From: Verrucomicrobiaceae bacterium
GTDB taxonomy: Bacteria; Verrucomicrobiota; Verrucomicrobiia; Verrucomicrobiales; Verrucomicrobiaceae
Direction: 5' to 3'
Length of the DNA stretch: 64,000 nt
NCBI GenBank assembly: GCA_947458455.1
Contig: CANGYJ010000001.1
Location: forward strand, 558,001-622,000
Both the position numbers and the translations under genes were made by a program. Every line of letters starts with the position of its first letter. The stretch's first letter is position 1. This document shows, one piece after another, positions 1 to 64,000 of the stretch. The notes under the pieces were generated by a model. It was not told the DNA's origin. It did no database searches and was given only the letters and a program-made list of their open reading frames with translations.

Positions 1-411
1 AAACGCCGGTGCCGCCGACGCGGGCTGTGTCGTGGCTTCAACAGCCGGAGCCTCACTGGGTGGAGCAGGCAGTGTATCGGAATCGCGGATCTTTTGCAGC
101 GCCAGGCTGCCGACGGAGGGCATGCCTTCCTGGATGTCCGCCGTGAGATAATTCCCCTTCCGCTCCGGCGTGACGACGAGCTTCGATTTCTGCCCGTTCG
201 CATCGAGGCCGATCAAAACCGTGCCCGCATCCAGCGTGGGCCGGGCGTCGCAATTGATGAGTACATAGCTTTGCTCCGGGTTCACCATCTCGATCACGCC
301 GATGAGCCGCGCCTGACCGGTGCGGTTATCCTTGGGGGGGGGCGTTTTCTTTTTCAGCAGACCACAGCCCGTGAGGGGCAGCAGCAGGCAGAGGAATAAA
401 ATCAATCGCAT
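1..411 (-). CDS. Putative lipoprotein, partial (3' end beyond left edge)
   Basis: The minus-strand frame is open from an ATG at 411 to the window edge (137 codons visible). The N-terminus is a short hydrophobic signal ending in the lipobox LTGC, followed by a Lys/Pro-rich linker, so an outer-membrane or periplasmic lipoprotein is likely. The middle part reads like a small beta-rich domain (VIEMVNPEQSYVLINC, then DAGTVLIGLDANG), after which the chain turns Pro/Ala-rich. No family is recognised. It is divergent from proB, with about 107 bp between the two starts. Confidence 0.7.
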   Translation of the reverse strand, partial: MRLILFLCLLLPLTGCGLLKKKTPPPKDNRTGQARLIGVIEMVNPEQSYVLINCDARPTLDAGTVLIGLDANGQKSKLVVTPERKGNYLTADIQEGMPSVGSLALQKIRDSDTLPAPPSEAPAVEATTQPASAAPAF

Positions 412-518
412 CCGCCGATGGAAGCGCACCCGCCGCTGGATGTCCAGCGTGGCACGCAGTCCCCCATGGTGGAAAAGTGCTTTCGCAATGCCCGGCCTCC
501 GCCATACTCCGCCCCCCC

Positions 519-1304
519 ATGTCCTCCGCAGCCCCTCAGCGCATCGTTTTGAAGTTCGGTTCCGGCATCCTCACCCGCGTGAGCACGCCCGAGCCAGACC
601 CCGTGCAACTGCGCAAGCTCGTCGAAGCCGTCGCCCTGCTCAAACAGGCCGGTCACGCCGTCGTCGTCGTGAGCAGCGGTGCCGTCGCCTCCGGGTTGAA
701 GCCGCTGGAGTTTTCTCAGCGCCCCACCGATGTCACCACGCTCCAGGCACTCGCCGCCGTGGGTCAGACGCACCTCATGCATGCCTACGAGAGCTTGCTC
801 CGCGATCATGGCCTGCATGTGGCGCAGCTTCTGGTCACCCATGAGGACTTTGAAAATGCCGACCGCTCTCCACGGGTGAAGGCCGTGCTCGACAAGCTGC
901 TGGAGTTCCCCCAGGTCGTCCCCGTCATCAATGAAAACGACTCCGTCGCTGTCGAGGAACTCCGCTATGGCGATAACGACAAGCTCTCCTCCCGCGTGGC
1001 GCAGTTCTGGGGAGCCACCACTCTCATGCTCCTCACCAGCGCCCCCGGCCTGCTGCGTGACATGAAAAAGCCCGAGGAAGGTCCCATCCCCGTCGTCACC
1101 AATATCGACGATGTGCTCCACCACGCCGAGCAGGAAAAATCCACGCTCGGCACCGGCGGCATGATTTCCAAGCTCCAAGCCGTGCAGGACGCCGTCAATG
1201 CCGGCATCACCTGCATCATCGCCAGCGGTCGCCACGCCGAGCAGCTCCCCGCCATCATCGCCGGTGGCGGCGTTTGCACCCGCTTTCCCGGCCGGAAACT
1301 CTGA
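519..1304 (+). CDS. proB: Glutamate 5-kinase, short form without PUA domain
   Basis: Phosphorylates L-glutamate to gamma-glutamyl phosphate, the first step of proline synthesis. The 261-residue product is one amino-acid-kinase domain: FGSGIL near the N-terminus, VSSGAVASG, NENDSV, GDNDKLSSRVA and GTGGMISKL, all diagnostic of this family. Common ProB proteins are about 360 residues and carry a C-terminal PUA domain, which is absent here because the chain ends just after the kinase fold. I chose the ATG at 519 because the in-frame ATG at 477 adds residues unlike the family. proA is not adjacent. The stop abuts the stop of the convergent gene at 1305. Confidence 0.9.
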   Translation: MSSAAPQRIVLKFGSGILTRVSTPEPDPVQLRKLVEAVALLKQAGHAVVVVSSGAVASGLKPLEFSQRPTDVTTLQALAAVGQTHLMHAYESLLRDHGLHVAQLLVTHEDFENADRSPRVKAVLDKLLEFPQVVPVINENDSVAVEELRYGDNDKLSSRVAQFWGATTLMLLTSAPGLLRDMKKPEEGPIPVVTNIDDVLHHAEQEKSTLGTGGMISKLQAVQDAVNAGITCIIASGRHAEQLPAIIAGGGVCTRFPGRKL

Positions 1305-1775
1305 TCAAGGCTTTGCCACAGGCGCAGGCGGGATCTCCACCTTCGACGAAGCCGCCGCGTGCATCGTCATGCGGTAGCAGAGGATCTTCTGGCGGGGCGA
1401 GAGAGCGCGGCCATCCAACAGGTGATCGTAAAACGCCAGCAGGTGAGGCAGCGGCTTGTTGTTCACGCCCTTCTTCAGCGCATTCATCACCCGCGAGAGC
1501 TCCTCGTAGCTGAGACCCGTTTCATCTTGGCGGAAGGCCACCAGCTCCTCCGGGGTCAGCACAAAGGGATCCTTCACCGCATTCATCTCACGCACGACTA
1601 GGTTCAGCGTCTCATCCACCTCCTGCACGGGCGGGGTGTAGCCTTTCGGAGCCAGTCGGATGATGGCACCGCGCACATCCACCCGGAGCTGACTCACCAC
1701 CACCTCCGGCAGCTCGGCCAGGGCACAAAAAGGCAGCAGAAAAAGAAACAGACTCGTGAGGGCTGGAAAACGCAT
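1305..1775 (-). CDS. Secreted hypothetical protein
   Basis: A 156-residue protein with a clear Sec signal peptide (hydrophobic core LFLFLLPFCALA, cleavage expected near residue 21). The mature part is mixed alpha/beta with no motif I recognise. It contains a stretch about an open reading LTPEELVAFR and a helical C-terminal half. It converges tail to tail with proB with no spacer. Function unknown; the envelope location is inferred from the signal only. Confidence 0.65.
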   Translation of the reverse strand: MRFPALTSLFLFLLPFCALAELPEVVVSQLRVDVRGAIIRLAPKGYTPPVQEVDETLNLVVREMNAVKDPFVLTPEELVAFRQDETGLSYEELSRVMNALKKGVNNKPLPHLLAFYDHLLDGRALSPRQKILCYRMTMHAAASSKVEIPPAPVAKP

Positions 1776-2076
1776 GGTGACAGATCGTAGCGGCTCACCG
1801 CCGCCTTCTCAAGCCTCCACCTGCGCCAAAATCATCCTCGCCGCTCCGTTTCAGTTCTCAGTTCTCAGTTTCTCCATATTTGAGCATCACGTTTGCACCA
1901 GCGCTCACCGCCTTCTTAATTCGCGCAAACCTACATTTTTGTTGCCGCACTCCAAATCTCTTCCTCCCTCGAAAATCGAAGGCTCATTCATCCTCCATCA
2001 AACAGACGCTCACGGATTTATATCGTCTCTCAAATTTCATGCGTTTGGCCGGTGGCAGTCTCCGCCGAAATGCGGC
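1776..2076. other. Intergenic region with a short heptamer repeat
   Basis: About 300 bp between divergently oriented genes. It holds a short tandem run CAGTTCT, CAGTTCT, CAGTTTCT around 1852-1875 and an AT-richer stretch around 1910-1960, which could carry the divergent promoters. I see no convincing promoter boxes, RNA gene or hairpin. Confidence 0.4.
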
Positions 2077-2640
2077 ATGTTTGCGGCCGTCATGCCTGAA
2101 GAAGACTCTCACGCCCCGCTTTTGAATCCCATCGCCGAGAAGCTCGCTCGCAGCGGTGATCCGGCGCATCATGCGACGGCGAAAATCCTGGCTCGTTACC
2201 TCGATGAGGTGCTGCGCATCCCGGGCACGAACATCCGCTTTGGACTCGATCCGGTGCTGGCGCTGTTTCCCGGCGTAGGGGACCTGCTCGTCTCGGGCGC
2301 GGGCGGTGTGATTCTACTGGAGGCGCTGCGAAGCGGCGTGAGCTTCACGGTGTTTCTGCGCATGGCGGCCAATATGGGGCTGAATTTCCTCCTCGGTCTC
2401 ATCCCCGGCGCGGGTGCCTTCTTCACCGCCTTTTACAAATCGAACTCGCGGAACCTCGCCATCCTCACCACCTGGCAGGCCGGCCATCACGGGCAGGTTA
2501 AGCAAAGCACCCTGCGCTTCTTCCTGGGCCTGCTCATGCTGCTGGCGATGCTTGTGGGCTTCCTGTTCGTCATCTACCTCGTTTACGGTCTGCTTTTCTA
2601 CGCCGCCGTGAAGGCGCTGCTGCCTGCCGGATGGCTGTGA
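2077..2640 (+). CDS. DUF4112-family membrane protein
   Basis: 187 residues from the ATG at 2077; an ATG at 2092 is an equally possible start. The family hallmark is seen near residues 50-75: a helix with YLDEVLRIPGT followed by FGLDPVLALFPGVGDLL. Then come hydrophobic helices with two further IPG-type turns (GLIPGAGAFF) and a long C-terminal transmembrane stretch (LLMLLAMLVGFLFVIYLVYG). DUF4112 proteins are small inner-membrane proteins of unknown function. The gene stands alone, with more than 200 bp on each side. Confidence 0.8.
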   Translation: MFAAVMPEEDSHAPLLNPIAEKLARSGDPAHHATAKILARYLDEVLRIPGTNIRFGLDPVLALFPGVGDLLVSGAGGVILLEALRSGVSFTVFLRMAANMGLNFLLGLIPGAGAFFTAFYKSNSRNLAILTTWQAGHHGQVKQSTLRFFLGLLMLLAMLVGFLFVIYLVYGLLFYAAVKALLPAGWL

Positions 2641-2691
2641 GGTGATGTGGCAGTGAGCGTCAAGGGCTTGGATTGATGATGCAGGAATAAC

Positions 2692-2747
2692 GATTGTTGA
2701 TTTTTGGGGTGTATGACGTCTTGGGCGAAGCCCTCAATTCAACAATC
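2692..2747. repeat. Intergenic inverted repeat with CAACAATC arms
   Basis: GATTGTTGA at 2692-2700 pairs with TCAACAATC at 2739-2747. Between them lies a second small hairpin, GGGCGAAGCCC. A related CAGCAATCAG/CTGATTGCTG inverted repeat lies at 34330-34422. This may be a dispersed intergenic element or a transcript-end hairpin after the DUF4112 gene. Confidence 0.45.
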
Positions 2748-2858
2748 AAAAATCGATGGCTCGACAATCTTCAATCCATCGGCCGGTGAGGATGATCGCA
2801 CGCCGACCCGCTGGTTTACGACGCAAGGTCTCCCCTGCCCCACGCGTTCCCAGCCGTC

Positions 2859-4343
2859 ATGTTTCGTTTTCTCTTCCTCGCGCTGCTCGCTGCCTTCATG
2901 ACCTCCCTGGAGGCCGCTCCGAAGCCCAACGTCATCCTGCTGCTCGCCGATGACCTCGGCCGCCAAGATCTCGGCTGCTATGGCAGCACCTTTTACGAGA
3001 CGCCGAACCTCGACCGTCTCTCGAAAGAAGGCGCTTTGTTCACGAATGGCTATGCCGCCTGTCCCGTCTGCTCGCCCACCCGCGCCGCCTTCCAAACAGG
3101 ACGCTGGCCGCAGCGCACGGGCATCACGGATTACATCGGCTCGCCGTTGAAGCCGGAGCTTTGGAAACGAAACACCCAACTGCTACCTGCGCCATATCAA
3201 GACCGCCTCGCCCACGAGGAAGTATCCCTCGCCGAGATGATGAAGACGGCGGGTTACGCCACCTTCTTCGCTGGGAAGTGGCATCTCGGCATGGAAGGCT
3301 GGTATCCCGAGGACCAAGGCTACGAGATCAACCAAGGCGGCGTCGAAAAAGGCGGTCCCTACGGCCCCGGCAAATACTTCACGCCTTACAACAACCCACG
3401 CCTGCGAGACGGCCCGCCCGGCGAACACCTCGCGGATCGACTCGCGGCCGAGACCTGCCAGTTCATCGAGGCTCACAAGGACAAGCCGTTCTTTGCCTGC
3501 TACGCCTTTTACGATGTCCACACCCCGCTGAACGCGAAGAAGGAACTCGAAGCCAAGTATGAAGCCAAACGGCAAAAACTCGGCCTCACCGCGAAATTTG
3601 GCCGCGAGGAGCCACGCGAGGTGCGCCTCGTGCAGGAACACGTCACCTACGCTGCCATGGTGGAATCGATGGACACTGCGGTGGGCACGATTTTGAGCAA
3701 GCTCGACCAGCTCGGCCTCGCGGAAAACACACTCATCGTCTTCACCTCGGACAACGGCGGCCTCAGCACCAGCGAAGGTTCACCCACCAGCAATCTCCCC
3801 CTTCGCGGTGGCAAAGGCTGGCTCTACGAGGGCGGCATTCGTGAGCCATTGCTCATCCGCTGGCCTGCCGTGCTCAAGGCCGGACGCATCATCGAAACAC
3901 CTGTGTGCAGCATCGACTACTTCGCCACACTCCGCGACTTGTGCGGAGCTCAAGCCAAATCGAAGATCGACGGCACCAGCCTCCGCCCGCTGCTCGAAGA
4001 CAGCGGCGATCTCCCTGAACGTGCCCTCCTGTGGCATTACCCACATTACGGCAATCAAGGCGGCGCTCCCGGAGCCGCCATCCGCCGGGGCGATTGGAAA
4101 CTCATCCACTGGTTCGAAGGAGATCGCCACGAGCTGTACAACCTTCGCGATGATCTCTCGGAGAAAACCAACCTCACCGAGCAAGAACCCGAACGCGTCA
4201 ATGCCATGCTCGCCGAGCTTCACGCTTGGCAAAAAGAGGTGGGTGCCCTCATGCCCACGAAAAACCCGGCTTTCGATCCCTCGAAGCCGGATGGCCGCAG
4301 CGCCGCCTCACCTGCCAAAGGTGGCAAGAAGAAGGCCAAATAA
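2859..4343 (+). CDS. Secreted arylsulfatase-type sulfatase
   Basis: A 494-residue S1-type sulfatase with a Sec signal peptide (residues 1-20). The metal-binding LLADDLG follows at about 28-34, then the formylglycine motif C-S-P-T-R with the modifiable Cys at 71, the downstream GRWPQRTG, the FAGKWHLG block and FTSDNGG. The length fits the family. It hydrolyses sulfate esters, probably on polysaccharides, and needs a formylglycine-generating enzyme. The only FGE-fold protein in the window (47732) lacks the paired catalytic cysteines, so the real activator is probably elsewhere. The C-terminus ends in a Lys-rich tail (GGKKKAK). Substrate unknown. Confidence 0.92.
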   Translation: MFRFLFLALLAAFMTSLEAAPKPNVILLLADDLGRQDLGCYGSTFYETPNLDRLSKEGALFTNGYAACPVCSPTRAAFQTGRWPQRTGITDYIGSPLKPELWKRNTQLLPAPYQDRLAHEEVSLAEMMKTAGYATFFAGKWHLGMEGWYPEDQGYEINQGGVEKGGPYGPGKYFTPYNNPRLRDGPPGEHLADRLAAETCQFIEAHKDKPFFACYAFYDVHTPLNAKKELEAKYEAKRQKLGLTAKFGREEPREVRLVQEHVTYAAMVESMDTAVGTILSKLDQLGLAENTLIVFTSDNGGLSTSEGSPTSNLPLRGGKGWLYEGGIREPLLIRWPAVLKAGRIIETPVCSIDYFATLRDLCGAQAKSKIDGTSLRPLLEDSGDLPERALLWHYPHYGNQGGAPGAAIRRGDWKLIHWFEGDRHELYNLRDDLSEKTNLTEQEPERVNAMLAELHAWQKEVGALMPTKNPAFDPSKPDGRSAASPAKGGKKKAK

Positions 4344-4351
4344 AAACAGGG

Positions 4352-4696
4352 CTACTTCTGCAGCGCCTCGCGCACATTCTTGGCGGCTGCCTCCACCGCT
4401 GCAGCGGCCTGCGAGGCTTTTTCAGCGGCTTTGTCCTTCAGCTCGGCAGCTTTCTTTTCCGCCGCCTCTTTGAGTTCGGCCGCTTTTTTCGCGGCGGCTT
4501 CCTTCGCCGCTTCCACCTCCACCTTCGCGGCATCCATGCCGGACTTCCCCGCTTCTTTCACCGCCTCACCGGCCTTCTTGGCATCCTCAGCGGCTTGTTG
4601 AGTTTCAGGGGATTTTACACAAGCGGCGAGAGCCAGGAAGGAAACGAAGCGGAAGGAGGCGATGCGGAGTTTCCTAGATTGGATAGGTGTGTGCAG
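4352..4696 (-). CDS. Ala/Lys-rich coiled-coil lipoprotein, start codon uncertain
   Basis: The 3' part encodes a heptad-like Ala/Lys/Glu helix (repeated KKAAELK and EAAEKKAAELK). The first canonical start is a GTG at 4561. Upstream in the same frame lies a textbook lipoprotein signal (FVSFLALAAC, then VKSPETQ). No ATG, GTG or TTG precedes it; the only near-start is a CTG at 4696. Either a CTG or other rare start is used, or the start codon has been lost. An Ala/Lys-rich helix could sit against peptidoglycan as in Lpp-like proteins (inference). Confidence 0.5.
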   Translation of the reverse strand: MHTPIQSRKLRIASFRFVSFLALAACVKSPETQQAAEDAKKAGEAVKEAGKSGMDAAKVEVEAAKEAAAKKAAELKEAAEKKAAELKDKAAEKASQAAAAVEAAAKNVREALQK

Positions 4697-4782
4697 CTTT
4701 ATGACAGCCCGGAGGAAAAATGTCTCGCAAAACCCAGCGAAGCACTCGAAACCTCTACGCTCAGATGGCTCAATAGGCCGCC

Positions 4783-4965
4783 ATGAAAGCCCTTTTCCTT
4801 CTTTTCACCGCCACAGCGCTCACGTCCTGCTGGGTCGTCTCACGCCGTCATCCACTCAGCCCTGGCGGCCCTGCCGTTACCCTGATGGAGCGCCATGATC
4901 GCAGCGTCCTCAGCCCGGGTGGCCTTGCGATCACACCGTGTGAGCGTTATCATCGCCTTCATTGA
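4783..4965 (+). CDS. Small putative lipoprotein with internal duplication
   Basis: A 60-residue product. MKALFLLFTATALTSC is a compact signal with lipobox LTSC. The short mature part holds two copies of one unit, LSPGGPAVTLMERHD and LSPGGLAITPCERYH. Its stop overlaps the region just before the methyltransferase gene. No family recognised. The lipobox and duplication support a real gene, but the length leaves doubt. Confidence 0.5.
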   Translation: MKALFLLFTATALTSCWVVSRRHPLSPGGPAVTLMERHDRSVLSPGGLAITPCERYHRLH

Positions 4966-4988
4966 TCCTACCCAAGAATGCCCCACCC

Positions 4989-5684
4989 ATGACCGACGAC
5001 GAAACGCACCTCTTCCGCACTTCCTGGAGCCTCTACGACGCGCTCTCGGAGAAGAACTACATGTACCATCGTGAGATCTACGTCCACATCGCCAGCCTGC
5101 TCCAGCAGCGGCGTGAGAACGGCGGCTATTCCATGATCGATCTCGGTTGTGGCAACACACGCTTCCTCGCCCCCTGCCTCAAAGCGGCTCCACCCGCCCG
5201 CTATGACGGCGTCGATCTCTCCTCCACGGCTCTCGACGAAGCCCGCAGTCATTTGAGCGGCTTGGAGAACATCACGCTCCACTGTCAGGATATGCTCCAC
5301 GCTCTGCATGAGCGTGAAGAAGCCTCCCTCGATACCATTTTCTCCAGCTTTGCCGTGCATCACCTCGGTGTGGCAGAGAAACAGCAGCTCTTTCATGCCT
5401 GCGCCCGTGTGCTCGCTCCCGGAGGCGTCTTCATCCTTGTCGATATTGCCCGCGAGGAAGGGGAGTCACGCCAGCAATACCTCGACACCTACCTTCACAC
5501 CATGCGCAGCCAGTGGACGGCGGTGCGCCCTGAGGACATCGACGCCGCCTGCGCCCACGTGGCCGCTTACGATTTTCCCGAAACCGTGGCCGATCTCCAG
5601 CAGATGGGGACGAATGCTGCGTTTCGAGAATCCACACTCGTGGAGCGCTTTGCCCAGCATCATGTGCTGGTGTTCAGAGGCTGA
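4989..5684 (+). CDS. Class I SAM-dependent methyltransferase
   Basis: 231 residues from the ATG at 4989; an in-frame TTG at 4962 is the alternative and would overlap the upstream stop. Motif I is IDLGCGNTRF near residue 48. An acidic residue follows in YDGVDLSS, and the post-II block FSSFAVHHL and LAPGGVFILVD are typical of the Methyltransf_11/25 fold. The substrate cannot be read from the sequence. It sits closely downstream of the small lipoprotein gene with no other partner. Confidence 0.85.
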   Translation: MTDDETHLFRTSWSLYDALSEKNYMYHREIYVHIASLLQQRRENGGYSMIDLGCGNTRFLAPCLKAAPPARYDGVDLSSTALDEARSHLSGLENITLHCQDMLHALHEREEASLDTIFSSFAVHHLGVAEKQQLFHACARVLAPGGVFILVDIAREEGESRQQYLDTYLHTMRSQWTAVRPEDIDAACAHVAAYDFPETVADLQQMGTNAAFRESTLVERFAQHHVLVFRG

Positions 5685-5783
5685 TCAGAGGCCATAAAAG
5701 AATAAATCAATCGCAAGAATGGCCGCTTGAGTGTCCGCGCCACGCCGTCGTCATCGCGCATGCGTTTTGACGCGCCCATATTC

Positions 5784-6288
5784 ATGAAAAAATCCCTCGT
5801 CGCGCCCCTCCTACTCACCCTCCTGGCCTCAATGGCTTTTGGCGGCACGCTGAAAGTCCCCCGGGACGAACCGCCAACACCGTGACCATCCCAGACAACG
5901 GGGAACCTGAAGCGGATGGTGAAGGCGTCTTGGCTGAATCTCCCAGACAACGTCGCCACCCTTTATCTTGAGGTCGTGACCTCCGAGGATGAACTCAACG
6001 AAGCCATTGATGGCAGCACCGAATGGCTGGCTGAGCATGCAGTGAAGATTGACGAGGCCACCACAGAAAAAAAGATTTCAAGACGGGTGAACGCGAGTGG
6101 AAAGTAATCTCCTGGACCGCCAACCAGAAAGAATGGGGCCCTGCCTCCGTGGGTTTCCTTTTCTCCGAAGCGGGTGACAGCAAGATGCTCACCATCACCT
6201 ACTGGATCTCCAAGAAGGACGGCGAGAAGAGCCTGGAAATGTTGGAAAAGATCTTCAGCCGCGTGAAGACCGTGAAGCAATCCTCCAA
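5784..6288 (+). pseudogene. Frameshifted secreted-protein gene
   Basis: A signal peptide starts at 5784 (MKKSLVAPLLLTLLASMAFG). The coherent protein sequence then jumps frame three times. It moves near 5870 to a frame reading TVTIPDN and EADGEGVLAESP, back near 5946 to DNVATLYLEVVTSEDEL, and again at the A-run near 6065-6073 to DFKTGEREWKVISW and on to FSRVKTV. Joined, the pieces read as one protein of about 165 residues, loosely like PsbP/DcrB-type secreted proteins. No stop fits the last frame before the opposite gene. It is a decayed gene or a set of assembly errors. Confidence 0.6.
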
Positions 6289-6354
6289 TAGCTTTTTTGC
6301 ATTCCTTTCTCCAAGCGGCATCGGTCTCCCGATACCGCTTTTGTTTTGCCTCAT

Positions 6355-7290
6355 TCACCTCGGTGGTGGAGGCGGCGGCCCAAACCCTGGGCCGCCTCGG
6401 CGTCCACGCGCCGGTGGAAGACCAAAGCCGGGCGGCGCCCCCGGTGGGCCAAAACCAAACCCGCCCGGACCTCGCGGAGGGCCACGACGCTCGAAACTGG
6501 CGTCTGGCTTGCCCACAAATTGACGTGGAATGTAGGGGAACTGATCCGTCAGCACATAGTAGTAGGTGCCCTGAGGAAATTCAGGCGTGACGCCCGTGCG
6601 ACCATTGCTCGCATCGAGGTCTCCATGGCCTGCCACCCATTCGTAATCCTGCACAAAGGAGCCATCGTGGTTTCCACCAGGGGCGGCATCTGCAGGACGA
6701 GGACCATTCTTGATCTGGTAGCCAGATTTCATCGTCTTGAGCGGGCTTTGCGCATTCTCAGCCTCCGCATGGGCGAGCGGGCCGTAGATGGGAAAACCAT
6801 CCGCCGCCCAGCCGAGAAGGGTCATGCGCTTATCGCCGTTGCAAAGGCGCTTGAACAGGCCGTCGGGGATACCGTGGTAATGATAGGCACCATTCGGCTG
6901 CACATGGGCATTGTGCTCATCGAGGCCCAGATCGATCGCGCCGCTATGAGGTTCGTATTGCCAGCCGCTGGACGGATCTCCGCGCCACCATTCCGCCGCA
7001 AAGGGATCAAATACCACGCCATTCACCGCCACGCCAAAGGGCTGCATGCGAAAGGGCGTGGGCTTCTCCTGCGGCTTTGGCTTGAGCGGCACGGTGTAGT
7101 GGTAATCCTGCGGGCGGATGCTGTTCGGGTTGTGTGCATTGGGGAAACGGCCAGCCGCATGATCCGGGATGCCATTGGAGCGGATGTGCCGCAGGCCGCC
7201 TTCCTCGGTGATGCGCACCTCGTTTGGTGACGAGGGAGCTTGGCTGAGCGCTGGCAATGCCAGCATGGAGAACAGAAGCGGGAGACGCAT
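6355..7290 (-). CDS. Secreted YHYH-domain protein
   Basis: 311 residues from the ATG at 7290, with a Sec signal. The diagnostic YHYH block (NGAYHYHGIPDGLF) lies mid-protein, flanked by DLGLDEHNAH before and GWAADGFPIYGP after, as in the YHYH family (Pfam PF14240). The C-terminal 60 residues are an extreme Gly/Pro/Arg-rich tail ending in a run of prolines, which looks disordered. Family function is unknown; the envelope or extracellular location follows from the signal. The frameshifted pseudogene ends just beyond its 3' side. Confidence 0.85.
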   Translation of the reverse strand: MRLPLLFSMLALPALSQAPSSPNEVRITEEGGLRHIRSNGIPDHAAGRFPNAHNPNSIRPQDYHYTVPLKPKPQEKPTPFRMQPFGVAVNGVVFDPFAAEWWRGDPSSGWQYEPHSGAIDLGLDEHNAHVQPNGAYHYHGIPDGLFKRLCNGDKRMTLLGWAADGFPIYGPLAHAEAENAQSPLKTMKSGYQIKNGPRPADAAPGGNHDGSFVQDYEWVAGHGDLDASNGRTGVTPEFPQGTYYYVLTDQFPYIPRQFVGKPDASFERRGPPRGPGGFGFGPPGAPPGFGLPPARGRRGGPGFGPPPPPPR

Positions 7291-7331
7291 GGCTTCTCTA
7301 AAACCCAAAGAGGAGCGGATGTTACAGCCTT

Positions 7332-9167
<1,836 letters not shown>

Positions 9168-9197
9168 ACGCGCCGCTGGGGGTTCTCTCCGGAAGAA

Positions 9198-11066
9198 TTA
9201 CTTCTGGCTGGAAGCGGGCGGACTATTCGGAGGCCCCCGCAAACGGTCAAGGCTTTCTTTCAGCCTCGAATTAAGCTCCATGACCCGGTGTTGGATGACT
9301 TCCATTTCCTGTGCGGAGAGTCCTGAGTGCCTCAATTGCCCCTTGGTGCGCTGCACCAGGTTTTGCAGCCGCGTCACATCGAGAGCGTCCAGGGTCTGCC
9401 GGGCATCCAACATACCTCCGGGAGGTCGTTTGCGTGCCAGCAGCATGCTGAAGGCCGCCTCAATATGCCGCTCCTGCCCCGCCATGAAAGCCGTGCGGGC
9501 AAATTCATCCAGTGGATCGTAGCGGCTGCGCCAGAGGATGGCGAGCAGCTCTGTCCCTGGCACCTCGCTGAGGATTTCCTCGCAATCCGTCTCCCGCAGC
9601 CAGTAGAGCACCTCCGCATCGGCGAGGGCGAGCTGGCTCAAAAGGATGGCGTTGGGGTTTTGGGCCACCACAAGCTTCTTCGCACTTTCATCAGGCTTCG
9701 CGGCAGGTTCAGCACCACCAGCGGACTTCGGCGCATCCTTTTTGTCCTTCGCGGCGCGGGCCACCAAGCGGTTGAGTTCTTCTTCAGGTACTTCGAGCAG
9801 CTTTGCCACCTTGTTCACGGCGGCCACCCGCTGCGCAACACCGGTAAAAATCGCGATGGCCGAGGCCACCTGCTCGGCCATGCGCACTCGCTCCACCATG
9901 CCCTCCCCTTTGGTGCTGGCCCGCAGATGCATGATTTGATGCTCCAAAAACTCCGGAGCCTCCGCCACGATGGCTCGCAGCGCATCGGCACCTTGCTTGC
10001 GAATCAGTGAATCCGGGTCCTCACCTTGAGGCAGGGCCGCCACGCGGACGGAAAGACCATGCGGCGAGAGAATCTCAAACGCACGCTCTGCCGCTTTGCG
10101 CCCCGCTGCATCGCTGTCGTAGCAGAGGATGACTTCATTGCAGAGGCGCTTGAGCATCTTGGCATGCTGCTCGGTGAAGGCGGTGCCCTGCCCTGCCACG
10201 ACGTTTTGCAATCCGGCCTCGAAGACCATGATCATATCGATCTGACCTTCGCAGATGATCGCCTGGCCTGCCTTTGCGATGTGGCGCTTCGATTTGTCGA
10301 AGCCAAAGAGCACACGGCTCTTGCTGAAAAGCGGCGTCTCAGGCGAGTTCACATACTTCCCGCCCTTTTGATCTTTATCGAGGATGCGCCCGCTGAAGGC
10401 GATCACATCCCCGTTGTCATTGCGAATCGGAAACATCAGCCGGTGACGCCAGCGCGGATACGACCGCCCGCCGCGTCCCTGCTCATCTTGATCCGCCACG
10501 CTGAAAATGCCTGCTTCCACCATCACCTGATCATTAAGCTTATGCTGCGCCATCCACTCGCGGTAGAAGGTGCGGTTATCGGGTGAGTAGCCCATCTGCC
10601 AGCGCTTCGCCATCTCCCCATTGATGCCGCGAGCCTTCAGATATTCACGAGCGGGTGCGGCGGCTTGGTGCTTCATCAGCAGCAGGTGAAACCACTCCGC
10701 CGCCTCCTTGTTCGCCCGCGTGAGCAGTGACCGCTGTTTTGCTTCCGCCTCCGCATTCGCATCCCACACTTCCTCCTCGATCCGAATGCCCGCCGCATCT
10801 CCGAGACGCTTCACCGCTTCCACAAATGACAGGGCATCATGCTCCATCACAAAGCGGATCGCCGAGCCACCCGCTCCGCAGCCAAAGCAGTGATAGGTTC
10901 CGCGTGTGGGACTCACGTTGAAGGATGGCGACTTCTCATTGTGAAAGGGGCAAAGGCCCACCCAGTTCGTCCCGGCACGGCGCAGCTTCACCGAACGCCC
11001 AATCAGCGCCACGATGTCCGTGGCGGCGAGCACTTGGTTGACGGTTTCTTCCGGTATGCGACCCAT
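9198..11066 (-). CDS. dnaG: DNA primase
   Basis: Synthesises RNA primers at the replication fork. It has 622 residues from the ATG at 11066; an in-frame ATG at 11087 is the alternative. The N-terminal zinc ribbon has CPFH and CFGC pairs, then comes the RNA-polymerase domain, and the TOPRIM site with ICEGQIDM and CYDSDAAGR. The C-terminal DnaB-binding helical domain is present but little conserved. It is transcribed just ahead of rpoD; no rpsU precedes it. Confidence 0.97.
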   Translation of the reverse strand: MGRIPEETVNQVLAATDIVALIGRSVKLRRAGTNWVGLCPFHNEKSPSFNVSPTRGTYHCFGCGAGGSAIRFVMEHDALSFVEAVKRLGDAAGIRIEEEVWDANAEAEAKQRSLLTRANKEAAEWFHLLLMKHQAAAPAREYLKARGINGEMAKRWQMGYSPDNRTFYREWMAQHKLNDQVMVEAGIFSVADQDEQGRGGRSYPRWRHRLMFPIRNDNGDVIAFSGRILDKDQKGGKYVNSPETPLFSKSRVLFGFDKSKRHIAKAGQAIICEGQIDMIMVFEAGLQNVVAGQGTAFTEQHAKMLKRLCNEVILCYDSDAAGRKAAERAFEILSPHGLSVRVAALPQGEDPDSLIRKQGADALRAIVAEAPEFLEHQIMHLRASTKGEGMVERVRMAEQVASAIAIFTGVAQRVAAVNKVAKLLEVPEEELNRLVARAAKDKKDAPKSAGGAEPAAKPDESAKKLVVAQNPNAILLSQLALADAEVLYWLRETDCEEILSEVPGTELLAILWRSRYDPLDEFARTAFMAGQERHIEAAFSMLLARKRPPGGMLDARQTLDALDVTRLQNLVQRTKGQLRHSGLSAQEMEVIQHRVMELNSRLKESLDRLRGPPNSPPASSQK

Positions 11067-11155
11067 GGGTTCGATAGTGTCACGCATGCCGCCCGGCGCA
11101 AGGCACGGCGGCTCATTTCATGGCAGCGCCTCGAACTTCGTGCTACTTTCACGCT

Positions 11156-11542
11156 ATGAATGAAGCTGACCTTCCCCATGTCGTGATCGGAGCCTGCATG
11201 AATGTTCACCGCCAGCTCGGCCCCGGCCTGGCCCGCGAGGCCTATGAAGAATGCCTCGCCGTCGAGCTGCGTGACCTCGAGATGGACTTCCGCCGTGGTG
11301 AAATGCTGTCCTTTGACTACCGTGGCAAGATAATCCAGGGCGGCGTGATGCTGGATTTTATGGTGCAGGATAAACTCCTGCTCCTGGTGCGGGCGCAGGA
11401 GCAGCTCACAGCACTGGATAAGCTCCAGTTTGAATCCCATCTGCGCCTCAGTGGCCTACGGGCGGGGCTGCTGGTGAACTTCAATGTCACCGCACTACGC
11501 AGTGGCATTCATCGCGTCACACTGAAGCGTAAGGAGAGCTAA
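11156..11542 (+). CDS. GxxExxY protein (PD-(D/E)XK nuclease-like)
   Basis: 128 residues from the ATG at 11156. The family signature is in GPGLAREAYEECL, followed by FRRGEMLSFDYRGKII, then DFMVQDKLLL and VRAQEQL, then the conserved GLLVNFN near the C-terminus. The family (PDDEXK_3-like) is small, patchily distributed and without assigned function, often found near accessory DNA. The usual acidic-acidic-lysine core is only partly visible here. The gene lies between dnaG and an EamA permease without a clear partner. Confidence 0.85.
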   Translation: MNEADLPHVVIGACMNVHRQLGPGLAREAYEECLAVELRDLEMDFRRGEMLSFDYRGKIIQGGVMLDFMVQDKLLLLVRAQEQLTALDKLQFESHLRLSGLRAGLLVNFNVTALRSGIHRVTLKRKES

Positions 11543-11549
11543 CGACGAG

Positions 11550-12431
11550 TCATTCCACCCAGCGACGCAGCCAGGGAAGGACGAGCACGCTGAGCATGAT
11601 GATGGAGGCTCCCAGATAAAAGCCGATGCTCATGAACTCGGAACGGCCAAAGATGAGCATGGCAAGCAGGATGCCATACACCGGCTCCAAATTGTAGATC
11701 ACATTCATCGAAAAGACGCTCATCGTGCGCAGCGCCTTCATGAAGCCTGCGTAAGCGGCCACCGTGCAGACGAGCACGAGAAAGGAGAGACCCACTGCGG
11801 AAGCAGCATCGGGCATGGTGGGCAGGAATTCACTCTCCAGCAGAGGCCGACAGGCACACGAGGCGGCCAAGGCGCCAGCCATTTGAAACATGCCGATCAC
11901 GCTCCAATGCCGGTGACTGACCTGCTGCTTCGTGAGCGTGGCAAAAACGGCCGCCAGCATGGCTGCGGCGATGGCCACGGTAAATCCCTGCCAGTATCTA
12001 AACTCCACCTGATAGATGAGCCACACTGCCCCCACCATCGTAAGGCCTACGAGCAGCTCCAGCGGCCGCCAGCGGCGCGTGCCATCGATGAGCGGCTCGA
12101 TCAGCGATGCCCACAGCATGCCGGTGGGCATGGCGGCGAGGCACACGGACGCGGTGGAAAGCCGGGCGGACCAGAAAAACAGCACCCAATGAACTCCGAG
12201 CACGGCACCGACGGCGACGAGTGGCCAAGCCTCGCGTGCCCGCACCTGCCATCCGCCATGTCGGCGAGCCAGCAGGGCGAAAACGAGCATCGCCAAGCCC
12301 GTGCGCCAGATGGTGACATCGACGGGCGGAAGCGTGACCCATTTGCCCAGGATGGCGGTGAAGCCCCAGGCCACCACGACGGCATGCATGAGGAGATAAT
12401 CGCGAAAGGTGGTGGCCGCCGGTTTGCTCAC
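11550..12431 (-). CDS. EamA/DMT-family permease
   Basis: A 293-residue, ten-helix-type membrane protein starting at GTG 12431 (the GTGA overlaps the stop of the ABC ATPase gene by 4 bp). The two halves show the EamA pattern, with GFTAILGKW early and PVYGILLAMLIFGR in the second repeat. Such permeases export amino acids, metabolites or drugs; the substrate is not readable. Overlap with the ABC ATPase implies translational coupling. Confidence 0.85.
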   Translation of the reverse strand: MSKPAATTFRDYLLMHAVVVAWGFTAILGKWVTLPPVDVTIWRTGLAMLVFALLARRHGGWQVRAREAWPLVAVGAVLGVHWVLFFWSARLSTASVCLAAMPTGMLWASLIEPLIDGTRRWRPLELLVGLTMVGAVWLIYQVEFRYWQGFTVAIAAAMLAAVFATLTKQQVSHRHWSVIGMFQMAGALAASCACRPLLESEFLPTMPDAASAVGLSFLVLVCTVAAYAGFMKALRTMSVFSMNVIYNLEPVYGILLAMLIFGRSEFMSIGFYLGASIIMLSVLVLPWLRRWVE

Positions 12432-13156
12432 GAGCGCTCCTCCACCATGCCGAGGAAGATGTCCTCCAGGCGTTGTCCCTTGGTCTCATGGCGTTGTTTG
12501 ACCTCGGCGAGAGTGCCCAGCTCGACGAGTCGGCCGCGATGCAGGATGCCGATGCGATCCGCCAGCTCCTCGGCCACATTCAAAAGGTGAGTGCTCATCA
12601 GCACGGTCATGCCAGCCTGGCTGCGTTCCTTGAGTTCACGCTTCACCGTGCGGGAGTGGATGGGATCGAGGCCCACCATCGGCTCATCGATGATGAAGAC
12701 CTTCGGATCATGCAGCAAGGCGCTGGCGATGCCTAGCCGCTGGCGAGTGCCGTGACTGAGGTTCTCGATGCGGTTCCCCGCATGCTCATGAAGGGCAAAT
12801 TTCGTGAAAAGCTCGTCCGTCTTGGCCGCCGCCCTTTTGCGGTCCATCTCGAAGAGATCGGAAATAAAGCGCATGAACTCGATGGGCGTGAGTTTCTCAT
12901 AAAACACCGCGACATCCGGCACATAGCCGAGCACGGCCTTGGCCTGAAGCGGCGCAGTTGCCATGTCATGCCCGCAGATGGCCACGCGACCTCGCAGCGG
13001 CTTCATGAGACCGGTGAGCAGTTTGATGGCCGTGGTCTTTCCGGCTCCATTGGGACCGAGAAAGGCAAACAGCTCGCCCGCAGGAATTTGCAGTGTGAGG
13101 CCATCAAGGGCCTTCAGGCCACCGTAGTGCATGGTGAGGTCTTCGATTTCAATCAT
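12428..13156 (-). CDS. ABC transporter ATP-binding protein
   Basis: 242 residues from the ATG at 13156. Walker A is GPNGAGKTT near residue 35, the Q-loop region is GYVPDVAVFYEKL, the signature is LSHGTRQRL, Walker B is KVFIIDEP, and the switch histidine lies in MSTHLL. It resembles CcmA/ABC-2 type exporter ATPases. No ABC permease lies in the cluster. Upstream and downstream genes overlap it by 4 bp each, so the three are probably translated together. Confidence 0.9.
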   Translation of the reverse strand: MIEIEDLTMHYGGLKALDGLTLQIPAGELFAFLGPNGAGKTTAIKLLTGLMKPLRGRVAICGHDMATAPLQAKAVLGYVPDVAVFYEKLTPIEFMRFISDLFEMDRKRAAAKTDELFTKFALHEHAGNRIENLSHGTRQRLGIASALLHDPKVFIIDEPMVGLDPIHSRTVKRELKERSQAGMTVLMSTHLLNVAEELADRIGILHRGRLVELGTLAEVKQRHETKGQRLEDIFLGMVEERS

Positions 13157-13962
13157 TGAGCTGGGGAAGCGGGTTCGATTGGCGGGATCATGCCGTGGAT
13201 GAGCGGTTCGATCAGGCGGTAATCCTGCGGGAGATCGATCCTGGCCAGTTCGCCCGTCTCCGCAAAGATCATCCGCACCTGCTGGCCGCCAGGCAGTGGT
13301 GCCGTAACGAGGAAGCACCGCCGCTCACGTCCCGCTAGCGTGATGCCGCCTTCCCGCGCCGTAAAATGGAAGGTCCCAGCCTCAGGCAAATCGCCAGTGA
13401 GAGGTGCCAGCGCCTGAGCCCATGACCCACCCGCGCCATTTTGCATGCCAGCGAGACCCAGAGCCATCAAAACACCGGCATTTTGCGTATCGAGCACCGC
13501 CTTTCCATTCTGCGTCACCTTCACCGAGGGGAATTTTTCGCCCTCCAGCCACGCCACTTTGAATGAGGCATGCTGCTTGGGTAGCACCGCCATGATTTCC
13601 ATGTGAAGCCAATCCCCTTTCGCATCGCTCACGCCATTGATTTCCCAGGTGGCATCCATGCGCTCCCCCCTGCTCTGCCAACGCTCCACCACACCCCGCG
13701 CCAGCCAGTGGTAGCGGGCACCTCCCCCCGTTGCCCAGCTGGAGCCGATGGTCAGATTGGCATGCCCGATCTTTTCAGAGCCATGGTAGAGGTGCAGGGT
13801 GTTGGCATTGACCTCTGCCTGCTTCAAAAAGCGGTCCAGAACCAGCCCGGGTGGCACCATGGCGAAGCGGGATTCATCCGGGAAATACACATCACGAATG
13901 AGCAGGCCGGTCATCACCGCCCAAAACACCACCGCCAATGCTGCCGCTGCCCGCCAAATCAT
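13153..13962 (-). CDS. Membrane-anchored hypothetical protein
   Basis: 269 residues from the ATG at 13962, giving one N-terminal transmembrane helix (AAAALAVVFWAVMTGLLI) and a large extracytoplasmic part. A TTG at 14010 would add 16 residues. The body is beta-rich and reads like a lipid- or sugar-handling soluble domain, but I recognise no family. Its stop overlaps the ABC ATPase start by 4 bp (ATGA), so it may work with that ATPase. No other transmembrane helices are visible, so it is not the missing permease. Confidence 0.7.
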   Translation of the reverse strand: MIWRAAAALAVVFWAVMTGLLIRDVYFPDESRFAMVPPGLVLDRFLKQAEVNANTLHLYHGSEKIGHANLTIGSSWATGGGARYHWLARGVVERWQSRGERMDATWEINGVSDAKGDWLHMEIMAVLPKQHASFKVAWLEGEKFPSVKVTQNGKAVLDTQNAGVLMALGLAGMQNGAGGSWAQALAPLTGDLPEAGTFHFTAREGGITLAGRERRCFLVTAPLPGGQQVRMIFAETGELARIDLPQDYRLIEPLIHGMIPPIEPASPAQ

Positions 13963-14205
13963 CGCACGATCATGGAACACCCCGCCGAGGAACGCCAGCA
14001 GGGATTCCAAGGCGGCCGCTACCCCAACAAAAACGTTTACCGCTACTCCCGTGACAAGAACGACCTCCAGTGAATGTCATGGAAAATACTGCATGCAGGA
14101 AATTCGTGTCCGTCTATAGAGTGGCACCTCCCGCCACATTATTACACCCAACTGTTTGTAATGCTTAACGCCACGGCCACAACCTCACGGCCACCTGTTC
14201 CACTC

Positions 14206-15516
14206 ATGTCGAGAGGCCTTGTCGCAGCCCTCTTGCTACTTACCCTTTTTCAGGCCAGTTCCTCCGGCCAAGACACTGGCCGTTTGATCCCGCAGATCGA
14301 TTCGCTTCTCGGCAGTCCCTCCGTCCTCGTGCCGGGAAACCCAATGCTGGCCACGGACTCAGCGACCACTGAGCAGCCAACCAAATCCGCTCCCTACCAA
14401 TCCTCGGATGGGCCCTGGGGGAAGCTCATGGGGGATTATATCTACTTGGAGGCACCGCCGGCCCTCGTGGAAGGCTTTGCCCTGCCCAGCACCCAGACGC
14501 GATGGACCTTACCCGCCACCAGCGAAGCATCCATCCCCAAGGTTTTTGCCGACGCCGGACTCAGCGAGGACCAAATCAAACCCCTCATTGCCAGCCTCGT
14601 CCGGGAGGGCGAATACGTTCACATCCTGCCAACCCTCGATTTTGTTAGCAACCTCCCCACCGGCATTCGCGCTGCGATTTACAAGGAACTCGCCAAAGTA
14701 TCTTCCAATGAATACCATGTGGACCCCGTGCTGATCTTTGGCACTTCCATTGAGGAATGGTACCGGACCAGCAAGCTCCGCCCCGAGCTCATCCAGAAGA
14801 TCAAGCAACTAAGCTATGTGCGCGGAGAAACCATCGCGTTCAGCGACATTCCTGTCCTGCTCAACTTTGCTCAATCGGATTCGGAAGCGCGTCTCATCTT
14901 CAAGGCCTGCACCCGCACGCGATCCCTCATGATCCGCCTCCAGCTCGATAAAAACACCAACGTGACGGATCTGCTCTCTTACTGGTCATTCGGCGTCGGT
15001 ATCCGCCGCAAGGACATCGAGCCCATCATCCAATCCATCATTGAATCAGACACGCTGAAGGATCTCGGCCTCTCCCACATCCTGCCCGCTCAGCCTCGCA
15101 AGCTGCTCTACACCTACCCAGGTCTCGACATGGCAAAAAACGGCCTCCTCCCAGACTGTCATTGGACGAGCCTGAACTTTTATAACTTCGACCCTCATCA
15201 ATACCTCCTCGATTCCCGCCTCGCCACGAGCCAGGTCCTCGAAAACTTCATCCCCATTGATGCCCCCTACCAGTTTGGCGACATCCTGTTCTTCCTCGAC
15301 AATGCCACGGGTGACGCCTTCCACTCCTGCGTCTTCCTCGCTGACACCCTTGTTTACACCAAGAACGGCCGAAACCTCCTCTCCCCATGGGTCATCATGA
15401 CCATTGAAGATGTGAAAAAGGTGTATCTCTTCCGTGGCAATGGCCGAGTGCAAGGATTCCGCCGCAAGGACATCCACGATGCACGTCAAAATGCAGCGGC
15501 AAACGCCGCCAAGTAA
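14206..15516 (+). CDS. Secreted protein with possible NlpC/P60-like C-terminal domain
   Basis: 436 residues from the ATG at 14206, which begins a good Sec signal (MSRGLVAALLLLTLFQ); ATGs at 14161 and 14074 are alternatives that add leader residues. The N-terminal half is helical and unrecognised. The C-terminal part has Cys318 in LLPDCHWTSLNF, then FGDILFFL, then His373 in DAFHSCVFL, and a strand VYTKNG. This order resembles a papain-like NlpC/P60 or DUF1175-type fold. Enzyme activity is not proved. Confidence 0.6.
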   Translation: MSRGLVAALLLLTLFQASSSGQDTGRLIPQIDSLLGSPSVLVPGNPMLATDSATTEQPTKSAPYQSSDGPWGKLMGDYIYLEAPPALVEGFALPSTQTRWTLPATSEASIPKVFADAGLSEDQIKPLIASLVREGEYVHILPTLDFVSNLPTGIRAAIYKELAKVSSNEYHVDPVLIFGTSIEEWYRTSKLRPELIQKIKQLSYVRGETIAFSDIPVLLNFAQSDSEARLIFKACTRTRSLMIRLQLDKNTNVTDLLSYWSFGVGIRRKDIEPIIQSIIESDTLKDLGLSHILPAQPRKLLYTYPGLDMAKNGLLPDCHWTSLNFYNFDPHQYLLDSRLATSQVLENFIPIDAPYQFGDILFFLDNATGDAFHSCVFLADTLVYTKNGRNLLSPWVIMTIEDVKKVYLFRGNGRVQGFRRKDIHDARQNAAANAAK

Positions 15517-15555
15517 GATTGATTGAGCCGCCACCCCCCCCTGCACTACGCAAAA

Positions 15556-15580
15556 CGGGCCGGAGGATGAATCCGGCCCG
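15556..15580 (-). terminator. Intrinsic terminator after the WbuB-like glycosyltransferase gene
   Basis: CGGGCCGGA (15556-15564) pairs with TCCGGCCCG (15572-15580) across a 7-nt loop. Read on the minus strand, a TTTTG run follows. It lies about 35 bp past the stop of the minus-strand gene and nearly matches the hairpin at 16855-16882. Confidence 0.7.
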
Positions 15581-15614
15581 CTTGGATCATTGAAGGCTTT
15601 GCAGTCGAGGGGGC

Positions 15615-16826
15615 TTACGACGAAGCCTCGGCAATAATTTTGACCAGCCGTGGGCAAAGCACCGAATGCGAAAACTCAGCTCCGAGAGCCTGTGCGGCGG
15701 CATTCGGCGGCTGCGGCCCACAAGCAGCTGCGGAGCGTATTTCCGCGAGGATGCGATCCACCTCCCCGTGCTGAGCCAGGCGGGCGTAAGCAGGATCATT
15801 CAAACGGCGCACGATGTCGCCGCCATGGCTTTGCTCCGGCCCAACGAACAACAGCGGAATGCCGAGCGTGAGGATGTTGTAGATTTTGCAGGGATGCACG
15901 ATGCCGACGAAAGGATCGCCCATCACGACGAGATGCAGGTCCGCACTGGAGAGCGAACCGGAAAGCTCCTCCATCGGCTGGTAAGGCAGTGAGGTGATAT
16001 TCGGCAGCGCTTTGCCCTTTTGAAACGCCTGCACCTTCTTGAACTCGCTACCACCGCCGACGAAGAGGAAGTGGATGTGATCCTCGCCCTTCAGGGCCGC
16101 AGCCGCCGCCAGCACCGTATCGAGCGGATGGCAGGGGCTGTGATTGCCCGAGTACATGACGATGAACTTGCCGGAAAGCCCATGCTTAGCCCGAAAGGCC
16201 TCGCGAGCCGGTGGATCGAAGCGCACCGCCTGATCGTGAGACCACGGCGCATCCGTGTGGATGACCTGCGGATGCACCCCTTTGGCGATCAAGCGATCCG
16301 CCATGAAGCGATCCAGCGCGATGATCCGCGCCGCCTGCCGGAAGCTCCAGTTTTGAATGAAGGTCAGTGTGCGCTCCACCACCCCGCCCGCTTTGAGCCA
16401 GCCAGCCGCCACGGCTTCATCAGGATTGAGGTCCATCACCCACGGGACCACGGCACCGCCTTTGAGTTTCGCCGCCACCGTGCCGAGCGTGGAGATGAGC
16501 GGCGGTGAGGTGAGGCACACTGTCACATCATGCCGTGGCATGAACAGAAGGATGCGGGCCGCATTCAGCCAAAAGAGGCCAAAATCCACCAACCGACGCC
16601 ATTTGGCCTTTTTACCCAGCCCCGGCGTCCAGATGCGATGGATGTCGATACCATTCCAAAACTCCCGCACCGGGAAACGCCGTGTGGGATCATCGTAACC
16701 TCGGCTGGATGCCACGGCGGTGACTTCATGCCCTGCCTCCGCCAGTCCCACCGCGAGATCGGTGAGGTGCTGGGCCGTGGACACATGATCGGGGTGGAAG
16801 CACTGATTGATGAGGAGGACTCGCAT
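15615..16826 (-). CDS. Glycosyltransferase family 4 (WbuB-like)
   Basis: 403 residues from the ATG at 16826; the frame is open further upstream, but that part runs into the terminator. The N-terminal Rossmann half is VLLINQCFHPDHVSTAQHL, typical of WbuB/WbuB-like GT4 enzymes. The C-terminal half has YSGNHSPCHPLDTVL and VHPCKIYNILTLGIP, the donor-binding region. It transfers a nucleotide-activated sugar during surface polysaccharide assembly. It is the last gene of the polysaccharide locus and has its own terminator on each side. Confidence 0.88.
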   Translation of the reverse strand: MRVLLINQCFHPDHVSTAQHLTDLAVGLAEAGHEVTAVASSRGYDDPTRRFPVREFWNGIDIHRIWTPGLGKKAKWRRLVDFGLFWLNAARILLFMPRHDVTVCLTSPPLISTLGTVAAKLKGGAVVPWVMDLNPDEAVAAGWLKAGGVVERTLTFIQNWSFRQAARIIALDRFMADRLIAKGVHPQVIHTDAPWSHDQAVRFDPPAREAFRAKHGLSGKFIVMYSGNHSPCHPLDTVLAAAAALKGEDHIHFLFVGGGSEFKKVQAFQKGKALPNITSLPYQPMEELSGSLSSADLHLVVMGDPFVGIVHPCKIYNILTLGIPLLFVGPEQSHGGDIVRRLNDPAYARLAQHGEVDRILAEIRSAAACGPQPPNAAAQALGAEFSHSVLCPRLVKIIAEASS

Positions 16827-16854
16827 GACAATGTTGGTAGCGTATTGAAACAAA

Positions 16855-16882
16855 ACGGGCCGGAGGTCAATCTCCGGCCCGT
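16855..16882 (-). terminator. Intrinsic terminator after the GDP-mannose 3,5-epimerase gene
   Basis: ACGGGCCGGAG (16855-16865) pairs perfectly with CTCCGGCCCGT (16872-16882) across a 6-nt loop, followed on the minus strand by TTTTG. It separates the epimerase from the GT4 gene. The stem shares nine bases with the terminator at 15556. Confidence 0.75.
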
Positions 16883-16911
16883 GTGACATCGCCCAGAAAG
16901 GGTGAACTGGC

Positions 16912-17901
16912 TTAGCGGGACTTTGCCCCGGCTTTGATCTCGTCGTGGACCCATTTGTAGGTCAGCTCCAGGCCATCGCGAAGGCGAGTGGAGGGCTCCC
17001 AGTTGAAAACGGACTTGATCAGCGTGTTGTCACTGCTGCGGCCGTTGACACCTTTGGGTGCTCCGAGGTTGTAGCTGCGCTTCAATTTCACGCCGGCGAT
17101 CTCCTCGGCGATATCGACGAGTTGATTGATGCTGACCATTTCGGCACTGCCGATGTTGATGGGCTCCACGAAGTCGCTGTTGAGCAGCATCTGAGTGCCG
17201 TAAACGCAGTCGGTGATATACATGAAGCTGCGGGTCTGATCACCGGTGCCCCAGATTTCGATCTCATGTTTGCCAGAGATCTGCGCGAGGGCCACCTTGC
17301 GGCAAACGGCGGCAGGAGCCTTTTCACGACCTCCGTCCCAGGTGCCGTGTGGACCATAAACGTTGTGGTAGCGAGCGATGCGGGTCTTGAGGCCAAAATC
17401 CTCGCGGAAGTGGCGGCACATGCGCTCGGAGAAGAGTTTTTCCCAGCCATAGCCATCTTCAGGGAGGGCGGGATAGGCATCCGCTTCCTTGAGGGCGGGG
17501 ATGTTGTATTCCTTCTGCTTGTCGCCGTTGTAAACGCAGGCGGAGGAGGCGTAGAAAAGGCGTTCGACGCCTGCATCCTTGGCAGCCATGCACATGTGCG
17601 TGTTGATGAGAACGGTGATCATGCAGAGGGCCTTGTTGTTTTCGATGAAGCCCATGCCTCCCATGTCGGCGGCAAGGTTATAGATCGTTTGAGCGCCCTT
17701 GGCCGCGACGCGACAGTTTTCGAGCAATGAAAGGTCCAGCACATGGTTTTCGACGTCGTCGAACTTCTGATACCATTCATCGAAGGGCTTGATGTCGATG
17801 GCACGAATGCGTGTGTGCCCTTTGGCACGGAGATCGGCGACGAGCGCGCCTCCAATAAAGCCGCCGGCTCCGGCGACGGTGATCAGATTGTCTTGAGTCA
17901 T
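16912..17901 (-). CDS. gme: GDP-mannose 3,5-epimerase
   Basis: A 329-residue extended short-chain dehydrogenase/reductase. The NAD motif is AGAGGFIGG. Residues matching the catalytic set known from the plant enzyme are all present: Cys122 (YASSACVY), Tyr151 and Lys155 (YGWEK), Lys194 (GGREKAPAA) and Arg288 (GVNGRSSDN). It would convert GDP-D-mannose to GDP-L-galactose and GDP-L-gulose. The enzyme is best known from plant vitamin C synthesis; bacterial forms are uncommon but reported from Verrucomicrobiota. It shares the GDP-mannose pool with gmd in the same locus. Confidence 0.9.
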   Translation of the reverse strand: MTQDNLITVAGAGGFIGGALVADLRAKGHTRIRAIDIKPFDEWYQKFDDVENHVLDLSLLENCRVAAKGAQTIYNLAADMGGMGFIENNKALCMITVLINTHMCMAAKDAGVERLFYASSACVYNGDKQKEYNIPALKEADAYPALPEDGYGWEKLFSERMCRHFREDFGLKTRIARYHNVYGPHGTWDGGREKAPAAVCRKVALAQISGKHEIEIWGTGDQTRSFMYITDCVYGTQMLLNSDFVEPINIGSAEMVSINQLVDIAEEIAGVKLKRSYNLGAPKGVNGRSSDNTLIKSVFNWEPSTRLRDGLELTYKWVHDEIKAGAKSR

Positions 17902-17949
17902 GTGGTTAGTAGGTCGTTTGCGGTTTGGGAGGATTTCTTTGTGGGCAAT

Positions 17950-18717
17950 TCAGCGAGTTTTGCCAATCTTTTTTTCCAGAAGGCGGAGCGAAAGCATGAT
18001 CTCGGCAAGGGTGCGCTGAAAGGCATAAAACCAGCCGTGCGGCCCGTCGAGGACCGTGCGGCGTGCGAGGAGTGTGTAGAGGAAAACGACGATAGGGCCA
18101 AGGATCATCGTGCGACGAATCCGATCCTGTAGGCTGAACTGGATGAGGGCGGTGAGCTTTTCGGACTCCAGCTTGGCGTATTTGTCCTGCGAGGAAAACC
18201 AGCGACTGAGCGGCTTGCGGTCATCGTGATCGATTTGGGTCATGAGATGAGCGGTGGGGCCGGGGATGCTCAAAATCTGCGTGTGACCATCGGGCACATA
18301 ACGGCAGCGGTCTTTGCGAAAGAGCACCGCACGCGGTGGGTAAAGGCAGGCGCGAAGAGCCTTTCCGAAGATCAAATAGCGAAACGAGGCGTAAAAGGCA
18401 TCGCTGGCAGTGGCTTCATCGAGTTTGCTGAGTTCATCCTCGAAACCGGAGCACAAGACGTAATCGCAATCCAGAGAGAGAATCCAGTTGGTGGAGGCGG
18501 CATCGACGCCGAAATTCCACTGCGTGGTGTGATCATCGAAGGGGCGGACGAGGAGTCGAGTATTCGGAAACTCGGTGGCTATGGTCGCAGTGGCATCGGT
18601 GCTGCCGCTGTCGAGAATAACGACTTCCCTGGCCCAACGAAGACGCTCCAGGCAGCGCCTGAGGTTAGGCTCCTCATTCCAGGTGAGGACGAGAGGTGTG
18701 ATGGCATCGAGTTTCAC
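17950..18717 (-). CDS. Glycosyltransferase family 2
   Basis: 255 residues starting at a GTG (18717). A GT-A fold is shown by PLVLTWNEEPNL, VVILDSGSTDAT and the metal-binding SLDCDYVL. A hydrophobic stretch near the C-terminus (MILGPIVVFLYTLL) suggests membrane association, as in WaaE/KdtX-like GT2 enzymes. It lies 1 bp behind the upstream GT4 gene, so it is in the same transcript. Confidence 0.88.
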   Translation of the reverse strand: MKLDAITPLVLTWNEEPNLRRCLERLRWAREVVILDSGSTDATATIATEFPNTRLLVRPFDDHTTQWNFGVDAASTNWILSLDCDYVLCSGFEDELSKLDEATASDAFYASFRYLIFGKALRACLYPPRAVLFRKDRCRYVPDGHTQILSIPGPTAHLMTQIDHDDRKPLSRWFSSQDKYAKLESEKLTALIQFSLQDRIRRTMILGPIVVFLYTLLARRTVLDGPHGWFYAFQRTLAEIMLSLRLLEKKIGKTR

Positions 18718-18718
18718 A

Positions 18719-19891
18719 CTAGTTTTTCAAGACTTCGCGATACAGGTTTTGCAACGCTTTGCCCATCGCTGGCAGCGAGTAATCGCAGCGGGCGAGGATG
18801 CGGGCCGATTGGCCAAGGAGGTGGCGCTGCTCGGGTGAATCAAGCAGTTCTTCAAACTTCGCGGCGATGGCGGCAGGCTCACGGGCGGTGAGGAGTACAG
18901 CCTTGTCTTTGACAGTATCAGCGGCTAGTGCCACCTCATCGGTGGAGAGGCATGGAAGTCCTGCAGCCATGGCCTCAAGGAGGGCGATGCCGAAATTTTC
19001 GGAGTGCGAGGGTAGCACAAACAGCTCCGCAGCCGAAAAGGCGGCAAGGCGAAGCTCACCCGTGACTTGGCCGGCCCAAGTGATGCGTGTAGCGATACCG
19101 CGCGAGATGGCCTGAGCTTGCAATTTCTCGATGAGGGGTGGATGACCTCCGCCGCAGATAAGGAGGTGGATGTCCGGGCGATGCGGGGCGATACGGGCAA
19201 AAGCATCAATGAGGAGGTCGATGCCTTTTTTCTCGTCGATGCGGGAGAGGAAAAGGATGTTCCGGGTGTTGGAGGTCTCGGGAAAACGAGCGCTGAAGAC
19301 CTCGCGAGGTGGCAGAGCATCGAAGGGCGTAAGATCCATGCCGATGGGAATCACCCGCTGGAGGTTCTTTAGGCCAAAACGGGCGGCGTCCTCCATTTCC
19401 ATGCGGCTGGTGTAATGCATGGCAGCGGCTTTGCGGAGCATTGGTAGATCGAAAAAGTGGAAGGAGAGTGCTTTGACGAACTTCCGGCGGTTTTCCATGC
19501 CCCAGCGGTTGAGCACGCCGAGCGGTCTCACGATGTAAGGCACGCCTGCGGAGGCCGCAGCTCGTCCGGCCGCTAGGCTGGCAAAAGAAAACACAGCGTG
19601 GATATGCACGGCATCAAACTCGCTCACATGAGCCCGCAGCCAGCTTCGCAGCGGCAGACTGCATTTGTAGAACTCCGTCTGCTTGCGGAAGTAGATGGTC
19701 TCATAACCTTCCTGCCGAGTGATTTTGCCCAAGGTGATGCTGGGGAGATGCTTTCCACATCCGTCGTCATCCGTCGCGGCAGCAGTGACCTGGACGTCGA
19801 ATGCAGAAAGCGCATTCGCCATGGCCGGGAGGGCAAAACTAGGCCCGCCAGAACTCGGCGAGAGTGAGGGGATAACGTGCAGGACACGCAT
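18719..19891 (-). CDS. Glycosyltransferase family 4
   Basis: 390 residues. The N-terminus HVIPSLSPSSGGPSFALP is typical of the acceptor domain. The C-terminal donor domain has FLSRIDEKKGIDLLIDAF and the E-x7-E block SENFGIALLEAMAAGLP. It uses a nucleotide sugar with retention of anomeric configuration. The ATG shares one base with the stop of the asparagine-synthase gene (TGATG), so the two are translationally coupled. Confidence 0.9.
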   Translation of the reverse strand: MRVLHVIPSLSPSSGGPSFALPAMANALSAFDVQVTAAATDDDGCGKHLPSITLGKITRQEGYETIYFRKQTEFYKCSLPLRSWLRAHVSEFDAVHIHAVFSFASLAAGRAAASAGVPYIVRPLGVLNRWGMENRRKFVKALSFHFFDLPMLRKAAAMHYTSRMEMEDAARFGLKNLQRVIPIGMDLTPFDALPPREVFSARFPETSNTRNILFLSRIDEKKGIDLLIDAFARIAPHRPDIHLLICGGGHPPLIEKLQAQAISRGIATRITWAGQVTGELRLAAFSAAELFVLPSHSENFGIALLEAMAAGLPCLSTDEVALAADTVKDKAVLLTAREPAAIAAKFEELLDSPEQRHLLGQSARILARCDYSLPAMGKALQNLYREVLKN

Positions 19892-21705
19892 CAGGCAGCA
19901 GGAGAAAGGCCACGCTGCTCAAACCAACGGTCGAGCATGAAGACGGCCCACGATTGATACCAGCTTGGATTTTTGACTGGGAGGCGGGCATTCGTCTGCT
20001 CAAACATGCCTCCCCAGGTGGTTGCGGCCCACTTTTGGTAGGGGAACAAGAAGCCACGCTTGGGCTGATTGACGACCCACTCGGGAATCTCGGGCAACGC
20101 CTCGAGTAGCAGTTTTTTTCCTTGGCGCAGACGGCTTGCGGAGGGGATGTGTGCAATGGTCTCAAAGAGAGTGCGATCCACGAAGGGCACTCGCAGCTCG
20201 AGTCCTTGAGACATGCTCATCACATCGCTGTCCTTGAGGAGCTGATTACGCATGTAGAGGGAGAGCTCGCAGAGACTCACCTCATCTCTTGGCGTGGGAG
20301 CCGAATTGCTAGGTGCCTCCTCAAGACTGGAACGAATCAATTCAGAGAGTGTCACCCCGGCGTAACGTGTGGCGAGGATGCGAGCGGCGCGGCGGGAGAA
20401 AATGCCGCGGAAAGCGCGGTAGGCATTCCGCACGGTGTTAGCGGATTGAAGGAAGGCTCCCACACGGCGCAGACGGTGGGAATCCGTATGGTATTCCAAC
20501 TTCACGCCGATATGGTGGCGTATGCCCGGAATGAGATCGAGCATGCTTGCCATCTGCACCATTCGAGGCACCTGAGTGAAGCTGGGATAACCAGCGAACA
20601 TCTCATCCCCTCCGAGACCACTGAGAACGACTTTGATCCCTTTTTCGCGAGCAAAGGAGGAGACGGTGAAGGTGTTAAACCCGTCGATGCTGGGCTGATC
20701 GATGTGCTGGATGTATTCCTCAAAGCATCGTTTACCCGCTTCCTCGCCGAGGACGAGTTCGTGGTGATCAGTGCCGAAGTGCGCGGCCGTGCGGCGTGCC
20801 ACGCTGCTTTCATCCAGCCCAGGATCATCCACGCCGATGGAGAAGGTGGAGATGTCTTTGATGCCGATCTCACGAGCGAGTGCCACAAGAGCGGTGCTAT
20901 CCACCCCGCCACTCAGAAAGATGCCCACGGGCACATCACTGACGAAATGCCTGCGAGTGCTTTCGAGGAGGGCGTCACGGAGGGTAGTGGAGGGTTTTTC
21001 CGAGGTAGAGGTCTCCACGGGGAACTGGATGCGCCACCAAGCGTTGTTCTCGATGACGCCGTTACGCCATTCGAGGCAGTGCCCGGCCGCCAAGCTGCAG
21101 ATGCCTTGAACCAGCGTACGTGGTTCTGCCACGCTGCCGCTCTCAAAGTAGGACATGAGTGCCTGCGCATCGACCCCCGCACTGCCAAAGCCAGCCTCAT
21201 GAAGGGCACGAAGCTCGGAGGCAAAGGCAAAGACACCACCTCGGTTCGAGTAGTAGAGCGGCTTGATGCCGAAGGGATCGCGGGCTAGGAAACAGGTTTG
21301 CTCCAGCTCGTCCCAAATGGCGAAGGCAAACATACCGCGAAGTTTATCGAGCATGCCCTGGCCGTATCGTTCATAGAGACGCAGAAGCACCTCGGTATCC
21401 GTGCTCGTTTGGAAAGGCACACCGTCTTGCTCGAATTCGGCCCGAAGCTCGCGAAAATTGTAGATCTCCCCATTGAATGTGATGGTGAAGCGACCGCCTG
21501 GCAGTCCCATCGGCTGGTGACCCGCAGCGGAGAGATCGAGAATCGAAAGGCGAGTGTGGGCAAGGCGGGCCACGCCGGAGGGAGAAGACCAAGCACCGCG
21601 ATCATCTGGCCCACGATGTTTCAGAGCGGCTTGCAGCACAGCGAGACGCCTATCGGCATCCGATAGGGAGCTACTGAGATCTAGAATGCCAGCGATACCG
21701 CACAT
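19891..21705 (-). CDS. asnB: Asparagine synthase-like amidotransferase
   Basis: A 604-residue glutamine-hydrolysing asparagine synthase type. The N-terminal nucleophile Cys2 (MCGIAG) begins the class II glutaminase domain (to about 190). The synthetase domain carries the PP-loop SGGVDSTALV near 255 and GGDEMFAGY. In surface-polysaccharide loci such proteins may amidate a sugar acid rather than make free asparagine, but both are open. It is the first gene after an AT-rich promoter-like stretch. Confidence 0.9.
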   Translation of the reverse strand: MCGIAGILDLSSSLSDADRRLAVLQAALKHRGPDDRGAWSSPSGVARLAHTRLSILDLSAAGHQPMGLPGGRFTITFNGEIYNFRELRAEFEQDGVPFQTSTDTEVLLRLYERYGQGMLDKLRGMFAFAIWDELEQTCFLARDPFGIKPLYYSNRGGVFAFASELRALHEAGFGSAGVDAQALMSYFESGSVAEPRTLVQGICSLAAGHCLEWRNGVIENNAWWRIQFPVETSTSEKPSTTLRDALLESTRRHFVSDVPVGIFLSGGVDSTALVALAREIGIKDISTFSIGVDDPGLDESSVARRTAAHFGTDHHELVLGEEAGKRCFEEYIQHIDQPSIDGFNTFTVSSFAREKGIKVVLSGLGGDEMFAGYPSFTQVPRMVQMASMLDLIPGIRHHIGVKLEYHTDSHRLRRVGAFLQSANTVRNAYRAFRGIFSRRAARILATRYAGVTLSELIRSSLEEAPSNSAPTPRDEVSLCELSLYMRNQLLKDSDVMSMSQGLELRVPFVDRTLFETIAHIPSASRLRQGKKLLLEALPEIPEWVVNQPKRGFLFPYQKWAATTWGGMFEQTNARLPVKNPSWYQSWAVFMLDRWFEQRGLSPAA

Positions 21706-21719
21706 TAGAAAAGCTTTAT

Positions 21720-21749
21720 ACTATATTAAAAAATAAAGTCGAGAATCAA
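21720..21749 (-). promoter_or_regulatory. Candidate promoter of asnB
   Basis: On the minus strand TTGATT (21744-21749) and TATAGT (21720-21725) are 18 bp apart in the most AT-rich stretch of the neighbourhood. The predicted start would leave a very short 5' leader before the ATG at 21705. This is by sequence match only. Confidence 0.35.
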
Positions 21750-21789
21750 CCAAGGATTGATGTGGCATCTACCGCTACAAGATTATTGC

Positions 21790-24093
21790 TCACGGTCGCC
21801 AACTGGAAACTACCTCACAGGAGGTGCGAATGAAATTCTGCGCCCCTTTTTCGATTCCTTGCATGTGGACAGAGTTCAAAGCCGCCTGCTGCATGGCCGA
21901 AAAAGACTCCTCAGGAAGGCTCAAAGCCTGCCGCATGACCGTGGCTAAGCTTTCAACATGCCCCGCTTTCACGAGCCAGCCATTGTGCCCCGGCGCGATG
22001 AGGTCAATGGCGGCCCCGGTTTGATCCGTGGCAATGGAGGGCAGCCCCGCTGAGAGCGCCTCCACGAGAGCGAGGCCCCAGCCGTCGTAGCGCGAGGGAA
22101 GGCAAAAGATGTCTCCTTTGGCGTAAAAGCGAGGCAGTTCTTCCCAAGGCTGAAAGCCGCAGCATTCCACACGATCCGCCACCGGCGCGAGTATCTCCCG
22201 CACCTTCGTTTCCAAGGGACCACTACCCACTAGGACAAGCCGCGTATTCGGGTATTCAGCCGCTACCTTAACGAAGGCCATGGCCAGCACGTCTGACCCC
22301 TTGCGCTCAGAAAGCGTGCCGGAATAGACAAAGGTCCTCGCACCGGGAGGTGAGGTGGTTCGGGGAAGCTGGAAGCGGGCGAGCTCGGAATAGTAGGGCA
22401 TGTTGTAATAGCTCCGTTTTTGGCCAAACTCGACACGATAGCCCTCAATGCCAAACTGCCCCACACCCCAGATCGGTGCGAGATAGCGGTGCAAAGGTTT
22501 CAAAGCCAGCCAGCGGAACCAAGTGCCGGTGGCACCTAGTTGCAGAAAGCCGGGGCGTTCTCCCCAGAACGCCCAAGGCTGGCCGGTGGCAGCTCTGGCA
22601 CGGATGGACCGCCAAGCAAAGCGGCTCGTATAGTAATTAAAAACAGCCAAATCAGCATTCAGGAGCGAGTCGATGGCATTACTTGCTAGATGCGGCGTCT
22701 CGGAGAGGATGATGTGGGAGTGAGCGATGTCCGGCGCAGCCCACTGGCGGTTTTTATCGCGGTGAGTCAGGTAAACAACCTCCAGATGACAATCCCCCAC
22801 TGCCGCCACACGGTTAAAAAACTCCACCTGATAAGGGGAATTGAGCTGGGTGAGCACGGCAATGCGGGGCTTACGTCCCGCCGCAGCCTTGGGAAGGCAT
22901 TGGGGTGGCCGTTGAGGCACGCTGACGCCTACGGAGCTAGATTTTTCAGGTTCCACCAACGGCCGCACCTCTTCGATGAGCTGGCGTTTGAAGGACTCAA
23001 AACCAAAACGCTCCTTCACCGCTGTCGATAGAGCCGCCGGGTCATCGAGCAAGGCGTTGCCCGTCGTTTTTTGCAGCACCGAGAGGATGGCATCTGCGAT
23101 ACCCGCCGGGTGGTGCGGATCAATGAGCATGCCTAGGCGGCCCCCATCCAGCGCATCGTAAGAGCCATCGAGAAAGCCGCCAATAACCGGCTTGCCGCAA
23201 GCTGAGGCCTCCAAAAACACGATGCCAAAGCCCTCTTTCGTGCTGGGCATCACAAAAGCATCACAAAGCCGGTAATAGTCCGCCAGATCCTCGGTGGAAA
23301 CAAAGCCAGCAAACGTCACATGCTTCTCCAAACCCAGCATGCGAACCCCAGCCCGCAGGTGCGAGAGCTCATCTCCAGTCCCCACGACGAGATAATGCAC
23401 ATCTGGGATCTGCAGAAGGATTCGTTTGAGGGCGATCAGCACTTGCCAGTGGCCTTTGTAACGCTCAGAAAGGGCTAAACGGCTCACCGTAAGGAGCACC
23501 GGCTGGTCTGGCCGCAGTCCATACTTTTGCAGCAAATGCGCTGGTTTAGGCCCCGGCACAAAACGAGCGGCATCAAAAGTATTTGGAAATACCGAGACAC
23601 GCTCCGGAAAAACGCCGCCCTCACGCACCACATGATCCCGCGTGAACTGGCTCACTGCAAGGAGCTTATTTGCCTCCTGCATGGCACGCAGGCGAATCCT
23701 GGAGCGGATACGCCAGGCCTCGATGCCATGCAGCACTCCGCCATAAGGCACCCCAGTGAGTCCACGCATGACTCGCATCGCGGGGAAAAAGTGCAGATGC
23801 GTCGAGAGTAAGCAGGCGGGCCGCTCCCGCAGCGCGTGGAAGGAAGCCTGGGCAGCTAGCGCCATCGAGCGCACTTTGGAGGGAAGGTTTTCGAAGGAAT
23901 GGAGGTCCAGCCCCTGCGCTAGAGGCGTGTCTACAGGTGCCAGTGTCTCATTTCGCACAAAGACCCGCATCGGGCGGTCAGGGTAACCCTCACGCAAGGC
24001 CTTCACAAAGAAGCGCGAAAAGGCCTGAATGCCGCCGGTGTCATCCCGGATGCCAGGCGCCCAAATGTGGATGGGTTTCAAAGAACCACTCAT
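21790..24093 (-). CDS. Bifunctional glycosyltransferase with two GT4 domains
   Basis: 767 residues, twice the usual GT4 length. Domain 1 (about 1-370) ends with STKEGFGIVFLEASACGKP. A linker follows, then domain 2 (about 405-760) starts at PRIAVLTQLNSPYQ and has VYSGTLSERKGSDVLA and DGWGLALVEALSAGLP. The halves are only distantly alike, so this is a fusion of two different enzymes, not a recent duplication. It would add two successive sugars of the repeat unit. Confidence 0.9.
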   Translation of the reverse strand: MSGSLKPIHIWAPGIRDDTGGIQAFSRFFVKALREGYPDRPMRVFVRNETLAPVDTPLAQGLDLHSFENLPSKVRSMALAAQASFHALRERPACLLSTHLHFFPAMRVMRGLTGVPYGGVLHGIEAWRIRSRIRLRAMQEANKLLAVSQFTRDHVVREGGVFPERVSVFPNTFDAARFVPGPKPAHLLQKYGLRPDQPVLLTVSRLALSERYKGHWQVLIALKRILLQIPDVHYLVVGTGDELSHLRAGVRMLGLEKHVTFAGFVSTEDLADYYRLCDAFVMPSTKEGFGIVFLEASACGKPVIGGFLDGSYDALDGGRLGMLIDPHHPAGIADAILSVLQKTTGNALLDDPAALSTAVKERFGFESFKRQLIEEVRPLVEPEKSSSVGVSVPQRPPQCLPKAAAGRKPRIAVLTQLNSPYQVEFFNRVAAVGDCHLEVVYLTHRDKNRQWAAPDIAHSHIILSETPHLASNAIDSLLNADLAVFNYYTSRFAWRSIRARAATGQPWAFWGERPGFLQLGATGTWFRWLALKPLHRYLAPIWGVGQFGIEGYRVEFGQKRSYYNMPYYSELARFQLPRTTSPPGARTFVYSGTLSERKGSDVLAMAFVKVAAEYPNTRLVLVGSGPLETKVREILAPVADRVECCGFQPWEELPRFYAKGDIFCLPSRYDGWGLALVEALSAGLPSIATDQTGAAIDLIAPGHNGWLVKAGHVESLATVMRQALSLPEESFSAMQQAALNSVHMQGIEKGAQNFIRTSCEVVSSWRP

Positions 24094-24114
24094 CGTGATT
24101 TTGACCGTTCGTTT

Positions 24115-25098
24115 TTATCGCCCGGCACTCAGGCGTGCCAGATCCGCGTCCACCATCCGATGGACCATCTCTTGAAAAGGTGTCGTGGGCTTCCAGCCCA
24201 CCTCGCGCTCGATTTTCTCCGCGCTGCCACAAAGTGGGATGCCCTCCTCCGTCCGGTAAAAGGCCGGATTCGTCTCCACATGCGCCTTCCAGTCCAGGCC
24301 CACATGGGAAAAGGCCGCCTCGCAGAGGTCTGCCACGCTGTGCAGCACGCCGGTCGCCACGACGAAGTCCTCAGGCTTGTCATGATTGAGGATGGCGTGC
24401 ATCGCCCTCACATAGTCAGGCGCGTAACCCCAGTCCCGCCTTGCCTCCAAATTGCCGAGTTGGATTTTTCCGCGGCCCTCCAGGGAGATGCGGGCGGCGG
24501 CCATCGTGATCTTTCGCGTCACGAACTCCGGCCGACGGCGCGGGCTCTCGTGGTTGTAAAGGATGCCCACGCCGCAGAACATGCCGTGAGACTCACGGTA
24601 GTTCCTCACGAGGTGATAACCGGCCAGCTTGCTGATGCCATAGGCGCTTCGTGGCATAAATGGCTCATCCTCCGACTGCGGTGTGTGGCCTGGTCGGCCA
24701 AACATCTCGCTTGTGCCGGCAAAATAGAACCGACAACCCGGATGGAACTCCTGGATCGCCGCCAGCAGGTAGTGCGTGCTGGCGATGTTGTTCTGGATCG
24801 TCTGGTAGCCATCCGCCAACCGCTCGCCCACAAAGCTGGAGGCGGCGAGGTGGTAACACTCATCAAACGGGGTTCGGGAGATCAGGCGGTAAAGACCCGG
24901 GAAGTTATCGAGATTCACCGCATGCAGATGGCAACGCTGGTAAAGCTCCGGCGGCACATCCTGAAGCAGGTTGCTCTTGATGTGCTCCAGCCCGGTCTGC
25001 CGGGCGAGACCATGCACCTCGTAACCGAGTCCAAGAAGATACTCCGCCAAATAGAATCCATCCTGGCCGGTGATGCCGGTGATGAGCGCTTTTTTCAT
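24115..25098 (-). CDS. gmd: GDP-mannose 4,6-dehydratase
   Basis: A 327-residue SDR enzyme turning GDP-D-mannose into GDP-4-keto-6-deoxymannose. The NAD(P) motif is TGITGQDGFYL, typical of Gmd rather than RfbB. AGTSEMFG carries the catalytic Ser/Thr, YGISK the Tyr-Lys pair, and NHESPRR and RRDWGYAPDYV are the substrate-binding signatures. The reductase or epimerase that would finish GDP-fucose, rhamnose or perosamine (Fcl, Rmd, Per) is absent from the window. Confidence 0.93.
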   Translation of the reverse strand: MKKALITGITGQDGFYLAEYLLGLGYEVHGLARQTGLEHIKSNLLQDVPPELYQRCHLHAVNLDNFPGLYRLISRTPFDECYHLAASSFVGERLADGYQTIQNNIASTHYLLAAIQEFHPGCRFYFAGTSEMFGRPGHTPQSEDEPFMPRSAYGISKLAGYHLVRNYRESHGMFCGVGILYNHESPRRRPEFVTRKITMAAARISLEGRGKIQLGNLEARRDWGYAPDYVRAMHAILNHDKPEDFVVATGVLHSVADLCEAAFSHVGLDWKAHVETNPAFYRTEEGIPLCGSAEKIEREVGWKPTTPFQEMVHRMVDADLARLSAGR

Positions 25099-25128
25099 AC
25101 GTTTGGCTGCATGACAGTCTCGGGAGTT

Positions 25129-25168
25129 CTCATGGTTTGACTAGTCTTGACTGGCTTTGACTGCCCTT
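25129..25168. repeat. Short direct repeats of TTGACT
   Basis: Three TTGACT units (TTTGACTAGT, CTTGACTGGC, TTTGACTGCC) with about 10-11 bp spacing, in the gap between gmd and the next gene. They could be a repeated regulator site or a chance microrepeat. Confidence 0.35.
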
Positions 25169-25838
25169 AGGGTTTTTTCGCCTCAATCAACAGCGTGTGC
25201 GGAGATTCCGGCGTGCTTTCCCATTCGTGGGACATCACCTGGCTGTCATAAATCGCGGGATCACCCGTCCCGGTGATCGGCTGCACGACCCGGACGTCCT
25301 TGAAACCCGCCTCCGTGGCGATTTCCTCCAAAAAGCTCGGCGTGAGGATGGTGAGGTGCTCTTGACGGCAAAAGACGAAGTTTTCAAATCGCCCGCCAAT
25401 GGAACTGCGGGAGTCCGGGAAGTCGGAGAACCAGGCCGAGTTGCCCGCGACATACTCGCGCATCGCCGCATCACCGTTCGGTCCGCCCACGCGGATCACC
25501 CCGCCTGGCTTCAGCACCCGGTGCAGCTCGCGGAAGTGCGTCGGCAGATCTGGCAGATGCTCGATCACATGGTGGGAGTAGATCGCGTCGATGGAGTCAT
25601 CGCGGAAAGGCAGGTGCTTCGAGATGTCCGACCACACATCGCACTTCGCGGTGAACATGTTCGCGTCCACATTGATCCAGCCGTCCAGGTAGTGGCGCTG
25701 CCCGGGGCCCAACTGCACACGGATCGTGCCCGGATTCCGGGACGCGGGTGAGCGAAAAGCTTTGTAGAACACGCCATTGAGCCGCATGAGCGGTCCGGCG
25801 ACACGATAGAAGAGATCTTTGGCCTGACGGGTAAGCAT
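25167..25838 (-). CDS. Class I SAM-dependent methyltransferase
   Basis: 223 residues, Methyltransf_11 type. After a variable N-terminus with QRHYLDGWINVD come DAIYSHHVIEHLPD and LHRVLKPGGVIRV, typical of type 11 methyltransferases. Motif I is degenerate, as is common in polysaccharide-locus members. Probably an O-methyltransferase acting on a sugar of the repeat unit (inference from context). Confidence 0.8.
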   Translation of the reverse strand: MLTRQAKDLFYRVAGPLMRLNGVFYKAFRSPASRNPGTIRVQLGPGQRHYLDGWINVDANMFTAKCDVWSDISKHLPFRDDSIDAIYSHHVIEHLPDLPTHFRELHRVLKPGGVIRVGGPNGDAAMREYVAGNSAWFSDFPDSRSSIGGRFENFVFCRQEHLTILTPSFLEEIATEAGFKDVRVVQPITGTGDPAIYDSQVMSHEWESTPESPHTLLIEAKKP

Positions 25839-25850
25839 GAGGAAAACAGG

Positions 25851-26612
25851 TTAAACAGGATCACACCAAGCCGCCGCGCCCCACAGGGGACCGCGATTCT
25901 CGCCGAAGGTGCCGTTGATGTCATTGATCTGGTAGCCGAAGTCGGTTTTCAGCCGTTGCAGCGCCTCCCACTCGGGCGCGGCGGTGCTGGAGGCATGCAC
26001 CTCCATGTAAATCATCGGGCGGTGGTTGCGCAGTGTCTGCTCAGCGCCTTTGAGCACCTCGGCTCCGGCCCCTTCCACGTCGATCTTGATCAGGTCAGGC
26101 TTGGGCAGGCCGGTCGAGACGAGGTGGTCCAGCGTGTCGCACTGCACCTCGAACTGGTTCGTCCACTTTTCCAGCTTAGCGATCTTGTCGGCAAAAGTGC
26201 CCATCGTGTGCCCCTGGGTGTCGTAGCAGAACTGGCGTGGCCGGTTGTCCGCAGCGAGAGCCAGCTTGAAAGGCTTCACATTGGCGGCGGAAGGGTTGAG
26301 GCTGAGGTTTTTTTCCAGAAGAGAGAAATTGTCCGGTGCTGGCTCGAAGGAGAAGACTTTCCCCGAAGGCCCCACGAGGCGGGAGAAATACAGCGCCATC
26401 TGGCCGCGGTTCGCACCCACATCATAGACCACGCTGCCCGGCTTCACCTTCTCCACGAGAAAGCTCTGATTCATCGCATCCACAGCCCAGGCGTAGGTGG
26501 CACCCATGCCGGGCGAGACCACAAAGCGGACGCCGGAGATCGGGCCACGACGCACGGTGCGCACGGAGCCATGAGGGTAAATGAGGCGGATCAATTTGTG
26601 TTTCAGGGACAT
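25851..26612 (-). CDS. FkbM-family methyltransferase
   Basis: 253 residues from the ATG at 26612, which overlaps the stop of the upstream GT2 gene by 10 bp. FkbM hallmarks are seen: VVYDVGANRGQMALYFS (motif I), VFSFEPAPDNFSLLEKN, and LIKIDVEGAGAEVLKGA. It probably O-methylates a sugar or a glycan end. One of three or four FkbM-type genes in this locus. Confidence 0.88.
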   Translation of the reverse strand: MSLKHKLIRLIYPHGSVRTVRRGPISGVRFVVSPGMGATYAWAVDAMNQSFLVEKVKPGSVVYDVGANRGQMALYFSRLVGPSGKVFSFEPAPDNFSLLEKNLSLNPSAANVKPFKLALAADNRPRQFCYDTQGHTMGTFADKIAKLEKWTNQFEVQCDTLDHLVSTGLPKPDLIKIDVEGAGAEVLKGAEQTLRNHRPMIYMEVHASSTAAPEWEALQRLKTDFGYQINDINGTFGENRGPLWGAAAWCDPV

Positions 26613-27532
26613 GCAGTTGGAGAGGATAAGACGGGGAGCGTTGAAAGGGGCCGGGGCCGCAGGCGCAGAACGAACCAGCTCACTAGGGAACGGTAGGAGA
26701 CACGGGCAATTTCGCTGCGGCGGGCCAAAAGGTGGCTGGGAATCAATTGAATGCCAGTCCAGACGCCGTGGGGCCAGCCGGAGCTGATGACATAGATCAC
26801 CCGTCGCAGGACCTGCCAGAAACCCGCCGGCCACATCAGCACCGGATAGCGTAGGTAGGGCAGCAGAGCCATATTCGCGATCACCGTGGCATTGGAATGG
26901 GCACTCACCTCCACGGGAGGCGGCTTGTCATGCTTCACATGCAGGTCCGGCGCATGCACGATCACCCCGCCGAGGGCGTGCAGTTGTAGGCTGATGTCCG
27001 TCTCCTCCATGCCATAGGCGATAGGTAGCGGCACAAAACCCCGCGTCTTGGCATGCCAGCTCTTGCGAAAGATGCAGCCGCAGCCGGAGCTGACCGCGAT
27101 GGCATGCGGTCCGGGCATCGCCTTCTCAAAGTCCTGGCTCGCCGCACTGTACATCGCCGCTTCTGGGAATTCCCGCGCCAGCCGCAGCACCCGGGCAAAG
27201 TAGTCCGGCTGGTCCGGGAAGGAGTCATCGTCAAAATTCGCCACCAGTTCGTGCTGGGCCGCCGCGATGAGGCGGTTCCGCGCCCCGCCAGGGCCGAGCA
27301 GGTGATCACTGACGAGCACGCGAATCGCCGGAAAGTGCTCACTCATCGCCGCCAGGATGGCCGAGCTGCCACCATCTGCATGCACCAAGATTTCTTCCGG
27401 GGTCGGTTCGCACTGCTGGATAATGGCTAGCGTTTTCAAGAGGGCCTCAACACGGGCACAGGCAGGCACGATGGCCGTGATGGGGCACAAGGAACGGGAC
27501 TCGGATGAGGCGGATGGCGGGGAGTTCAACAA
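26603..27532 (-). CDS. Glycosyltransferase family 2
   Basis: 309 residues. There is no in-frame ATG near the N-terminus, so the start is a TTG (27532, or the next codon 27529). The GT-A fold has ITAIVPACARVEALL, then LGPGGARNRLI, and the metal site ANFDDDSFPD. MEETDISLQLHALG is the ED-type catalytic region. The C-terminus carries a hydrophobic stretch. It is translated into the FkbM gene with a 10-bp overlap. Confidence 0.85.
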   Translation of the reverse strand: MLNSPPSASSESRSLCPITAIVPACARVEALLKTLAIIQQCEPTPEEILVHADGGSSAILAAMSEHFPAIRVLVSDHLLGPGGARNRLIAAAQHELVANFDDDSFPDQPDYFARVLRLAREFPEAAMYSAASQDFEKAMPGPHAIAVSSGCGCIFRKSWHAKTRGFVPLPIAYGMEETDISLQLHALGGVIVHAPDLHVKHDKPPPVEVSAHSNATVIANMALLPYLRYPVLMWPAGFWQVLRRVIYVISSGWPHGVWTGIQLIPSHLLARRSEIARVSYRSLVSWFVLRLRPRPLSTLPVLSSPTACP

Positions 27533-27559
27533 CGTAGCAAGAGAGGCGGGCCTGCGGGA

Positions 27560-28996
27560 TCAATTCGTGCCAGGTGACAATTTCGGCGCATGCACCGGCA
27601 CGGCCTGGGGGCGGTTGTAGCGGCGCTTCACCAGCGGCTCCAGCAGCATGGAGAAGGCCAAGCCGTTCACGGCGAAGAGAAGGATGTTGGCCGTGTGATT
27701 GTAAATGACACCCATAATCATATAGGGCGTGCTAACTGCGGCTGCCATCAACAGAATGGGACTGTAAACCGGGTCACGGCAGCGGAAGAATACGTTCCAC
27801 ACACAAAACAGCAGAATGATTCGTATGCCATACCAGGCCATGGCAGAGATAGGGCCTACCTCCACGATGATCTGCCCAACCTCCTGGTCATACACCGGAC
27901 ACTTCTTTTTCGAAGCGGGAATCTTTAAGGCACGCCGCATACCGTCCGAGGCTGGGTGAGCCATCCCTATGCCGAAACCCATGATACCTCCATCCTTCAC
28001 CGACTGCTGGATCGACCACAGGGGATGCTCCACCGCTCGATACATGACGTTATCGTTCGATACCATGGCTCGGGTCGAGAACATGGAATAAGCCTCGAAG
28101 AAAAAGTAAGCCCCACCAACCACACAAGCCGCTACCCCGGCACTGAGCACCCAGGTGAAATTCTTGGATGCCACCAGCCGCCCGGACATTGAGGCGAGAA
28201 GGAAGGCAATCACGATCAGGCCGATGGTGTACATGGAGGATCGTGAACCATTCATCAGGGCATTGGATGCCAGAAGCGGCAGCGCGATGAAGGTGAGCAC
28301 CCACTTGAAACGTGTTTGAGGAATGGCAAGCAGCGCGATGCACAGCGTGGAAAAGAAGACCACGAAGGTACTGTGGCCGGTAATGTAGGAAAAGGTGCCG
28401 GTGATACGCACTTTCTCACCGAAGCCGAAGCCGCTGATATTCTCCGCTGAAGATTGGGCGTAAACATTCAGCGGGCTGGAAGCCCCAGCTTTGAATTGGA
28501 GAACTCCCAAAATGCAGATCGGGATGGCCAGCATCGCAAACCAGGTCAATTGCCGCACCATCTCGTCTCTGGTTCGGAAAAGATAGGGCATCATGAAGAC
28601 CAGCGGCACATAATAGAGGTAGATTTTGACTCCGTAGAGCGCCAGCAGGACGGAGCCAATGTTCGGGTTAAGCGCTGGCGGGAATAGCAAGGCGCCAAAC
28701 ATGCATAGGATCATCACCGGCAGGTTCAGCTTGTAGGAGCGCACGTCCATGTCCGGCGAGATCATGAATTTGAGGTAGGCCCCGAAAAGGAAGATGTCCT
28801 TGAGGAAGTAAACCAGCTCCTGAGCTCCCGGCATCAACCACTTGCGGATGGCACCTTCAAACAGCGCGATGATCAAGGCCACCTTGACCGCCGCCCGCCA
28901 ATTCGAGTAAGACCACAGGGTCACGACAGACATTCCGAGCAGACCGTAGGTGGCCAGCTCCATCGTGGTCATTTTGGCAGCGAAAAGGAAGCTCAT
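27560..28996 (-). CDS. O-antigen polymerase/ligase-like membrane protein
   Basis: A 478-residue protein with about ten hydrophobic helices and a longer periplasmic loop near 320-370. It starts with a short soluble N-terminus then repeated membrane segments (YGLLGMSVVTLW and others). The topology and locus position fit a Wzy polymerase or WaaL-type ligase, families that show almost no conserved sequence. It lies 82 bp after a GT4 gene. Assignment rests on topology and context. Confidence 0.7.
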   Translation of the reverse strand: MSFLFAAKMTTMELATYGLLGMSVVTLWSYSNWRAAVKVALIIALFEGAIRKWLMPGAQELVYFLKDIFLFGAYLKFMISPDMDVRSYKLNLPVMILCMFGALLFPPALNPNIGSVLLALYGVKIYLYYVPLVFMMPYLFRTRDEMVRQLTWFAMLAIPICILGVLQFKAGASSPLNVYAQSSAENISGFGFGEKVRITGTFSYITGHSTFVVFFSTLCIALLAIPQTRFKWVLTFIALPLLASNALMNGSRSSMYTIGLIVIAFLLASMSGRLVASKNFTWVLSAGVAACVVGGAYFFFEAYSMFSTRAMVSNDNVMYRAVEHPLWSIQQSVKDGGIMGFGIGMAHPASDGMRRALKIPASKKKCPVYDQEVGQIIVEVGPISAMAWYGIRIILLFCVWNVFFRCRDPVYSPILLMAAAVSTPYMIMGVIYNHTANILLFAVNGLAFSMLLEPLVKRRYNRPQAVPVHAPKLSPGTN

Positions 28997-29078
28997 GGGC
29001 TAGGATAATGGGTTGGACCTGGAATCGGAGGGCAAGGTGTCCTGTAAAAAGCCAAAGGCAAGGTGTTCGCCGTGAGGT

Positions 29079-30122
29079 TCACGCCAGCAGCCCGGCAGCC
29101 GCCAGCACGCCACGAATTCCCTGTGCGTAAGCATCGAGTGAAAACTCCACGCGACGCGCTGCGGTGAGCCGGGTGCATTCCGCGAGGTGGCCGCCGCTGA
29201 ACATCCACTCGATCTGCCGGGCCAAATCAGCCGCATCGTAACGCTTGAAGCAGCAGCCCGCGTCGCCAATAGCCTCCACCATGGCTCCCTGATCGGAGGC
29301 GATGACCGGCAGGCCGCAGGTGAGCGCTTCGGCAATGACCAGCGGATTGCCTTCGGTGTGCGTCGAGGAAGGCACCACCAGCACCCGGGCCTTCCGATAA
29401 GCTTGAATCAGCGATTCCCGATCCAGCCGCCCGAGCAGTTCGATGGAAATTTGGCGCTTGGCCGCCGCCTCGACGAGCTGCGCCTGATGTTCGCCCTCAC
29501 CGGCAAAGGCCACGCGCAGCGTCAAACGGTCGCGAAGCATCTCAAGGGCTTCAATGAGATGGAAAATGCCTTTTCCGTCGATCAGCCTGCCCGCGAACAG
29601 GAGATCAAACTCCTTCTCCGCAGGCGCGGATGCCTCCACGAGGTGCACAAGCTCCGCGTCGATCGGATTGGGCACCGCGAGGCATTTTTTTCCCGGCAGC
29701 AGCTTTTCCAGCCGGCCTTTGGCAAAGCGGCTGACGGTCACATGCAGCGTTGCCCATGTTGCCAGGAAGGAACGAACCCTAGCTCCCAGGCCACGGTCAT
29801 TTTCACGCACAAACAAATCCGACGATTGGTAGATCGGCGCATAGCGTTTCCCGAAAAGCAGCGCGGGAAGACACACCTTCACCGAAATGCCGCCGTTCAT
29901 GAGCACGAGGTCAGCCCTCAGCACCTCACGCATGATCTGCGCCTGGCTGCTCGTGCGAATCACCCGGAAGGAAAAGTCACGGTTGTCCTCCTCCATCGTC
30001 TCGGTGACGAGGGTAACAGCATGCCCCCATTCGTTCAGCAACCGGCAGAGGGTGAAGGTATTCCGCTCCAAACCTCCCATGACGGGAAAGAAGGTGCGGG
30101 TATAGACGACGATGCGGCTCAT
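29079..30122 (-). CDS. Glycosyltransferase family 4
   Basis: 347 residues. TRTFFPVMGGLERNTFTLC is the typical start, FAGRLIDGKGIFHLIEAL begins the donor domain and HTEGNPLVIAEALTCGLP holds the E-x7-E motif. The ATG overlaps the upstream methyltransferase stop by 4 bp (ATGA), so the two are coupled. Confidence 0.9.
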   Translation of the reverse strand: MSRIVVYTRTFFPVMGGLERNTFTLCRLLNEWGHAVTLVTETMEEDNRDFSFRVIRTSSQAQIMREVLRADLVLMNGGISVKVCLPALLFGKRYAPIYQSSDLFVRENDRGLGARVRSFLATWATLHVTVSRFAKGRLEKLLPGKKCLAVPNPIDAELVHLVEASAPAEKEFDLLFAGRLIDGKGIFHLIEALEMLRDRLTLRVAFAGEGEHQAQLVEAAAKRQISIELLGRLDRESLIQAYRKARVLVVPSSTHTEGNPLVIAEALTCGLPVIASDQGAMVEAIGDAGCCFKRYDAADLARQIEWMFSGGHLAECTRLTAARRVEFSLDAYAQGIRGVLAAAGLLA

Positions 30123-30802
30123 GCCTTCGGTTTCGTACAGATGGCGGCGATGTTGTCACTGAACCAGCGACCTTTGAGGAAAGGCAGCACGGCCTGCCAT
30201 TTCACGTTCGGAGCCTTCGGAATGCCGCCGATGTCGGAGAACTCAAACGTCACCGGTCCAAACCCGGCTTCCTTGGCGATGCGCTCGAAGTCTTTGCGCA
30301 CCAGCGCCGTGATGTGCGCGGGATAGCAGTTGTCCGAAAAGTAGGCGAAGTGCCCCGCCAGCAGCAGCGCCGCGAGCGAACGAATGCTCTCCTGATTCGG
30401 CGTGGTCACGATGAGCAGGCCGCCGGGTTTCAACAGACGGAAGAGATCGCGATACATGGCCCTGGGGTTCTCCAAATGTTCGATCACCTCGGAGGAGACG
30501 ATCACATCAAACGAGCCATCAGGAGATGGCAGCGCATTGTTCAGATCCCCCTGAATCCAGCCAATCTCCGGCTTCAGTTCCGCCGGACGCGGCAGGATGT
30601 CCGCCGCCCACATCTCCGCCTCGGGAAACGCCGCGTGAAGGATGCCAGGCAGCGTGCCAATGCCCGATCCATAATCGAGCACCTTCCCATGCAGCCCGCG
30701 CTCACGACAGATTCGCAGCACCAGGTTATAAACGGGCTCAGCACTGGTCCCACGGGTGACCTCAGCGGCTTTCATGCGGTAATCTTCAAGGTCTTTGTTC
30801 AT
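30119..30802 (-). CDS. Class I SAM-dependent methyltransferase (UbiG-like)
   Basis: 227 residues. VLDYGSGIGTLPGIL is motif I, AADILPRP carries the acidic loop, VSSEVIEHLENP and LKPGGLLIVTTPN are post-I motifs of the Methyltransf_11/23 fold. A UbiG-like sugar methylase is likely. Coupled to the downstream GT4 by a 4-bp overlap. Confidence 0.87.
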   Translation of the reverse strand: MNKDLEDYRMKAAEVTRGTSAEPVYNLVLRICRERGLHGKVLDYGSGIGTLPGILHAAFPEAEMWAADILPRPAELKPEIGWIQGDLNNALPSPDGSFDVIVSSEVIEHLENPRAMYRDLFRLLKPGGLLIVTTPNQESIRSLAALLLAGHFAYFSDNCYPAHITALVRKDFERIAKEAGFGPVTFEFSDIGGIPKAPNVKWQAVLPFLKGRWFSDNIAAICTKPKA

Positions 30803-30817
30803 GGAGAGGGGAATACG

Positions 30818-32029
30818 TTAGTTCAGCAGCGAGCGGTAAAGGCCGCGAATGTTCTGTCGATAAGTCTCCGGGCCAAATTGAGCCGCGAAGCCTTCGGCCA
30901 CGCTAGCATGCTCAGCCACCAGCGCCCGGTTCTCGGCATACATCAGGATGCGGGCGGCCAGGGCATCAGGCTCCATCGGCGGCACTCGCCAGGAGGGATC
31001 AGGCACCGGGGCACCGCAGTTCTCGGTTACGATGGCGGGCAGGCCGCAGGCCATCGCCTCCAGCGAGACGAAGCCGAAGGAGTCCGCTACCGAGGGCAGC
31101 ACAAACACATCATGCCGGGCATAGGTCTGGCGCAGCTCGGCCTTGGTCTGCGGGCCGAGAAGCTCAATCGAATCGCCCGCCTCGCGCAGCAGCGGCTCGC
31201 ACTCCGGGTTTCGTGGGCCCAGCAGGGTCAGCTTCACCGCTTTGCCACACTTCTTGAGCGCCTCAAACAAGAACGGAATGCCTTTGCGCAGGTTGATCGA
31301 GCCGACAAACAGCAGCCGCAGCGGCTGCGAGGCATCGGTGAGCCGCACCGGCTCATCGCGATGCCACAAAGCAGGATCGACCCAGAGCGGACATTGAAAC
31401 AGCCGTTCCTCAGGAAAGCCGCCACGGAGAAAACTTCGACGATGCACATCCGAATAAATGAGGAGCTTTTCCGCCAGCTCATACTCGCGGCTTTTGCGCT
31501 CCGCCATGGCAGGCAGGTCAGGGGAAAACGTCACCGCCATGCCTGCCCGTTCGCCAGCCTCCTTGAGGACTTCTTCGAGGAAGATGGGGTGAAGTTGTGG
31601 GCAGTCATGCACGCGAATCACGCCGAGGCGTTTGGCCGTTTCCAGCAGGTGCAGATCACAAGTCTCGCCACCCACCACTACCTTCGGCGGGTTTTTCTCC
31701 AGCTTTCGGGCCGCCCAGCGATCAAAGGCATCGTTCACGCTGATCCAGTCATTGGCACGGCGGGGGTTCATCTTGTCTCGAAGCCCCTTCATCAGCAAAG
31801 GCCATGGATATTCCACGGCCTTCTCCGGAGGAAAACCCTCCACCTTCCGGCTCGCCAGCGCCTTCTGTCCGATCACCCGCCCCAGATGGTGCCCCCACTT
31901 GCCAGGAGCATTATAGATCGAGCAGTAGAACGCCTGCAAAACACCTTCCTCATGTGCCGCGAGCGCTAGTTGATAGGCTTGGTGCACCCCGCTGTAGGCC
32001 ACACAGAGGTCATTTCGCTTTTCCGTCAT
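30818..32029 (-). CDS. Glycosyltransferase family 4
   Basis: 403 residues from the ATG at 32029; the frame is open to 32191, but the extra part lies in a CACAGAG-type repeat. The N-terminal domain has VAYSGVHQAYQLALAA, the C-terminal domain LLFVGSINLRKGIPFLF and DSFGFVSLEAMACGLP. It transfers a sugar to the growing unit. It lies 15 bp ahead of the UbiG-like gene. Confidence 0.88.
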   Translation of the reverse strand: MTEKRNDLCVAYSGVHQAYQLALAAHEEGVLQAFYCSIYNAPGKWGHHLGRVIGQKALASRKVEGFPPEKAVEYPWPLLMKGLRDKMNPRRANDWISVNDAFDRWAARKLEKNPPKVVVGGETCDLHLLETAKRLGVIRVHDCPQLHPIFLEEVLKEAGERAGMAVTFSPDLPAMAERKSREYELAEKLLIYSDVHRRSFLRGGFPEERLFQCPLWVDPALWHRDEPVRLTDASQPLRLLFVGSINLRKGIPFLFEALKKCGKAVKLTLLGPRNPECEPLLREAGDSIELLGPQTKAELRQTYARHDVFVLPSVADSFGFVSLEAMACGLPAIVTENCGAPVPDPSWRVPPMEPDALAARILMYAENRALVAEHASVAEGFAAQFGPETYRQNIRGLYRSLLN

Positions 32030-32068
32030 GACGAGGGCATCACAATTGGAATCAATGCAGTGCTCTCG

Positions 32069-32136
32069 CCACAGAGGGCACTGAGGAGGACAGAGGTCTG
32101 AGATAGAGCCTCTGTGTCTCTCTGTGTGCTCTGTGG
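32069..32136. repeat. Inverted repeat with CCACAGAG arms
   Basis: CCACAGAG (32069-32076) pairs with CTCTGTGG (32129-32136). Several CTGTG and CAGAG units lie between (CTCTGTGTCTCTCTGTGTGCTCTGTGG). This is a structured intergenic element, possibly of a dispersed family. Confidence 0.5.
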
Positions 32137-32168
32137 TGGAACCTGCATCATTTGATTGGTCTATGATT

Positions 32169-32990
32169 CTAAGCCGCCGCCAGACCGGCATTCGGCCCGC
32201 TTTTGGGCAGGCACAGGAGCCAGATTTGATCCGGTCGCACCTCCTGGGAGGCCAGTTCGCGTTCGCGATCGGAGGCGAGGAAGCTCAGATCCACCTCCGG
32301 AGTGCGGCGGCTGCCGTCCATGCCGACGATTTTCACCACATGCGTCTTCTCGAAAGCCTTGCGAAGGCGTTCGGAAACGCCAGGCACCGAGCAATCGTGG
32401 GTTTCCACGATCAAGGTGGCCGTGGTCAATTTGGCGATGACTTCATCACTGAACAGCACGCCCTCGAAGCCTTCGCAATCGCTGATGATGAAAGCTCCTT
32501 CGCGGGTGTTTTGTGCCAGCCAGTCAGGAGTGCAGAAGCATTCCACCTTCACATTGGGCGTCTGATTGGCCACTGCCATCTCCCGCACCGCCTTGCGTGC
32601 CCACCAGTCGGTGTCAAAAGCCACCACCTCGGCCTGCGAATACTTCCGGGCCAGCCCCACGGCATAGAATCCAAACTTCGCGCCGATGTCGATGAGCTGG
32701 CTGTAGTTGCCACGGCACACCGTGGCCCAAGCGGCATCGAGTTCGCTCTCATACACCCCAAGCAAATAAGGCCCGATCTGCTCCGCGTGGGTCATCGGGG
32801 TGAGAATCACGTCTTTGAACGGACCTGCCACCACAGCCGTGCCAAAGCGCCCGATGAGCTTTTCATGCACCGGACCGCAGCCCCACTCCCGCACGACCCA
32901 ATGCGAATGTGCCCGCGCTTTGGCGGAAAGCAGCGCCGTGGTCCACTCAGGAGCCACGCTTTCGAGAACACGTTTGATGAGCTTTTTCAT
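32169..32990 (-). CDS. FkbM-like methyltransferase
   Basis: 273 residues from the ATG at 32990. LIDIGAKFGFYAVGLARKY is a motif I of the FkbM type and ISDCEGFEGVLF is equivalent to the KIDVEG block. The chain is divergent and longer than usual at the C-terminus. Probably an O-methyltransferase for a glycan; substrate unknown. Followed by 139 bp with an inverted repeat. Confidence 0.7.
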   Translation of the reverse strand: MKKLIKRVLESVAPEWTTALLSAKARAHSHWVVREWGCGPVHEKLIGRFGTAVVAGPFKDVILTPMTHAEQIGPYLLGVYESELDAAWATVCRGNYSQLIDIGAKFGFYAVGLARKYSQAEVVAFDTDWWARKAVREMAVANQTPNVKVECFCTPDWLAQNTREGAFIISDCEGFEGVLFSDEVIAKLTTATLIVETHDCSVPGVSERLRKAFEKTHVVKIVGMDGSRRTPEVDLSFLASDRERELASQEVRPDQIWLLCLPKSGPNAGLAAA

Positions 32991-33013
32991 AGTTTGATCC
33001 AAATCACTCGGTT

Positions 33014-34252
33014 TTATCGATGCAGGTCCGGGAGCTGCTTCATCGCCTCGCGGAGTCCCGCCAGCACCTCGTCGAAGCCCCACTGGGAGATGATCTCCAG
33101 GCTTTGGAGCCCAGCTCGCTCACGGGCGGCCGCGTCACCACACCAGTGGTCGAGAATTTGCGTGAGACCTAACACATCCCCCGCCGTGAAGATGCTGCCG
33201 TTCTCCCCTTCCCTGACCAAATCCGGTCCGCTGCCCACCTGATCGCTCACAACGACGGTTTTGCCCGCATTCATGACCTCGTTCACGACCAGCCCCCAGG
33301 GCTCGAAGCCAGAAGGAAGCACAAACACATCGCACAAATCATAGAGCGCAGGCAGTTCGGACTGATTGCGGAAGCCCAAGAACTTCACCCGACCCGGCGC
33401 GGTCTCTTGGGCGAGGTTTTCCAACGCAGCCCGAAGCTCGCCATCGCCCACCATGAGCAACATAGGCTCTGTAGGCGCGTTCGCCAGAGCGCGGGCTTCA
33501 GAATTCCGCACTTTGGCAAGAGCGCCTACATCGCCAGCCATGCCGCCGACGGCGCGGATTAAAACCTCGGGGGATTTCACGTCGATCAGCTTGGCACAAA
33601 ACAAGATCACCGGGCGGCCCGGTTCGATGCCCAGTTCCGCTCGCAGCTTCTCGCGATTCGGCGCGGCCTCATGGCAGCGTTTTTGGAAGAAGGTATTGTC
33701 CACGACATAGGGGGCTCGGAAGATGCGGCGAGTCTCGACGCCGTAAGCGCGGTAAAGTTCCGCATTCAGTTTACCGACCGCGAGGAAGGCGGACACCTCG
33801 CGAAACTTGCGGCTGAAGATAAGCTTGTGAGCGAGCCGCCGCAGTTTCCCGCCGCGCACGCAGCCGAGGAAGGTCTCCCCGCGCAGCATGAGGGGAATCT
33901 TGCGGCTACGAGCCTGTCGCCAAGCCGCCTGAGTGAAAGGATGCGCCCAACCATGCACCCAAACCGCATCGAAGTGCTCTTGATTCAGCAGAGCCGAAAT
34001 CTGGCGCTCAAAGTGAACAAGCTGCTCCTTGGGTGATCCCTTCGGATCCTCCGCATTCAGCACCGTGCTGGGATACCCGTCCAAGAGCGGCACATCCCAG
34101 GCGAGCTGCTGGCCAAAGCCCTTGTCAAAGTAGGCGCGGGCCGTGGCATCGTTCCCATAGATGACATGCACATCCACACCACCCACCCGGAGATGCCGGA
34201 TCAGCGGCGACTGGTATTGAATGGGATGCGTGAGGAAGTAAGCGATGCGCAT
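33014..34252 (-). CDS. Glycosyltransferase family 4
   Basis: 412 residues from the ATG at 34252 (a TTG codon precedes it). YFLTHPIQYQSPLIRHL is the acceptor-domain start and ILFCAKLIDVKSPEVLIRA the donor-domain start. EPWGLVVNEVMNAGKT is the catalytic E-x7-E block. A typical retaining enzyme of the polysaccharide locus. Confidence 0.9.
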   Translation of the reverse strand: MRIAYFLTHPIQYQSPLIRHLRVGGVDVHVIYGNDATARAYFDKGFGQQLAWDVPLLDGYPSTVLNAEDPKGSPKEQLVHFERQISALLNQEHFDAVWVHGWAHPFTQAAWRQARSRKIPLMLRGETFLGCVRGGKLRRLAHKLIFSRKFREVSAFLAVGKLNAELYRAYGVETRRIFRAPYVVDNTFFQKRCHEAAPNREKLRAELGIEPGRPVILFCAKLIDVKSPEVLIRAVGGMAGDVGALAKVRNSEARALANAPTEPMLLMVGDGELRAALENLAQETAPGRVKFLGFRNQSELPALYDLCDVFVLPSGFEPWGLVVNEVMNAGKTVVVSDQVGSGPDLVREGENGSIFTAGDVLGLTQILDHWCGDAAARERAGLQSLEIISQWGFDEVLAGLREAMKQLPDLHR

Positions 34253-34503
34253 CAAGTTAAAGAAACACTAAACAGCACCGCAGAGCAGCGGAAACCATGG
34301 CGGCTTGATTGTGGAACTGGGAGTAACTTCAGCAATCAGTAATAGGAGTTCAGAAACCTTCTGTTTCGGGGGACACTCGGTCGGCGGAACCGGGAATGAC
34401 GATTGCCGATTTCTGATTGCTGATTGTTGAAGTGCGCTGAAGCGTTAACTGGGCGGAAACGATGAAGTTAGTCAGGTAAGCAACACCTGATTCAAGGACC
34501 GTA
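34253..34503. repeat. Intergenic region with an inverted repeat
   Basis: 251 bp between GT4 and Uma2 genes. CAGCAATCAG (34330-34339) pairs with CTGATTGCTG (34413-34422), followed by ATTGTTGAAG, resembling the CAACAATC element near 2692. I see nothing else. Confidence 0.45.
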
Positions 34504-35100
34504 TCAGCCCAGCAACTGCTTCGCCGTTATTTGAAGTCCGGACACGGACTGGCAGATGACGCTGTCCTCAGCGCCCAGCATTTGGCAGTTTTGATAGCCC
34601 TCCACTGAAGCACCCGTGAAGACATGGAGGCAACCCGCTTTCACATCCACCACCCAGTATTCGGGAATGCCAGCTCTGGCGTAGAGGAGGGATTTGACCT
34701 TCATATCAAACTCCACACTGGTATCCGCCACTTCGATGATGAGTAGCACGTCCTCTGGCATCGGATGCGCTTTCCGATAGCCATCCTCGCGCTCCTTCAC
34801 GACTGCTGCATCGGGTTGAGGTTCGGAGTGGTCGGGAATCGTGACAGGCTCGTTCATACGCAGCCAAACCCCGGCTGGCAGCTTGAAAGGAACCGTGTTG
34901 GTGATCCGCATGGTGTGGTAAGAATGCTCGGGACCGATGGGGGGCATGATGGTGAGTTCTCCTTCGATCAGTTCGATGCGATCAGCCCGCGTGAAATGGC
35001 CGGAGGATACCAACTGATGGTAGTCCCTCACGGTGAAGGCATAGCGCCCACGGGTTTCAGCGGGAGAAAGAGTAAAACTCGGTTTCACAGCAACTATCAT
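34504..35100 (-). CDS. Uma2-family putative endonuclease (DUF820)
   Basis: 198 residues from the ATG at 35100. The family layout is clear: YAFTVRDYHQL, ELIEGELTIMPPIGPEHSYH, then PDAAVV and LLIIEVADTS with YARAGIPEYWVVDV, the PD-(D/E)XK-like core. Uma2 proteins are restriction-like nuclease folds of unknown role, often scattered in accessory DNA. It interrupts the row of glycosyltransferases and has no obvious link to them. Confidence 0.88.
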   Translation of the reverse strand: MIVAVKPSFTLSPAETRGRYAFTVRDYHQLVSSGHFTRADRIELIEGELTIMPPIGPEHSYHTMRITNTVPFKLPAGVWLRMNEPVTIPDHSEPQPDAAVVKEREDGYRKAHPMPEDVLLIIEVADTSVEFDMKVKSLLYARAGIPEYWVVDVKAGCLHVFTGASVEGYQNCQMLGAEDSVICQSVSGLQITAKQLLG

Positions 35101-35136
35101 GGCCAAAAGTGCGGCTCGAAATGAATTTTGGCAACC

Positions 35137-36192
35137 TCAAGCTCCGAGCAGCAGTTTCGCAAAGGCGGCGGCGGTGTGCTCGCGATTGTGAGGGAGATAC
35201 CAGGCTTGGCCAGCGGCGGAGATGGCGTCGAGATCGCGCGTGGTGGAACCCAACTCGTTCACGGCGAGCAAATGCACCCCACGTTCCAAGCCTTCCGAGA
35301 GTGGCAGATGACCATCCACCAGAAGGGGCACGACTCCATGAGCCATGAAGGCGGCTAGCAGGCTGGATTTGCCGAGGTACTCAGGATTGTAAGCCACCAA
35401 GCCCCAGCGAGCGGTGCGCAGGATGGTGGAGACTTCCTCGGCACCGAGGTAGCCGGTGCGGGTCACGGCAATGCCACCAAACACCTCCGCCGGAATTTCT
35501 GCGGAGCGCCCGAGGATGGAGACGCGTGCCGGTTTGAGCGCCTCAATCACGCGGCGCAGCCCAGTGAAACCGGCATCCCAAAGCTCGGCTTGATAACCAA
35601 AGAACACCAGGTGCGCTTCCCGCTGCGAGGGTGAAGACGCGTCGGAAGCCTCGCCCAAATTGGAAAACACCGGCGAGGCATGAATGCGACCGCGATGCGC
35701 TGGGATGCGATTTTCGAGCCAGCGGGCGGAACCAGCGCGGTTGGTGATCACCTGATGCGAATGCCTGGCGAGGCTCAAAGCCACCCAACGCTGCAGCGGT
35801 GAAAGCCAGAACGAACTGCTCGTCGGCGGCCCGTAGGCGAAGAGTTCGTGAAACATGGTCACGAGCCGGATTTTCGGCCGCTCACGGCGCATGCGGCGGA
35901 TTTGCATCGCCAGCTCCACCGGCGCACCGCGCTTGGCATAGCCATAGCCGGAGTATTGCAGCATCAGCACCTTCGTTCCGGGCGGTGGACTGCCGGTCCA
36001 GCGCTGGCTGCGAGGCATGGCGGGGGCTTTTTCAGCCTCCCACTGCGGACTCGCCACGAGCACGCCGCCGTCAATCCCCTGCCGCTCGTAGAGCTGGCCG
36101 AGCAAAAACTGCGTCTGCTCGCCGATGCCGCAGTTCTGCGGGGCAAACCGGGCGGTCAGCACCCACAGAGAGATTCCACGCGGCACATCCAT
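35137..36192 (-). CDS. Putative glycosyltransferase family 4-like protein
   Basis: 351 residues from the ATG at 36192. The N-terminus is a GT-B type acceptor domain (LWVLTARFAPQNCGIGEQT) and the C-terminal part has a Rossmann-type half with VFFGYQAELWDAGF and AYNPEYLGKSSLLAAFMAHG. The usual E-x7-E is not clear, so it is divergent. It lies between FkbM and Uma2 genes. Confidence 0.7.
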   Translation of the reverse strand: MDVPRGISLWVLTARFAPQNCGIGEQTQFLLGQLYERQGIDGGVLVASPQWEAEKAPAMPRSQRWTGSPPPGTKVLMLQYSGYGYAKRGAPVELAMQIRRMRRERPKIRLVTMFHELFAYGPPTSSSFWLSPLQRWVALSLARHSHQVITNRAGSARWLENRIPAHRGRIHASPVFSNLGEASDASSPSQREAHLVFFGYQAELWDAGFTGLRRVIEALKPARVSILGRSAEIPAEVFGGIAVTRTGYLGAEEVSTILRTARWGLVAYNPEYLGKSSLLAAFMAHGVVPLLVDGHLPLSEGLERGVHLLAVNELGSTTRDLDAISAAGQAWYLPHNREHTAAAFAKLLLGA

Positions 36193-36228
36193 GTTTAAAT
36201 CGCAGAAGCAGGCGCTTTCCAAAGAACC

Positions 36229-37062
36229 TCAGCGTGCCCTCTCGGAAGGGTACACGATGAAGTTATCTCCATTGTGAGCTGCGCTTAGATCAGGTTCCTT
36301 CTCGAACACATAGCCACGGGCCTTCAGCCAGGCGATGGCGGCCTGCGATGACTTGTTGTACTCCTGCGACAGCTCAATGTAGAACACAGGGCGGAAGCGC
36401 TCGACGACCTTCTCCGCACCCGCCAACACCTGATCTTCGAAGCCCTCGGTGTCGATCTTGAGGAAATCCAGCCGCGTGAGGCGATCCAGCAGCACCGTGT
36501 CGAGCGAGTCGATCTTGATCTGCACCTCGCGGACACTGCCGTGCAGCTCCACGCCATCTCGTTTGATGGTGGCATTGCCGGAGGAGACCGGCACCATGAG
36601 CGTCTCCGTGCGGGCCTCCGTGCCGCAGCCGAGGTTCAGGCATTCCACTCGATCCTTGAGCCCGTTCTTCTCGATGACCTCCACGAGGCGTGGGTAAATA
36701 ATGGGCGAAGGTTCAAAGGCGATGACACGCCCCTCGGGTCCGATGAGATTGGAAAACACGAGTGCGGTGAAGCCGGTGTTCGCGCCCACATCCACCACGC
36801 TGCCACCTTTCGGCAGCCACTTCTTCACGATCTCGGTCTCCGCCGCCAACCACTCGGCCCCGTGCATCTGATAGTAGATCTCCTGCTGGTCGCCATCGCC
36901 GTGATACGGCAGCCAGGCACCGTTGTGCTGGGACCACACCGTTCCGCCTGCGGCGCGGTAACGAGCATCCAGCGACAGTTTGGTGCGCTTGATGCGAAGA
37001 CGGTTCAAAGCGCCGCGCAGGGTCTGGCGGGGATGCGCAAGTCGTCGAAGCAGGGTATTCAT
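36229..37062 (-). CDS. FkbM-family methyltransferase
   Basis: 277 residues from the ATG at 37062. VVDVGANTGFTALVFSNL is motif I, VIAFEPSPIIYPRLV follows, and FLKIDTEGFEDQVLAGA is the C-terminal family motif. The whole resembles sugar O-methyltransferases of the FkbM group. It stands 22 bp from the GT4 gene upstream in transcription. Confidence 0.9.
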   Translation of the reverse strand: MNTLLRRLAHPRQTLRGALNRLRIKRTKLSLDARYRAAGGTVWSQHNGAWLPYHGDGDQQEIYYQMHGAEWLAAETEIVKKWLPKGGSVVDVGANTGFTALVFSNLIGPEGRVIAFEPSPIIYPRLVEVIEKNGLKDRVECLNLGCGTEARTETLMVPVSSGNATIKRDGVELHGSVREVQIKIDSLDTVLLDRLTRLDFLKIDTEGFEDQVLAGAEKVVERFRPVFYIELSQEYNKSSQAAIAWLKARGYVFEKEPDLSAAHNGDNFIVYPSERAR

Positions 37063-37084
37063 GCGTGAGGAGGTGGTATTGATC

Positions 37085-38224
37085 TCAGTCGAGCAGCCGG
37101 CGGTAGGAGCGGGCGAGGTTTTCAGCGGAAAGACGCCAGGTGTGAGTGGCCGCTTTTTCACGAGCAGCCTGCCCATGTTGCCAGGCGAGTTCGGGCGAGG
37201 CTTCGTAGCGGTTCAAAGCATCCAGAATGGCCGCCGTGGAGCCGACCGGGATAAGCGTGCCATTCCTCTCATGATCGACGAAGTCGAGCATGCCGCAGGT
37301 GGCGGTGGTGACGATGGCCATGGCAAAGGCCGCTGCCTCAATGAGCACGAGCGGCTGTCCCTCGTGAAAGGAGGGCAAGATGAGCGTGCCATGGGAGGAA
37401 TAGAGCCGGGCGAGTTCCTCGTCCGATTCGATCTTCGAGCGCACGGTGATGCGCGGCAGCAGATCAGCGGGGAAGGCGCGGATGACCTCTTCCTCGGGGA
37501 TCATGCAGCCTGCGGCGGTGAAGCGGCGATGCGGATGAGCACGAAGGAATTGAATGATGGCGGGCACCATGTCGAGCGTGCCTTTACGCTCGATCCACAG
37601 GCCCATGAACAGCACATCCCCACGCGGACCGGAAACGCTTTGACCACTCGCCAGCACATGATCATCCACGCCGCTGTGATGCACGGTGATCTGATCCGGG
37701 CGGAAGGTGCCGCGTCCCACGAGGTACTGCGCATCCTCGCTGTTCGAGGTGACGATATGATCGCACCACGGCAGGCCCGTGTAGCTGATTTTGGACTGGA
37801 GCAGGGCTAGCAAGCGGCTCTTGAGCTTCGTCTGGATGCCGTGGGAGGCACCGTAATCCAGCATGATGCGGCGGCCGCGATCTTCGATGCCGTAGGAGAA
37901 AGCGATGAGCTTGTGCTGATGGCGTGGTTTTCTCAGCCGCAGTCCAAATCCGACCGCCAGAGGTTCATGTACCTCAATGAGATCATACGGCCCATGTTGA
38001 GCGATGTGGCGGGCAGCGGCATCTGCAGCCTCCGAGGCCCCAGTGAACCGACGCATGCGTTTGGACACGCATGAAGGAATGTCCTCCTCATAGAGCGAAT
38101 CGACCTCGAACCCCATGTCCCGGAGGTGGTTCGTGGTGAGGACCATGGTGCGGGTCATCCCTCCCCGATAGGTGCCGGGGACGAGAGCCACGCGAAGAAG
38201 GCGGATTTTGCGCTCAGTGCTCAT
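37085..38224 (-). CDS. Glycosyltransferase family 4
   Basis: 379 residues. VALVPGTYRGGMTRTMVL opens the acceptor domain; FMGLWIERKGTLDMVP and FHEGQPLVLIEAAAFAM are donor-domain blocks. The ATG shares one base with the stop of the upstream methyltransferase (TGATG). Confidence 0.9.
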   Translation of the reverse strand: MSTERKIRLLRVALVPGTYRGGMTRTMVLTTNHLRDMGFEVDSLYEEDIPSCVSKRMRRFTGASEAADAAARHIAQHGPYDLIEVHEPLAVGFGLRLRKPRHQHKLIAFSYGIEDRGRRIMLDYGASHGIQTKLKSRLLALLQSKISYTGLPWCDHIVTSNSEDAQYLVGRGTFRPDQITVHHSGVDDHVLASGQSVSGPRGDVLFMGLWIERKGTLDMVPAIIQFLRAHPHRRFTAAGCMIPEEEVIRAFPADLLPRITVRSKIESDEELARLYSSHGTLILPSFHEGQPLVLIEAAAFAMAIVTTATCGMLDFVDHERNGTLIPVGSTAAILDALNRYEASPELAWQHGQAAREKAATHTWRLSAENLARSYRRLLD

Positions 38225-38820
38225 CAGACGCTTCGGCGGATCACATTCAAACTACGCACCGTTTCCAGGTGAATGAACTCCGGATCATGGGCGATGACTT
38301 CCTCAAAGAAGCGGATGGAGCCTTCCGAATGGACCATGGCCTCGGGCGCACGACCCGTGTCATGAAACGCCGCGATGCCACCGGGCTTGAGAAGCTGCTT
38401 CACGACCTTCCAATCCGCCGCGAGGCCTTCATAGCTGTGATCCCCATCCACAAAGAAGAAATCGACCTGCGCAGGCAGGCTTGCCACGGCCCCAGCACTA
38501 TCCGCACGCACGAAACGCACCTTGGAGGATGCTCCAGCACGGGCGATCTGCCTCATGGCGATCTGCTGCAAAGGCTCGCCACCGCCCGGATAAGGGTCCA
38601 CGCAATACAGCGTGGCGTCTGCCGGTAGCGCACAGGCTAGTTCGGCAGCCGTGAGGCCCATGAAGGTGCCGATTTCGACGGCGGCCTTTGCCTTGGTGAT
38701 ATGACGGCACAGGCAGGCACGCTCCTCGGGATGCGTTTGGCTGTAAGCATTCACCACGCCGAGGGCGTGGAGGCGATTGTAAAGGCGCGGGCGCTGGGTA
38801 ATGCGGGAAAGCAGGCTCAT
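38224..38820 (-). CDS. Class I SAM-dependent methyltransferase (Methyltransf_24)
   Basis: 198 residues. AVEIGTFMGLTAAEL is motif I; YCVDPYPGGG and FFFVDGDHSYEG are the hallmarks of the O-methyltransferase-24/TylF-like group, and LLKPGGIAAFHD follows. It overlaps the next genes on both sides (4 bp with TylF, 1 bp with GT4), so it is strongly coupled. Confidence 0.87.
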   Translation of the reverse strand: MSLLSRITQRPRLYNRLHALGVVNAYSQTHPEERACLCRHITKAKAAVEIGTFMGLTAAELACALPADATLYCVDPYPGGGEPLQQIAMRQIARAGASSKVRFVRADSAGAVASLPAQVDFFFVDGDHSYEGLAADWKVVKQLLKPGGIAAFHDTGRAPEAMVHSEGSIRFFEEVIAHDPEFIHLETVRSLNVIRRSV

Positions 38821-39578
38821 ACGGGTTTGACCATGATGCGGCAGGTATAATCAACTCGGTTCAGAAGGCCACGAATGCCGTTCTTTTCAAAATACTCGTC
38901 CACCGCCTGTCTGGCACCGCGCCAGTGGCCGTAGTCGTCGATGATGAGCACGCCACCGGGCTTTAACCGTGGGTAAAGATGCACCAACTCGTGCAGCGTG
39001 GACTCATACCAGTCCGTATCGAGGCGCAGCAGGGCAATTTCATTCGGAATCGTGGCTGGGATGGTGTCCTCCACCTTGCCTTTGACCAGATGCACCTTGT
39101 CCATCGAGTAACCGGTCTCCTTCATCACCTGCGTCACATCCTCAATGCCGGCCTCGCACCACACGCCAGTGCCTTTTTGCTCGGCGGCGAGGAGCTTGGC
39201 CGCCGAGGTGCCGCCGTAGTCCGCGTCATGCTCAGTCGGCTCAGACATGCCTTCAAAGGTGTCATAGAGATAAAGATCACGGCTCGTGTCTCCGAGCAGT
39301 TGAAGCGTACGCGAAGCCACGGCCATGTTTCCGCCGCGCCACACGCCGCACTCGACAAGCGAGCCCTGAATGCCGTTTTTGACCACATAACGCACCGCAT
39401 CCTGCGTGGAGGCCAGACGATGCAAGGAGGTCAACGTGTAGGGACGCGCCTGCTGGACAATTTTGAGCATATCAGGCGGCAGATCGGTCGGCTGGGCCTC
39501 GGTCTGCGGATACCTCATCAACTCGATGCCGAGTGGACGAGAGATGCTGCGAGCAATGGAAAAGAGCGTTTTGAGCAT
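38817..39578 (-). CDS. TylF/MycF-family sugar O-methyltransferase
   Basis: 253 residues. YTLTSLHRLASTQDAV, SLVECGVWRGGNMAVA (motif I) and YDTFEGMSEPTEHDADY are characteristic of TylF/MycF, which methylate deoxysugar hydroxyls in macrolides. LLRLDTDWYESTL and LIIDDYGHWRGARQAV carry the metal and catalytic positions. In this locus it probably methylates a deoxyhexose of the repeat unit. Confidence 0.9.
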   Translation of the reverse strand: MLKTLFSIARSISRPLGIELMRYPQTEAQPTDLPPDMLKIVQQARPYTLTSLHRLASTQDAVRYVVKNGIQGSLVECGVWRGGNMAVASRTLQLLGDTSRDLYLYDTFEGMSEPTEHDADYGGTSAAKLLAAEQKGTGVWCEAGIEDVTQVMKETGYSMDKVHLVKGKVEDTIPATIPNEIALLRLDTDWYESTLHELVHLYPRLKPGGVLIIDDYGHWRGARQAVDEYFEKNGIRGLLNRVDYTCRIMVKPV

Positions 39579-39596
39579 GATGAAAAGTTTCTTGGG

Positions 39597-40424
39597 TTAT
39601 TTCCGCTTGAGCCAGACCTCACCATACTCGGTGAGCGGGGAGGCTTGGCCGGTGAGAGGCACGATTTCGAAGCCGTTGGCCTCCACAAAGCTCGTGAAGT
39701 CTGCTGCGGTATAGCCCGCGCTTTCCCACGCATAAGGATGCATTTCGACACAGATGTTGAGCGCCGGATCTTGGACCACCTCCGTGGCCCCGCGCAGCAC
39801 CTGGAGTTCCCAGCCCTCGACATCGATCTTCAAGATGGTGGGTTTCAAGTGCCGCTGGCGGCAAAAGCCATCCACCGTGATCGCCTTCACCTTCACAGGC
39901 GCAAGATTTGGCGGACCTCCAACTCTAGGCGCAATCGTATTTTCTGGGTCGGTGCTCGACATATAAAATGTCACCTCGCCTTGCTCAGACCCGACAGCCG
40001 CCTGCACGATCTCCACACGATCAGTCATGCCATTGTTCTTCAAATGGCGGCGGAGCACCGCCACCGTTTCGGGGGAAGGTTCAAAGGCAAAGATGCGGCC
40101 ATCAGCACCGATGTGACGAGCCGCCAGCATCGAGTAGATGCCAAACTGAGCACCCACATCGAGAATGATGCTACCCGGCACGGTGCGCTGCTTGAGCCAT
40201 TTCCACACATCCGGCTCGTAGCTGGAGGACAGAAAACGGCACATAGGCACCATCCGGATCTCCGCCTCACCATTGATCGCCCGCGGAATCCCATGGCCCA
40301 AGGTGATAAACTCCAGACACGCGGTGTAGAGCCGACTCTGCAGCGAGAGATTGGACCGCGACTCGGGGATGCCAAAGACGCGGCGAAGGCCTCGCAGCAC
40401 TTTTTCAATCGGATGAGCCGTCAT
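39597..40424 (-). CDS. FkbM-family methyltransferase
   Basis: 275 residues from the ATG at 40424. ILDVGAQFGIYSMLAARH is motif I, IFAFEPSPETVAVL follows, and ILKIDVEGWELQVLRGA is the family end motif. The frame stays open upstream through the whole flippase gene, but that stretch is a shadow. One of the FkbM group in this locus. Confidence 0.9.
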   Translation of the reverse strand: MTAHPIEKVLRGLRRVFGIPESRSNLSLQSRLYTACLEFITLGHGIPRAINGEAEIRMVPMCRFLSSSYEPDVWKWLKQRTVPGSIILDVGAQFGIYSMLAARHIGADGRIFAFEPSPETVAVLRRHLKNNGMTDRVEIVQAAVGSEQGEVTFYMSSTDPENTIAPRVGGPPNLAPVKVKAITVDGFCRQRHLKPTILKIDVEGWELQVLRGATEVVQDPALNICVEMHPYAWESAGYTAADFTSFVEANGFEIVPLTGQASPLTEYGEVWLKRK

Positions 40425-40453
40425 ACTGACATGATAGAATGAATGGCACGCAC

Positions 40454-41740
40454 TCAAACCACAGGCGGCAATGGTTTTACTGCTGAGATGTCTCGACAGA
40501 GATTCATCCAAGCATAGCCGAGAGCCCATAGAAACGGGGGTAGAAGCGCAAGCCCGGTCATCAGAAGCACCCCAGACACCGTGTGAAGATCGGCCACCAG
40601 CACCGCCACTACATATCCAACCAGTGTGAGCGGGATATTCAGCCAAGAAAGACTCACCCAACCACGCACCTGCATAAACGTCCAAGTAACCCCGCTGATC
40701 ATACCAAGCCCCTGTGCAGCAAAAGCCAGCGGTAGTTCCTGCCCGAGATGAGAGTAGAGGCCTCCTAGAATCCACAAAAAAGGTCCCGGCATAAGCCAGG
40801 ATGTGGCGATGACCGCTAGCACCGCGCCCAGCGTCCCTAAAATTGAGACAATGAACTTGGTCCGAACCAACACCGGGCATTTGGTGGATGCCACGTTTGG
40901 CAAGACTAGGTAGTGAAACATGGCTCCAAAGATCGAGAAGAAGACGGTGAGTCTCGAAAGCGCCCCAATGTCGGCAATCTCGGTCACCCCGGAGGTGAAG
41001 GAAATGATCCACGTCGCGATCTGTCCCTGAACGCAGAAGAAAATGTGGTTCGCGTAAAGTGCCCGCACAAAGCCCCAGACCTCCGCTCGCTGGACGTCCG
41101 TGCCTGGGGCCATAGCCGTCACGCGACTTACGCCCCGGCGTGCCAGCCACGCATGCAAGCCGATGGAAGCCACCGTGGCAAGGAAGGCGGGATACACCTG
41201 TCGCCAGCCGACCAAGAGCACAATGGCCGTAAGTCCGCAGCGCAGAAGTGCGCCGCTGAGTTCCATGATTTGCGTGCTTTTGAGATGACCAGCGATGCGC
41301 AGCGTCACCGGCAGGAACTTGGAACTCGTCACCGGCCAAAGCATCACCGCAGCGGACCCCACCACCAACGCCGCCATGCCAGGAGACATCTGCGTGCGTG
41401 TGAACAGGATATAAAACGGCGGCAACGTGAGCACCAACGAAAGCAGCGCCAGCCGATTGCGCACCGAAAGGCAGGCATCCGCCACCTGGGCGAGCGCCGT
41501 TTTGTCCCCCACCACCCGACCGGACATTGCCGTGATCGCCGTGGCGATACCGCCATCCGCCAGCAGGCCGATGGTGGCGAGCAAAGAGCCGCAGATCGTC
41601 AGCCAGGCATACTCGTCCTTCGGCATCCAGCGCACCAGCATCAAGCCCGTAACCGCGCCGATGCCCTGCACGCCCACTTGCGTGAACAGCACACCACTGG
41701 CCTGCACGGCCCAGTGTTGAATTTTGTGTCGAAGACTCAC
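40454..41740 (-). CDS. Wzx-like polysaccharide flippase
   Basis: 428 residues starting at GTG 41740. The sequence is dominated by about twelve hydrophobic segments in a MOP/MATE-type arrangement, with an amphipathic N-terminus (HKIQHWAVQASGVLFTQVG). The role would be moving lipid-linked units across the inner membrane. Sequence similarity in this family is low, so the call rests on topology and locus. Confidence 0.75.
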   Translation of the reverse strand: MSLRHKIQHWAVQASGVLFTQVGVQGIGAVTGLMLVRWMPKDEYAWLTICGSLLATIGLLADGGIATAITAMSGRVVGDKTALAQVADACLSVRNRLALLSLVLTLPPFYILFTRTQMSPGMAALVVGSAAVMLWPVTSSKFLPVTLRIAGHLKSTQIMELSGALLRCGLTAIVLLVGWRQVYPAFLATVASIGLHAWLARRGVSRVTAMAPGTDVQRAEVWGFVRALYANHIFFCVQGQIATWIISFTSGVTEIADIGALSRLTVFFSIFGAMFHYLVLPNVASTKCPVLVRTKFIVSILGTLGAVLAVIATSWLMPGPFLWILGGLYSHLGQELPLAFAAQGLGMISGVTWTFMQVRGWVSLSWLNIPLTLVGYVVAVLVADLHTVSGVLLMTGLALLPPFLWALGYAWMNLCRDISAVKPLPPVV

Positions 41741-41768
41741 GATTCGCTTTCAAGCAGGTCCTGCTTTC

Positions 41769-42350
41769 TCAAGGTTTCCTCCAAATGGAAGTCTCCGTCA
41801 TCACATTGCGGCTCTGATGAACGAGCGGCCAATCCTTCGGCACATGCACATGGGGCGGGTCCTTCCAATCGGTGTTGTCGATGAGGAGGACGCCACCGGG
41901 TTTGAGCTTGGGCAATGCCGCACGTGTGCAGACGGGGCGATACCAGCCATCGACGACCACGAAATCGAGTGAATCATCCGGGACCGCTTCAATGGCGGCG
42001 GCATTGGCAGGAAGCACCGGGTAATCAAACGCATAAGTCTCTGCGTCCGCATGCTCCAGCGGCACGAACCGGAGATCCACCTTCGAGAGTCCGGCGACCA
42101 TTTGCCGGACCTGCTCGAACCAAGCGGCATCGCTTTCGATGCTGGTGATGGTTTGGAGACGCTTCGCGAACCACAAGGTGCTGCGACCACTGCCCCACTC
42201 AAAACCACGCATGTCTGGCCGCAGATGCTGCTCCAGCCAGACGATGGCCGCTGGGGCCAGCCAGGGATGATCAGGGTGCCTCCGCTCATAGAGCCAATTC
42301 TGAATGCGACCCGCAAGATAAAGCGGGCGGAAGAGATTGCGCAGCCTCAT
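41769..42350 (-). CDS. Class I SAM-dependent methyltransferase
   Basis: 193 residues. FEWGSGRSTLWFAKRL is motif I, SIESDAAWFEQVRQM the acidic site, FVVVDGWYRP and LKPGGVLLIDNTD the later motifs. It is the first gene of the block before the damaged toxin-antitoxin locus, and a sugar or small-molecule O-methylase is likely. Confidence 0.83.
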   Translation of the reverse strand: MRLRNLFRPLYLAGRIQNWLYERRHPDHPWLAPAAIVWLEQHLRPDMRGFEWGSGRSTLWFAKRLQTITSIESDAAWFEQVRQMVAGLSKVDLRFVPLEHADAETYAFDYPVLPANAAAIEAVPDDSLDFVVVDGWYRPVCTRAALPKLKPGGVLLIDNTDWKDPPHVHVPKDWPLVHQSRNVMTETSIWRKP

Positions 42351-42505
42351 GCAAGACTAGGCCTCCTATCATGACACGCTGCCGCCCTAGGTCGTCCCTG
42401 TGCGCAGGGGACCCATCGAAGAAGTCTGCACGATGGGGTGGTCGGCACAGGTCGGAAAAGGAGGGCGCGAGATTACCGGTTTGCCCTTGGAAGCCAAGAG
42501 AATAA

Positions 42506-42682
42506 TCAGGAACAGTTTCGAAGCGATTTTTTGCATGCGCGGTTCCTCCCCTGCCAGACGACATCGGGGATCCACACTTGATGAGCGAGTTTGAATACCA
42601 GACCTGCCTGAGCGATTTTCGCCAGCAGGATGAGCGGGCGGGCATCGCAGATGATGAGAGGCTCAGGCAGCAGCGAGGTCAT
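42506..42682 (-). pseudogene. Truncated PIN-domain toxin remnant
   Basis: An ATG at 42682 opens a 58-codon frame: PLIICDARPLILLAKIAQAGL is the N-terminal half of a PIN nuclease (first acidic site in CDARPLI) and VWIPDVVWQ its later strand. The chain then loses similarity and stops at 42506 without the second acidic cluster. It overlaps the upstream gene by 20 bp, the layout of an antitoxin-toxin pair. Likely a decayed VapC-like toxin. Confidence 0.6.
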
Positions 42683-42914
42683 GCTTGAGCATGTCGAGGT
42701 CCATGTTGATCACGGACACTCCCATGCGGGAAATTGTCTCCATGAAGCTCCAGACGAGTTGACCGGCCATCTCAGCGGCCTGGCCGAGCGTGCGGCGGCC
42801 TGATTCGTCAAGTTTCGCGGCCAGGAAATCACGCAGTTCACCAGCCAGCTCGTTGAAGGTCATTCCGGCACGCAGGAGCCAGCGGTCATCGACGGGGATT
42901 TGCAGCGTTGTCAT
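42663..42914 (-). CDS. Small hypothetical, possible antitoxin
   Basis: 83 residues from the ATG at 42914. It starts with LQIPVDDRWLLRAG and has a helical remainder (FNELAGELRDFL). No DNA-binding motif is certain. It overlaps the truncated PIN toxin start, so an antitoxin is likely by position only. It lies between a methyltransferase and rfbB. Confidence 0.5.
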   Translation of the reverse strand: MTTLQIPVDDRWLLRAGMTFNELAGELRDFLAAKLDESGRRTLGQAAEMAGQLVWSFMETISRMGVSVINMDLDMLKHDLAAA

Positions 42915-42952
42915 GGCGGAAGGATAACGGGGGATGACACCGACTGCTAAGC

Positions 42953-43975
42953 TCAGCCTTTCACCGCTTTCACCCAGTCTTGTTGCTCCAGATACCATTT
43001 CACGGTTTCGCGGATGCCGGCCTCGAAGGTGTGGGCGGGACGCCAGCCGAGTTCGCGGTCGATTTTCGAGGCATCGATGGCGTAGCGGCGGTCGTGGCCG
43101 GGGCGGTCGGCAACGAAGGTGATGAGGCTGCGGGAGTTGCCGCCGAGTTCAGGTTTTAACTCGTCGATCAAATCGCACATGAGCTGCACGAGATGGAGGT
43201 TCGCCTTCTCATTGTGGCCGCCGATGTTGTAGGTCTCGCCGAGTTTACCGGAGGTGAGAACGATCCAGAGAGCCTCGCAATGGTCGCCGACGTAGAGCCA
43301 GTCGCGGACGTTCATGCCATCACCATAGACAGGGATGGGTTTGCGGGCCTGGATGCTCTGGATGACGACGGGGATGAGCTTCTCGGGGAATTGATACGGG
43401 CCGTAGTTGTTGGAGCAGTTCGTGATGACCGTGGGCAAGCCATAAGTGTGGTGGTAAGCACGAACGAGGAGGTCACTGGAGGCTTTGGAGGCCGAATAAA
43501 GCGAATTGGGAGCGTAGGGCGTCGTTTCGGTGAAGAAACCGGTTTCGCCGAGAGAGCCGAAGACCTCATCGGTGCTGACGTGGTGGAACCGGTTCTTGGT
43601 TCCTGGTTCCTGGTTCTTGGTTTGCCAATGAGCGCGGCAGGCTTCGAGGAGGTTGAAGGTGCCGTTGATGTTCGTGGTGATGAAGTCACCGGGGCCAGAG
43701 ATGCTGCGATCGACGTGGCTTTCGGCAGCGAGGTGCATGACGTGGGTGATATCATGCTCGCAAACGACGCGGTGGACGGCGTCTTTGTCGCGGAGATCGA
43801 CTTGCTCGAAAGTGTAACGCGGATGCGTGCCTTGAATGCCAGCGAGGTTTTCGAGATGACCGGCATAGGTGAGGCAGTCGAGATTAACGAGCTTCACGAC
43901 ACCCGGCTTGTCGATGACATGCCGGATGAGATTCGAGCCGATGAAACCAGCACCGCCTGTGATTAAGAGATTCAT
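42953..43975 (-). CDS. rfbB: dTDP-glucose 4,6-dehydratase
   Basis: 340 residues, extended SDR. The NAD motif is [14 protein letters not shown], the catalytic triad lies in HVSTDEVFG and YSASKASSD, and [14 protein letters not shown] is the RfbB-type signature. It makes dTDP-4-keto-6-deoxyglucose. Between the conserved strands there is an odd linker ([12 protein letters not shown]) encoded by a 7-bp tandem repeat. RfbC and RfbD partners are not in the window. Confidence 0.95.
43591..43623. repeat. 7-bp tandem repeat inside rfbB
   Basis: Plus-strand reading: GGTTCTT, GGTTCCT, GGTTCCT, GGTTCTT, then GGTTT (four full copies and a part). It lies in the coding part of rfbB. The unit is not a multiple of three, so gain or loss of one copy would shift the frame. 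Confidence 0.85.
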
Positions 43976-43995
43976 TTTTTATCCACAGATAACAC

Positions 43996-44035
43996 AGATT
44001 TCACAGAGAAGGGCCAATCGGCGGAATCTGTGAAA
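43996..44035. repeat. Intergenic inverted repeat with TTTCACAGA arms
   Basis: TTTCACAGA (43999-44007) pairs with TCTGTGAAA (44027-44035). A nearby ACAGATAACACAGAT adds further CACAG units. It sits between rfbB and the methyltransferase upstream and is of the same flavour as the CCACAGAG element at 32069. Confidence 0.45.
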
Positions 44036-44043
44036 ACGGCGGA

Positions 44044-44769
44044 TCATTTAACGGCGGTGTATTCGCTGAACCAGCCGATGACGGGGGTTCGTTCGGCTTT
44101 TTCAAAGCCTGCGGCTTGGAAGGCTTTGAGTACGTCATCGGGTCGCACGCAGACGTTCATGGTCTCCCAGAAATAGACCATCATTTCTTCGGCTTTTTGG
44201 CTGCGGGTGAAGAGGCGGACGAAGAAGGGATAGATGCGGCCGAAGTAGAGCTTGAAGAACCAGGAGCCGAGTTTGCTGGCAGGACGCGTGGCTTCGAGGA
44301 TGAGGACTTTGCCACCGGGTTTGAGGACGCGGTGGAACTCGCGAAAGGTGGCTTCCAAATCGGCGAAGTGGCGCAGGGCATAGCCGACGGTGAGGAAATC
44401 GAAGGCAGCCTCCGGCAACGGCATGCTTTCCGCGCCGCTTTGAATGAAGGTGGCGTTGAGCTTCTTCCGGGCGACGGCGAGCATGCCATCGCTGGGCTCC
44501 ACGCAGGTGATGGTTTGATCACCGCCGAGGACTTCCTTCGCGGCGACGGCCATCAAACCGGTGCCGCAAGCCACATCGAGCAACTGCATCCCCGGCTTGA
44601 GGCCGTGGCGGCGCTGCGCGTCCTTGCGGTAGAGGTTTCCCGTGCCCCAAAAGCCCCAGCCCACCACGGGATCGTAGTGCTCAGCACCTTGATCGAACAG
44701 ATTTTTGACATAATCGGGTCTCTCTTCGGGAGCCGAGTAGCGGTTGGAGAGGACGGGGTGAGGAACCAT
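44044..44769 (-). CDS. UbiE-like SAM-dependent methyltransferase
   Basis: 241 residues from the ATG at 44769. LLDVACGTGLMAVAAK is motif I, CVEPSDGMLAVARKK the acidic region, and FREFHRVLKPGGKVLILEAT the UbiE/COQ5 signature. The family methylates quinone precursors, but the position between rfbA and rfbB favours a role in the sugar pathway. Both remain open. Confidence 0.85.
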   Translation of the reverse strand: MVPHPVLSNRYSAPEERPDYVKNLFDQGAEHYDPVVGWGFWGTGNLYRKDAQRRHGLKPGMQLLDVACGTGLMAVAAKEVLGGDQTITCVEPSDGMLAVARKKLNATFIQSGAESMPLPEAAFDFLTVGYALRHFADLEATFREFHRVLKPGGKVLILEATRPASKLGSWFFKLYFGRIYPFFVRLFTRSQKAEEMMVYFWETMNVCVRPDDVLKAFQAAGFEKAERTPVIGWFSEYTAVK

Positions 44770-44777
44770 GCCATCAA

Positions 44778-45665
44778 TCAAGCAGCGCCGATGCCAAGGC
44801 GGCGCACATCGGCAGCTATGCCGCTCAGGTACTCGCGGTATTCGCACTTTGGCATGGCAGCGACCACGCTTTCAAATTCATCCATGCTGAGGAAGCCGCG
44901 ATGCAGCGCCGCCTCCTCAGGACAGCCGAGCTTGATGCCCTGGCGTTTTTCAATCGTCTGCACATAAGCGGAGGCATCGTGAAGACTCGTGCTCGTGCCC
45001 GCATCGAGCCATGCGGTGCCGCGGCTGAGACGCTGGACGTGCAGGGTGCCACGGCGGAGATATTCGCGATTGATGTCGGTGATCTCCAGCTCACCACGCG
45101 GCGAGGGCTTCAGCGCACGAGTGATGGCAAGGACCTCGTTGTCGTAGATATACACGCCGGGCACGGCGTAGTTGCTACGCGGATGCTCGGGTTTCTCCTC
45201 GATAGATAGGGCTTTGCCATCAAAACCAAACTCGACCACGCCGTAACGCTCGGGATCGATGACGTGGTAGGCAAAGACGGTGGCACCTGATTTGAACTCG
45301 GCAAAGGCACGCGGGAAGGCATCGCCACCGAAGAAGATGTTATCACCGAGGATCAAGGTGACTGGATCGCTGCCGATGAAGGATTCGGCGATCAAAAACG
45401 CCTGCGCGATGCCTTCTGGCTTGACCTGCTCGCGATACTCGATGGTGATGCCCCAGCGTTTGCCATCGCCGAGAAGCTGCTGGTAGCGCGGGATGTCCTG
45501 TGGCGTGGAAATGAGGCAGAACTCGCGGATGCCCGAGGCGATGAGCACCGTGAGCGGGTAATACACCATCGGCTTGTCATACACCGGCTGGAGTTGCTTC
45601 GAAGCCACCTGCGTCAGCGGATAAAGGCGGGAACCTGAGCCGCCGGCTAGAATGATGCCTTTCAT
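44778..45665 (-). CDS. rfbA: Glucose-1-phosphate thymidylyltransferase
   Basis: A 295-residue nucleotidyltransferase making dTDP-glucose. GIILAGGSGSRLYPLT is the nucleotide-binding N-terminus, PVYDKPMVYYPLTVL, then LILGDNIFFGG and WLDAGTSTSLHDAS are family signatures. It feeds rfbB two genes downstream. The methyltransferase gene between them is unusual for an rml cluster. Confidence 0.95.
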   Translation of the reverse strand: MKGIILAGGSGSRLYPLTQVASKQLQPVYDKPMVYYPLTVLIASGIREFCLISTPQDIPRYQQLLGDGKRWGITIEYREQVKPEGIAQAFLIAESFIGSDPVTLILGDNIFFGGDAFPRAFAEFKSGATVFAYHVIDPERYGVVEFGFDGKALSIEEKPEHPRSNYAVPGVYIYDNEVLAITRALKPSPRGELEITDINREYLRRGTLHVQRLSRGTAWLDAGTSTSLHDASAYVQTIEKRQGIKLGCPEEAALHRGFLSMDEFESVVAAMPKCEYREYLSGIAADVRRLGIGAA

Positions 45666-45667
45666 CG

Positions 45668-45750
45668 GAATGAAGAATGACGAATGACGAATGAGGAGAT
45701 GAGCGGGGAGATCATGGTTTCGTCATTCGCTATTCTGGTTTCGTCATTCC
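45668..45750. repeat. GAATGACGA repeat and inverted copies
   Basis: GAATGAAGAATGACGAATGACGAATGAG runs at 45668-45695. Inverted copies TCGTCATTC lie near 45720 and 45741. It sits in the gap between the carbamoyltransferase and rfbA and could form a hairpin or be a dispersed repeat. Confidence 0.5.
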
Positions 45751-45754
45751 CGCG

Positions 45755-47494
45755 TCAGCGGGTCACGATCCAGTCGTTGAGCACCAGCACGTCCATCTTG
45801 GTGCGGAGGAAGCAGTCGAGGGCTTCCTGGGGTTTGCAGACGACGGGTTCGTTTTCGTTGAAGCTTGTGTTCAGGACGATCGGGACGCCGGTGATCTGGC
45901 GGTAGCTATCGATGAGGCGGTGGTAGCGCGGATTGGTCTCTTGGTGGACAGTTTGGAGGCGGCCGCTGCCATCGACATGGGTGGTAGCGGGCACTTGAGC
46001 TCGTTTGTCGGGTTTGACTTGGAAGACTTCCATCATGAAGGGCACATCGTCGTCTTGCTCGAACCATTCGGTGACGTATTCACGCATGATGGACGGGGCG
46101 AAGGGGCGGAAGGACTCGCGACGCTTGATCTTGAGGTTGAGGATGTCCTTCATGTCGGCGCGGCGGGGATCACCGAGGATGGAACGGTTGCCGAGGGCAC
46201 GCGGACCCCATTCCATGCGGCCTTGGAACCAGCCGATGACTTTGCCTTCGGTGATGGCAGTGGCGGTGGCTTTGCAAAGCTCGCCTTCGTCGTCATAGCG
46301 GCGGACGGTGCAGTTTTCGGCCTGGATGTCGGCGGCGCGGGAGTCGAGCAGCGATTTGATTTCGTCGTCGGTGGAGCGGGGCCCGACGTAGGCGTGATCC
46401 ATGACATATTTCGTCGGGTTTTGCTGCCTGCTGACGACAAAAGCAGATCCGATAGCACCACCGGCATCGCCAGCGGAGGCGGGGAGATACATGCGCTTGA
46501 AGGGCGAGTTGAGGTACACCTTGCCGTTGGCGACGGAGTTCATGGCGCAGCCACCGGCGAAGGCGAGGTCATCGCACCTATACTTCGCGTGGAGGCTTTG
46601 CAGCATGGCGAAGAAGGCTTCTTCATACATGGCCTGAGCGCTGCGGGCGAGATCGCGATGTTTCTGCTCCAAAGCGGCTCCTTTTTCGCGTTGGGGGCCG
46701 AAGAGCGCTTCCATCGGCTCCTTCTTATAGAGAGTGCCCACTTCGGGAATGCAGTTGTCCCAGGTGTAATGAACGTCCTCGTCGTGATGGCGGTAGTATT
46801 TGAGGTTGAGCTTGAAGGTGCCGTCGGGCTGGATGTGGACGAGTTCACGCATCTCCTTCATGTACTTGGGTTCGCCGTAAGGGGCGAGTCCCATGACCTT
46901 GTATTCATCGCCAAAGTAAGGGAAGCCGATGAACTGGGTGATGACGCTATAAAAGATGCCGAGCGAGTGCGGGAAATACACGCGGCCATCGATCTGGATG
47001 TCATTGCCCTGCCCCATGCCCCAGGTGGAGCTGGCGAAATCGCCAAAGCCATCAATCGAGAGGCACACGGCCTCATCAAAGTCCGAAACGAGGAAGGCGG
47101 AGGCAAGATGGGCCAGATGATGCTCCACATGATGCACTTTGGCCCGGAGCGTCTCGCCTTGAAAAGCAGCCTGAACGTTCTCCTCAAAGGAAGCGGCGCG
47201 TTTCATGTTCGCGAGGCGCTTGAAGATCAGGCTCAGGCTCGGGCGGCGGCGCAGGACGTAGAGGGCGCGGCGGAGGTTATTGACCTTCGGGTTTCGGTTG
47301 ATCGCGATGTGATCGACATCGCTCAATTTGAGCCCGGCATCCGCGAGGCACCACTTCATGGCCTCGGTGGGCAAACCGGACCAGTGTTTGATGCGGCGGA
47401 AGCGCTCCTCTTCAGCGGCAGCGATGAGTTTGCCATCTTTAACGAGGGCGGCGGAGGAATCGCCGTGAAAGGCGTTGAGACCGAGGACAATCAT
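45755..47494 (-). CDS. NodU/CmcH-family O-carbamoyltransferase
   Basis: 579 residues. The N-terminal Kae1-like domain shows NAFHGDSSAALV, VEHHLAHLASAF (metal site) and SIDGFGDFASSTWG. GGCAMNSVANGK and the C-terminal YrdC-like block with GRMEWGPRALGNRS and LNTSFNENEPVV complete the family. It adds a carbamoyl group to a sugar hydroxyl. Its stop lies 90 bp ahead of rfbA, in the same direction. Confidence 0.92.
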   Translation of the reverse strand: MIVLGLNAFHGDSSAALVKDGKLIAAAEEERFRRIKHWSGLPTEAMKWCLADAGLKLSDVDHIAINRNPKVNNLRRALYVLRRRPSLSLIFKRLANMKRAASFEENVQAAFQGETLRAKVHHVEHHLAHLASAFLVSDFDEAVCLSIDGFGDFASSTWGMGQGNDIQIDGRVYFPHSLGIFYSVITQFIGFPYFGDEYKVMGLAPYGEPKYMKEMRELVHIQPDGTFKLNLKYYRHHDEDVHYTWDNCIPEVGTLYKKEPMEALFGPQREKGAALEQKHRDLARSAQAMYEEAFFAMLQSLHAKYRCDDLAFAGGCAMNSVANGKVYLNSPFKRMYLPASAGDAGGAIGSAFVVSRQQNPTKYVMDHAYVGPRSTDDEIKSLLDSRAADIQAENCTVRRYDDEGELCKATATAITEGKVIGWFQGRMEWGPRALGNRSILGDPRRADMKDILNLKIKRRESFRPFAPSIMREYVTEWFEQDDDVPFMMEVFQVKPDKRAQVPATTHVDGSGRLQTVHQETNPRYHRLIDSYRQITGVPIVLNTSFNENEPVVCKPQEALDCFLRTKMDVLVLNDWIVTR

Positions 47495-47731
47495 GAATAA
47501 ATGGAGGTACGCTGCCGCCTTTGGTCAGGGTCAAAAAATGACGGACCAAAAGCCTTTGCTTGCCGGGGTTGTGGAAGGCTAATTTTCAGAAAAAAGAGGT
47601 CGAGTGTACCACGTTGGCCCAGAGCGCAAAGACAAAGTTCAGGGCAAAATCGCTCCGAAAAACCGGTTGAGCCTGATGCGAGCGAAATTCTTGCTGACCA
47701 GGCTGCCCGTACCGACTAAATAACCACTTCC

Positions 47732-49420
47732 ATGCCTGTGAATTCACCTTACTCACGCCTGACTTGGGCCGCTTTTGGCGGCCTGCTCCTCACCACTGCC
47801 CTGCCAGCTCAGGACGCGACATCCCCTACCAAGCCCGATCTCATGCAGGAAGGTCGCAAAAGCACCTTGGGCATGCGCTTTGTGCCCATTCCTGGCACTA
47901 CCGTACTCTTCTCCACCTACGAGACGAGGGTGAGTGAGTGGAACGAGTTTCTGAAAGCGAGGAAATTCCCCTGGTCCTTCCAGCCGCACTTCAAACAGGA
48001 AGTTAATCACCCCGTCGTCGGGGTAAATCTCCAGGACGCCATCACCTTCTGCAACTGGCTCACGGAAAAGGAGCGTGAGGAAAGCCTCATCAACAACGCC
48101 CAGTCCTACCGCCTGCCCACGCCGGAGGAATGGGATGCCGCTGCCGGGCTGGCGGCCGCCCGTAAGGGCAAAGCATTCACGGCTGAAGACAAGCTGGCCG
48201 ATAGCCAGACCTTCCTTTGGGGCCTGATCTGGCCCCCGCCCGCGAAAGCGGCGAACTACGCCGAGCATGAAATCGACGGCTATTCGGATGGCTACGAGTT
48301 CACCGCCCCAGTGGGACAGTTTACGGCCACCCCCGAAGGTCTCTATGACCTCGCAGGCAATGCCTGGGAATGGACTGAGAAGCCGGATGTGCGATCCACG
48401 CCCAAGGGTATCCTTCGGGGCGGCTCCTGGGCCTACTTTCGCCGGGAATGCCTCGTCAGCGGTTACCGCTACACCGTCCCGGCAGATATGCGCATGCCCA
48501 CCGTGGGATTCCGCTGCGTCTTTGAGGACAAACAGCGTACGGCCATGGTTCTGGCCGAAAACGCAGCTGCCAACAAGCAGAGCGTGGATGACCAAATCAA
48601 GCGCATGCGAGATGCGGACAGCACTGACAAAGCTGCCATCGATGCCCTCCGTCAGAAAATGGCTGGTGGTGGCGTTAGCTCCGAGCTTCCTGATCCCTCC
48701 AAGCTCTCTCCTGCCATTGCTGGCGGCACTTACACCAACACCCTCGGTATTCGTTTCGTCCCGCTGGAAGGTGGAGCCAAAGTCCTCATCGCCACCACGG
48801 AGACTCGCGTCCGAGATTACGAAGCCTGGCTGAAGGCCACCAATGGCACCTGGGTTAAAAAGCCGCCCTTCCTCCTCGGGGATACCCATCCCGCCGCCGG
48901 TATCTCCTGGGATGATGCCAAGACCTTCTGCAAGTGGCTCACCGAAAACGAAAGCAAGGTTCAGCTCATCCCCGCCGGGGCCACCTACCGCCTCCCTAAA
49001 GACCTCGAGTGGAGCCTTGCCGCCGGGCTGAAAGGCGAAACCGGGAAGGACCCCGCCGAGCGCCACCTGGCCGATAAGCTGCACTTCCCCTGGCCGATTC
49101 GCAGCGCCGAAGAGTGGAAGCCGCCCATCATGAGCGTCAATCTCGATGCCACCCGCGTCCCCGGTTTTAGCGACAGCTATTCCTACACCTCCCCCACGGA
49201 TAAATCGACGCCCAACTCCCTCGGCCTCCATGAGATCGGAGGCAACGTCTCCGAATGGATCGAGGACGCTTGGCCCGCAGCGGCTGATGAACGCGTCATC
49301 CGAGGCGGAAGTTGGCTCATGTTTGAGCATGACCGCCTCCTCACCTCCTCCCGCGAACACGCCGCGCAGACCAGCACCCGTGCCGATTTGGGCTTTCGTC
49401 TCGTGCTCGAACTCAAATAA
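47732..49420 (+). CDS. Secreted protein with two tandem FGE-fold (sulfatase-modifying factor) domains
   Basis: 562 residues with a Sec-type signal (AAFGGLLLTTALPAQ). Domain 1 (about 45-270) starts TLGMRFVPIPGT and ends RGGSWAYFRRECLVSGYR; domain 2 (about 330-560) starts TLGIRFVPLEGG and ends RGGSWLMFEHDRLLTSSR. True FGE has two cysteines in this last block; domain 1 keeps one and domain 2 none, so sulfatase activation is unlikely. It may be a binding or structural relative. The TPR gene follows after 39 bp. Confidence 0.9.
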   Translation: MPVNSPYSRLTWAAFGGLLLTTALPAQDATSPTKPDLMQEGRKSTLGMRFVPIPGTTVLFSTYETRVSEWNEFLKARKFPWSFQPHFKQEVNHPVVGVNLQDAITFCNWLTEKEREESLINNAQSYRLPTPEEWDAAAGLAAARKGKAFTAEDKLADSQTFLWGLIWPPPAKAANYAEHEIDGYSDGYEFTAPVGQFTATPEGLYDLAGNAWEWTEKPDVRSTPKGILRGGSWAYFRRECLVSGYRYTVPADMRMPTVGFRCVFEDKQRTAMVLAENAAANKQSVDDQIKRMRDADSTDKAAIDALRQKMAGGGVSSELPDPSKLSPAIAGGTYTNTLGIRFVPLEGGAKVLIATTETRVRDYEAWLKATNGTWVKKPPFLLGDTHPAAGISWDDAKTFCKWLTENESKVQLIPAGATYRLPKDLEWSLAAGLKGETGKDPAERHLADKLHFPWPIRSAEEWKPPIMSVNLDATRVPGFSDSYSYTSPTDKSTPNSLGLHEIGGNVSEWIEDAWPAAADERVIRGGSWLMFEHDRLLTSSREHAAQTSTRADLGFRLVLELK

Positions 49421-49459
49421 TCCCCGCCTCCTCGAAGCGCCAGCCACACAATCCGGTCG

Positions 49460-51238
49460 ATGAGCACGCCTGAGACTAGCCCTCCGTCCACTCCCCCCGC
49501 GCTTTCCGAGTCGGGCATCGCCGAGGAAACCTCCAGCCGCTTGCTGCTCTGGACCGCCATCGGCATGGTCATTTTCGCGGGCTTGTGGTGGCTGTATTTC
49601 GAAAATATCGCCGCTGGGGTAAGGGGCTGGTGGGGCCGCAGCTACATTGCCGAAGTGCGCCGCTTCATGACCGCTGAGGATTGGGCCAACGCTGCCCGCT
49701 CCCTCCATGAAGCCAACCGCTGGGCTCCGCAGGATACCGAGGTGCTGCGCATCGCCATCGATTTTGTCGAAAAGACCGGCTCCGAGCCCCGCACCATGAT
49801 CCGCTTCCTCTCGCAGCTCGACGAAAAGGGAGAGCTTTTGCCAAAGGAAATTTCCAGGCTCGGCCGCGCCTATGTGAATCTGCCTGACATCAAAAAGGCC
49901 CACGATATCTACGACCGCTTCACCAAAGACCAGCTCTCCAAACGCCCCGCCCTCGAGCTCCTCTCCGCCATCCAGAAGGCCGAAGGACTCGCCGCCCGCT
50001 CCTTCCTCACCCAGCGCCAAGCCCTCCTCGCCGATCCCGAGAATCCGGAGAGCGTCCTCGACCTCGCTCTCCTCGATGCCCGCAGTGGCGATCCTTCCCT
50101 CAGCGGCCCCGCCCGCGAGCGCCTTTGGCCCATCGCTCGAGGCGGTGGAGATCAGGCCGTCCCCGCCATCGAATTCCTCTCCCAGCACCGCCAGCTCACC
50201 GCCCAGGAGGCCATTGATCTCATGCTCCTCGTCGAAAACATCGGAGACAAGCTCAAGGCCGAATCCTGCCGCTTCAAAGTCCTCTCCGCCAATATCCGCC
50301 TCCATCCCCACGAGCGTGAGCAGATCGTCAATGAAGAGCTGCGCCGGTGGAAAGGCCGTCCCGCCGCCCATCTCCCGCCTCTTCTCGCCTGGCTGGCGGA
50401 GGAAAAACAGCATGAGCGCATCCTTCGCATGGTCTCGGACAAAACCGCTGCCTCCTACAGCTCCATCCTACCTCATTACGTCACCGCCCTTCGCGGCCTC
50501 GGCCAGTGGGGAAAGGTCAAAGTCCTCCTCTCCGGGCGCCTCGATCCCTCCTTTCCAGGTGTCCAGGCACGCATCTGGCTCGCCGAGGCAGAAAGCCACC
50601 TTAGCGACGATAGCAGCACCCCGCGCCACCTTCTCAACACCGTCTTTGACGAAACCGGCCGTGGCGAAAGCATGGCCGCCGCCCTCAAATCCGCCGAAAT
50701 GGCCGAATTCCTCGGCTACTGGGATCTCTCACGCCGCTTCTACCAAGGCGTCGCCAAGAAGCATGCCGGTGCTAGTCAGAACATGCTCCTCAAAGTCTAT
50801 GAGATGGCCCAAAAAGAGACCAACGGACTCGCCATGCTTCGCTCCAGCGAAGAACTCCTCCGCCTCAAGCCTACCGATGTCGTCTATCTCGACCGTGCCA
50901 ACTACCTCCGCCTCATCCTGGGCACCGATATTGAAGTCGCCATCCAGGCCCTCGATGCCACCCGGGACATCCCCGCCCGCCACATCACCCCGGACCGCCA
51001 CGTCGCCCTCGCCTTCCTCCGTGCCCTCTCCGCCTACCGACAGGCCCGCTACGGCGACATCGCCGCCGAGCTCGACCGCGTAAAATCCTACGACACCTTC
51101 CCCCCTGGTGCCCGCGCCGTCTATGCCGGCCTCCTCGCCATCTCAGGAAACACCTCCGGTGCCTTCCAGATCGCCGAAAAAGTCCCCCTCACCCTTCTCC
51201 TCCCCGAAGAGCGACGCTTCCTCGCCCGAGCACTGTGA
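49460..51238 (+). CDS. Membrane-anchored TPR-like protein
   Basis: 592 residues. A Pro/Ser-rich cytoplasmic start leads to one transmembrane helix (LLLWTAIGMVIFAGLWWLYF, about 28-48). The rest is all-helical with a repeated TPR-like spacing (AARSLHEANRWAPQ, AHDIYDRFTKDQ and so on). No catalytic motif. It lies 39 bp after the tandem FGE-fold gene and may be its partner (position only). Confidence 0.75.
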   Translation: MSTPETSPPSTPPALSESGIAEETSSRLLLWTAIGMVIFAGLWWLYFENIAAGVRGWWGRSYIAEVRRFMTAEDWANAARSLHEANRWAPQDTEVLRIAIDFVEKTGSEPRTMIRFLSQLDEKGELLPKEISRLGRAYVNLPDIKKAHDIYDRFTKDQLSKRPALELLSAIQKAEGLAARSFLTQRQALLADPENPESVLDLALLDARSGDPSLSGPARERLWPIARGGGDQAVPAIEFLSQHRQLTAQEAIDLMLLVENIGDKLKAESCRFKVLSANIRLHPHEREQIVNEELRRWKGRPAAHLPPLLAWLAEEKQHERILRMVSDKTAASYSSILPHYVTALRGLGQWGKVKVLLSGRLDPSFPGVQARIWLAEAESHLSDDSSTPRHLLNTVFDETGRGESMAAALKSAEMAEFLGYWDLSRRFYQGVAKKHAGASQNMLLKVYEMAQKETNGLAMLRSSEELLRLKPTDVVYLDRANYLRLILGTDIEVAIQALDATRDIPARHITPDRHVALAFLRALSAYRQARYGDIAAELDRVKSYDTFPPGARAVYAGLLAISGNTSGAFQIAEKVPLTLLLPEERRFLARAL

Positions 51239-51565
51239 TCCCTCGGCTGCAAGAGCCTCCTCCAGTGTGGTTCAGCCCTCTGGGCTGATCTGATGCAGTC
51301 CAGAGGACTTGCACCACACGATATCCGCCGAGCGATCCACCTCTTCGCCAGCGTATTCTCGGCCCCTCACCATGCCGCGCTGTCTTCTCATCTTGTCCTT
51401 GCTCATAGCCTCGGTGCTACATGCGAAAATCCCCCAACATCTCCCAGCCTAAGCACAAACCACCAAACCTACACCGACTTCGCCCTGCTTTGGGTGCGTG
51501 CTCAGGATTTGAGCAAGATCGCTTAACAGCAATAGCTGCCGCCAAGCAGCCGTAACCTCAACCGC
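51239..51565. other. Intergenic region with a hairpin and a signal-peptide-like stub
   Basis: TCAGCCC (51272-51278) pairs with GGGCTGA (51282-51288) as a short hairpin after the TPR gene, without a T run. An ATG at 51372 opens a 26-codon frame reading like a signal peptide (LLILSLLIASVLHA) that stops at 51452. It could be a remnant of a secreted-protein gene. Nothing else is seen. Confidence 0.4.
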
Positions 51566-53050
51566 ATGTCCCCCTTCGAACAACACCTCACGCAAACCCG
51601 CCGCGATTTCCTCGCGACGAGTTCGTGTGGGCTCGGGACGCTGGCGTTGGCGTCGTTGTTGAAGCAGGACGGGCTGCTGGCGGGGGAGTCCAGCAGCCCC
51701 GAGAATCCGCTTTCCACTCGGGTTTCGCATTTCGCGCCGAAGGCGGAGCGGTGCATCTTCATCTTCCTCGAAGGCGGGCCGTCGCAGATGGACCTCTTTG
51801 ATCCGAAGCCGTTGCTGAACAAATACGACGGCCAGCCGTTGCCGGACTCGATCGTGGGCAATGCGAAGTTTGCATTTTTGCAGAAGGAATCGGCCACGGT
51901 AATGGGCACGAGCCGCGTCTTCAAAAAGCACGGGCAGTGCGGCATGGAGATCAGCGATCTGCTGCCGCACATTGCCACCTGCGCCGACGACATCGCGCTG
52001 GTGCGCTCGATGCACACGACGCAGTTCAACCACCTCCCCGGCCAGCTCATGCTGAACTGCGGCGCGGCTTTGCTCGGACGTCCGAGCGTCGGCTCGTGGG
52101 TCACTTACGGCCTCGGCAATGCCTCGCAGGAGCTGCCGTCGTATGTCGTGATGGTGAGCAAGGGCCGCGGCCTGCCCGGCGGCAGCTCGACGTGGTCGAG
52201 CGGCTTTTTGCCGTCGTCGTATGCGGGCGTGATGTTTCGCAATGGAACCTCACCGGTTTTGAATCTCGCCAATCCCGATGGCATCACGCCGGAGATGCAA
52301 TCCGCCAGCATCCGTGCGCTGAACGACCTGAACAAACTCCAGCACGAGCACATTGGCGATCCAGAGATCGCCGCCCGCATCAACAGCTACGAACTCGCCT
52401 TCCGCATGCAAAGTTCGGCGCCTGAACTGGTCGATCTCAGTGGGGAATCGCAAGCCACGCTGGATGCCTACGGCGTGAATCGCATCGAGCCGCCCATCAA
52501 GAGCAACCTCGGCGGCATCGGCAATTTTCAAACGTTCTCGCGTCATTGTTTGAATGCACGACGCATGGTCGAGCGAGGCGTGCGTTTTGTGAACATCATC
52601 CACGCCTCGTGGGATCATCACAGCGCGCTCGATCCGCAGCTCGCGCACAATTGCCAGATGGTCGATCAACCCATCGCTGCACTGCTGAAGGACCTCAAAC
52701 AACGCGGCCTGCTCGACACCACGCTCGTCGTGTGGGGCAGCGAATTCGGCCGCACCGCGCTCGGCGAAAATCGCAAGGGCTTCAAGAAAGTCACGGGCCG
52801 CGATCACCATCCCGGGGCCTTCAGCCTGTGGATGGCTGGCGGCGGCATCAAAGGCGGCCAGGTGTATGGCGAGACCGACGACTTCGCCTGGCACGTCGCC
52901 CGCGATCCCGTGTCCATCCACGATTTCCACGCCACGATCCTGCACCTCTTCGGCCTCGATCACAACAAACTCAGCTACCGCTTCCAAGGCCTCGACTTCC
53001 GCCTCACTGGCGTGAATCCGGCGAAGGTGGTGAAGGGGCTGATTGCGTAG
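51566..53050 (+). CDS. DUF1501-domain secreted protein
   Basis: 494 residues with a twin-arginine signal (TRRDFLATSSCGLGTLALA). The DUF1501 (alkaline-phosphatase-like fold) body shows IFIFLEGGPSQMDLFDPKP, VRSMHTTQFNH, and a C-terminal VWGSEFGRTALGEN and GRDHHPGAFS with metal-site histidines. The family is common in Planctomycetes and Verrucomicrobiota, usually beside PSCyt (DUF1553) cytochrome genes, which are missing here. Substrate unknown. Confidence 0.93.
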   Translation: MSPFEQHLTQTRRDFLATSSCGLGTLALASLLKQDGLLAGESSSPENPLSTRVSHFAPKAERCIFIFLEGGPSQMDLFDPKPLLNKYDGQPLPDSIVGNAKFAFLQKESATVMGTSRVFKKHGQCGMEISDLLPHIATCADDIALVRSMHTTQFNHLPGQLMLNCGAALLGRPSVGSWVTYGLGNASQELPSYVVMVSKGRGLPGGSSTWSSGFLPSSYAGVMFRNGTSPVLNLANPDGITPEMQSASIRALNDLNKLQHEHIGDPEIAARINSYELAFRMQSSAPELVDLSGESQATLDAYGVNRIEPPIKSNLGGIGNFQTFSRHCLNARRMVERGVRFVNIIHASWDHHSALDPQLAHNCQMVDQPIAALLKDLKQRGLLDTTLVVWGSEFGRTALGENRKGFKKVTGRDHHPGAFSLWMAGGGIKGGQVYGETDDFAWHVARDPVSIHDFHATILHLFGLDHNKLSYRFQGLDFRLTGVNPAKVVKGLIA

Positions 53051-53113
53051 CTTCGATTGGCAATCGAAGCCTTGCTTCTTGACCAATTCACGGATTACAG
53101 TGAAAATCCGTGC

Positions 53114-53380
53114 ATGACTTACTCATCCACGCTCACCTCCAAGAACCAGACCACGCTGCCCAAGGCCATCGCTTTGCTGCTCGGCGTGCGGCCTCAGGCG
53201 ATGCTCTCCTATGAGGTCACGGAAGAAGGCAAAGTGCTACTCAGTGCCAAATCGGCCACGTTCAAGGACATCGCGGACAGTTTTCCGAAGAGAAAGCCTG
53301 CCAAACCGGTCACAGTCGAAGCCATGCGAAAGGCCGTCGCCACAGGAGCAGCCAAACGCTTCAAGAAATCCGCCAAATGA
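53114..53380 (+). CDS. AbrB/VapB-like antitoxin
   Basis: 88 residues from the ATG at 53114. STLTSKNQTTLPKAIALLL is the swapped-hairpin AbrB DNA-binding start, and the C-terminus is Lys-rich (AKRFKKSAK) for toxin contact. The stop overlaps the toxin ATG by 4 bp. An antitoxin that would bind its own operator; no palindrome was clear upstream. Confidence 0.87.
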   Translation: MTYSSTLTSKNQTTLPKAIALLLGVRPQAMLSYEVTEEGKVLLSAKSATFKDIADSFPKRKPAKPVTVEAMRKAVATGAAKRFKKSAK

Positions 53381-53769
53381 CCGGCATCGACACCAACGTG
53401 CTCATCCGCTACCTCGCGCAAGACGACGAGATGCAGTTGCGTGCCGTGCTCGCGATGCTGCTGAAGAAAAACGCGACCTTCTTCGTCCCGGATCTCGTGC
53501 TCGTGGAGGTCGATTGGGTGCTCAGCACGCTCTACCACTGGACTCCCGATGAGGTAGCCGAGGCCTTTGGCCGCCTGCTAACCGTTCACAACCTCATCTT
53601 CGAAGACGAGGGCCGCATTCGCGGTGCGCTGCGAGCCCTACGGCAAGGCGCGGATTTATCCGATGAGCTGATCGTGGACCGCTGCCGCGACATGGGCTGC
53701 AAATCACTGGCCTCATTCGATAAGGGCATGCTGAAGCGTCATCGTGGTTTCGTGGTAACGCCGGGTTGA
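53377..53769 (+). CDS. PIN-domain toxin (VapC-type)
   Basis: 130 residues. TGIDTNVLIRYL has the first acidic residue, DLVLVEVDWVL and LSDELIVDRCRDMGC carry further sites, SLASFDKGM the last one, so the metal-binding set of an RNase of the PIN family is complete. Translation is coupled to the antitoxin (ATGA). Confidence 0.9.
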   Translation: MTGIDTNVLIRYLAQDDEMQLRAVLAMLLKKNATFFVPDLVLVEVDWVLSTLYHWTPDEVAEAFGRLLTVHNLIFEDEGRIRGALRALRQGADLSDELIVDRCRDMGCKSLASFDKGMLKRHRGFVVTPG

Positions 53770-53841
53770 GCCTGGCATGGACAAGCCGAGTTGCTGGCTG
53801 CATTTCTATTGCATCCGCATACTCGCCTTCTTTTTTAATCT

Positions 53842-53964
53842 ATGTCAGTTCCGTCCTCCACGCGGGAGATCGGAAAGCCGACGCCGGATGCGAAGGCCAT
53901 TCGTGTGGCCCCACAGGCCGAAAAGGTGCTGATGGACGCGATGCGGCGGCGGCTGGCGGAATGA
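53842..53964 (+). CDS. Very small hypothetical ORF
   Basis: 40 codons from an ATG at 53842, hydrophilic with a basic C-terminus (MRRRLAE). No family, no clear ribosome site. It fills part of the gap between the toxin gene and hisC. May be chance. Confidence 0.25.
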   Translation: MSVPSSTREIGKPTPDAKAIRVAPQAEKVLMDAMRRRLAE

Positions 53965-54026
53965 CCTCAGATATTTTATCCGAAGGAGTGGAGCCGAGAG
54001 CTTGCCACAGGCCACATTCCGGCCAT

Positions 54027-54032
54027 AGGAGG
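54027..54032 (+). promoter_or_regulatory. Ribosome binding site of hisC
   Basis: AGGAGG lies 9 nt before the ATG at 54042 and decides this start over upstream in-frame starts. Confidence 0.75.
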
Positions 54033-54041
54033 CGGCACGCC

Positions 54042-55136
54042 ATGTCCATCTGGAACTTCGCCAACACTCAGCTCAAAGATCTCGTCGCCTACGAACCCGG
54101 AAAGCCCATCGAGGATGTCGCCCGCGAGCGCGGCCTGAAGCCGGAGGATATCATCAAACTGGCCTCCAACGAAAATCCTCTCGGACCTTCGCCCAAAGCC
54201 GTCGAGGCCATGAAAAAGGCGGTGGAAGAAGTTCACATCTACCCGGACGGCGCATCGTGGAAGCTGCGCCATGCGCTGGCCGAGAAGTTTGACCTCGAAA
54301 TGGGCAATTTCATCATGGGCTGCGGTTCCAACGAGGTGATCGAATTCATCGGGCATGCCTTCCTGAAGCCGGGTGACAACATCATCACCGCTGAACACGC
54401 CTTCCTCGTCTATAAACTCATGGCGAAGGTCTTCGGGGCCGACACCATCGAGGTGCCGGACCCCGGTTATGTGCATGATCTCGATGCGATGGCGGCTGCC
54501 ATCACGCCAGAGACGAAGGAAGTCTTCATCGCCAACCCAAACAACCCCACCGGCACGCTCGTCACACAGGAGCAGATCGACCGCTTCATGGCGAAAGTGC
54601 CCGACCATGTCGTCGTCGTGTTTGATGAGGCGTATTATGAATTCCTCGATAACCCACCGGACACGCTCAAATTCGTCCGCCAGGGCCGGAATGTTGTCGT
54701 TCTCCGCACCTTCTCGAAGATCCAAGGTCTCGCAGGCACCCGTGTGGGCTACGGCATCGCCAACAAAGAGCTCATCGATGTGCTTCAGCGCACGCGGCAG
54801 CCCTTCAACCTCAACTCCATCGCCCAGGCGGGTGCTCTCGCCGGCCTGCTGGACGAAGAGCATCAGGCCAAGACGAAGCGCATCACCGATGAAGGCCGCG
54901 ACTATCTCCAAGCGCAGTTTGGTGAGTTGGGCCTCGAATACCTCCCCAGCTACGCGAACTTCGTGCTCGTGAAGGTGGGCGATGGCAACGCCGTCTTCAA
55001 AGCCATGATGGACAAGGGCGTCATCGTCCGCGCCATGGCTGCCTACAAGCTTCCCGAATGGGTGCGCATCTCCATCGGTACCATGCCGCAGAATGAACGC
55101 TGCATCGAGGTGCTGAAGCAGGTGCTCGGCAAGTAA
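54042..55136 (+). CDS. hisC: Histidinol-phosphate aminotransferase
   Basis: 364 residues, class I/II PLP aminotransferase. LASNENPLGPSPKA, YPDGASWKLRHALAE, ANPNNPTGTL, FDEAYYEF and RTFSKIQGLAGTRVGYG (PLP lysine in SK) fit HisC, which makes histidinol phosphate from imidazole-acetol phosphate. The start at 54042 has a strong ribosome site. It is isolated from other his genes. Confidence 0.9.
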   Translation: MSIWNFANTQLKDLVAYEPGKPIEDVARERGLKPEDIIKLASNENPLGPSPKAVEAMKKAVEEVHIYPDGASWKLRHALAEKFDLEMGNFIMGCGSNEVIEFIGHAFLKPGDNIITAEHAFLVYKLMAKVFGADTIEVPDPGYVHDLDAMAAAITPETKEVFIANPNNPTGTLVTQEQIDRFMAKVPDHVVVVFDEAYYEFLDNPPDTLKFVRQGRNVVVLRTFSKIQGLAGTRVGYGIANKELIDVLQRTRQPFNLNSIAQAGALAGLLDEEHQAKTKRITDEGRDYLQAQFGELGLEYLPSYANFVLVKVGDGNAVFKAMMDKGVIVRAMAAYKLPEWVRISIGTMPQNERCIEVLKQVLGK

Positions 55137-55184
55137 GCCGCAACGCCCGCTTGTGCTCGCGGCGTTTGCGCCTTGTATGGCCGC

Positions 55185-56648
55185 ATGGTCGTGAAAATCC
55201 CCTTCTTGCTCCGGCTTTGCCCGCTCCTCATCCTCGCCACCGCGAGAGCCCAGGATGTCACCGCCCCGCCGCCGCCCGCCACCGTCGAGCCTGGACTGGA
55301 GCAGGCGGTGAAATGGAAATGGCAGATCGAGCCAGGCGATGCCGGTGCCTGGGCCATGGCAGCCGCCACTCTCTCTCCCGCAGCATCGACCACCGACCGC
55401 AAGGCTGCCGAAGCGCCCAAGCCTCCCGTGCGCACGGCTCCTGAAAAGGCCCTCGATCACACCGTGGCCCGCGGCGAGACCCTCACCGTCATTGCCAGGC
55501 GATATGTCGTCACGGTCGAGCACATCGAGACCTTCAACTCGCTCAAAAACGATGTCATTCGCATCGGTCAAACCCTTCGCATTCCTGGCATCGAAGACAT
55601 CAAGGCCATGCTTCCACCTCCGCCACCGAAGGACGACAATGAAAACGCCGCCAGCAGCGCAAAACCAGCCGCATCGGCCCCGCCACCCGTTTTGATCGCT
55701 ACCAAGCCTAAGCGTGCCCTGCCCCCGGCAGCCTGGGGCGCGGCGGCACTCGTCCGGACGCAGGTCTTTCTCGACCGGCAGGGTTTCACCCTCGGTCCCA
55801 TCGACGGCACCACCGGCCCCGTGTATGAAGCCGCGTTCAAGACATTCGAAAAAGCCCGCCCAGGTCAGCTCTTCACGACCGAAGGCCAGCCCTCCGAACA
55901 GATGAAAGCCATCGGCGGAGCCTACACCGAGTATGAACTGCGCCCGGACGATCTCCGCTGGATTGACCCCATGCCGGAGGAAGCCAGCCGCAACAAAGGA
56001 GCTCCACCTCCCGTGGTGACTTTGAGTGATCTCACCTCGCAGGATTTCTTTGCCTACCACAGCGGCTGGGAATTCGTCTCTGAGCGCTTTCACGCCTCCG
56101 AGGCCTTTTTGCGCCGCATCAATCCGCATATCAAATCCCCCAACGCCCCTGGCACCACCTTCCTCGTGCCCAATGTGATCCCCTTTGAAATCGAAAACGC
56201 TCTCGCTGCCCCCGTACAGCCCGCCGCTGATCCCGCCGCAGCTGTCAAGGCCACGATTGTTGAGTTGAAGCGCCTCATCATTCGTCGTGGCGAGGAAGTC
56301 ATCGCCAGCATGCCCATCTTCGTCGCTCGCCCAGGACTGCGTGGGCGAGGCACCTGGAAGGTGCTCGATGTCATCCCGCATCCCCGTTTCACCAGCACCG
56401 GCGATCCCGCCATGCCTGCGCCAGCACCACTCGTGCTCGCCCCCGGCCCGAACAATCCCGCAGGCATCGCCTGGATCAATCTCGCCAAAGCCAACGATCC
56501 AAAACCCCTGCCCTACGGCCTCCACGGCACCAGCATTCCTGGCTACATGATGCGGCAAGAAAGCATCGGTGGCTTACGCCTCGCGAATTGGGACCTCGCC
56601 CGCGTCATCCGCCTCCTCCCCGTCGGCACCGATCTGACGTGGGAGTGA
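55185..56648 (+). CDS. LysM and YkuD-like protein lacking the catalytic cysteine
   Basis: 487 residues from the ATG at 55185, with a signal peptide (PFLLRLCPLLILATARA). A LysM domain (about 90-140, HTVARGETLTVIARRYVV) binds peptidoglycan. Then a Pro-rich linker, a PG-binding-like helix region, and a C-terminal YkuD fold (HGTSIPGYMM ... RLLPVGTDL). The active-site motif SxGC[IVL]R reads SIGGLR here (GGC at 56571-56573), so the nucleophile is replaced by Gly. It is probably a binding protein, not an L,D-transpeptidase. Confidence 0.87.
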   Translation: MVVKIPFLLRLCPLLILATARAQDVTAPPPPATVEPGLEQAVKWKWQIEPGDAGAWAMAAATLSPAASTTDRKAAEAPKPPVRTAPEKALDHTVARGETLTVIARRYVVTVEHIETFNSLKNDVIRIGQTLRIPGIEDIKAMLPPPPPKDDNENAASSAKPAASAPPPVLIATKPKRALPPAAWGAAALVRTQVFLDRQGFTLGPIDGTTGPVYEAAFKTFEKARPGQLFTTEGQPSEQMKAIGGAYTEYELRPDDLRWIDPMPEEASRNKGAPPPVVTLSDLTSQDFFAYHSGWEFVSERFHASEAFLRRINPHIKSPNAPGTTFLVPNVIPFEIENALAAPVQPAADPAAAVKATIVELKRLIIRRGEEVIASMPIFVARPGLRGRGTWKVLDVIPHPRFTSTGDPAMPAPAPLVLAPGPNNPAGIAWINLAKANDPKPLPYGLHGTSIPGYMMRQESIGGLRLANWDLARVIRLLPVGTDLTWE

Positions 56649-56716
56649 TCAAGCCCGTGAACGAGTCACCTTGCTCGACTGGAAATCTTGATCAAATCCC
56701 CCGTCTGGCTGCTTTT

Positions 56717-56723
56717 GAAGGAG
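56717..56723 (+). promoter_or_regulatory. Ribosome binding site of the first Gfo/Idh/MocA gene
   Basis: GAAGGAG lies 5 nt before the ATG at 56729, which also opens a signal peptide; it decides the start over the longer open frame. Confidence 0.6.
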
Positions 56724-56728
56724 TGCCC

Positions 56729-57721
56729 ATGAAATGCCTCCTTCTATCCCTCCTCGTCGCCAGTTCTACTTTCGCTCAAGACGACCTCAAACCGCTGCGA
56801 GCGGGCATCATCGGTCTCGATACCTCCCACGTCCCAGCCTTCACGAAGCTCTTCAACAAGGGCGAGACATCGGGCGAACTCGCAGGCATCAAAGTCACCA
56901 CCGGCTACACCGGCGGCACAGACATGCCGGCCAGCAAGGATCGCAAAGAGAAGTTCACCCAGCAGCTTCGCGACATGGGCGTGGAGATCGTGCCAACCAT
57001 CCCGGAACTCCTCGCGAAGGTCGATGTGGTGCTGCTGGAGAGCGTGGATGGCCGCATCCATCTGCAAGAAGCGCGGGAGATTTTCAAAGCGGGTAAGCCC
57101 GTCTTCATCGACAAACCCGTCGCTGGCACGCTGGCGGAGGCCATCGCGATCTTTGAACTCGCGAAGAAGAGCAACGTGAAGGTCTGGTCCAGCTCGTCCT
57201 CGCGCTTCGGAGCCGATTTGATCGCCATGAAGACGAACCCCGAGATCGGCGACATCCTCAGCGTGACGACCTGGGGCCCGTGCTCGTATCAGAGCGGCAC
57301 GCCGGACCTCTTCTTCTACGCCATCCACGGCATCGAGTCGCTCTTCGCGCTCATGGGCACCGGCTGCGAGACCGTTTCACGTACCAAAGGCCCCGTGACC
57401 GATCAAGTCACCGGCGTGTGGAAAGACGGCCGTGTCGGCACCTATCGCGGCATCGTGAAAGGCAAGTCAGAGTTCGGAGCGCTCGTCTTCGGCGGCGCCG
57501 GTGTGCGTCAAGGTGCCAAAACCATCAGCTACGAAGCCCTCTGCCGTCAGATCGGCACCTTCTTCCGCACCGGCACCCCACCCGTGAGCGAAGCCGAGAC
57601 GATCGAAATCTTCACCTTCATGGAAGGCGCCGATGAAAGCCTCCGTCAGGGCGGGAAACCCGTCGCGCTAGCCGATGTGCTCGCCAAGGCGAAGGCAGAA
57701 GCGTCAAAGCTCATCAAGTAA
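56729..57721 (+). CDS. Secreted Gfo/Idh/MocA-family oxidoreductase
   Basis: 330 residues with a Sec signal (MKCLLLSLLVASSTFAQ). After it comes the Rossmann N-terminus (RAGIIGLDTSHVPAF), a degraded nucleotide site, and FIDKPVAGTLAEA (the EKP-type motif as DKP). The family oxidises or reduces sugars with NAD(P). It is exported and lies 18 bp ahead of a second member, so the two likely share a pathway. Substrate unknown. Confidence 0.85.
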   Translation: MKCLLLSLLVASSTFAQDDLKPLRAGIIGLDTSHVPAFTKLFNKGETSGELAGIKVTTGYTGGTDMPASKDRKEKFTQQLRDMGVEIVPTIPELLAKVDVVLLESVDGRIHLQEAREIFKAGKPVFIDKPVAGTLAEAIAIFELAKKSNVKVWSSSSSRFGADLIAMKTNPEIGDILSVTTWGPCSYQSGTPDLFFYAIHGIESLFALMGTGCETVSRTKGPVTDQVTGVWKDGRVGTYRGIVKGKSEFGALVFGGAGVRQGAKTISYEALCRQIGTFFRTGTPPVSEAETIEIFTFMEGADESLRQGGKPVALADVLAKAKAEASKLIK

Positions 57722-57739
57722 TTTAACCAATCGAAGACC

Positions 57740-59176
57740 ATGCTCACACCCACACGCCGACGCTTTTTTGAAGAATCCTTGATGGCTGCTGCCGCTGTCG
57801 CTTTGCCGCAAAACTTGCTCGGAGCCGATCCGGCACCGGTTTCGGCGAATGAGAAGATCACGGCAGCGATCATCGGCTGCGGGATTCGCGGGAAGGCACA
57901 TGCGCGGGAGCTGGCGAGGCTCGCTGACTGCGATGTGGCGTATGTCTGCGATCCCGATCTCGATCGCGCGGATGAGGTGGGCGCGTTGCTGGTCGAGTTG
58001 AAGCGGCCGATGCCGAAAAAGGTGCAGGACTTGCGGAAGGTGCTCGAAGACAAAGCGGTGGATGTCGTTTTCATCGCCACGCCGAACCACTGGCATGCGC
58101 TGGCGGCGATCTGGGCGATGCAGGCGGGTAAGGATGTGTATGTCGAGAAGCCGGTGAGCCAGAATGTCGAGGAAGGCCGCCGCATGGTGCAGGTGGCTCG
58201 AAAGCTGGGGCGCATCGCGCAAACCGGCACTCAAAATCGCTCGCGCGGCGCTTTGGCCGAGGCGGTGAAGTTCATGCGCGAGGGCAAACTGGGCGACGTA
58301 AAGCTCGCGAAGAGCATCATCTACAGCGGACGCGGCAGCATCGGCGGCCCGGCGGAGTGTGTGATGCCGCCGCGCTGCGATTACGACCTTTGGGCCGGTC
58401 CCGCGCCGATGACGAAGCTCACGCGGCCGAAGTTCCACTATGACTGGCATTGGTTCTGGGACACCGGCAACGGCGAGATCGGCAACAACAACGTTCACTC
58501 ACTCGACATCTGCCGCTGGGGCCTCGGCGTGACCGGTTTGGGCAAGAGCGTGCTCAGCTACGGCGGTCGCCTCGGCTACACGGATGTCGCCGAGACACCC
58601 AACTCGCAGGTCGGCATCTTCGACTTCGGCGACAAGACCATCGTCTCCGAAACACGCGGCCTCAAAACCGTGCCGTTTCATCCCACGATCAAATCCATGT
58701 GGTTCTTCTACGGCAGCGAGGGCATCATCGCCGACACCAGCCTCTTTGATCCCAAAGGCAATCTCGTCCGCGCCTTTGAAGGCAAATCCGAGAACCACTT
58801 CGCCAATTTCCTCCGCGCCGTCCGCAGCCGCAAGCACACCGACCTCGCCGCCGACATCGAGGAAGGCCATCAAAGCACCGCGCTCTGCCACATCGCGAAC
58901 ATCTCGTATCGCCTCGGCTCGAAAAGCTCCGTGAACGACATCTCAAAGAATCTCAGCGACATCCAAGCTCACGAAGACGTGCAGGACACGCTGGAGCGCA
59001 CGAAACACTACCTCACCGAAGCCGGAGTCGATCTCGACAAGACCCAACTCAACCTCGGACAGCATCTCCGCGTCGATGGCGACAAGGAAAGCTTCCTCGA
59101 CAACCCCGCCGCGAATGCGCTGCTCACTCGCGAGTATCGCGCGCCGTTTGTGATGCCGAAGCTGAGTGAGATTTGA
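57740..59176 (+). CDS. Tat-exported Gfo/Idh/MocA-family oxidoreductase
   Basis: 478 residues with a twin-arginine leader (TRRRFFEESLMAAAA). AAIIGCGIRGKAHAREL is the NAD(P) motif, VFIATPNHWHALAA, then VYVEKPVSQNVEEG with the catalytic Lys (EKP). WHWFWDTGNGEIGNNNVHSLD carries the usual histidine region. Such exported proteins are widespread in Planctomycetes and Verrucomicrobiota and act on sugars from outside. Confidence 0.92.
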   Translation: MLTPTRRRFFEESLMAAAAVALPQNLLGADPAPVSANEKITAAIIGCGIRGKAHARELARLADCDVAYVCDPDLDRADEVGALLVELKRPMPKKVQDLRKVLEDKAVDVVFIATPNHWHALAAIWAMQAGKDVYVEKPVSQNVEEGRRMVQVARKLGRIAQTGTQNRSRGALAEAVKFMREGKLGDVKLAKSIIYSGRGSIGGPAECVMPPRCDYDLWAGPAPMTKLTRPKFHYDWHWFWDTGNGEIGNNNVHSLDICRWGLGVTGLGKSVLSYGGRLGYTDVAETPNSQVGIFDFGDKTIVSETRGLKTVPFHPTIKSMWFFYGSEGIIADTSLFDPKGNLVRAFEGKSENHFANFLRAVRSRKHTDLAADIEEGHQSTALCHIANISYRLGSKSSVNDISKNLSDIQAHEDVQDTLERTKHYLTEAGVDLDKTQLNLGQHLRVDGDKESFLDNPAANALLTREYRAPFVMPKLSEI

Positions 59177-59199
59177 AGTACCAAGTCCGTTTGGACCTC

Positions 59200-60303
59200 A
59201 TGCGCTCCATTCTCCTCGTGTTGCTCGCCGTGCCTGCTTTTGCCACTGAACCTGTCGTTTTTGTCTCGGCCTTTGCCTCGGGCGAAAAGGCAGGGATTCA
59301 TGCGTTTGGCCTCGATTCGGAAAAAGGCACACTGAAGCCGCTGAAACGCACCACGGGCATGCAGAGCCCGTTTTTCATGGCGATCTCGCCGGACAAGCGG
59401 TTCTTGTATTCGATCGACGAATTCGGCGGGAAGGACAATTTCGTTGCTGCCTTTGCTATCGAGGGCCGTGGGGGCGATTTGAGACCGCTGAACCGCCAAA
59501 ACACACGCGGCACGGCCTCGTGCTTTGTCGAAGTCGATCCCACGGGCAAGACCGTGCTCATCGCGAACTACAGCAGCGGCAATGTGAGCTCGTTTCCGGT
59601 GAAGAGCGACGGCTCTCTCGGCGAATCGGCATCGTTTTTCCAGCACAGCGGCTCCAGTGCCGACCCCGAGCGCCAGAAAGGACCCAACGCGCACTGTTTC
59701 GTCATCAGCCCCGATGGCCAACACGCTCTCGCCTGCGATCTCGGCATCGACAAGGTCATGATCTACACGCTCGACGCCGCCACCGCGAAACTCGCGCCGA
59801 ACACCGCGCAGCCCTTCGCCAAACTCACGCCCGGCAGCGGCCCGCGTCATCTGACCTTCCATCCGAACGGCAAGCTCGTCTATCTCATCAACGAACTCGC
59901 CAACACGATCACCGTCTTCGATTGGAGCGCCGCTGATGGCACGCTGAAGGAGAAGCAAAGCATCGCTACGCTGCCAAAAGACTTCACCGGCAAGAGCTAC
60001 ACCGCCGACTTAAAGATCACGCCCGATGGCAAGCACCTCTACGGCACCAATCGCGGCCACGACAGCCTCGCCAGCTACCGCATTGCCGACGACGGCACGC
60101 TCACGCTCCTCGCCATCCAACCCAGCGGTGGCAAAGGCCCGCAAAACCTCCTCATCCCCCCCGATGGCCGCTGGCTCCTCTGCGCCAACATGCCGGGGAA
60201 TAATGTCGCCGTTTTCCAGATCGACGCCGCCAGTGGCGCGATCACCACGAAGGGCGAACCCGTCGAAGTGCCGATGGCTTCCTGCATTCGCTGGATGGAT
60301 TGA
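59200..60303 (+). CDS. Secreted lactonase-family (6-phosphogluconolactonase-like) beta-propeller
   Basis: 367 residues from the ATG at 59200, with a signal peptide (ILLVLLAVPAFA). The seven-bladed lactonase pattern is seen in MAISPDKRFLYSIDE, VDPTGKTVLIANY, GPRHLTFHPNGKLVYLINE and GPQNLLIPPDGRWLL. It would open sugar lactones; the neighbouring dehydrogenases could supply them. Confidence 0.88.
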   Translation: MRSILLVLLAVPAFATEPVVFVSAFASGEKAGIHAFGLDSEKGTLKPLKRTTGMQSPFFMAISPDKRFLYSIDEFGGKDNFVAAFAIEGRGGDLRPLNRQNTRGTASCFVEVDPTGKTVLIANYSSGNVSSFPVKSDGSLGESASFFQHSGSSADPERQKGPNAHCFVISPDGQHALACDLGIDKVMIYTLDAATAKLAPNTAQPFAKLTPGSGPRHLTFHPNGKLVYLINELANTITVFDWSAADGTLKEKQSIATLPKDFTGKSYTADLKITPDGKHLYGTNRGHDSLASYRIADDGTLTLLAIQPSGGKGPQNLLIPPDGRWLLCANMPGNNVAVFQIDAASGAITTKGEPVEVPMASCIRWMD

Positions 60304-60327
60304 TCTTGAATCCTCGCATGCGCGGCA

Positions 60328-60477
60328 GCGTCGTGGAGTGCGGTGGCAAGCCTTGGCGCGACACCGCTGTCGCCAGCCGGACAGCGATCAAAGGCCACAG
60401 AGCATTCTTACCGCGCTCGACAGCGGTGTCGCCGATGCAAGCGTAGCTTGCATCTCTGCCACCGCACTCCACGACGC
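60328..60477. repeat. Nested inverted-repeat element
   Basis: A perfect 21-bp outer arm GCGTCGTGGAGTGCGGTGGC (60328-60348, last base A) pairs with 60457-60477. Inside it, GCGACACCGCTGTCG (60358-60372) pairs with CGACAGCGGTGTCGC (60418-60432), and GATGCAAGC/GCTTGCATC (about 60434-60454) makes a third hairpin. Span about 150 bp, no ORF. It looks like a MITE or REP-type mobile element. Confidence 0.8.
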
Positions 60478-60539
60478 TCTCGCGAATTCGAGCACCGCAT
60501 CGTTGAAGAGTCTCCTGCACAAGACGCGTATCCGTTCAC

Positions 60540-61727
60540 ATGCCAAAACTCATCCTCTGCGTCCTTCTCCTCTCGGCGGTGCAAACTCTGCTCGCGGCCG
60601 AACCGCTCGACTACACCGTAAAGCTCGAAAAGGTGATGAAGCATGATGACGGCAAGTTCCTGTGGTTCCATCCACGTGCCGCCGCCGTGCCGGGTGGGGT
60701 GGTGATGACGATTCAGAAACACCTCAAGGTCTCCGACTACTACTCCGGGCTGCATTTCATGCGGCGCGATGGCGTGGATGGAGCCTGGAGCGGGCCGGTG
60801 CTGCCGCCGGAGATCGATTGGCAGCCGCAGGCGGATGGCGTGACGCTCAGCGTGGCCGATGTGACGCCGGGCTGGCATGAGAAGACGGGCAAGCTCATCG
60901 CCATCGGCTGCCGCGTGCGCTACAGCCCAAAGGGCAAGCAGCTCGATGATGTGAAGCGAGCGCACCAGACCGTGTATGCCGTCTTTGACCCGAAAACGTC
61001 GAAATGGACGTCGTGGCAGATTTTGGAGCTACCAGAGAGCGAGGAGTTCAATTTCGCCCGCAACGCCTGCGCCCAGTGGGTCGTCAACAACGACGGGAAG
61101 CTGCTCGTGCCGCTCTACATCGGTAAAAGCGCCAAAAGCCGCTTCAGCACGACGGTGGCCGAATGCCACTTTGACGGCGAAAAACTCGTCTATGAGCGAA
61201 ACGGCGATGTTTTGCGCCTCGACGTAGCGCGTGGGCTTTATGAGCCATCGCTGATCGCGTTTGGCGGTCGCTACTATCTCACGCTGCGCAATGATGTGCG
61301 CGGCTATGTCAGCGTGAGCGATGATGGCCTGCACTTTGCCGAACCAAAGCCCTGGACCTTCGACGAGGGCGCTGAACTGGGCAGCTACAATACGCAGCAG
61401 CACTGGCTGGCGCACCGCGATGGCCTCTTCCTCGTCTATACCCGACGCGGCGCAAACAACGACCACATCGTCCGCCATCGTGCGCCGCTCTTCATGGCCC
61501 GCGTCGATGCCGAGAAGCTCCAGATCATCCGCTCGACCGAAAAAGTCGTCGTGCCGGAGCGGGGCGCGGAGCTTGGAAACTTCGGCTGCGCCCGCATCAG
61601 CGAGAACGAATCCTGGGTAACCGTCTGCGAGGGCATGTTCATGAAGGACAGCGCCAAACGCGGAGCCGAGGGAGCGACGTTCGTGGCGCGGATTTTATGG
61701 TCGAAGCCTGATACGCTAGGTCGGTAG
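60540..61727 (+). CDS. Secreted sialidase/BNR-like protein
   Basis: 395 residues with a signal peptide (LILCVLLLSAVQTLLAA). The body is a beta-propeller with repeats of the exo-alpha-sialidase type (GLYEPSLIAFGGRYYLTLRN, VSVSDDGLHFAEPKPW). Substrate not known; the classical Asp-box is weak. Its last 12 bp overlap the 3' end of the convergent DUF362 gene. Confidence 0.75.
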   Translation: MPKLILCVLLLSAVQTLLAAEPLDYTVKLEKVMKHDDGKFLWFHPRAAAVPGGVVMTIQKHLKVSDYYSGLHFMRRDGVDGAWSGPVLPPEIDWQPQADGVTLSVADVTPGWHEKTGKLIAIGCRVRYSPKGKQLDDVKRAHQTVYAVFDPKTSKWTSWQILELPESEEFNFARNACAQWVVNNDGKLLVPLYIGKSAKSRFSTTVAECHFDGEKLVYERNGDVLRLDVARGLYEPSLIAFGGRYYLTLRNDVRGYVSVSDDGLHFAEPKPWTFDEGAELGSYNTQQHWLAHRDGLFLVYTRRGANNDHIVRHRAPLFMARVDAEKLQIIRSTEKVVVPERGAELGNFGCARISENESWVTVCEGMFMKDSAKRGAEGATFVARILWSKPDTLGR

Positions 61728-63131
61728 GTGACGCGAAGCACATCGCCGTTCCGGACTTTCGAGGTGGCCGTGCCAGCCGAAGTGGCAGCGGAAGTCGAGG
61801 GTGTGGGTCATTTTCTCGAAGGCATCGACGTTCCAATCGGGGTTGTTGGAACTCACGCGAATATCGGAAGGTTGGAAGGCGACGAGCGGCAGTTCTTTGA
61901 GCGTGAAGGAACCGGCGAGCAGGCGTGTTTGACGCCAATCGAAGCCCATCAGCCGGGCACTCACGCAATCGACGGCCACCGGATGGGTGCCCGCGAGAAC
62001 CACGCCGCAGGGCTTGAGATCACAGGCCATGGGGCCATCCCCTTCCCCGGCGATGAGGCCATCGACGAGGATGAGCTGGCGCTGGGGCTTCGTGCGAGGT
62101 TTCGCATCGCCGTCGAAGTAGCTGAAGCATTTGTGCAAATCGAGGATCATGCGCCAGGCGGTGTCGTTGCCATGCCAATTGCCGGAGCGGACGACTTTTT
62201 GCGTGTCACCAAAGACGAGGCGGCCGAGTTTTTTGAGAGGCACGAAGAGCCAGGAGAGGAAGTGGCGACCAAAGAGGATCTTTTTGGCGCTGCGCATGAG
62301 AAAGCCCTCCAGCACCCGCTTCGAGCTGGATTCGGCAAATTGATCCCCACCCTCCGCTGGTGTGCCCTCGGTATGCCGCGGGAGCCAGTTCGTGCGGGGC
62401 GTGGTGCCCACAAGGTTTTTCAAAGCGACGGTAAGGCCCACTTTTTTGTGGGTTTTGAGCTTGGGGAGGTTGATGAGCACATCGGCAGCCATGGGAGTGC
62501 GGCAGATGCGGTATTCGTGATGCGGATCGCTGTGCTGGCGGTTCGTCGTGGCGAAGTCGTAGGAGGCTCCGTAGAGCTTGCCGAGGCCGGGGAAGCCGAA
62601 GAACTCGCTCTTTTCATCGAGATGCACATCCACGGCACCCGCAGGATCGCTCGGCAGCTCGCGTTTGGAGACGGTGACGCCATCGACGACCTTCCACTCC
62701 TCGCAGCGCATGTCGAAAAGCGTGAAGGTGATGCCCGGAAAGTCGCGTCGACATTCCTCGATGAGGTCATCGAGCCGGTGGAGCCTTCGGATGGCATCGA
62801 AAGACGAATCGCTCTGCGGCGCATCGCAAAGGGTGACGCGTCCGCAGCCACGGAGCTGCCGGGCAGCCCAGAGGGCCACCTCGCGGACAAAGGCGGGATG
62901 CGTGATGATGGCCAGCCAGCTCGCCTCCTCGTGCGGGGTGCGGGTATCGTGCTCCTTGACCCAGTTTGGCTTGATGACGACGTGCTCACCCGGCTGGATG
63001 AAGTCTCCCGGCAGCTCGATGGCGGCGATGGCGGCCTCGATTTGCCCGCGAAGCAGTGCCGCGTCCTCATACGCCGGCTGGCCGCGGATAACGGAGACGT
63101 GGGAGGAGCCAAAAGAGGACGGAGTGAGCAT
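61716..63131 (-). CDS. DUF362-domain protein
   Basis: 471 residues. The DUF362 hallmarks are VVIKPNWVKEHD, DVLINLPKLKTHKKVGLTVALKNLVGT (the conserved KTH block) and GTHPVAVDCVSARLMGFD. The family often carries iron-sulfur clusters in other members, but no CxxC set is visible here. No signal peptide, so cytoplasmic. It converges with the sialidase-like gene with overlapping ends. Confidence 0.9.
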   Translation of the reverse strand: MLTPSSFGSSHVSVIRGQPAYEDAALLRGQIEAAIAAIELPGDFIQPGEHVVIKPNWVKEHDTRTPHEEASWLAIITHPAFVREVALWAARQLRGCGRVTLCDAPQSDSSFDAIRRLHRLDDLIEECRRDFPGITFTLFDMRCEEWKVVDGVTVSKRELPSDPAGAVDVHLDEKSEFFGFPGLGKLYGASYDFATTNRQHSDPHHEYRICRTPMAADVLINLPKLKTHKKVGLTVALKNLVGTTPRTNWLPRHTEGTPAEGGDQFAESSSKRVLEGFLMRSAKKILFGRHFLSWLFVPLKKLGRLVFGDTQKVVRSGNWHGNDTAWRMILDLHKCFSYFDGDAKPRTKPQRQLILVDGLIAGEGDGPMACDLKPCGVVLAGTHPVAVDCVSARLMGFDWRQTRLLAGSFTLKELPLVAFQPSDIRVSSNNPDWNVDAFEKMTHTLDFRCHFGWHGHLESPERRCASRHLPT

Positions 63132-63184
63132 TCAGGCACTTTTATCTTTTATCTTTGCTCCTTCACCTTTTTATTCTCAGTCTC

Positions 63185-64000
63185 GTGTTCCGATTCCTCC
63201 GCAGCGTCATCTTGCTCGTGATTGCCAGCTTTCTGCTGGCGGCGGGGGTGTACGCCTTCACGGATTCGTTCAGCAATCGCTGGCGGGTTTTTGTGACGGG
63301 GGAGCTGGCCAAGCATGGGGTGTTCCTGGATTTTGACCGGCTCATGGTCAGTCCCTTCGGTGGGTTGATGGCGCGGGAGGTGAGGCTTTTCAATGATCGC
63401 GAACGCCAGCAGCAGCTCGCGAGCGTGGATAGCCTGCATCTGGAGGTGAATGTGGCGGAGCTGATGGAGGGCCGGGTGAATGTGGAATCCCTGGAGCTGA
63501 GCCACGCCTCCGTCGCACTGCCGGTGGACCCCGAGCGGCCGGAGCTGACGGTGATCAAGCTGGAGGATTTCAACGCGAAGGCAGAACTCAACGGCAGCCA
63601 GGTGGATATCCGCCAGGCGGAGGGCGTGCTCTCCGGCATCCGGTTGGACATTCGCGGCGTGCTTACCCTCCCGAAAGGTGAGGCGAAGCCGGATGAGGAG
63701 AAAAAAAGCGCCGTCGAGCGCCTCAGCATGATGCGTGAGCATCGGGCGCAAATCCAAAACGGGCTGGACTGGCTGGCGCGGTTTCAATCGCCGAAGAAAC
63801 CGCTCATCAGCCTCGAAGTCAGCGGTGATCTGAACAAGCCGCAGGAGCTGAAGGCGGAGCTTTCCTTCCGGGCTGAGCAGTTGCAATACGAGGATTACAA
63901 ATGGGACGAGTGGATCGCGGATGCGGAATACGATGGCGGCATGATCGATTTGAAGCGCCTGCATTTGCGTGATCATCTCGGCCAGATCGAAGCGACGGCC
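63185..64000 (+). CDS. AsmA-like membrane-anchored protein, partial (runs past the right edge)
   Basis: An open frame of 272 codons from a GTG at 63185, running off the window. An N-terminal transmembrane helix (VILLVIASFLLAAGVYAF) is followed by a beta-rich AsmA/TamB-like stretch (FDRLMVSPFGGLMAREV, VDSLHLEVNVAELMEGRV). AsmA-like proteins help lipid transport or outer-membrane assembly. Divergent from DUF362 with a gap of about 50 bp. Confidence 0.75.
   Translation, partial: MFRFLRSVILLVIASFLLAAGVYAFTDSFSNRWRVFVTGELAKHGVFLDFDRLMVSPFGGLMAREVRLFNDRERQQQLASVDSLHLEVNVAELMEGRVNVESLELSHASVALPVDPERPELTVIKLEDFNAKAELNGSQVDIRQAEGVLSGIRLDIRGVLTLPKGEAKPDEEKKSAVERLSMMREHRAQIQNGLDWLARFQSPKKPLISLEVSGDLNKPQELKAELSFRAEQLQYEDYKWDEWIADAEYDGGMIDLKRLHLRDHLGQIEATA

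Follow-up and report, generated by a model that had tools for sequence, protein, structure and literature searches.

The window, a stretch of 64,000 nucleotides from a member of the Verrucomicrobiaceae, carries on its minus strand a run of genes that extends from 47494 to 15615 in codon-model gene calls and comprises several glycosyltransferases and methyltransferases together with an asparagine-synthase-like protein, a gmd-like gene, rmlB and rmlA, which bears out the first-pass annotation in its description of a glycan locus. Near the end of this run lies the gene under study, correctly delimited in that annotation and located on the minus strand, which encodes a GDP-mannose 3,5-epimerase (GME), and directly downstream of it on the same strand follows a gene for a WcaI-like glycosyltransferase (GT). 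The features are, in order of position:

15615..16889, minus strand: WcaI-like GT4 glycosyltransferase, proposed L-galactosyl/L-fucosyl transferase (PF13579/PF13439, NF007640, TIGR04007)
16912..17901, minus strand: GME (PDB phmmer E 5.8e-95, catalytic residues, tree, predicted-structure matches)
17950..18717, minus strand: family 2 glycosyltransferase, upstream neighbour of GME (PF00535)
18719..19891, minus strand: HpsP-like GT4 glycosyltransferase (NF038295, 265 bits, under the cut-off of 550)
19891..21705, minus strand: asparagine-synthase-like amidotransferase (TIGR01536, 443 bits, over the cut-off of 267)
21790..24093, minus strand: 767-aa protein with two tandem GT4 domains (PF00534 in two stretches)
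24115..25098, minus strand: gmd-like GDP-mannose 4,6-dehydratase (PF16363, E 1.4e-102; nearest solved structure 1rpn, E 2.9e-82)
25167..25838, minus strand: class I methyltransferase (PF08241)
25851..26834, minus strand: FkbM-family methyltransferase (TIGR01444, over the cut-off)
42953..43975, minus strand: RmlB, dTDP-glucose 4,6-dehydratase (TIGR01181, 479 bits, over the cut-off)
44778..45665, minus strand: RmlA, glucose-1-phosphate thymidylyltransferase (TIGR01207, 416 bits, over the cut-off)

The gmd-like protein scores 295 bits against TIGR01472, under the cut-off of 415, and the FkbM-family methyltransferase probably has its true start near 26612. With two GT4 modules in one chain, the product of 21790..24093 is a fused pair of transferases. 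The gene at 27560..28996 has no match in Pfam or NCBIfam and the one at 40454..41740 has none in NCBIfam; we suspect a candidate polymerase and flippase in these two. On the opposite strand, a protein of about 390-480 aa without a Pfam match (14074..15516, plus) adjoins the GT, and no relative of it was found at E 1e-5 among the other loci compared.

The GME frame is intact, starts with ATG and encodes 329 amino acids; the plus-strand frame at the same coordinates contains a stop. In a phmmer search of the PDB the top matches were the GMEs of Myrciaria dubia (8sg0, E 5.8e-95) and Arabidopsis (2c59, E 5.7e-93), and the next family after the plant enzymes was GDP-L-fucose synthase (Fcl) at E 7.8e-26. 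The sequence is 46.8% and 48.7% identical to two plant chains over 312 and 310 columns, as against 23-24% to the five nearest of eight Fcl rows. All five catalytic residues named in the first-pass annotation, Cys122, Tyr151, Lys155, Lys194 and Arg288, align with those of the plant enzyme, and none of them varies among the 135 distinct bacterial GMEs examined; this includes the catalytic cysteine (C145 in plants) with its Tyr-x3-Lys motif, present here as C122, Y151 and K155. The eight Fcl rows have the cysteine, the tyrosine and Lys155 in common with GME, but all carry His at 194 and Lys at 288, so that the catalytic base Lys194 and Arg288, the arginine beside the cysteine, mark the window protein as a GME; Lys/Arg versus His/Lys at these two positions is the distinction between the families drawn in section 6 of PMC8787198. 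Trp153 is present in all 135 bacterial GME rows, and both plant chains have Leu in its place.

A tree of plant and bacterial GMEs, which the first-pass annotation had named as a check that might refute its reading, was calculated from 85 of 143 full-length rows in a partly random selection and did not refute it: the tree placed Fcl outside at 100/100 and nested the two plant GMEs among the bacterial ones, with support of 89/87 for the joining branch; the split between GME and Fcl is a long branch with full support. The predicted structure (pLDDT 87.6) retrieved only GME chains at PDB ranks 1-14, with TM values of 0.84-0.88 by query. The best curated bacterial model for the protein is that of GDP-L-fucose synthase, NF047922, and a misannotated Fcl or other NDP-sugar epimerase might be suspected on that account. 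We consider this hardly credible, as the score of 107 bits falls far short of the cut-off of 500, and a wrongly annotated Fcl is ruled out by the Lys194/Arg288 pair, by the two levels of identity and by the long, fully supported branch. As residues, tree and predicted structure agree, it is near certain from this sequence-derived evidence that the gene belongs to the known family of true GDP-mannose 3,5-epimerases, and the plant-type GME with a full catalytic set that the first-pass annotation had described is confirmed.

That annotation also held the family to be known from bacteria already, in agreement with the sections of PMC6678494 at hand, and called its sugar products rare in bacteria, a statement that has to be limited. 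GME is patchy in its distribution: 44 of 189 genomes of the order have it, with 11 in the window's genus as far as sampled, as do 54 of 387 in the phylum, and going by record titles it also occurs in several further phyla. At least 558 confirmed relatives emerged from a scan of genome contigs, of which 80 were kept. Among the matches listed, the nearest named ones, up to 96% identical, come from Verrucomicrobiaceae and Prosthecobacter metagenome-assembled genomes (MAGs), and the titles include Verrucomicrobiota, Acidobacteriota, Pseudomonadota, Planctomycetota, Gemmatimonadota, Chloroflexota and others, with the caveat that MAG titles can be wrong. The window's own genome holds one GME, the next of 11 matches being only 25% identical.

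A functional pairing of GME with the gmd of the locus, as proposed in the first-pass annotation, did not hold up. Gmd yields a 4-keto-6-deoxy sugar for Fcl-type or Rmd-type enzymes, and GME does not use this sugar as a substrate. The gmd-like gene of the window lies six gene calls from the GT, and a gmd of its type occurs within six genes of the GT in only 2 of 59 relatives. On these grounds of pathway and gene order we dropped the link; the gmd-like enzyme is a separate branch from GDP-mannose, apart from GME, and the likely partner of GME is instead the WcaI-like GT directly downstream.

This GT scores 119 bits against the WcaI model NF007640, not reaching the cut-off of 276, and 63 bits against TIGR04007. 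Its GT-B fold of family GT4 is supported by PF13579/PF13439 and by the PDB matches of its structural model, which are GT4-type enzymes with MshA in first place. The listed frame comprises 424 aa, but most orthologues align from residue 20-22 onward, and in the model, with an overall pLDDT of 89.8, residues 1-6 and 11-17 fall below 50, so that Met22 (16826) is probably the real start. When ten related GTs were scanned, eight from beside a GME and two from beside an Fcl, the WcaI family was the best NCBIfam model in every case, and two of them, L222 and L225, passed its cut-off. Gene order suggests that GTs of this kind may use GDP-L-fucose.

As the GT is far commoner in the window's genus than GME, we examined the neighbours of the GT in genomes where GME is absent. 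A set not selected through GME consisted of the 46 genomes, among 189 searched, in which a GT orthologue reached 450 bits or more. Here GME lies immediately upstream of the GT in 13 genomes, with gmd-fcl in addition in one of them (G090); another 17 lack an intact GME and have fcl close by, immediately upstream in 15; one has gmd alone, and in 15 neither module is adjacent. Eleven of these last 15 have Fcl elsewhere and no GME, G004 has both elsewhere, and in G033, G079 and G131 a GME is found elsewhere and Fcl was not detected. A larger collection of 59 distinct GT orthologues, enriched for GME since part of it had been fetched through GME, was searched for GME, fcl, gmd, rmlA and rmlB. The gene immediately upstream is an intact GME in 23 cases, a GME remnant in one and fcl in 15; within six genes there are 27 GMEs (one of them the remnant), 20 fcl and 22 gmd genes of two types, and neither rmlA nor rmlB was found within this distance in any of the 59.

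Individual loci illustrate the exchange. L042 and L149 have the genes downstream of the GT in common, and the gap between fcl and GT holds a GME in L042 and 38 bp in L149; the gmd of L042 scores 556 against its NCBIfam cut-off of 415, and its fcl is just under the cut-off with 487 versus 500. In L179 the order is fcl, gmd, a GME remnant that matches residues 251-328 of a relative, and GT. The remnant (L179:10357-10581, minus strand) is C-terminal and sits between gmd-fcl and the GT, a case of a lost GME next to intact fucose genes. In L265 (G532) gmd-fcl follows the GT, and GME was not detected anywhere in the genome; the GT of L039, a locus with both modules, is 90% identical to the one in L265, from which the family 2 GT that adjoins in L268 is absent.

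As evidenced by the GT tree, which comprises 58 of the 59 rows after exclusion of those under 380 aa, GME-linked and Fcl-linked GTs are interleaved, and the partner of the GT has changed repeatedly. In a five-state coding the minimum is 14 changes for the GME label, at least eight of which well-supported branches make unavoidable, and eight for the FCL label; counts as low as these arose in 43 of 500 label shuffles for GME and in none of 500 for FCL. A two-state coding of supply, with 49 rows, gives a minimum of seven changes. The histories of GME and GT differ: the GME of L038 is sister to that of the window (100/90), yet its GT groups with Fcl-linked GTs (99/95).

Gene content in the 59 genomes of the window's family is in line with an association of the two genes. 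Of the 44 GT-bearing genomes 17 have GME, and of the 15 that lack the GT none does (Fisher p 0.003, relatedness ignored, and absence being uncertain in incomplete genomes). Among the nine genomes without a detected Fcl, all six with the GT have GME and none of the three without it does (p 0.012, again with relatedness ignored), and G537 is a seventh genome with GT and GME in which Fcl was not detected. Either Fcl or GME is found in 44 of 44 genomes with the GT versus 12 of 15 without.

Within the GT, position 72 in the numbering of the window protein, chosen after inspection of the alignment columns, is Phe in 19 of 21 GME-supplied and Tyr in 27 of 28 Fcl-supplied GTs in a comparison that left out L181, L085, L112, L094 and L111; an earlier residue comparison had left out L180, L184, L179 and three loci with both modules. 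The window GT has the residue of the GME-linked type, and Phe is also found in L162, L167 and L170, with GME elsewhere in the genome and no Fcl. Six further Fcl-only genomes have Tyr in five cases and Phe in one, L265. Exceptions are L048 and L184, GME-linked with Tyr, and L180 and L265, Fcl-supplied with Phe; L179, with its GME remnant and intact gmd-fcl, has Phe. A sign test on independent pairs found about 3.6 concordant and 0 discordant of five and was not significant (p at least 0.125), and GT residues that track the donor, position 72 included, are suggestive only.

On a wider scale, 135 distinct GME loci were searched with a model of these GTs. In 34 of them a WcaI-like GT adjoins GME on the same strand, 24 times downstream and 10 times upstream of GME; the other 101 have none adjacent to GME. 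The upstream cases include alphaproteobacterial records and genomes of family f8, in which all six GME-bearing genomes have the pair, and the two f8 GTs tested were over the WcaI cut-off. We take the f8 genomes to be Methylacidiphilum-like, because their GME is 51% identical to that of Arabidopsis in L222 and L224, and a value of 50.5% is given for the published enzyme in the portion of PMC6678494 available. Among 71 close downstream neighbours of GME there are 25 with GT4 N-terminal domains, at least 16 GTs of the WecG/TagA type and four with a ManC domain. In many loci with Acidobacteriota titles, among them L101 (10946-11698), L083 and L110, a WecG/TagA/CpsF-type GT (PF03808) directly follows GME and is a further candidate for the enzyme that uses the GME product; GME products can thus feed other transferases. 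A ManC-type gene directly after GME, in L089 (11034-12476), L070, L102 and L066, three with alphaproteobacterial titles and one titled Bryobacterales, places GDP-mannose synthesis and epimerisation side by side. A link of the WcaI family at large to GME or Fcl is not general, for of the 16 genomes with strong members among 288 from the phylum, 12 have neither gene nearby.

We propose, with a probability of about 0.6, that GME makes GDP-L-galactose and that the GT adds L-galactose where relatives add L-fucose, a switch of donor that draws on gene order and gene content, with the exceptions noted. The GDP-mannose would be supplied by a ManC-type enzyme whose gene lies in another part of the genome; judging by its sequence, an ORF of 360 aa on contig C7, which scores 280 bits and stays under the cut-off of TIGR01479, can provide it. 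With NAD, GME would oxidise GDP-D-mannose at C4 through Tyr151/Lys155, invert C5 and C3 by means of Cys122 and Lys194, and re-reduce C4 to yield mainly GDP-L-galactose. The WcaI-like GT would then move L-galactose onto the polysaccharide or lipid-linked repeat built by the locus, presumably destined for the cell surface. L-fucose is 6-deoxy-L-galactose, and a single glycan position would accordingly receive L-fucose or its 6-hydroxy form, L-galactose, depending on whether the slot beside the same GT holds gmd-fcl for GDP-L-fucose, GME for GDP-L-galactose, or both.

Two points favour L-galactose over L-gulose in this analysis: relatives have the L-fucose pathway in the same slot, and characterised GMEs yield mainly GDP-L-galactose (PMC8787198). 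A GT that transfers either sugar according to supply would be the simplest account of the gene exchange, and such an exchange of donors has a precedent, since the same source describes fucosyltransferases that take GDP-L-galactose in vitro and the replacement of L-fucose by L-galactose in the Arabidopsis mutant mur1. Note that one chain of rhamnogalacturonan II is truncated in mur1, so that the replacement is not always complete (PMC4935801). More tentative, and in our estimate somewhat short of an even chance, is the wider idea that the WcaI-like GT lineage forms a natural L-fucose/L-galactose switch, in which strains swap gmd-fcl for GME, a single hydroxyl of the surface polysaccharide is changed and a few GT residues follow.

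The main rival to the donor switch regards the GT as no more than a fixed gene at the edge of the locus, next to which sugar-nucleotide genes become inserted, and has a different transferase of the locus use the GME product, GDP-L-galactose or GDP-L-gulose. The GT does end the variable locus, with downstream genes that are conserved in many relatives, and its slot might be a mere recombination boundary; the many GMEs elsewhere that adjoin WecG/TagA-type GTs, and the 12 of 16 strong WcaI-family GTs without GME or Fcl nearby, point the same way. An insertion point of this kind, however, fits poorly with a slot that held only the GDP-mannose-derived enzymes GME, Gmd and Fcl and in 59 cases never rmlA or rmlB, with GT and supply that track each other across genomes, and with a GT of the same type that adjoins GME in distant lineages, there also in reverse order. 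We judge this explanation unlikely, if deserving of serious consideration.

Still less probable, to our mind, is that the GT adds L-fucose in this organism with Fcl acting in trans, and that the L-gulose, D-altrose or L-galactose supplied through GME serves a minor or separate purpose. The genome does contain three Fcl matches, on contigs C17 and C6, so that the GT of the window could receive GDP-L-fucose, the locus has its gmd-like gene, and GMEs are known to yield GDP-L-gulose and GDP-D-altrose as well (PMC8787198). Six GT-bearing genomes of the family, however, have GME and no detected Fcl, and the residue at position 72 of the window GT is of the GME-linked type.

A real donor switch would name a bacterial transferase for GDP-L-galactose and explain the role that GME, an enzyme annotated in many bacteria, has in these genomes; to our knowledge this would be the first bacterial L-galactosyltransferase family. 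It would also mean that a shift between L-fucose and L-galactose, for which the examples to date are plant mutants and in vitro work on fucosyltransferases, has arisen by evolution, and would offer natural pairs of GTs in which to find what sets the choice of donor, as well as enzymes for the synthesis of L-galactosides.

In the open-licence literature that we found, no bacterial transferase using GDP-L-galactose in a polysaccharide is named, no paper deals with an L-galactosyltransferase in bacteria, and no report describes an exchange of gmd-fcl and GME beside one GT. What has been published, in the sections of PMC6678494 at hand, is a bacterial GME with a possible role in LPS together with a neighbouring GT; new here is that the likely partner of GME is the downstream WcaI-like GT, which adjoins gmd-fcl in relatives. 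The enzyme of that study, GM35E of Methylacidiphilum fumariolicum, comes from the same phylum and belongs to the same family as the window GME, to which it is about 50% identical as judged from the Methylacidiphilum-like rows L222-L224 and L221, and a glycosyltransferase was described as its adjoining gene and a role in LPS proposed (PMC6678494). In the Methylacidiphilum-like loci the GT precedes GME, whereas in the window it follows. BlmG of bleomycin biosynthesis and the GME of A201A, likewise bacterial homologues for L-gulose or L-galactose donors and compared here by their description in PMC6678494, belong to antibiotic clusters and not to polysaccharide loci.

The plant enzymes (Arabidopsis 2c54/2c59/2c5a/2c5e and Myrciaria 8sg0/8skb) resemble the window GME in catalytic set and fold at 47-49% identity, but they serve ascorbate and the cell wall, while the window protein is bacterial and lies in a polysaccharide locus; they also differ in the Leu that replaces the bacterial Trp153. 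The colanic-acid cluster of E. coli (gmd, fcl, WcaI), whose gene order we take to be gmd-fcl-gmm-wcaI, similarly ties a WcaI-type GT to an L-sugar pathway derived from GDP-mannose. In colanic acid, wcaJ, wcaE and wcaI act early, and fucose is added in steps two and three (PMC12075129). The window GT, in contrast, is distantly WcaI-like, with 63 bits against TIGR04007, and GME takes the place of gmd-fcl.
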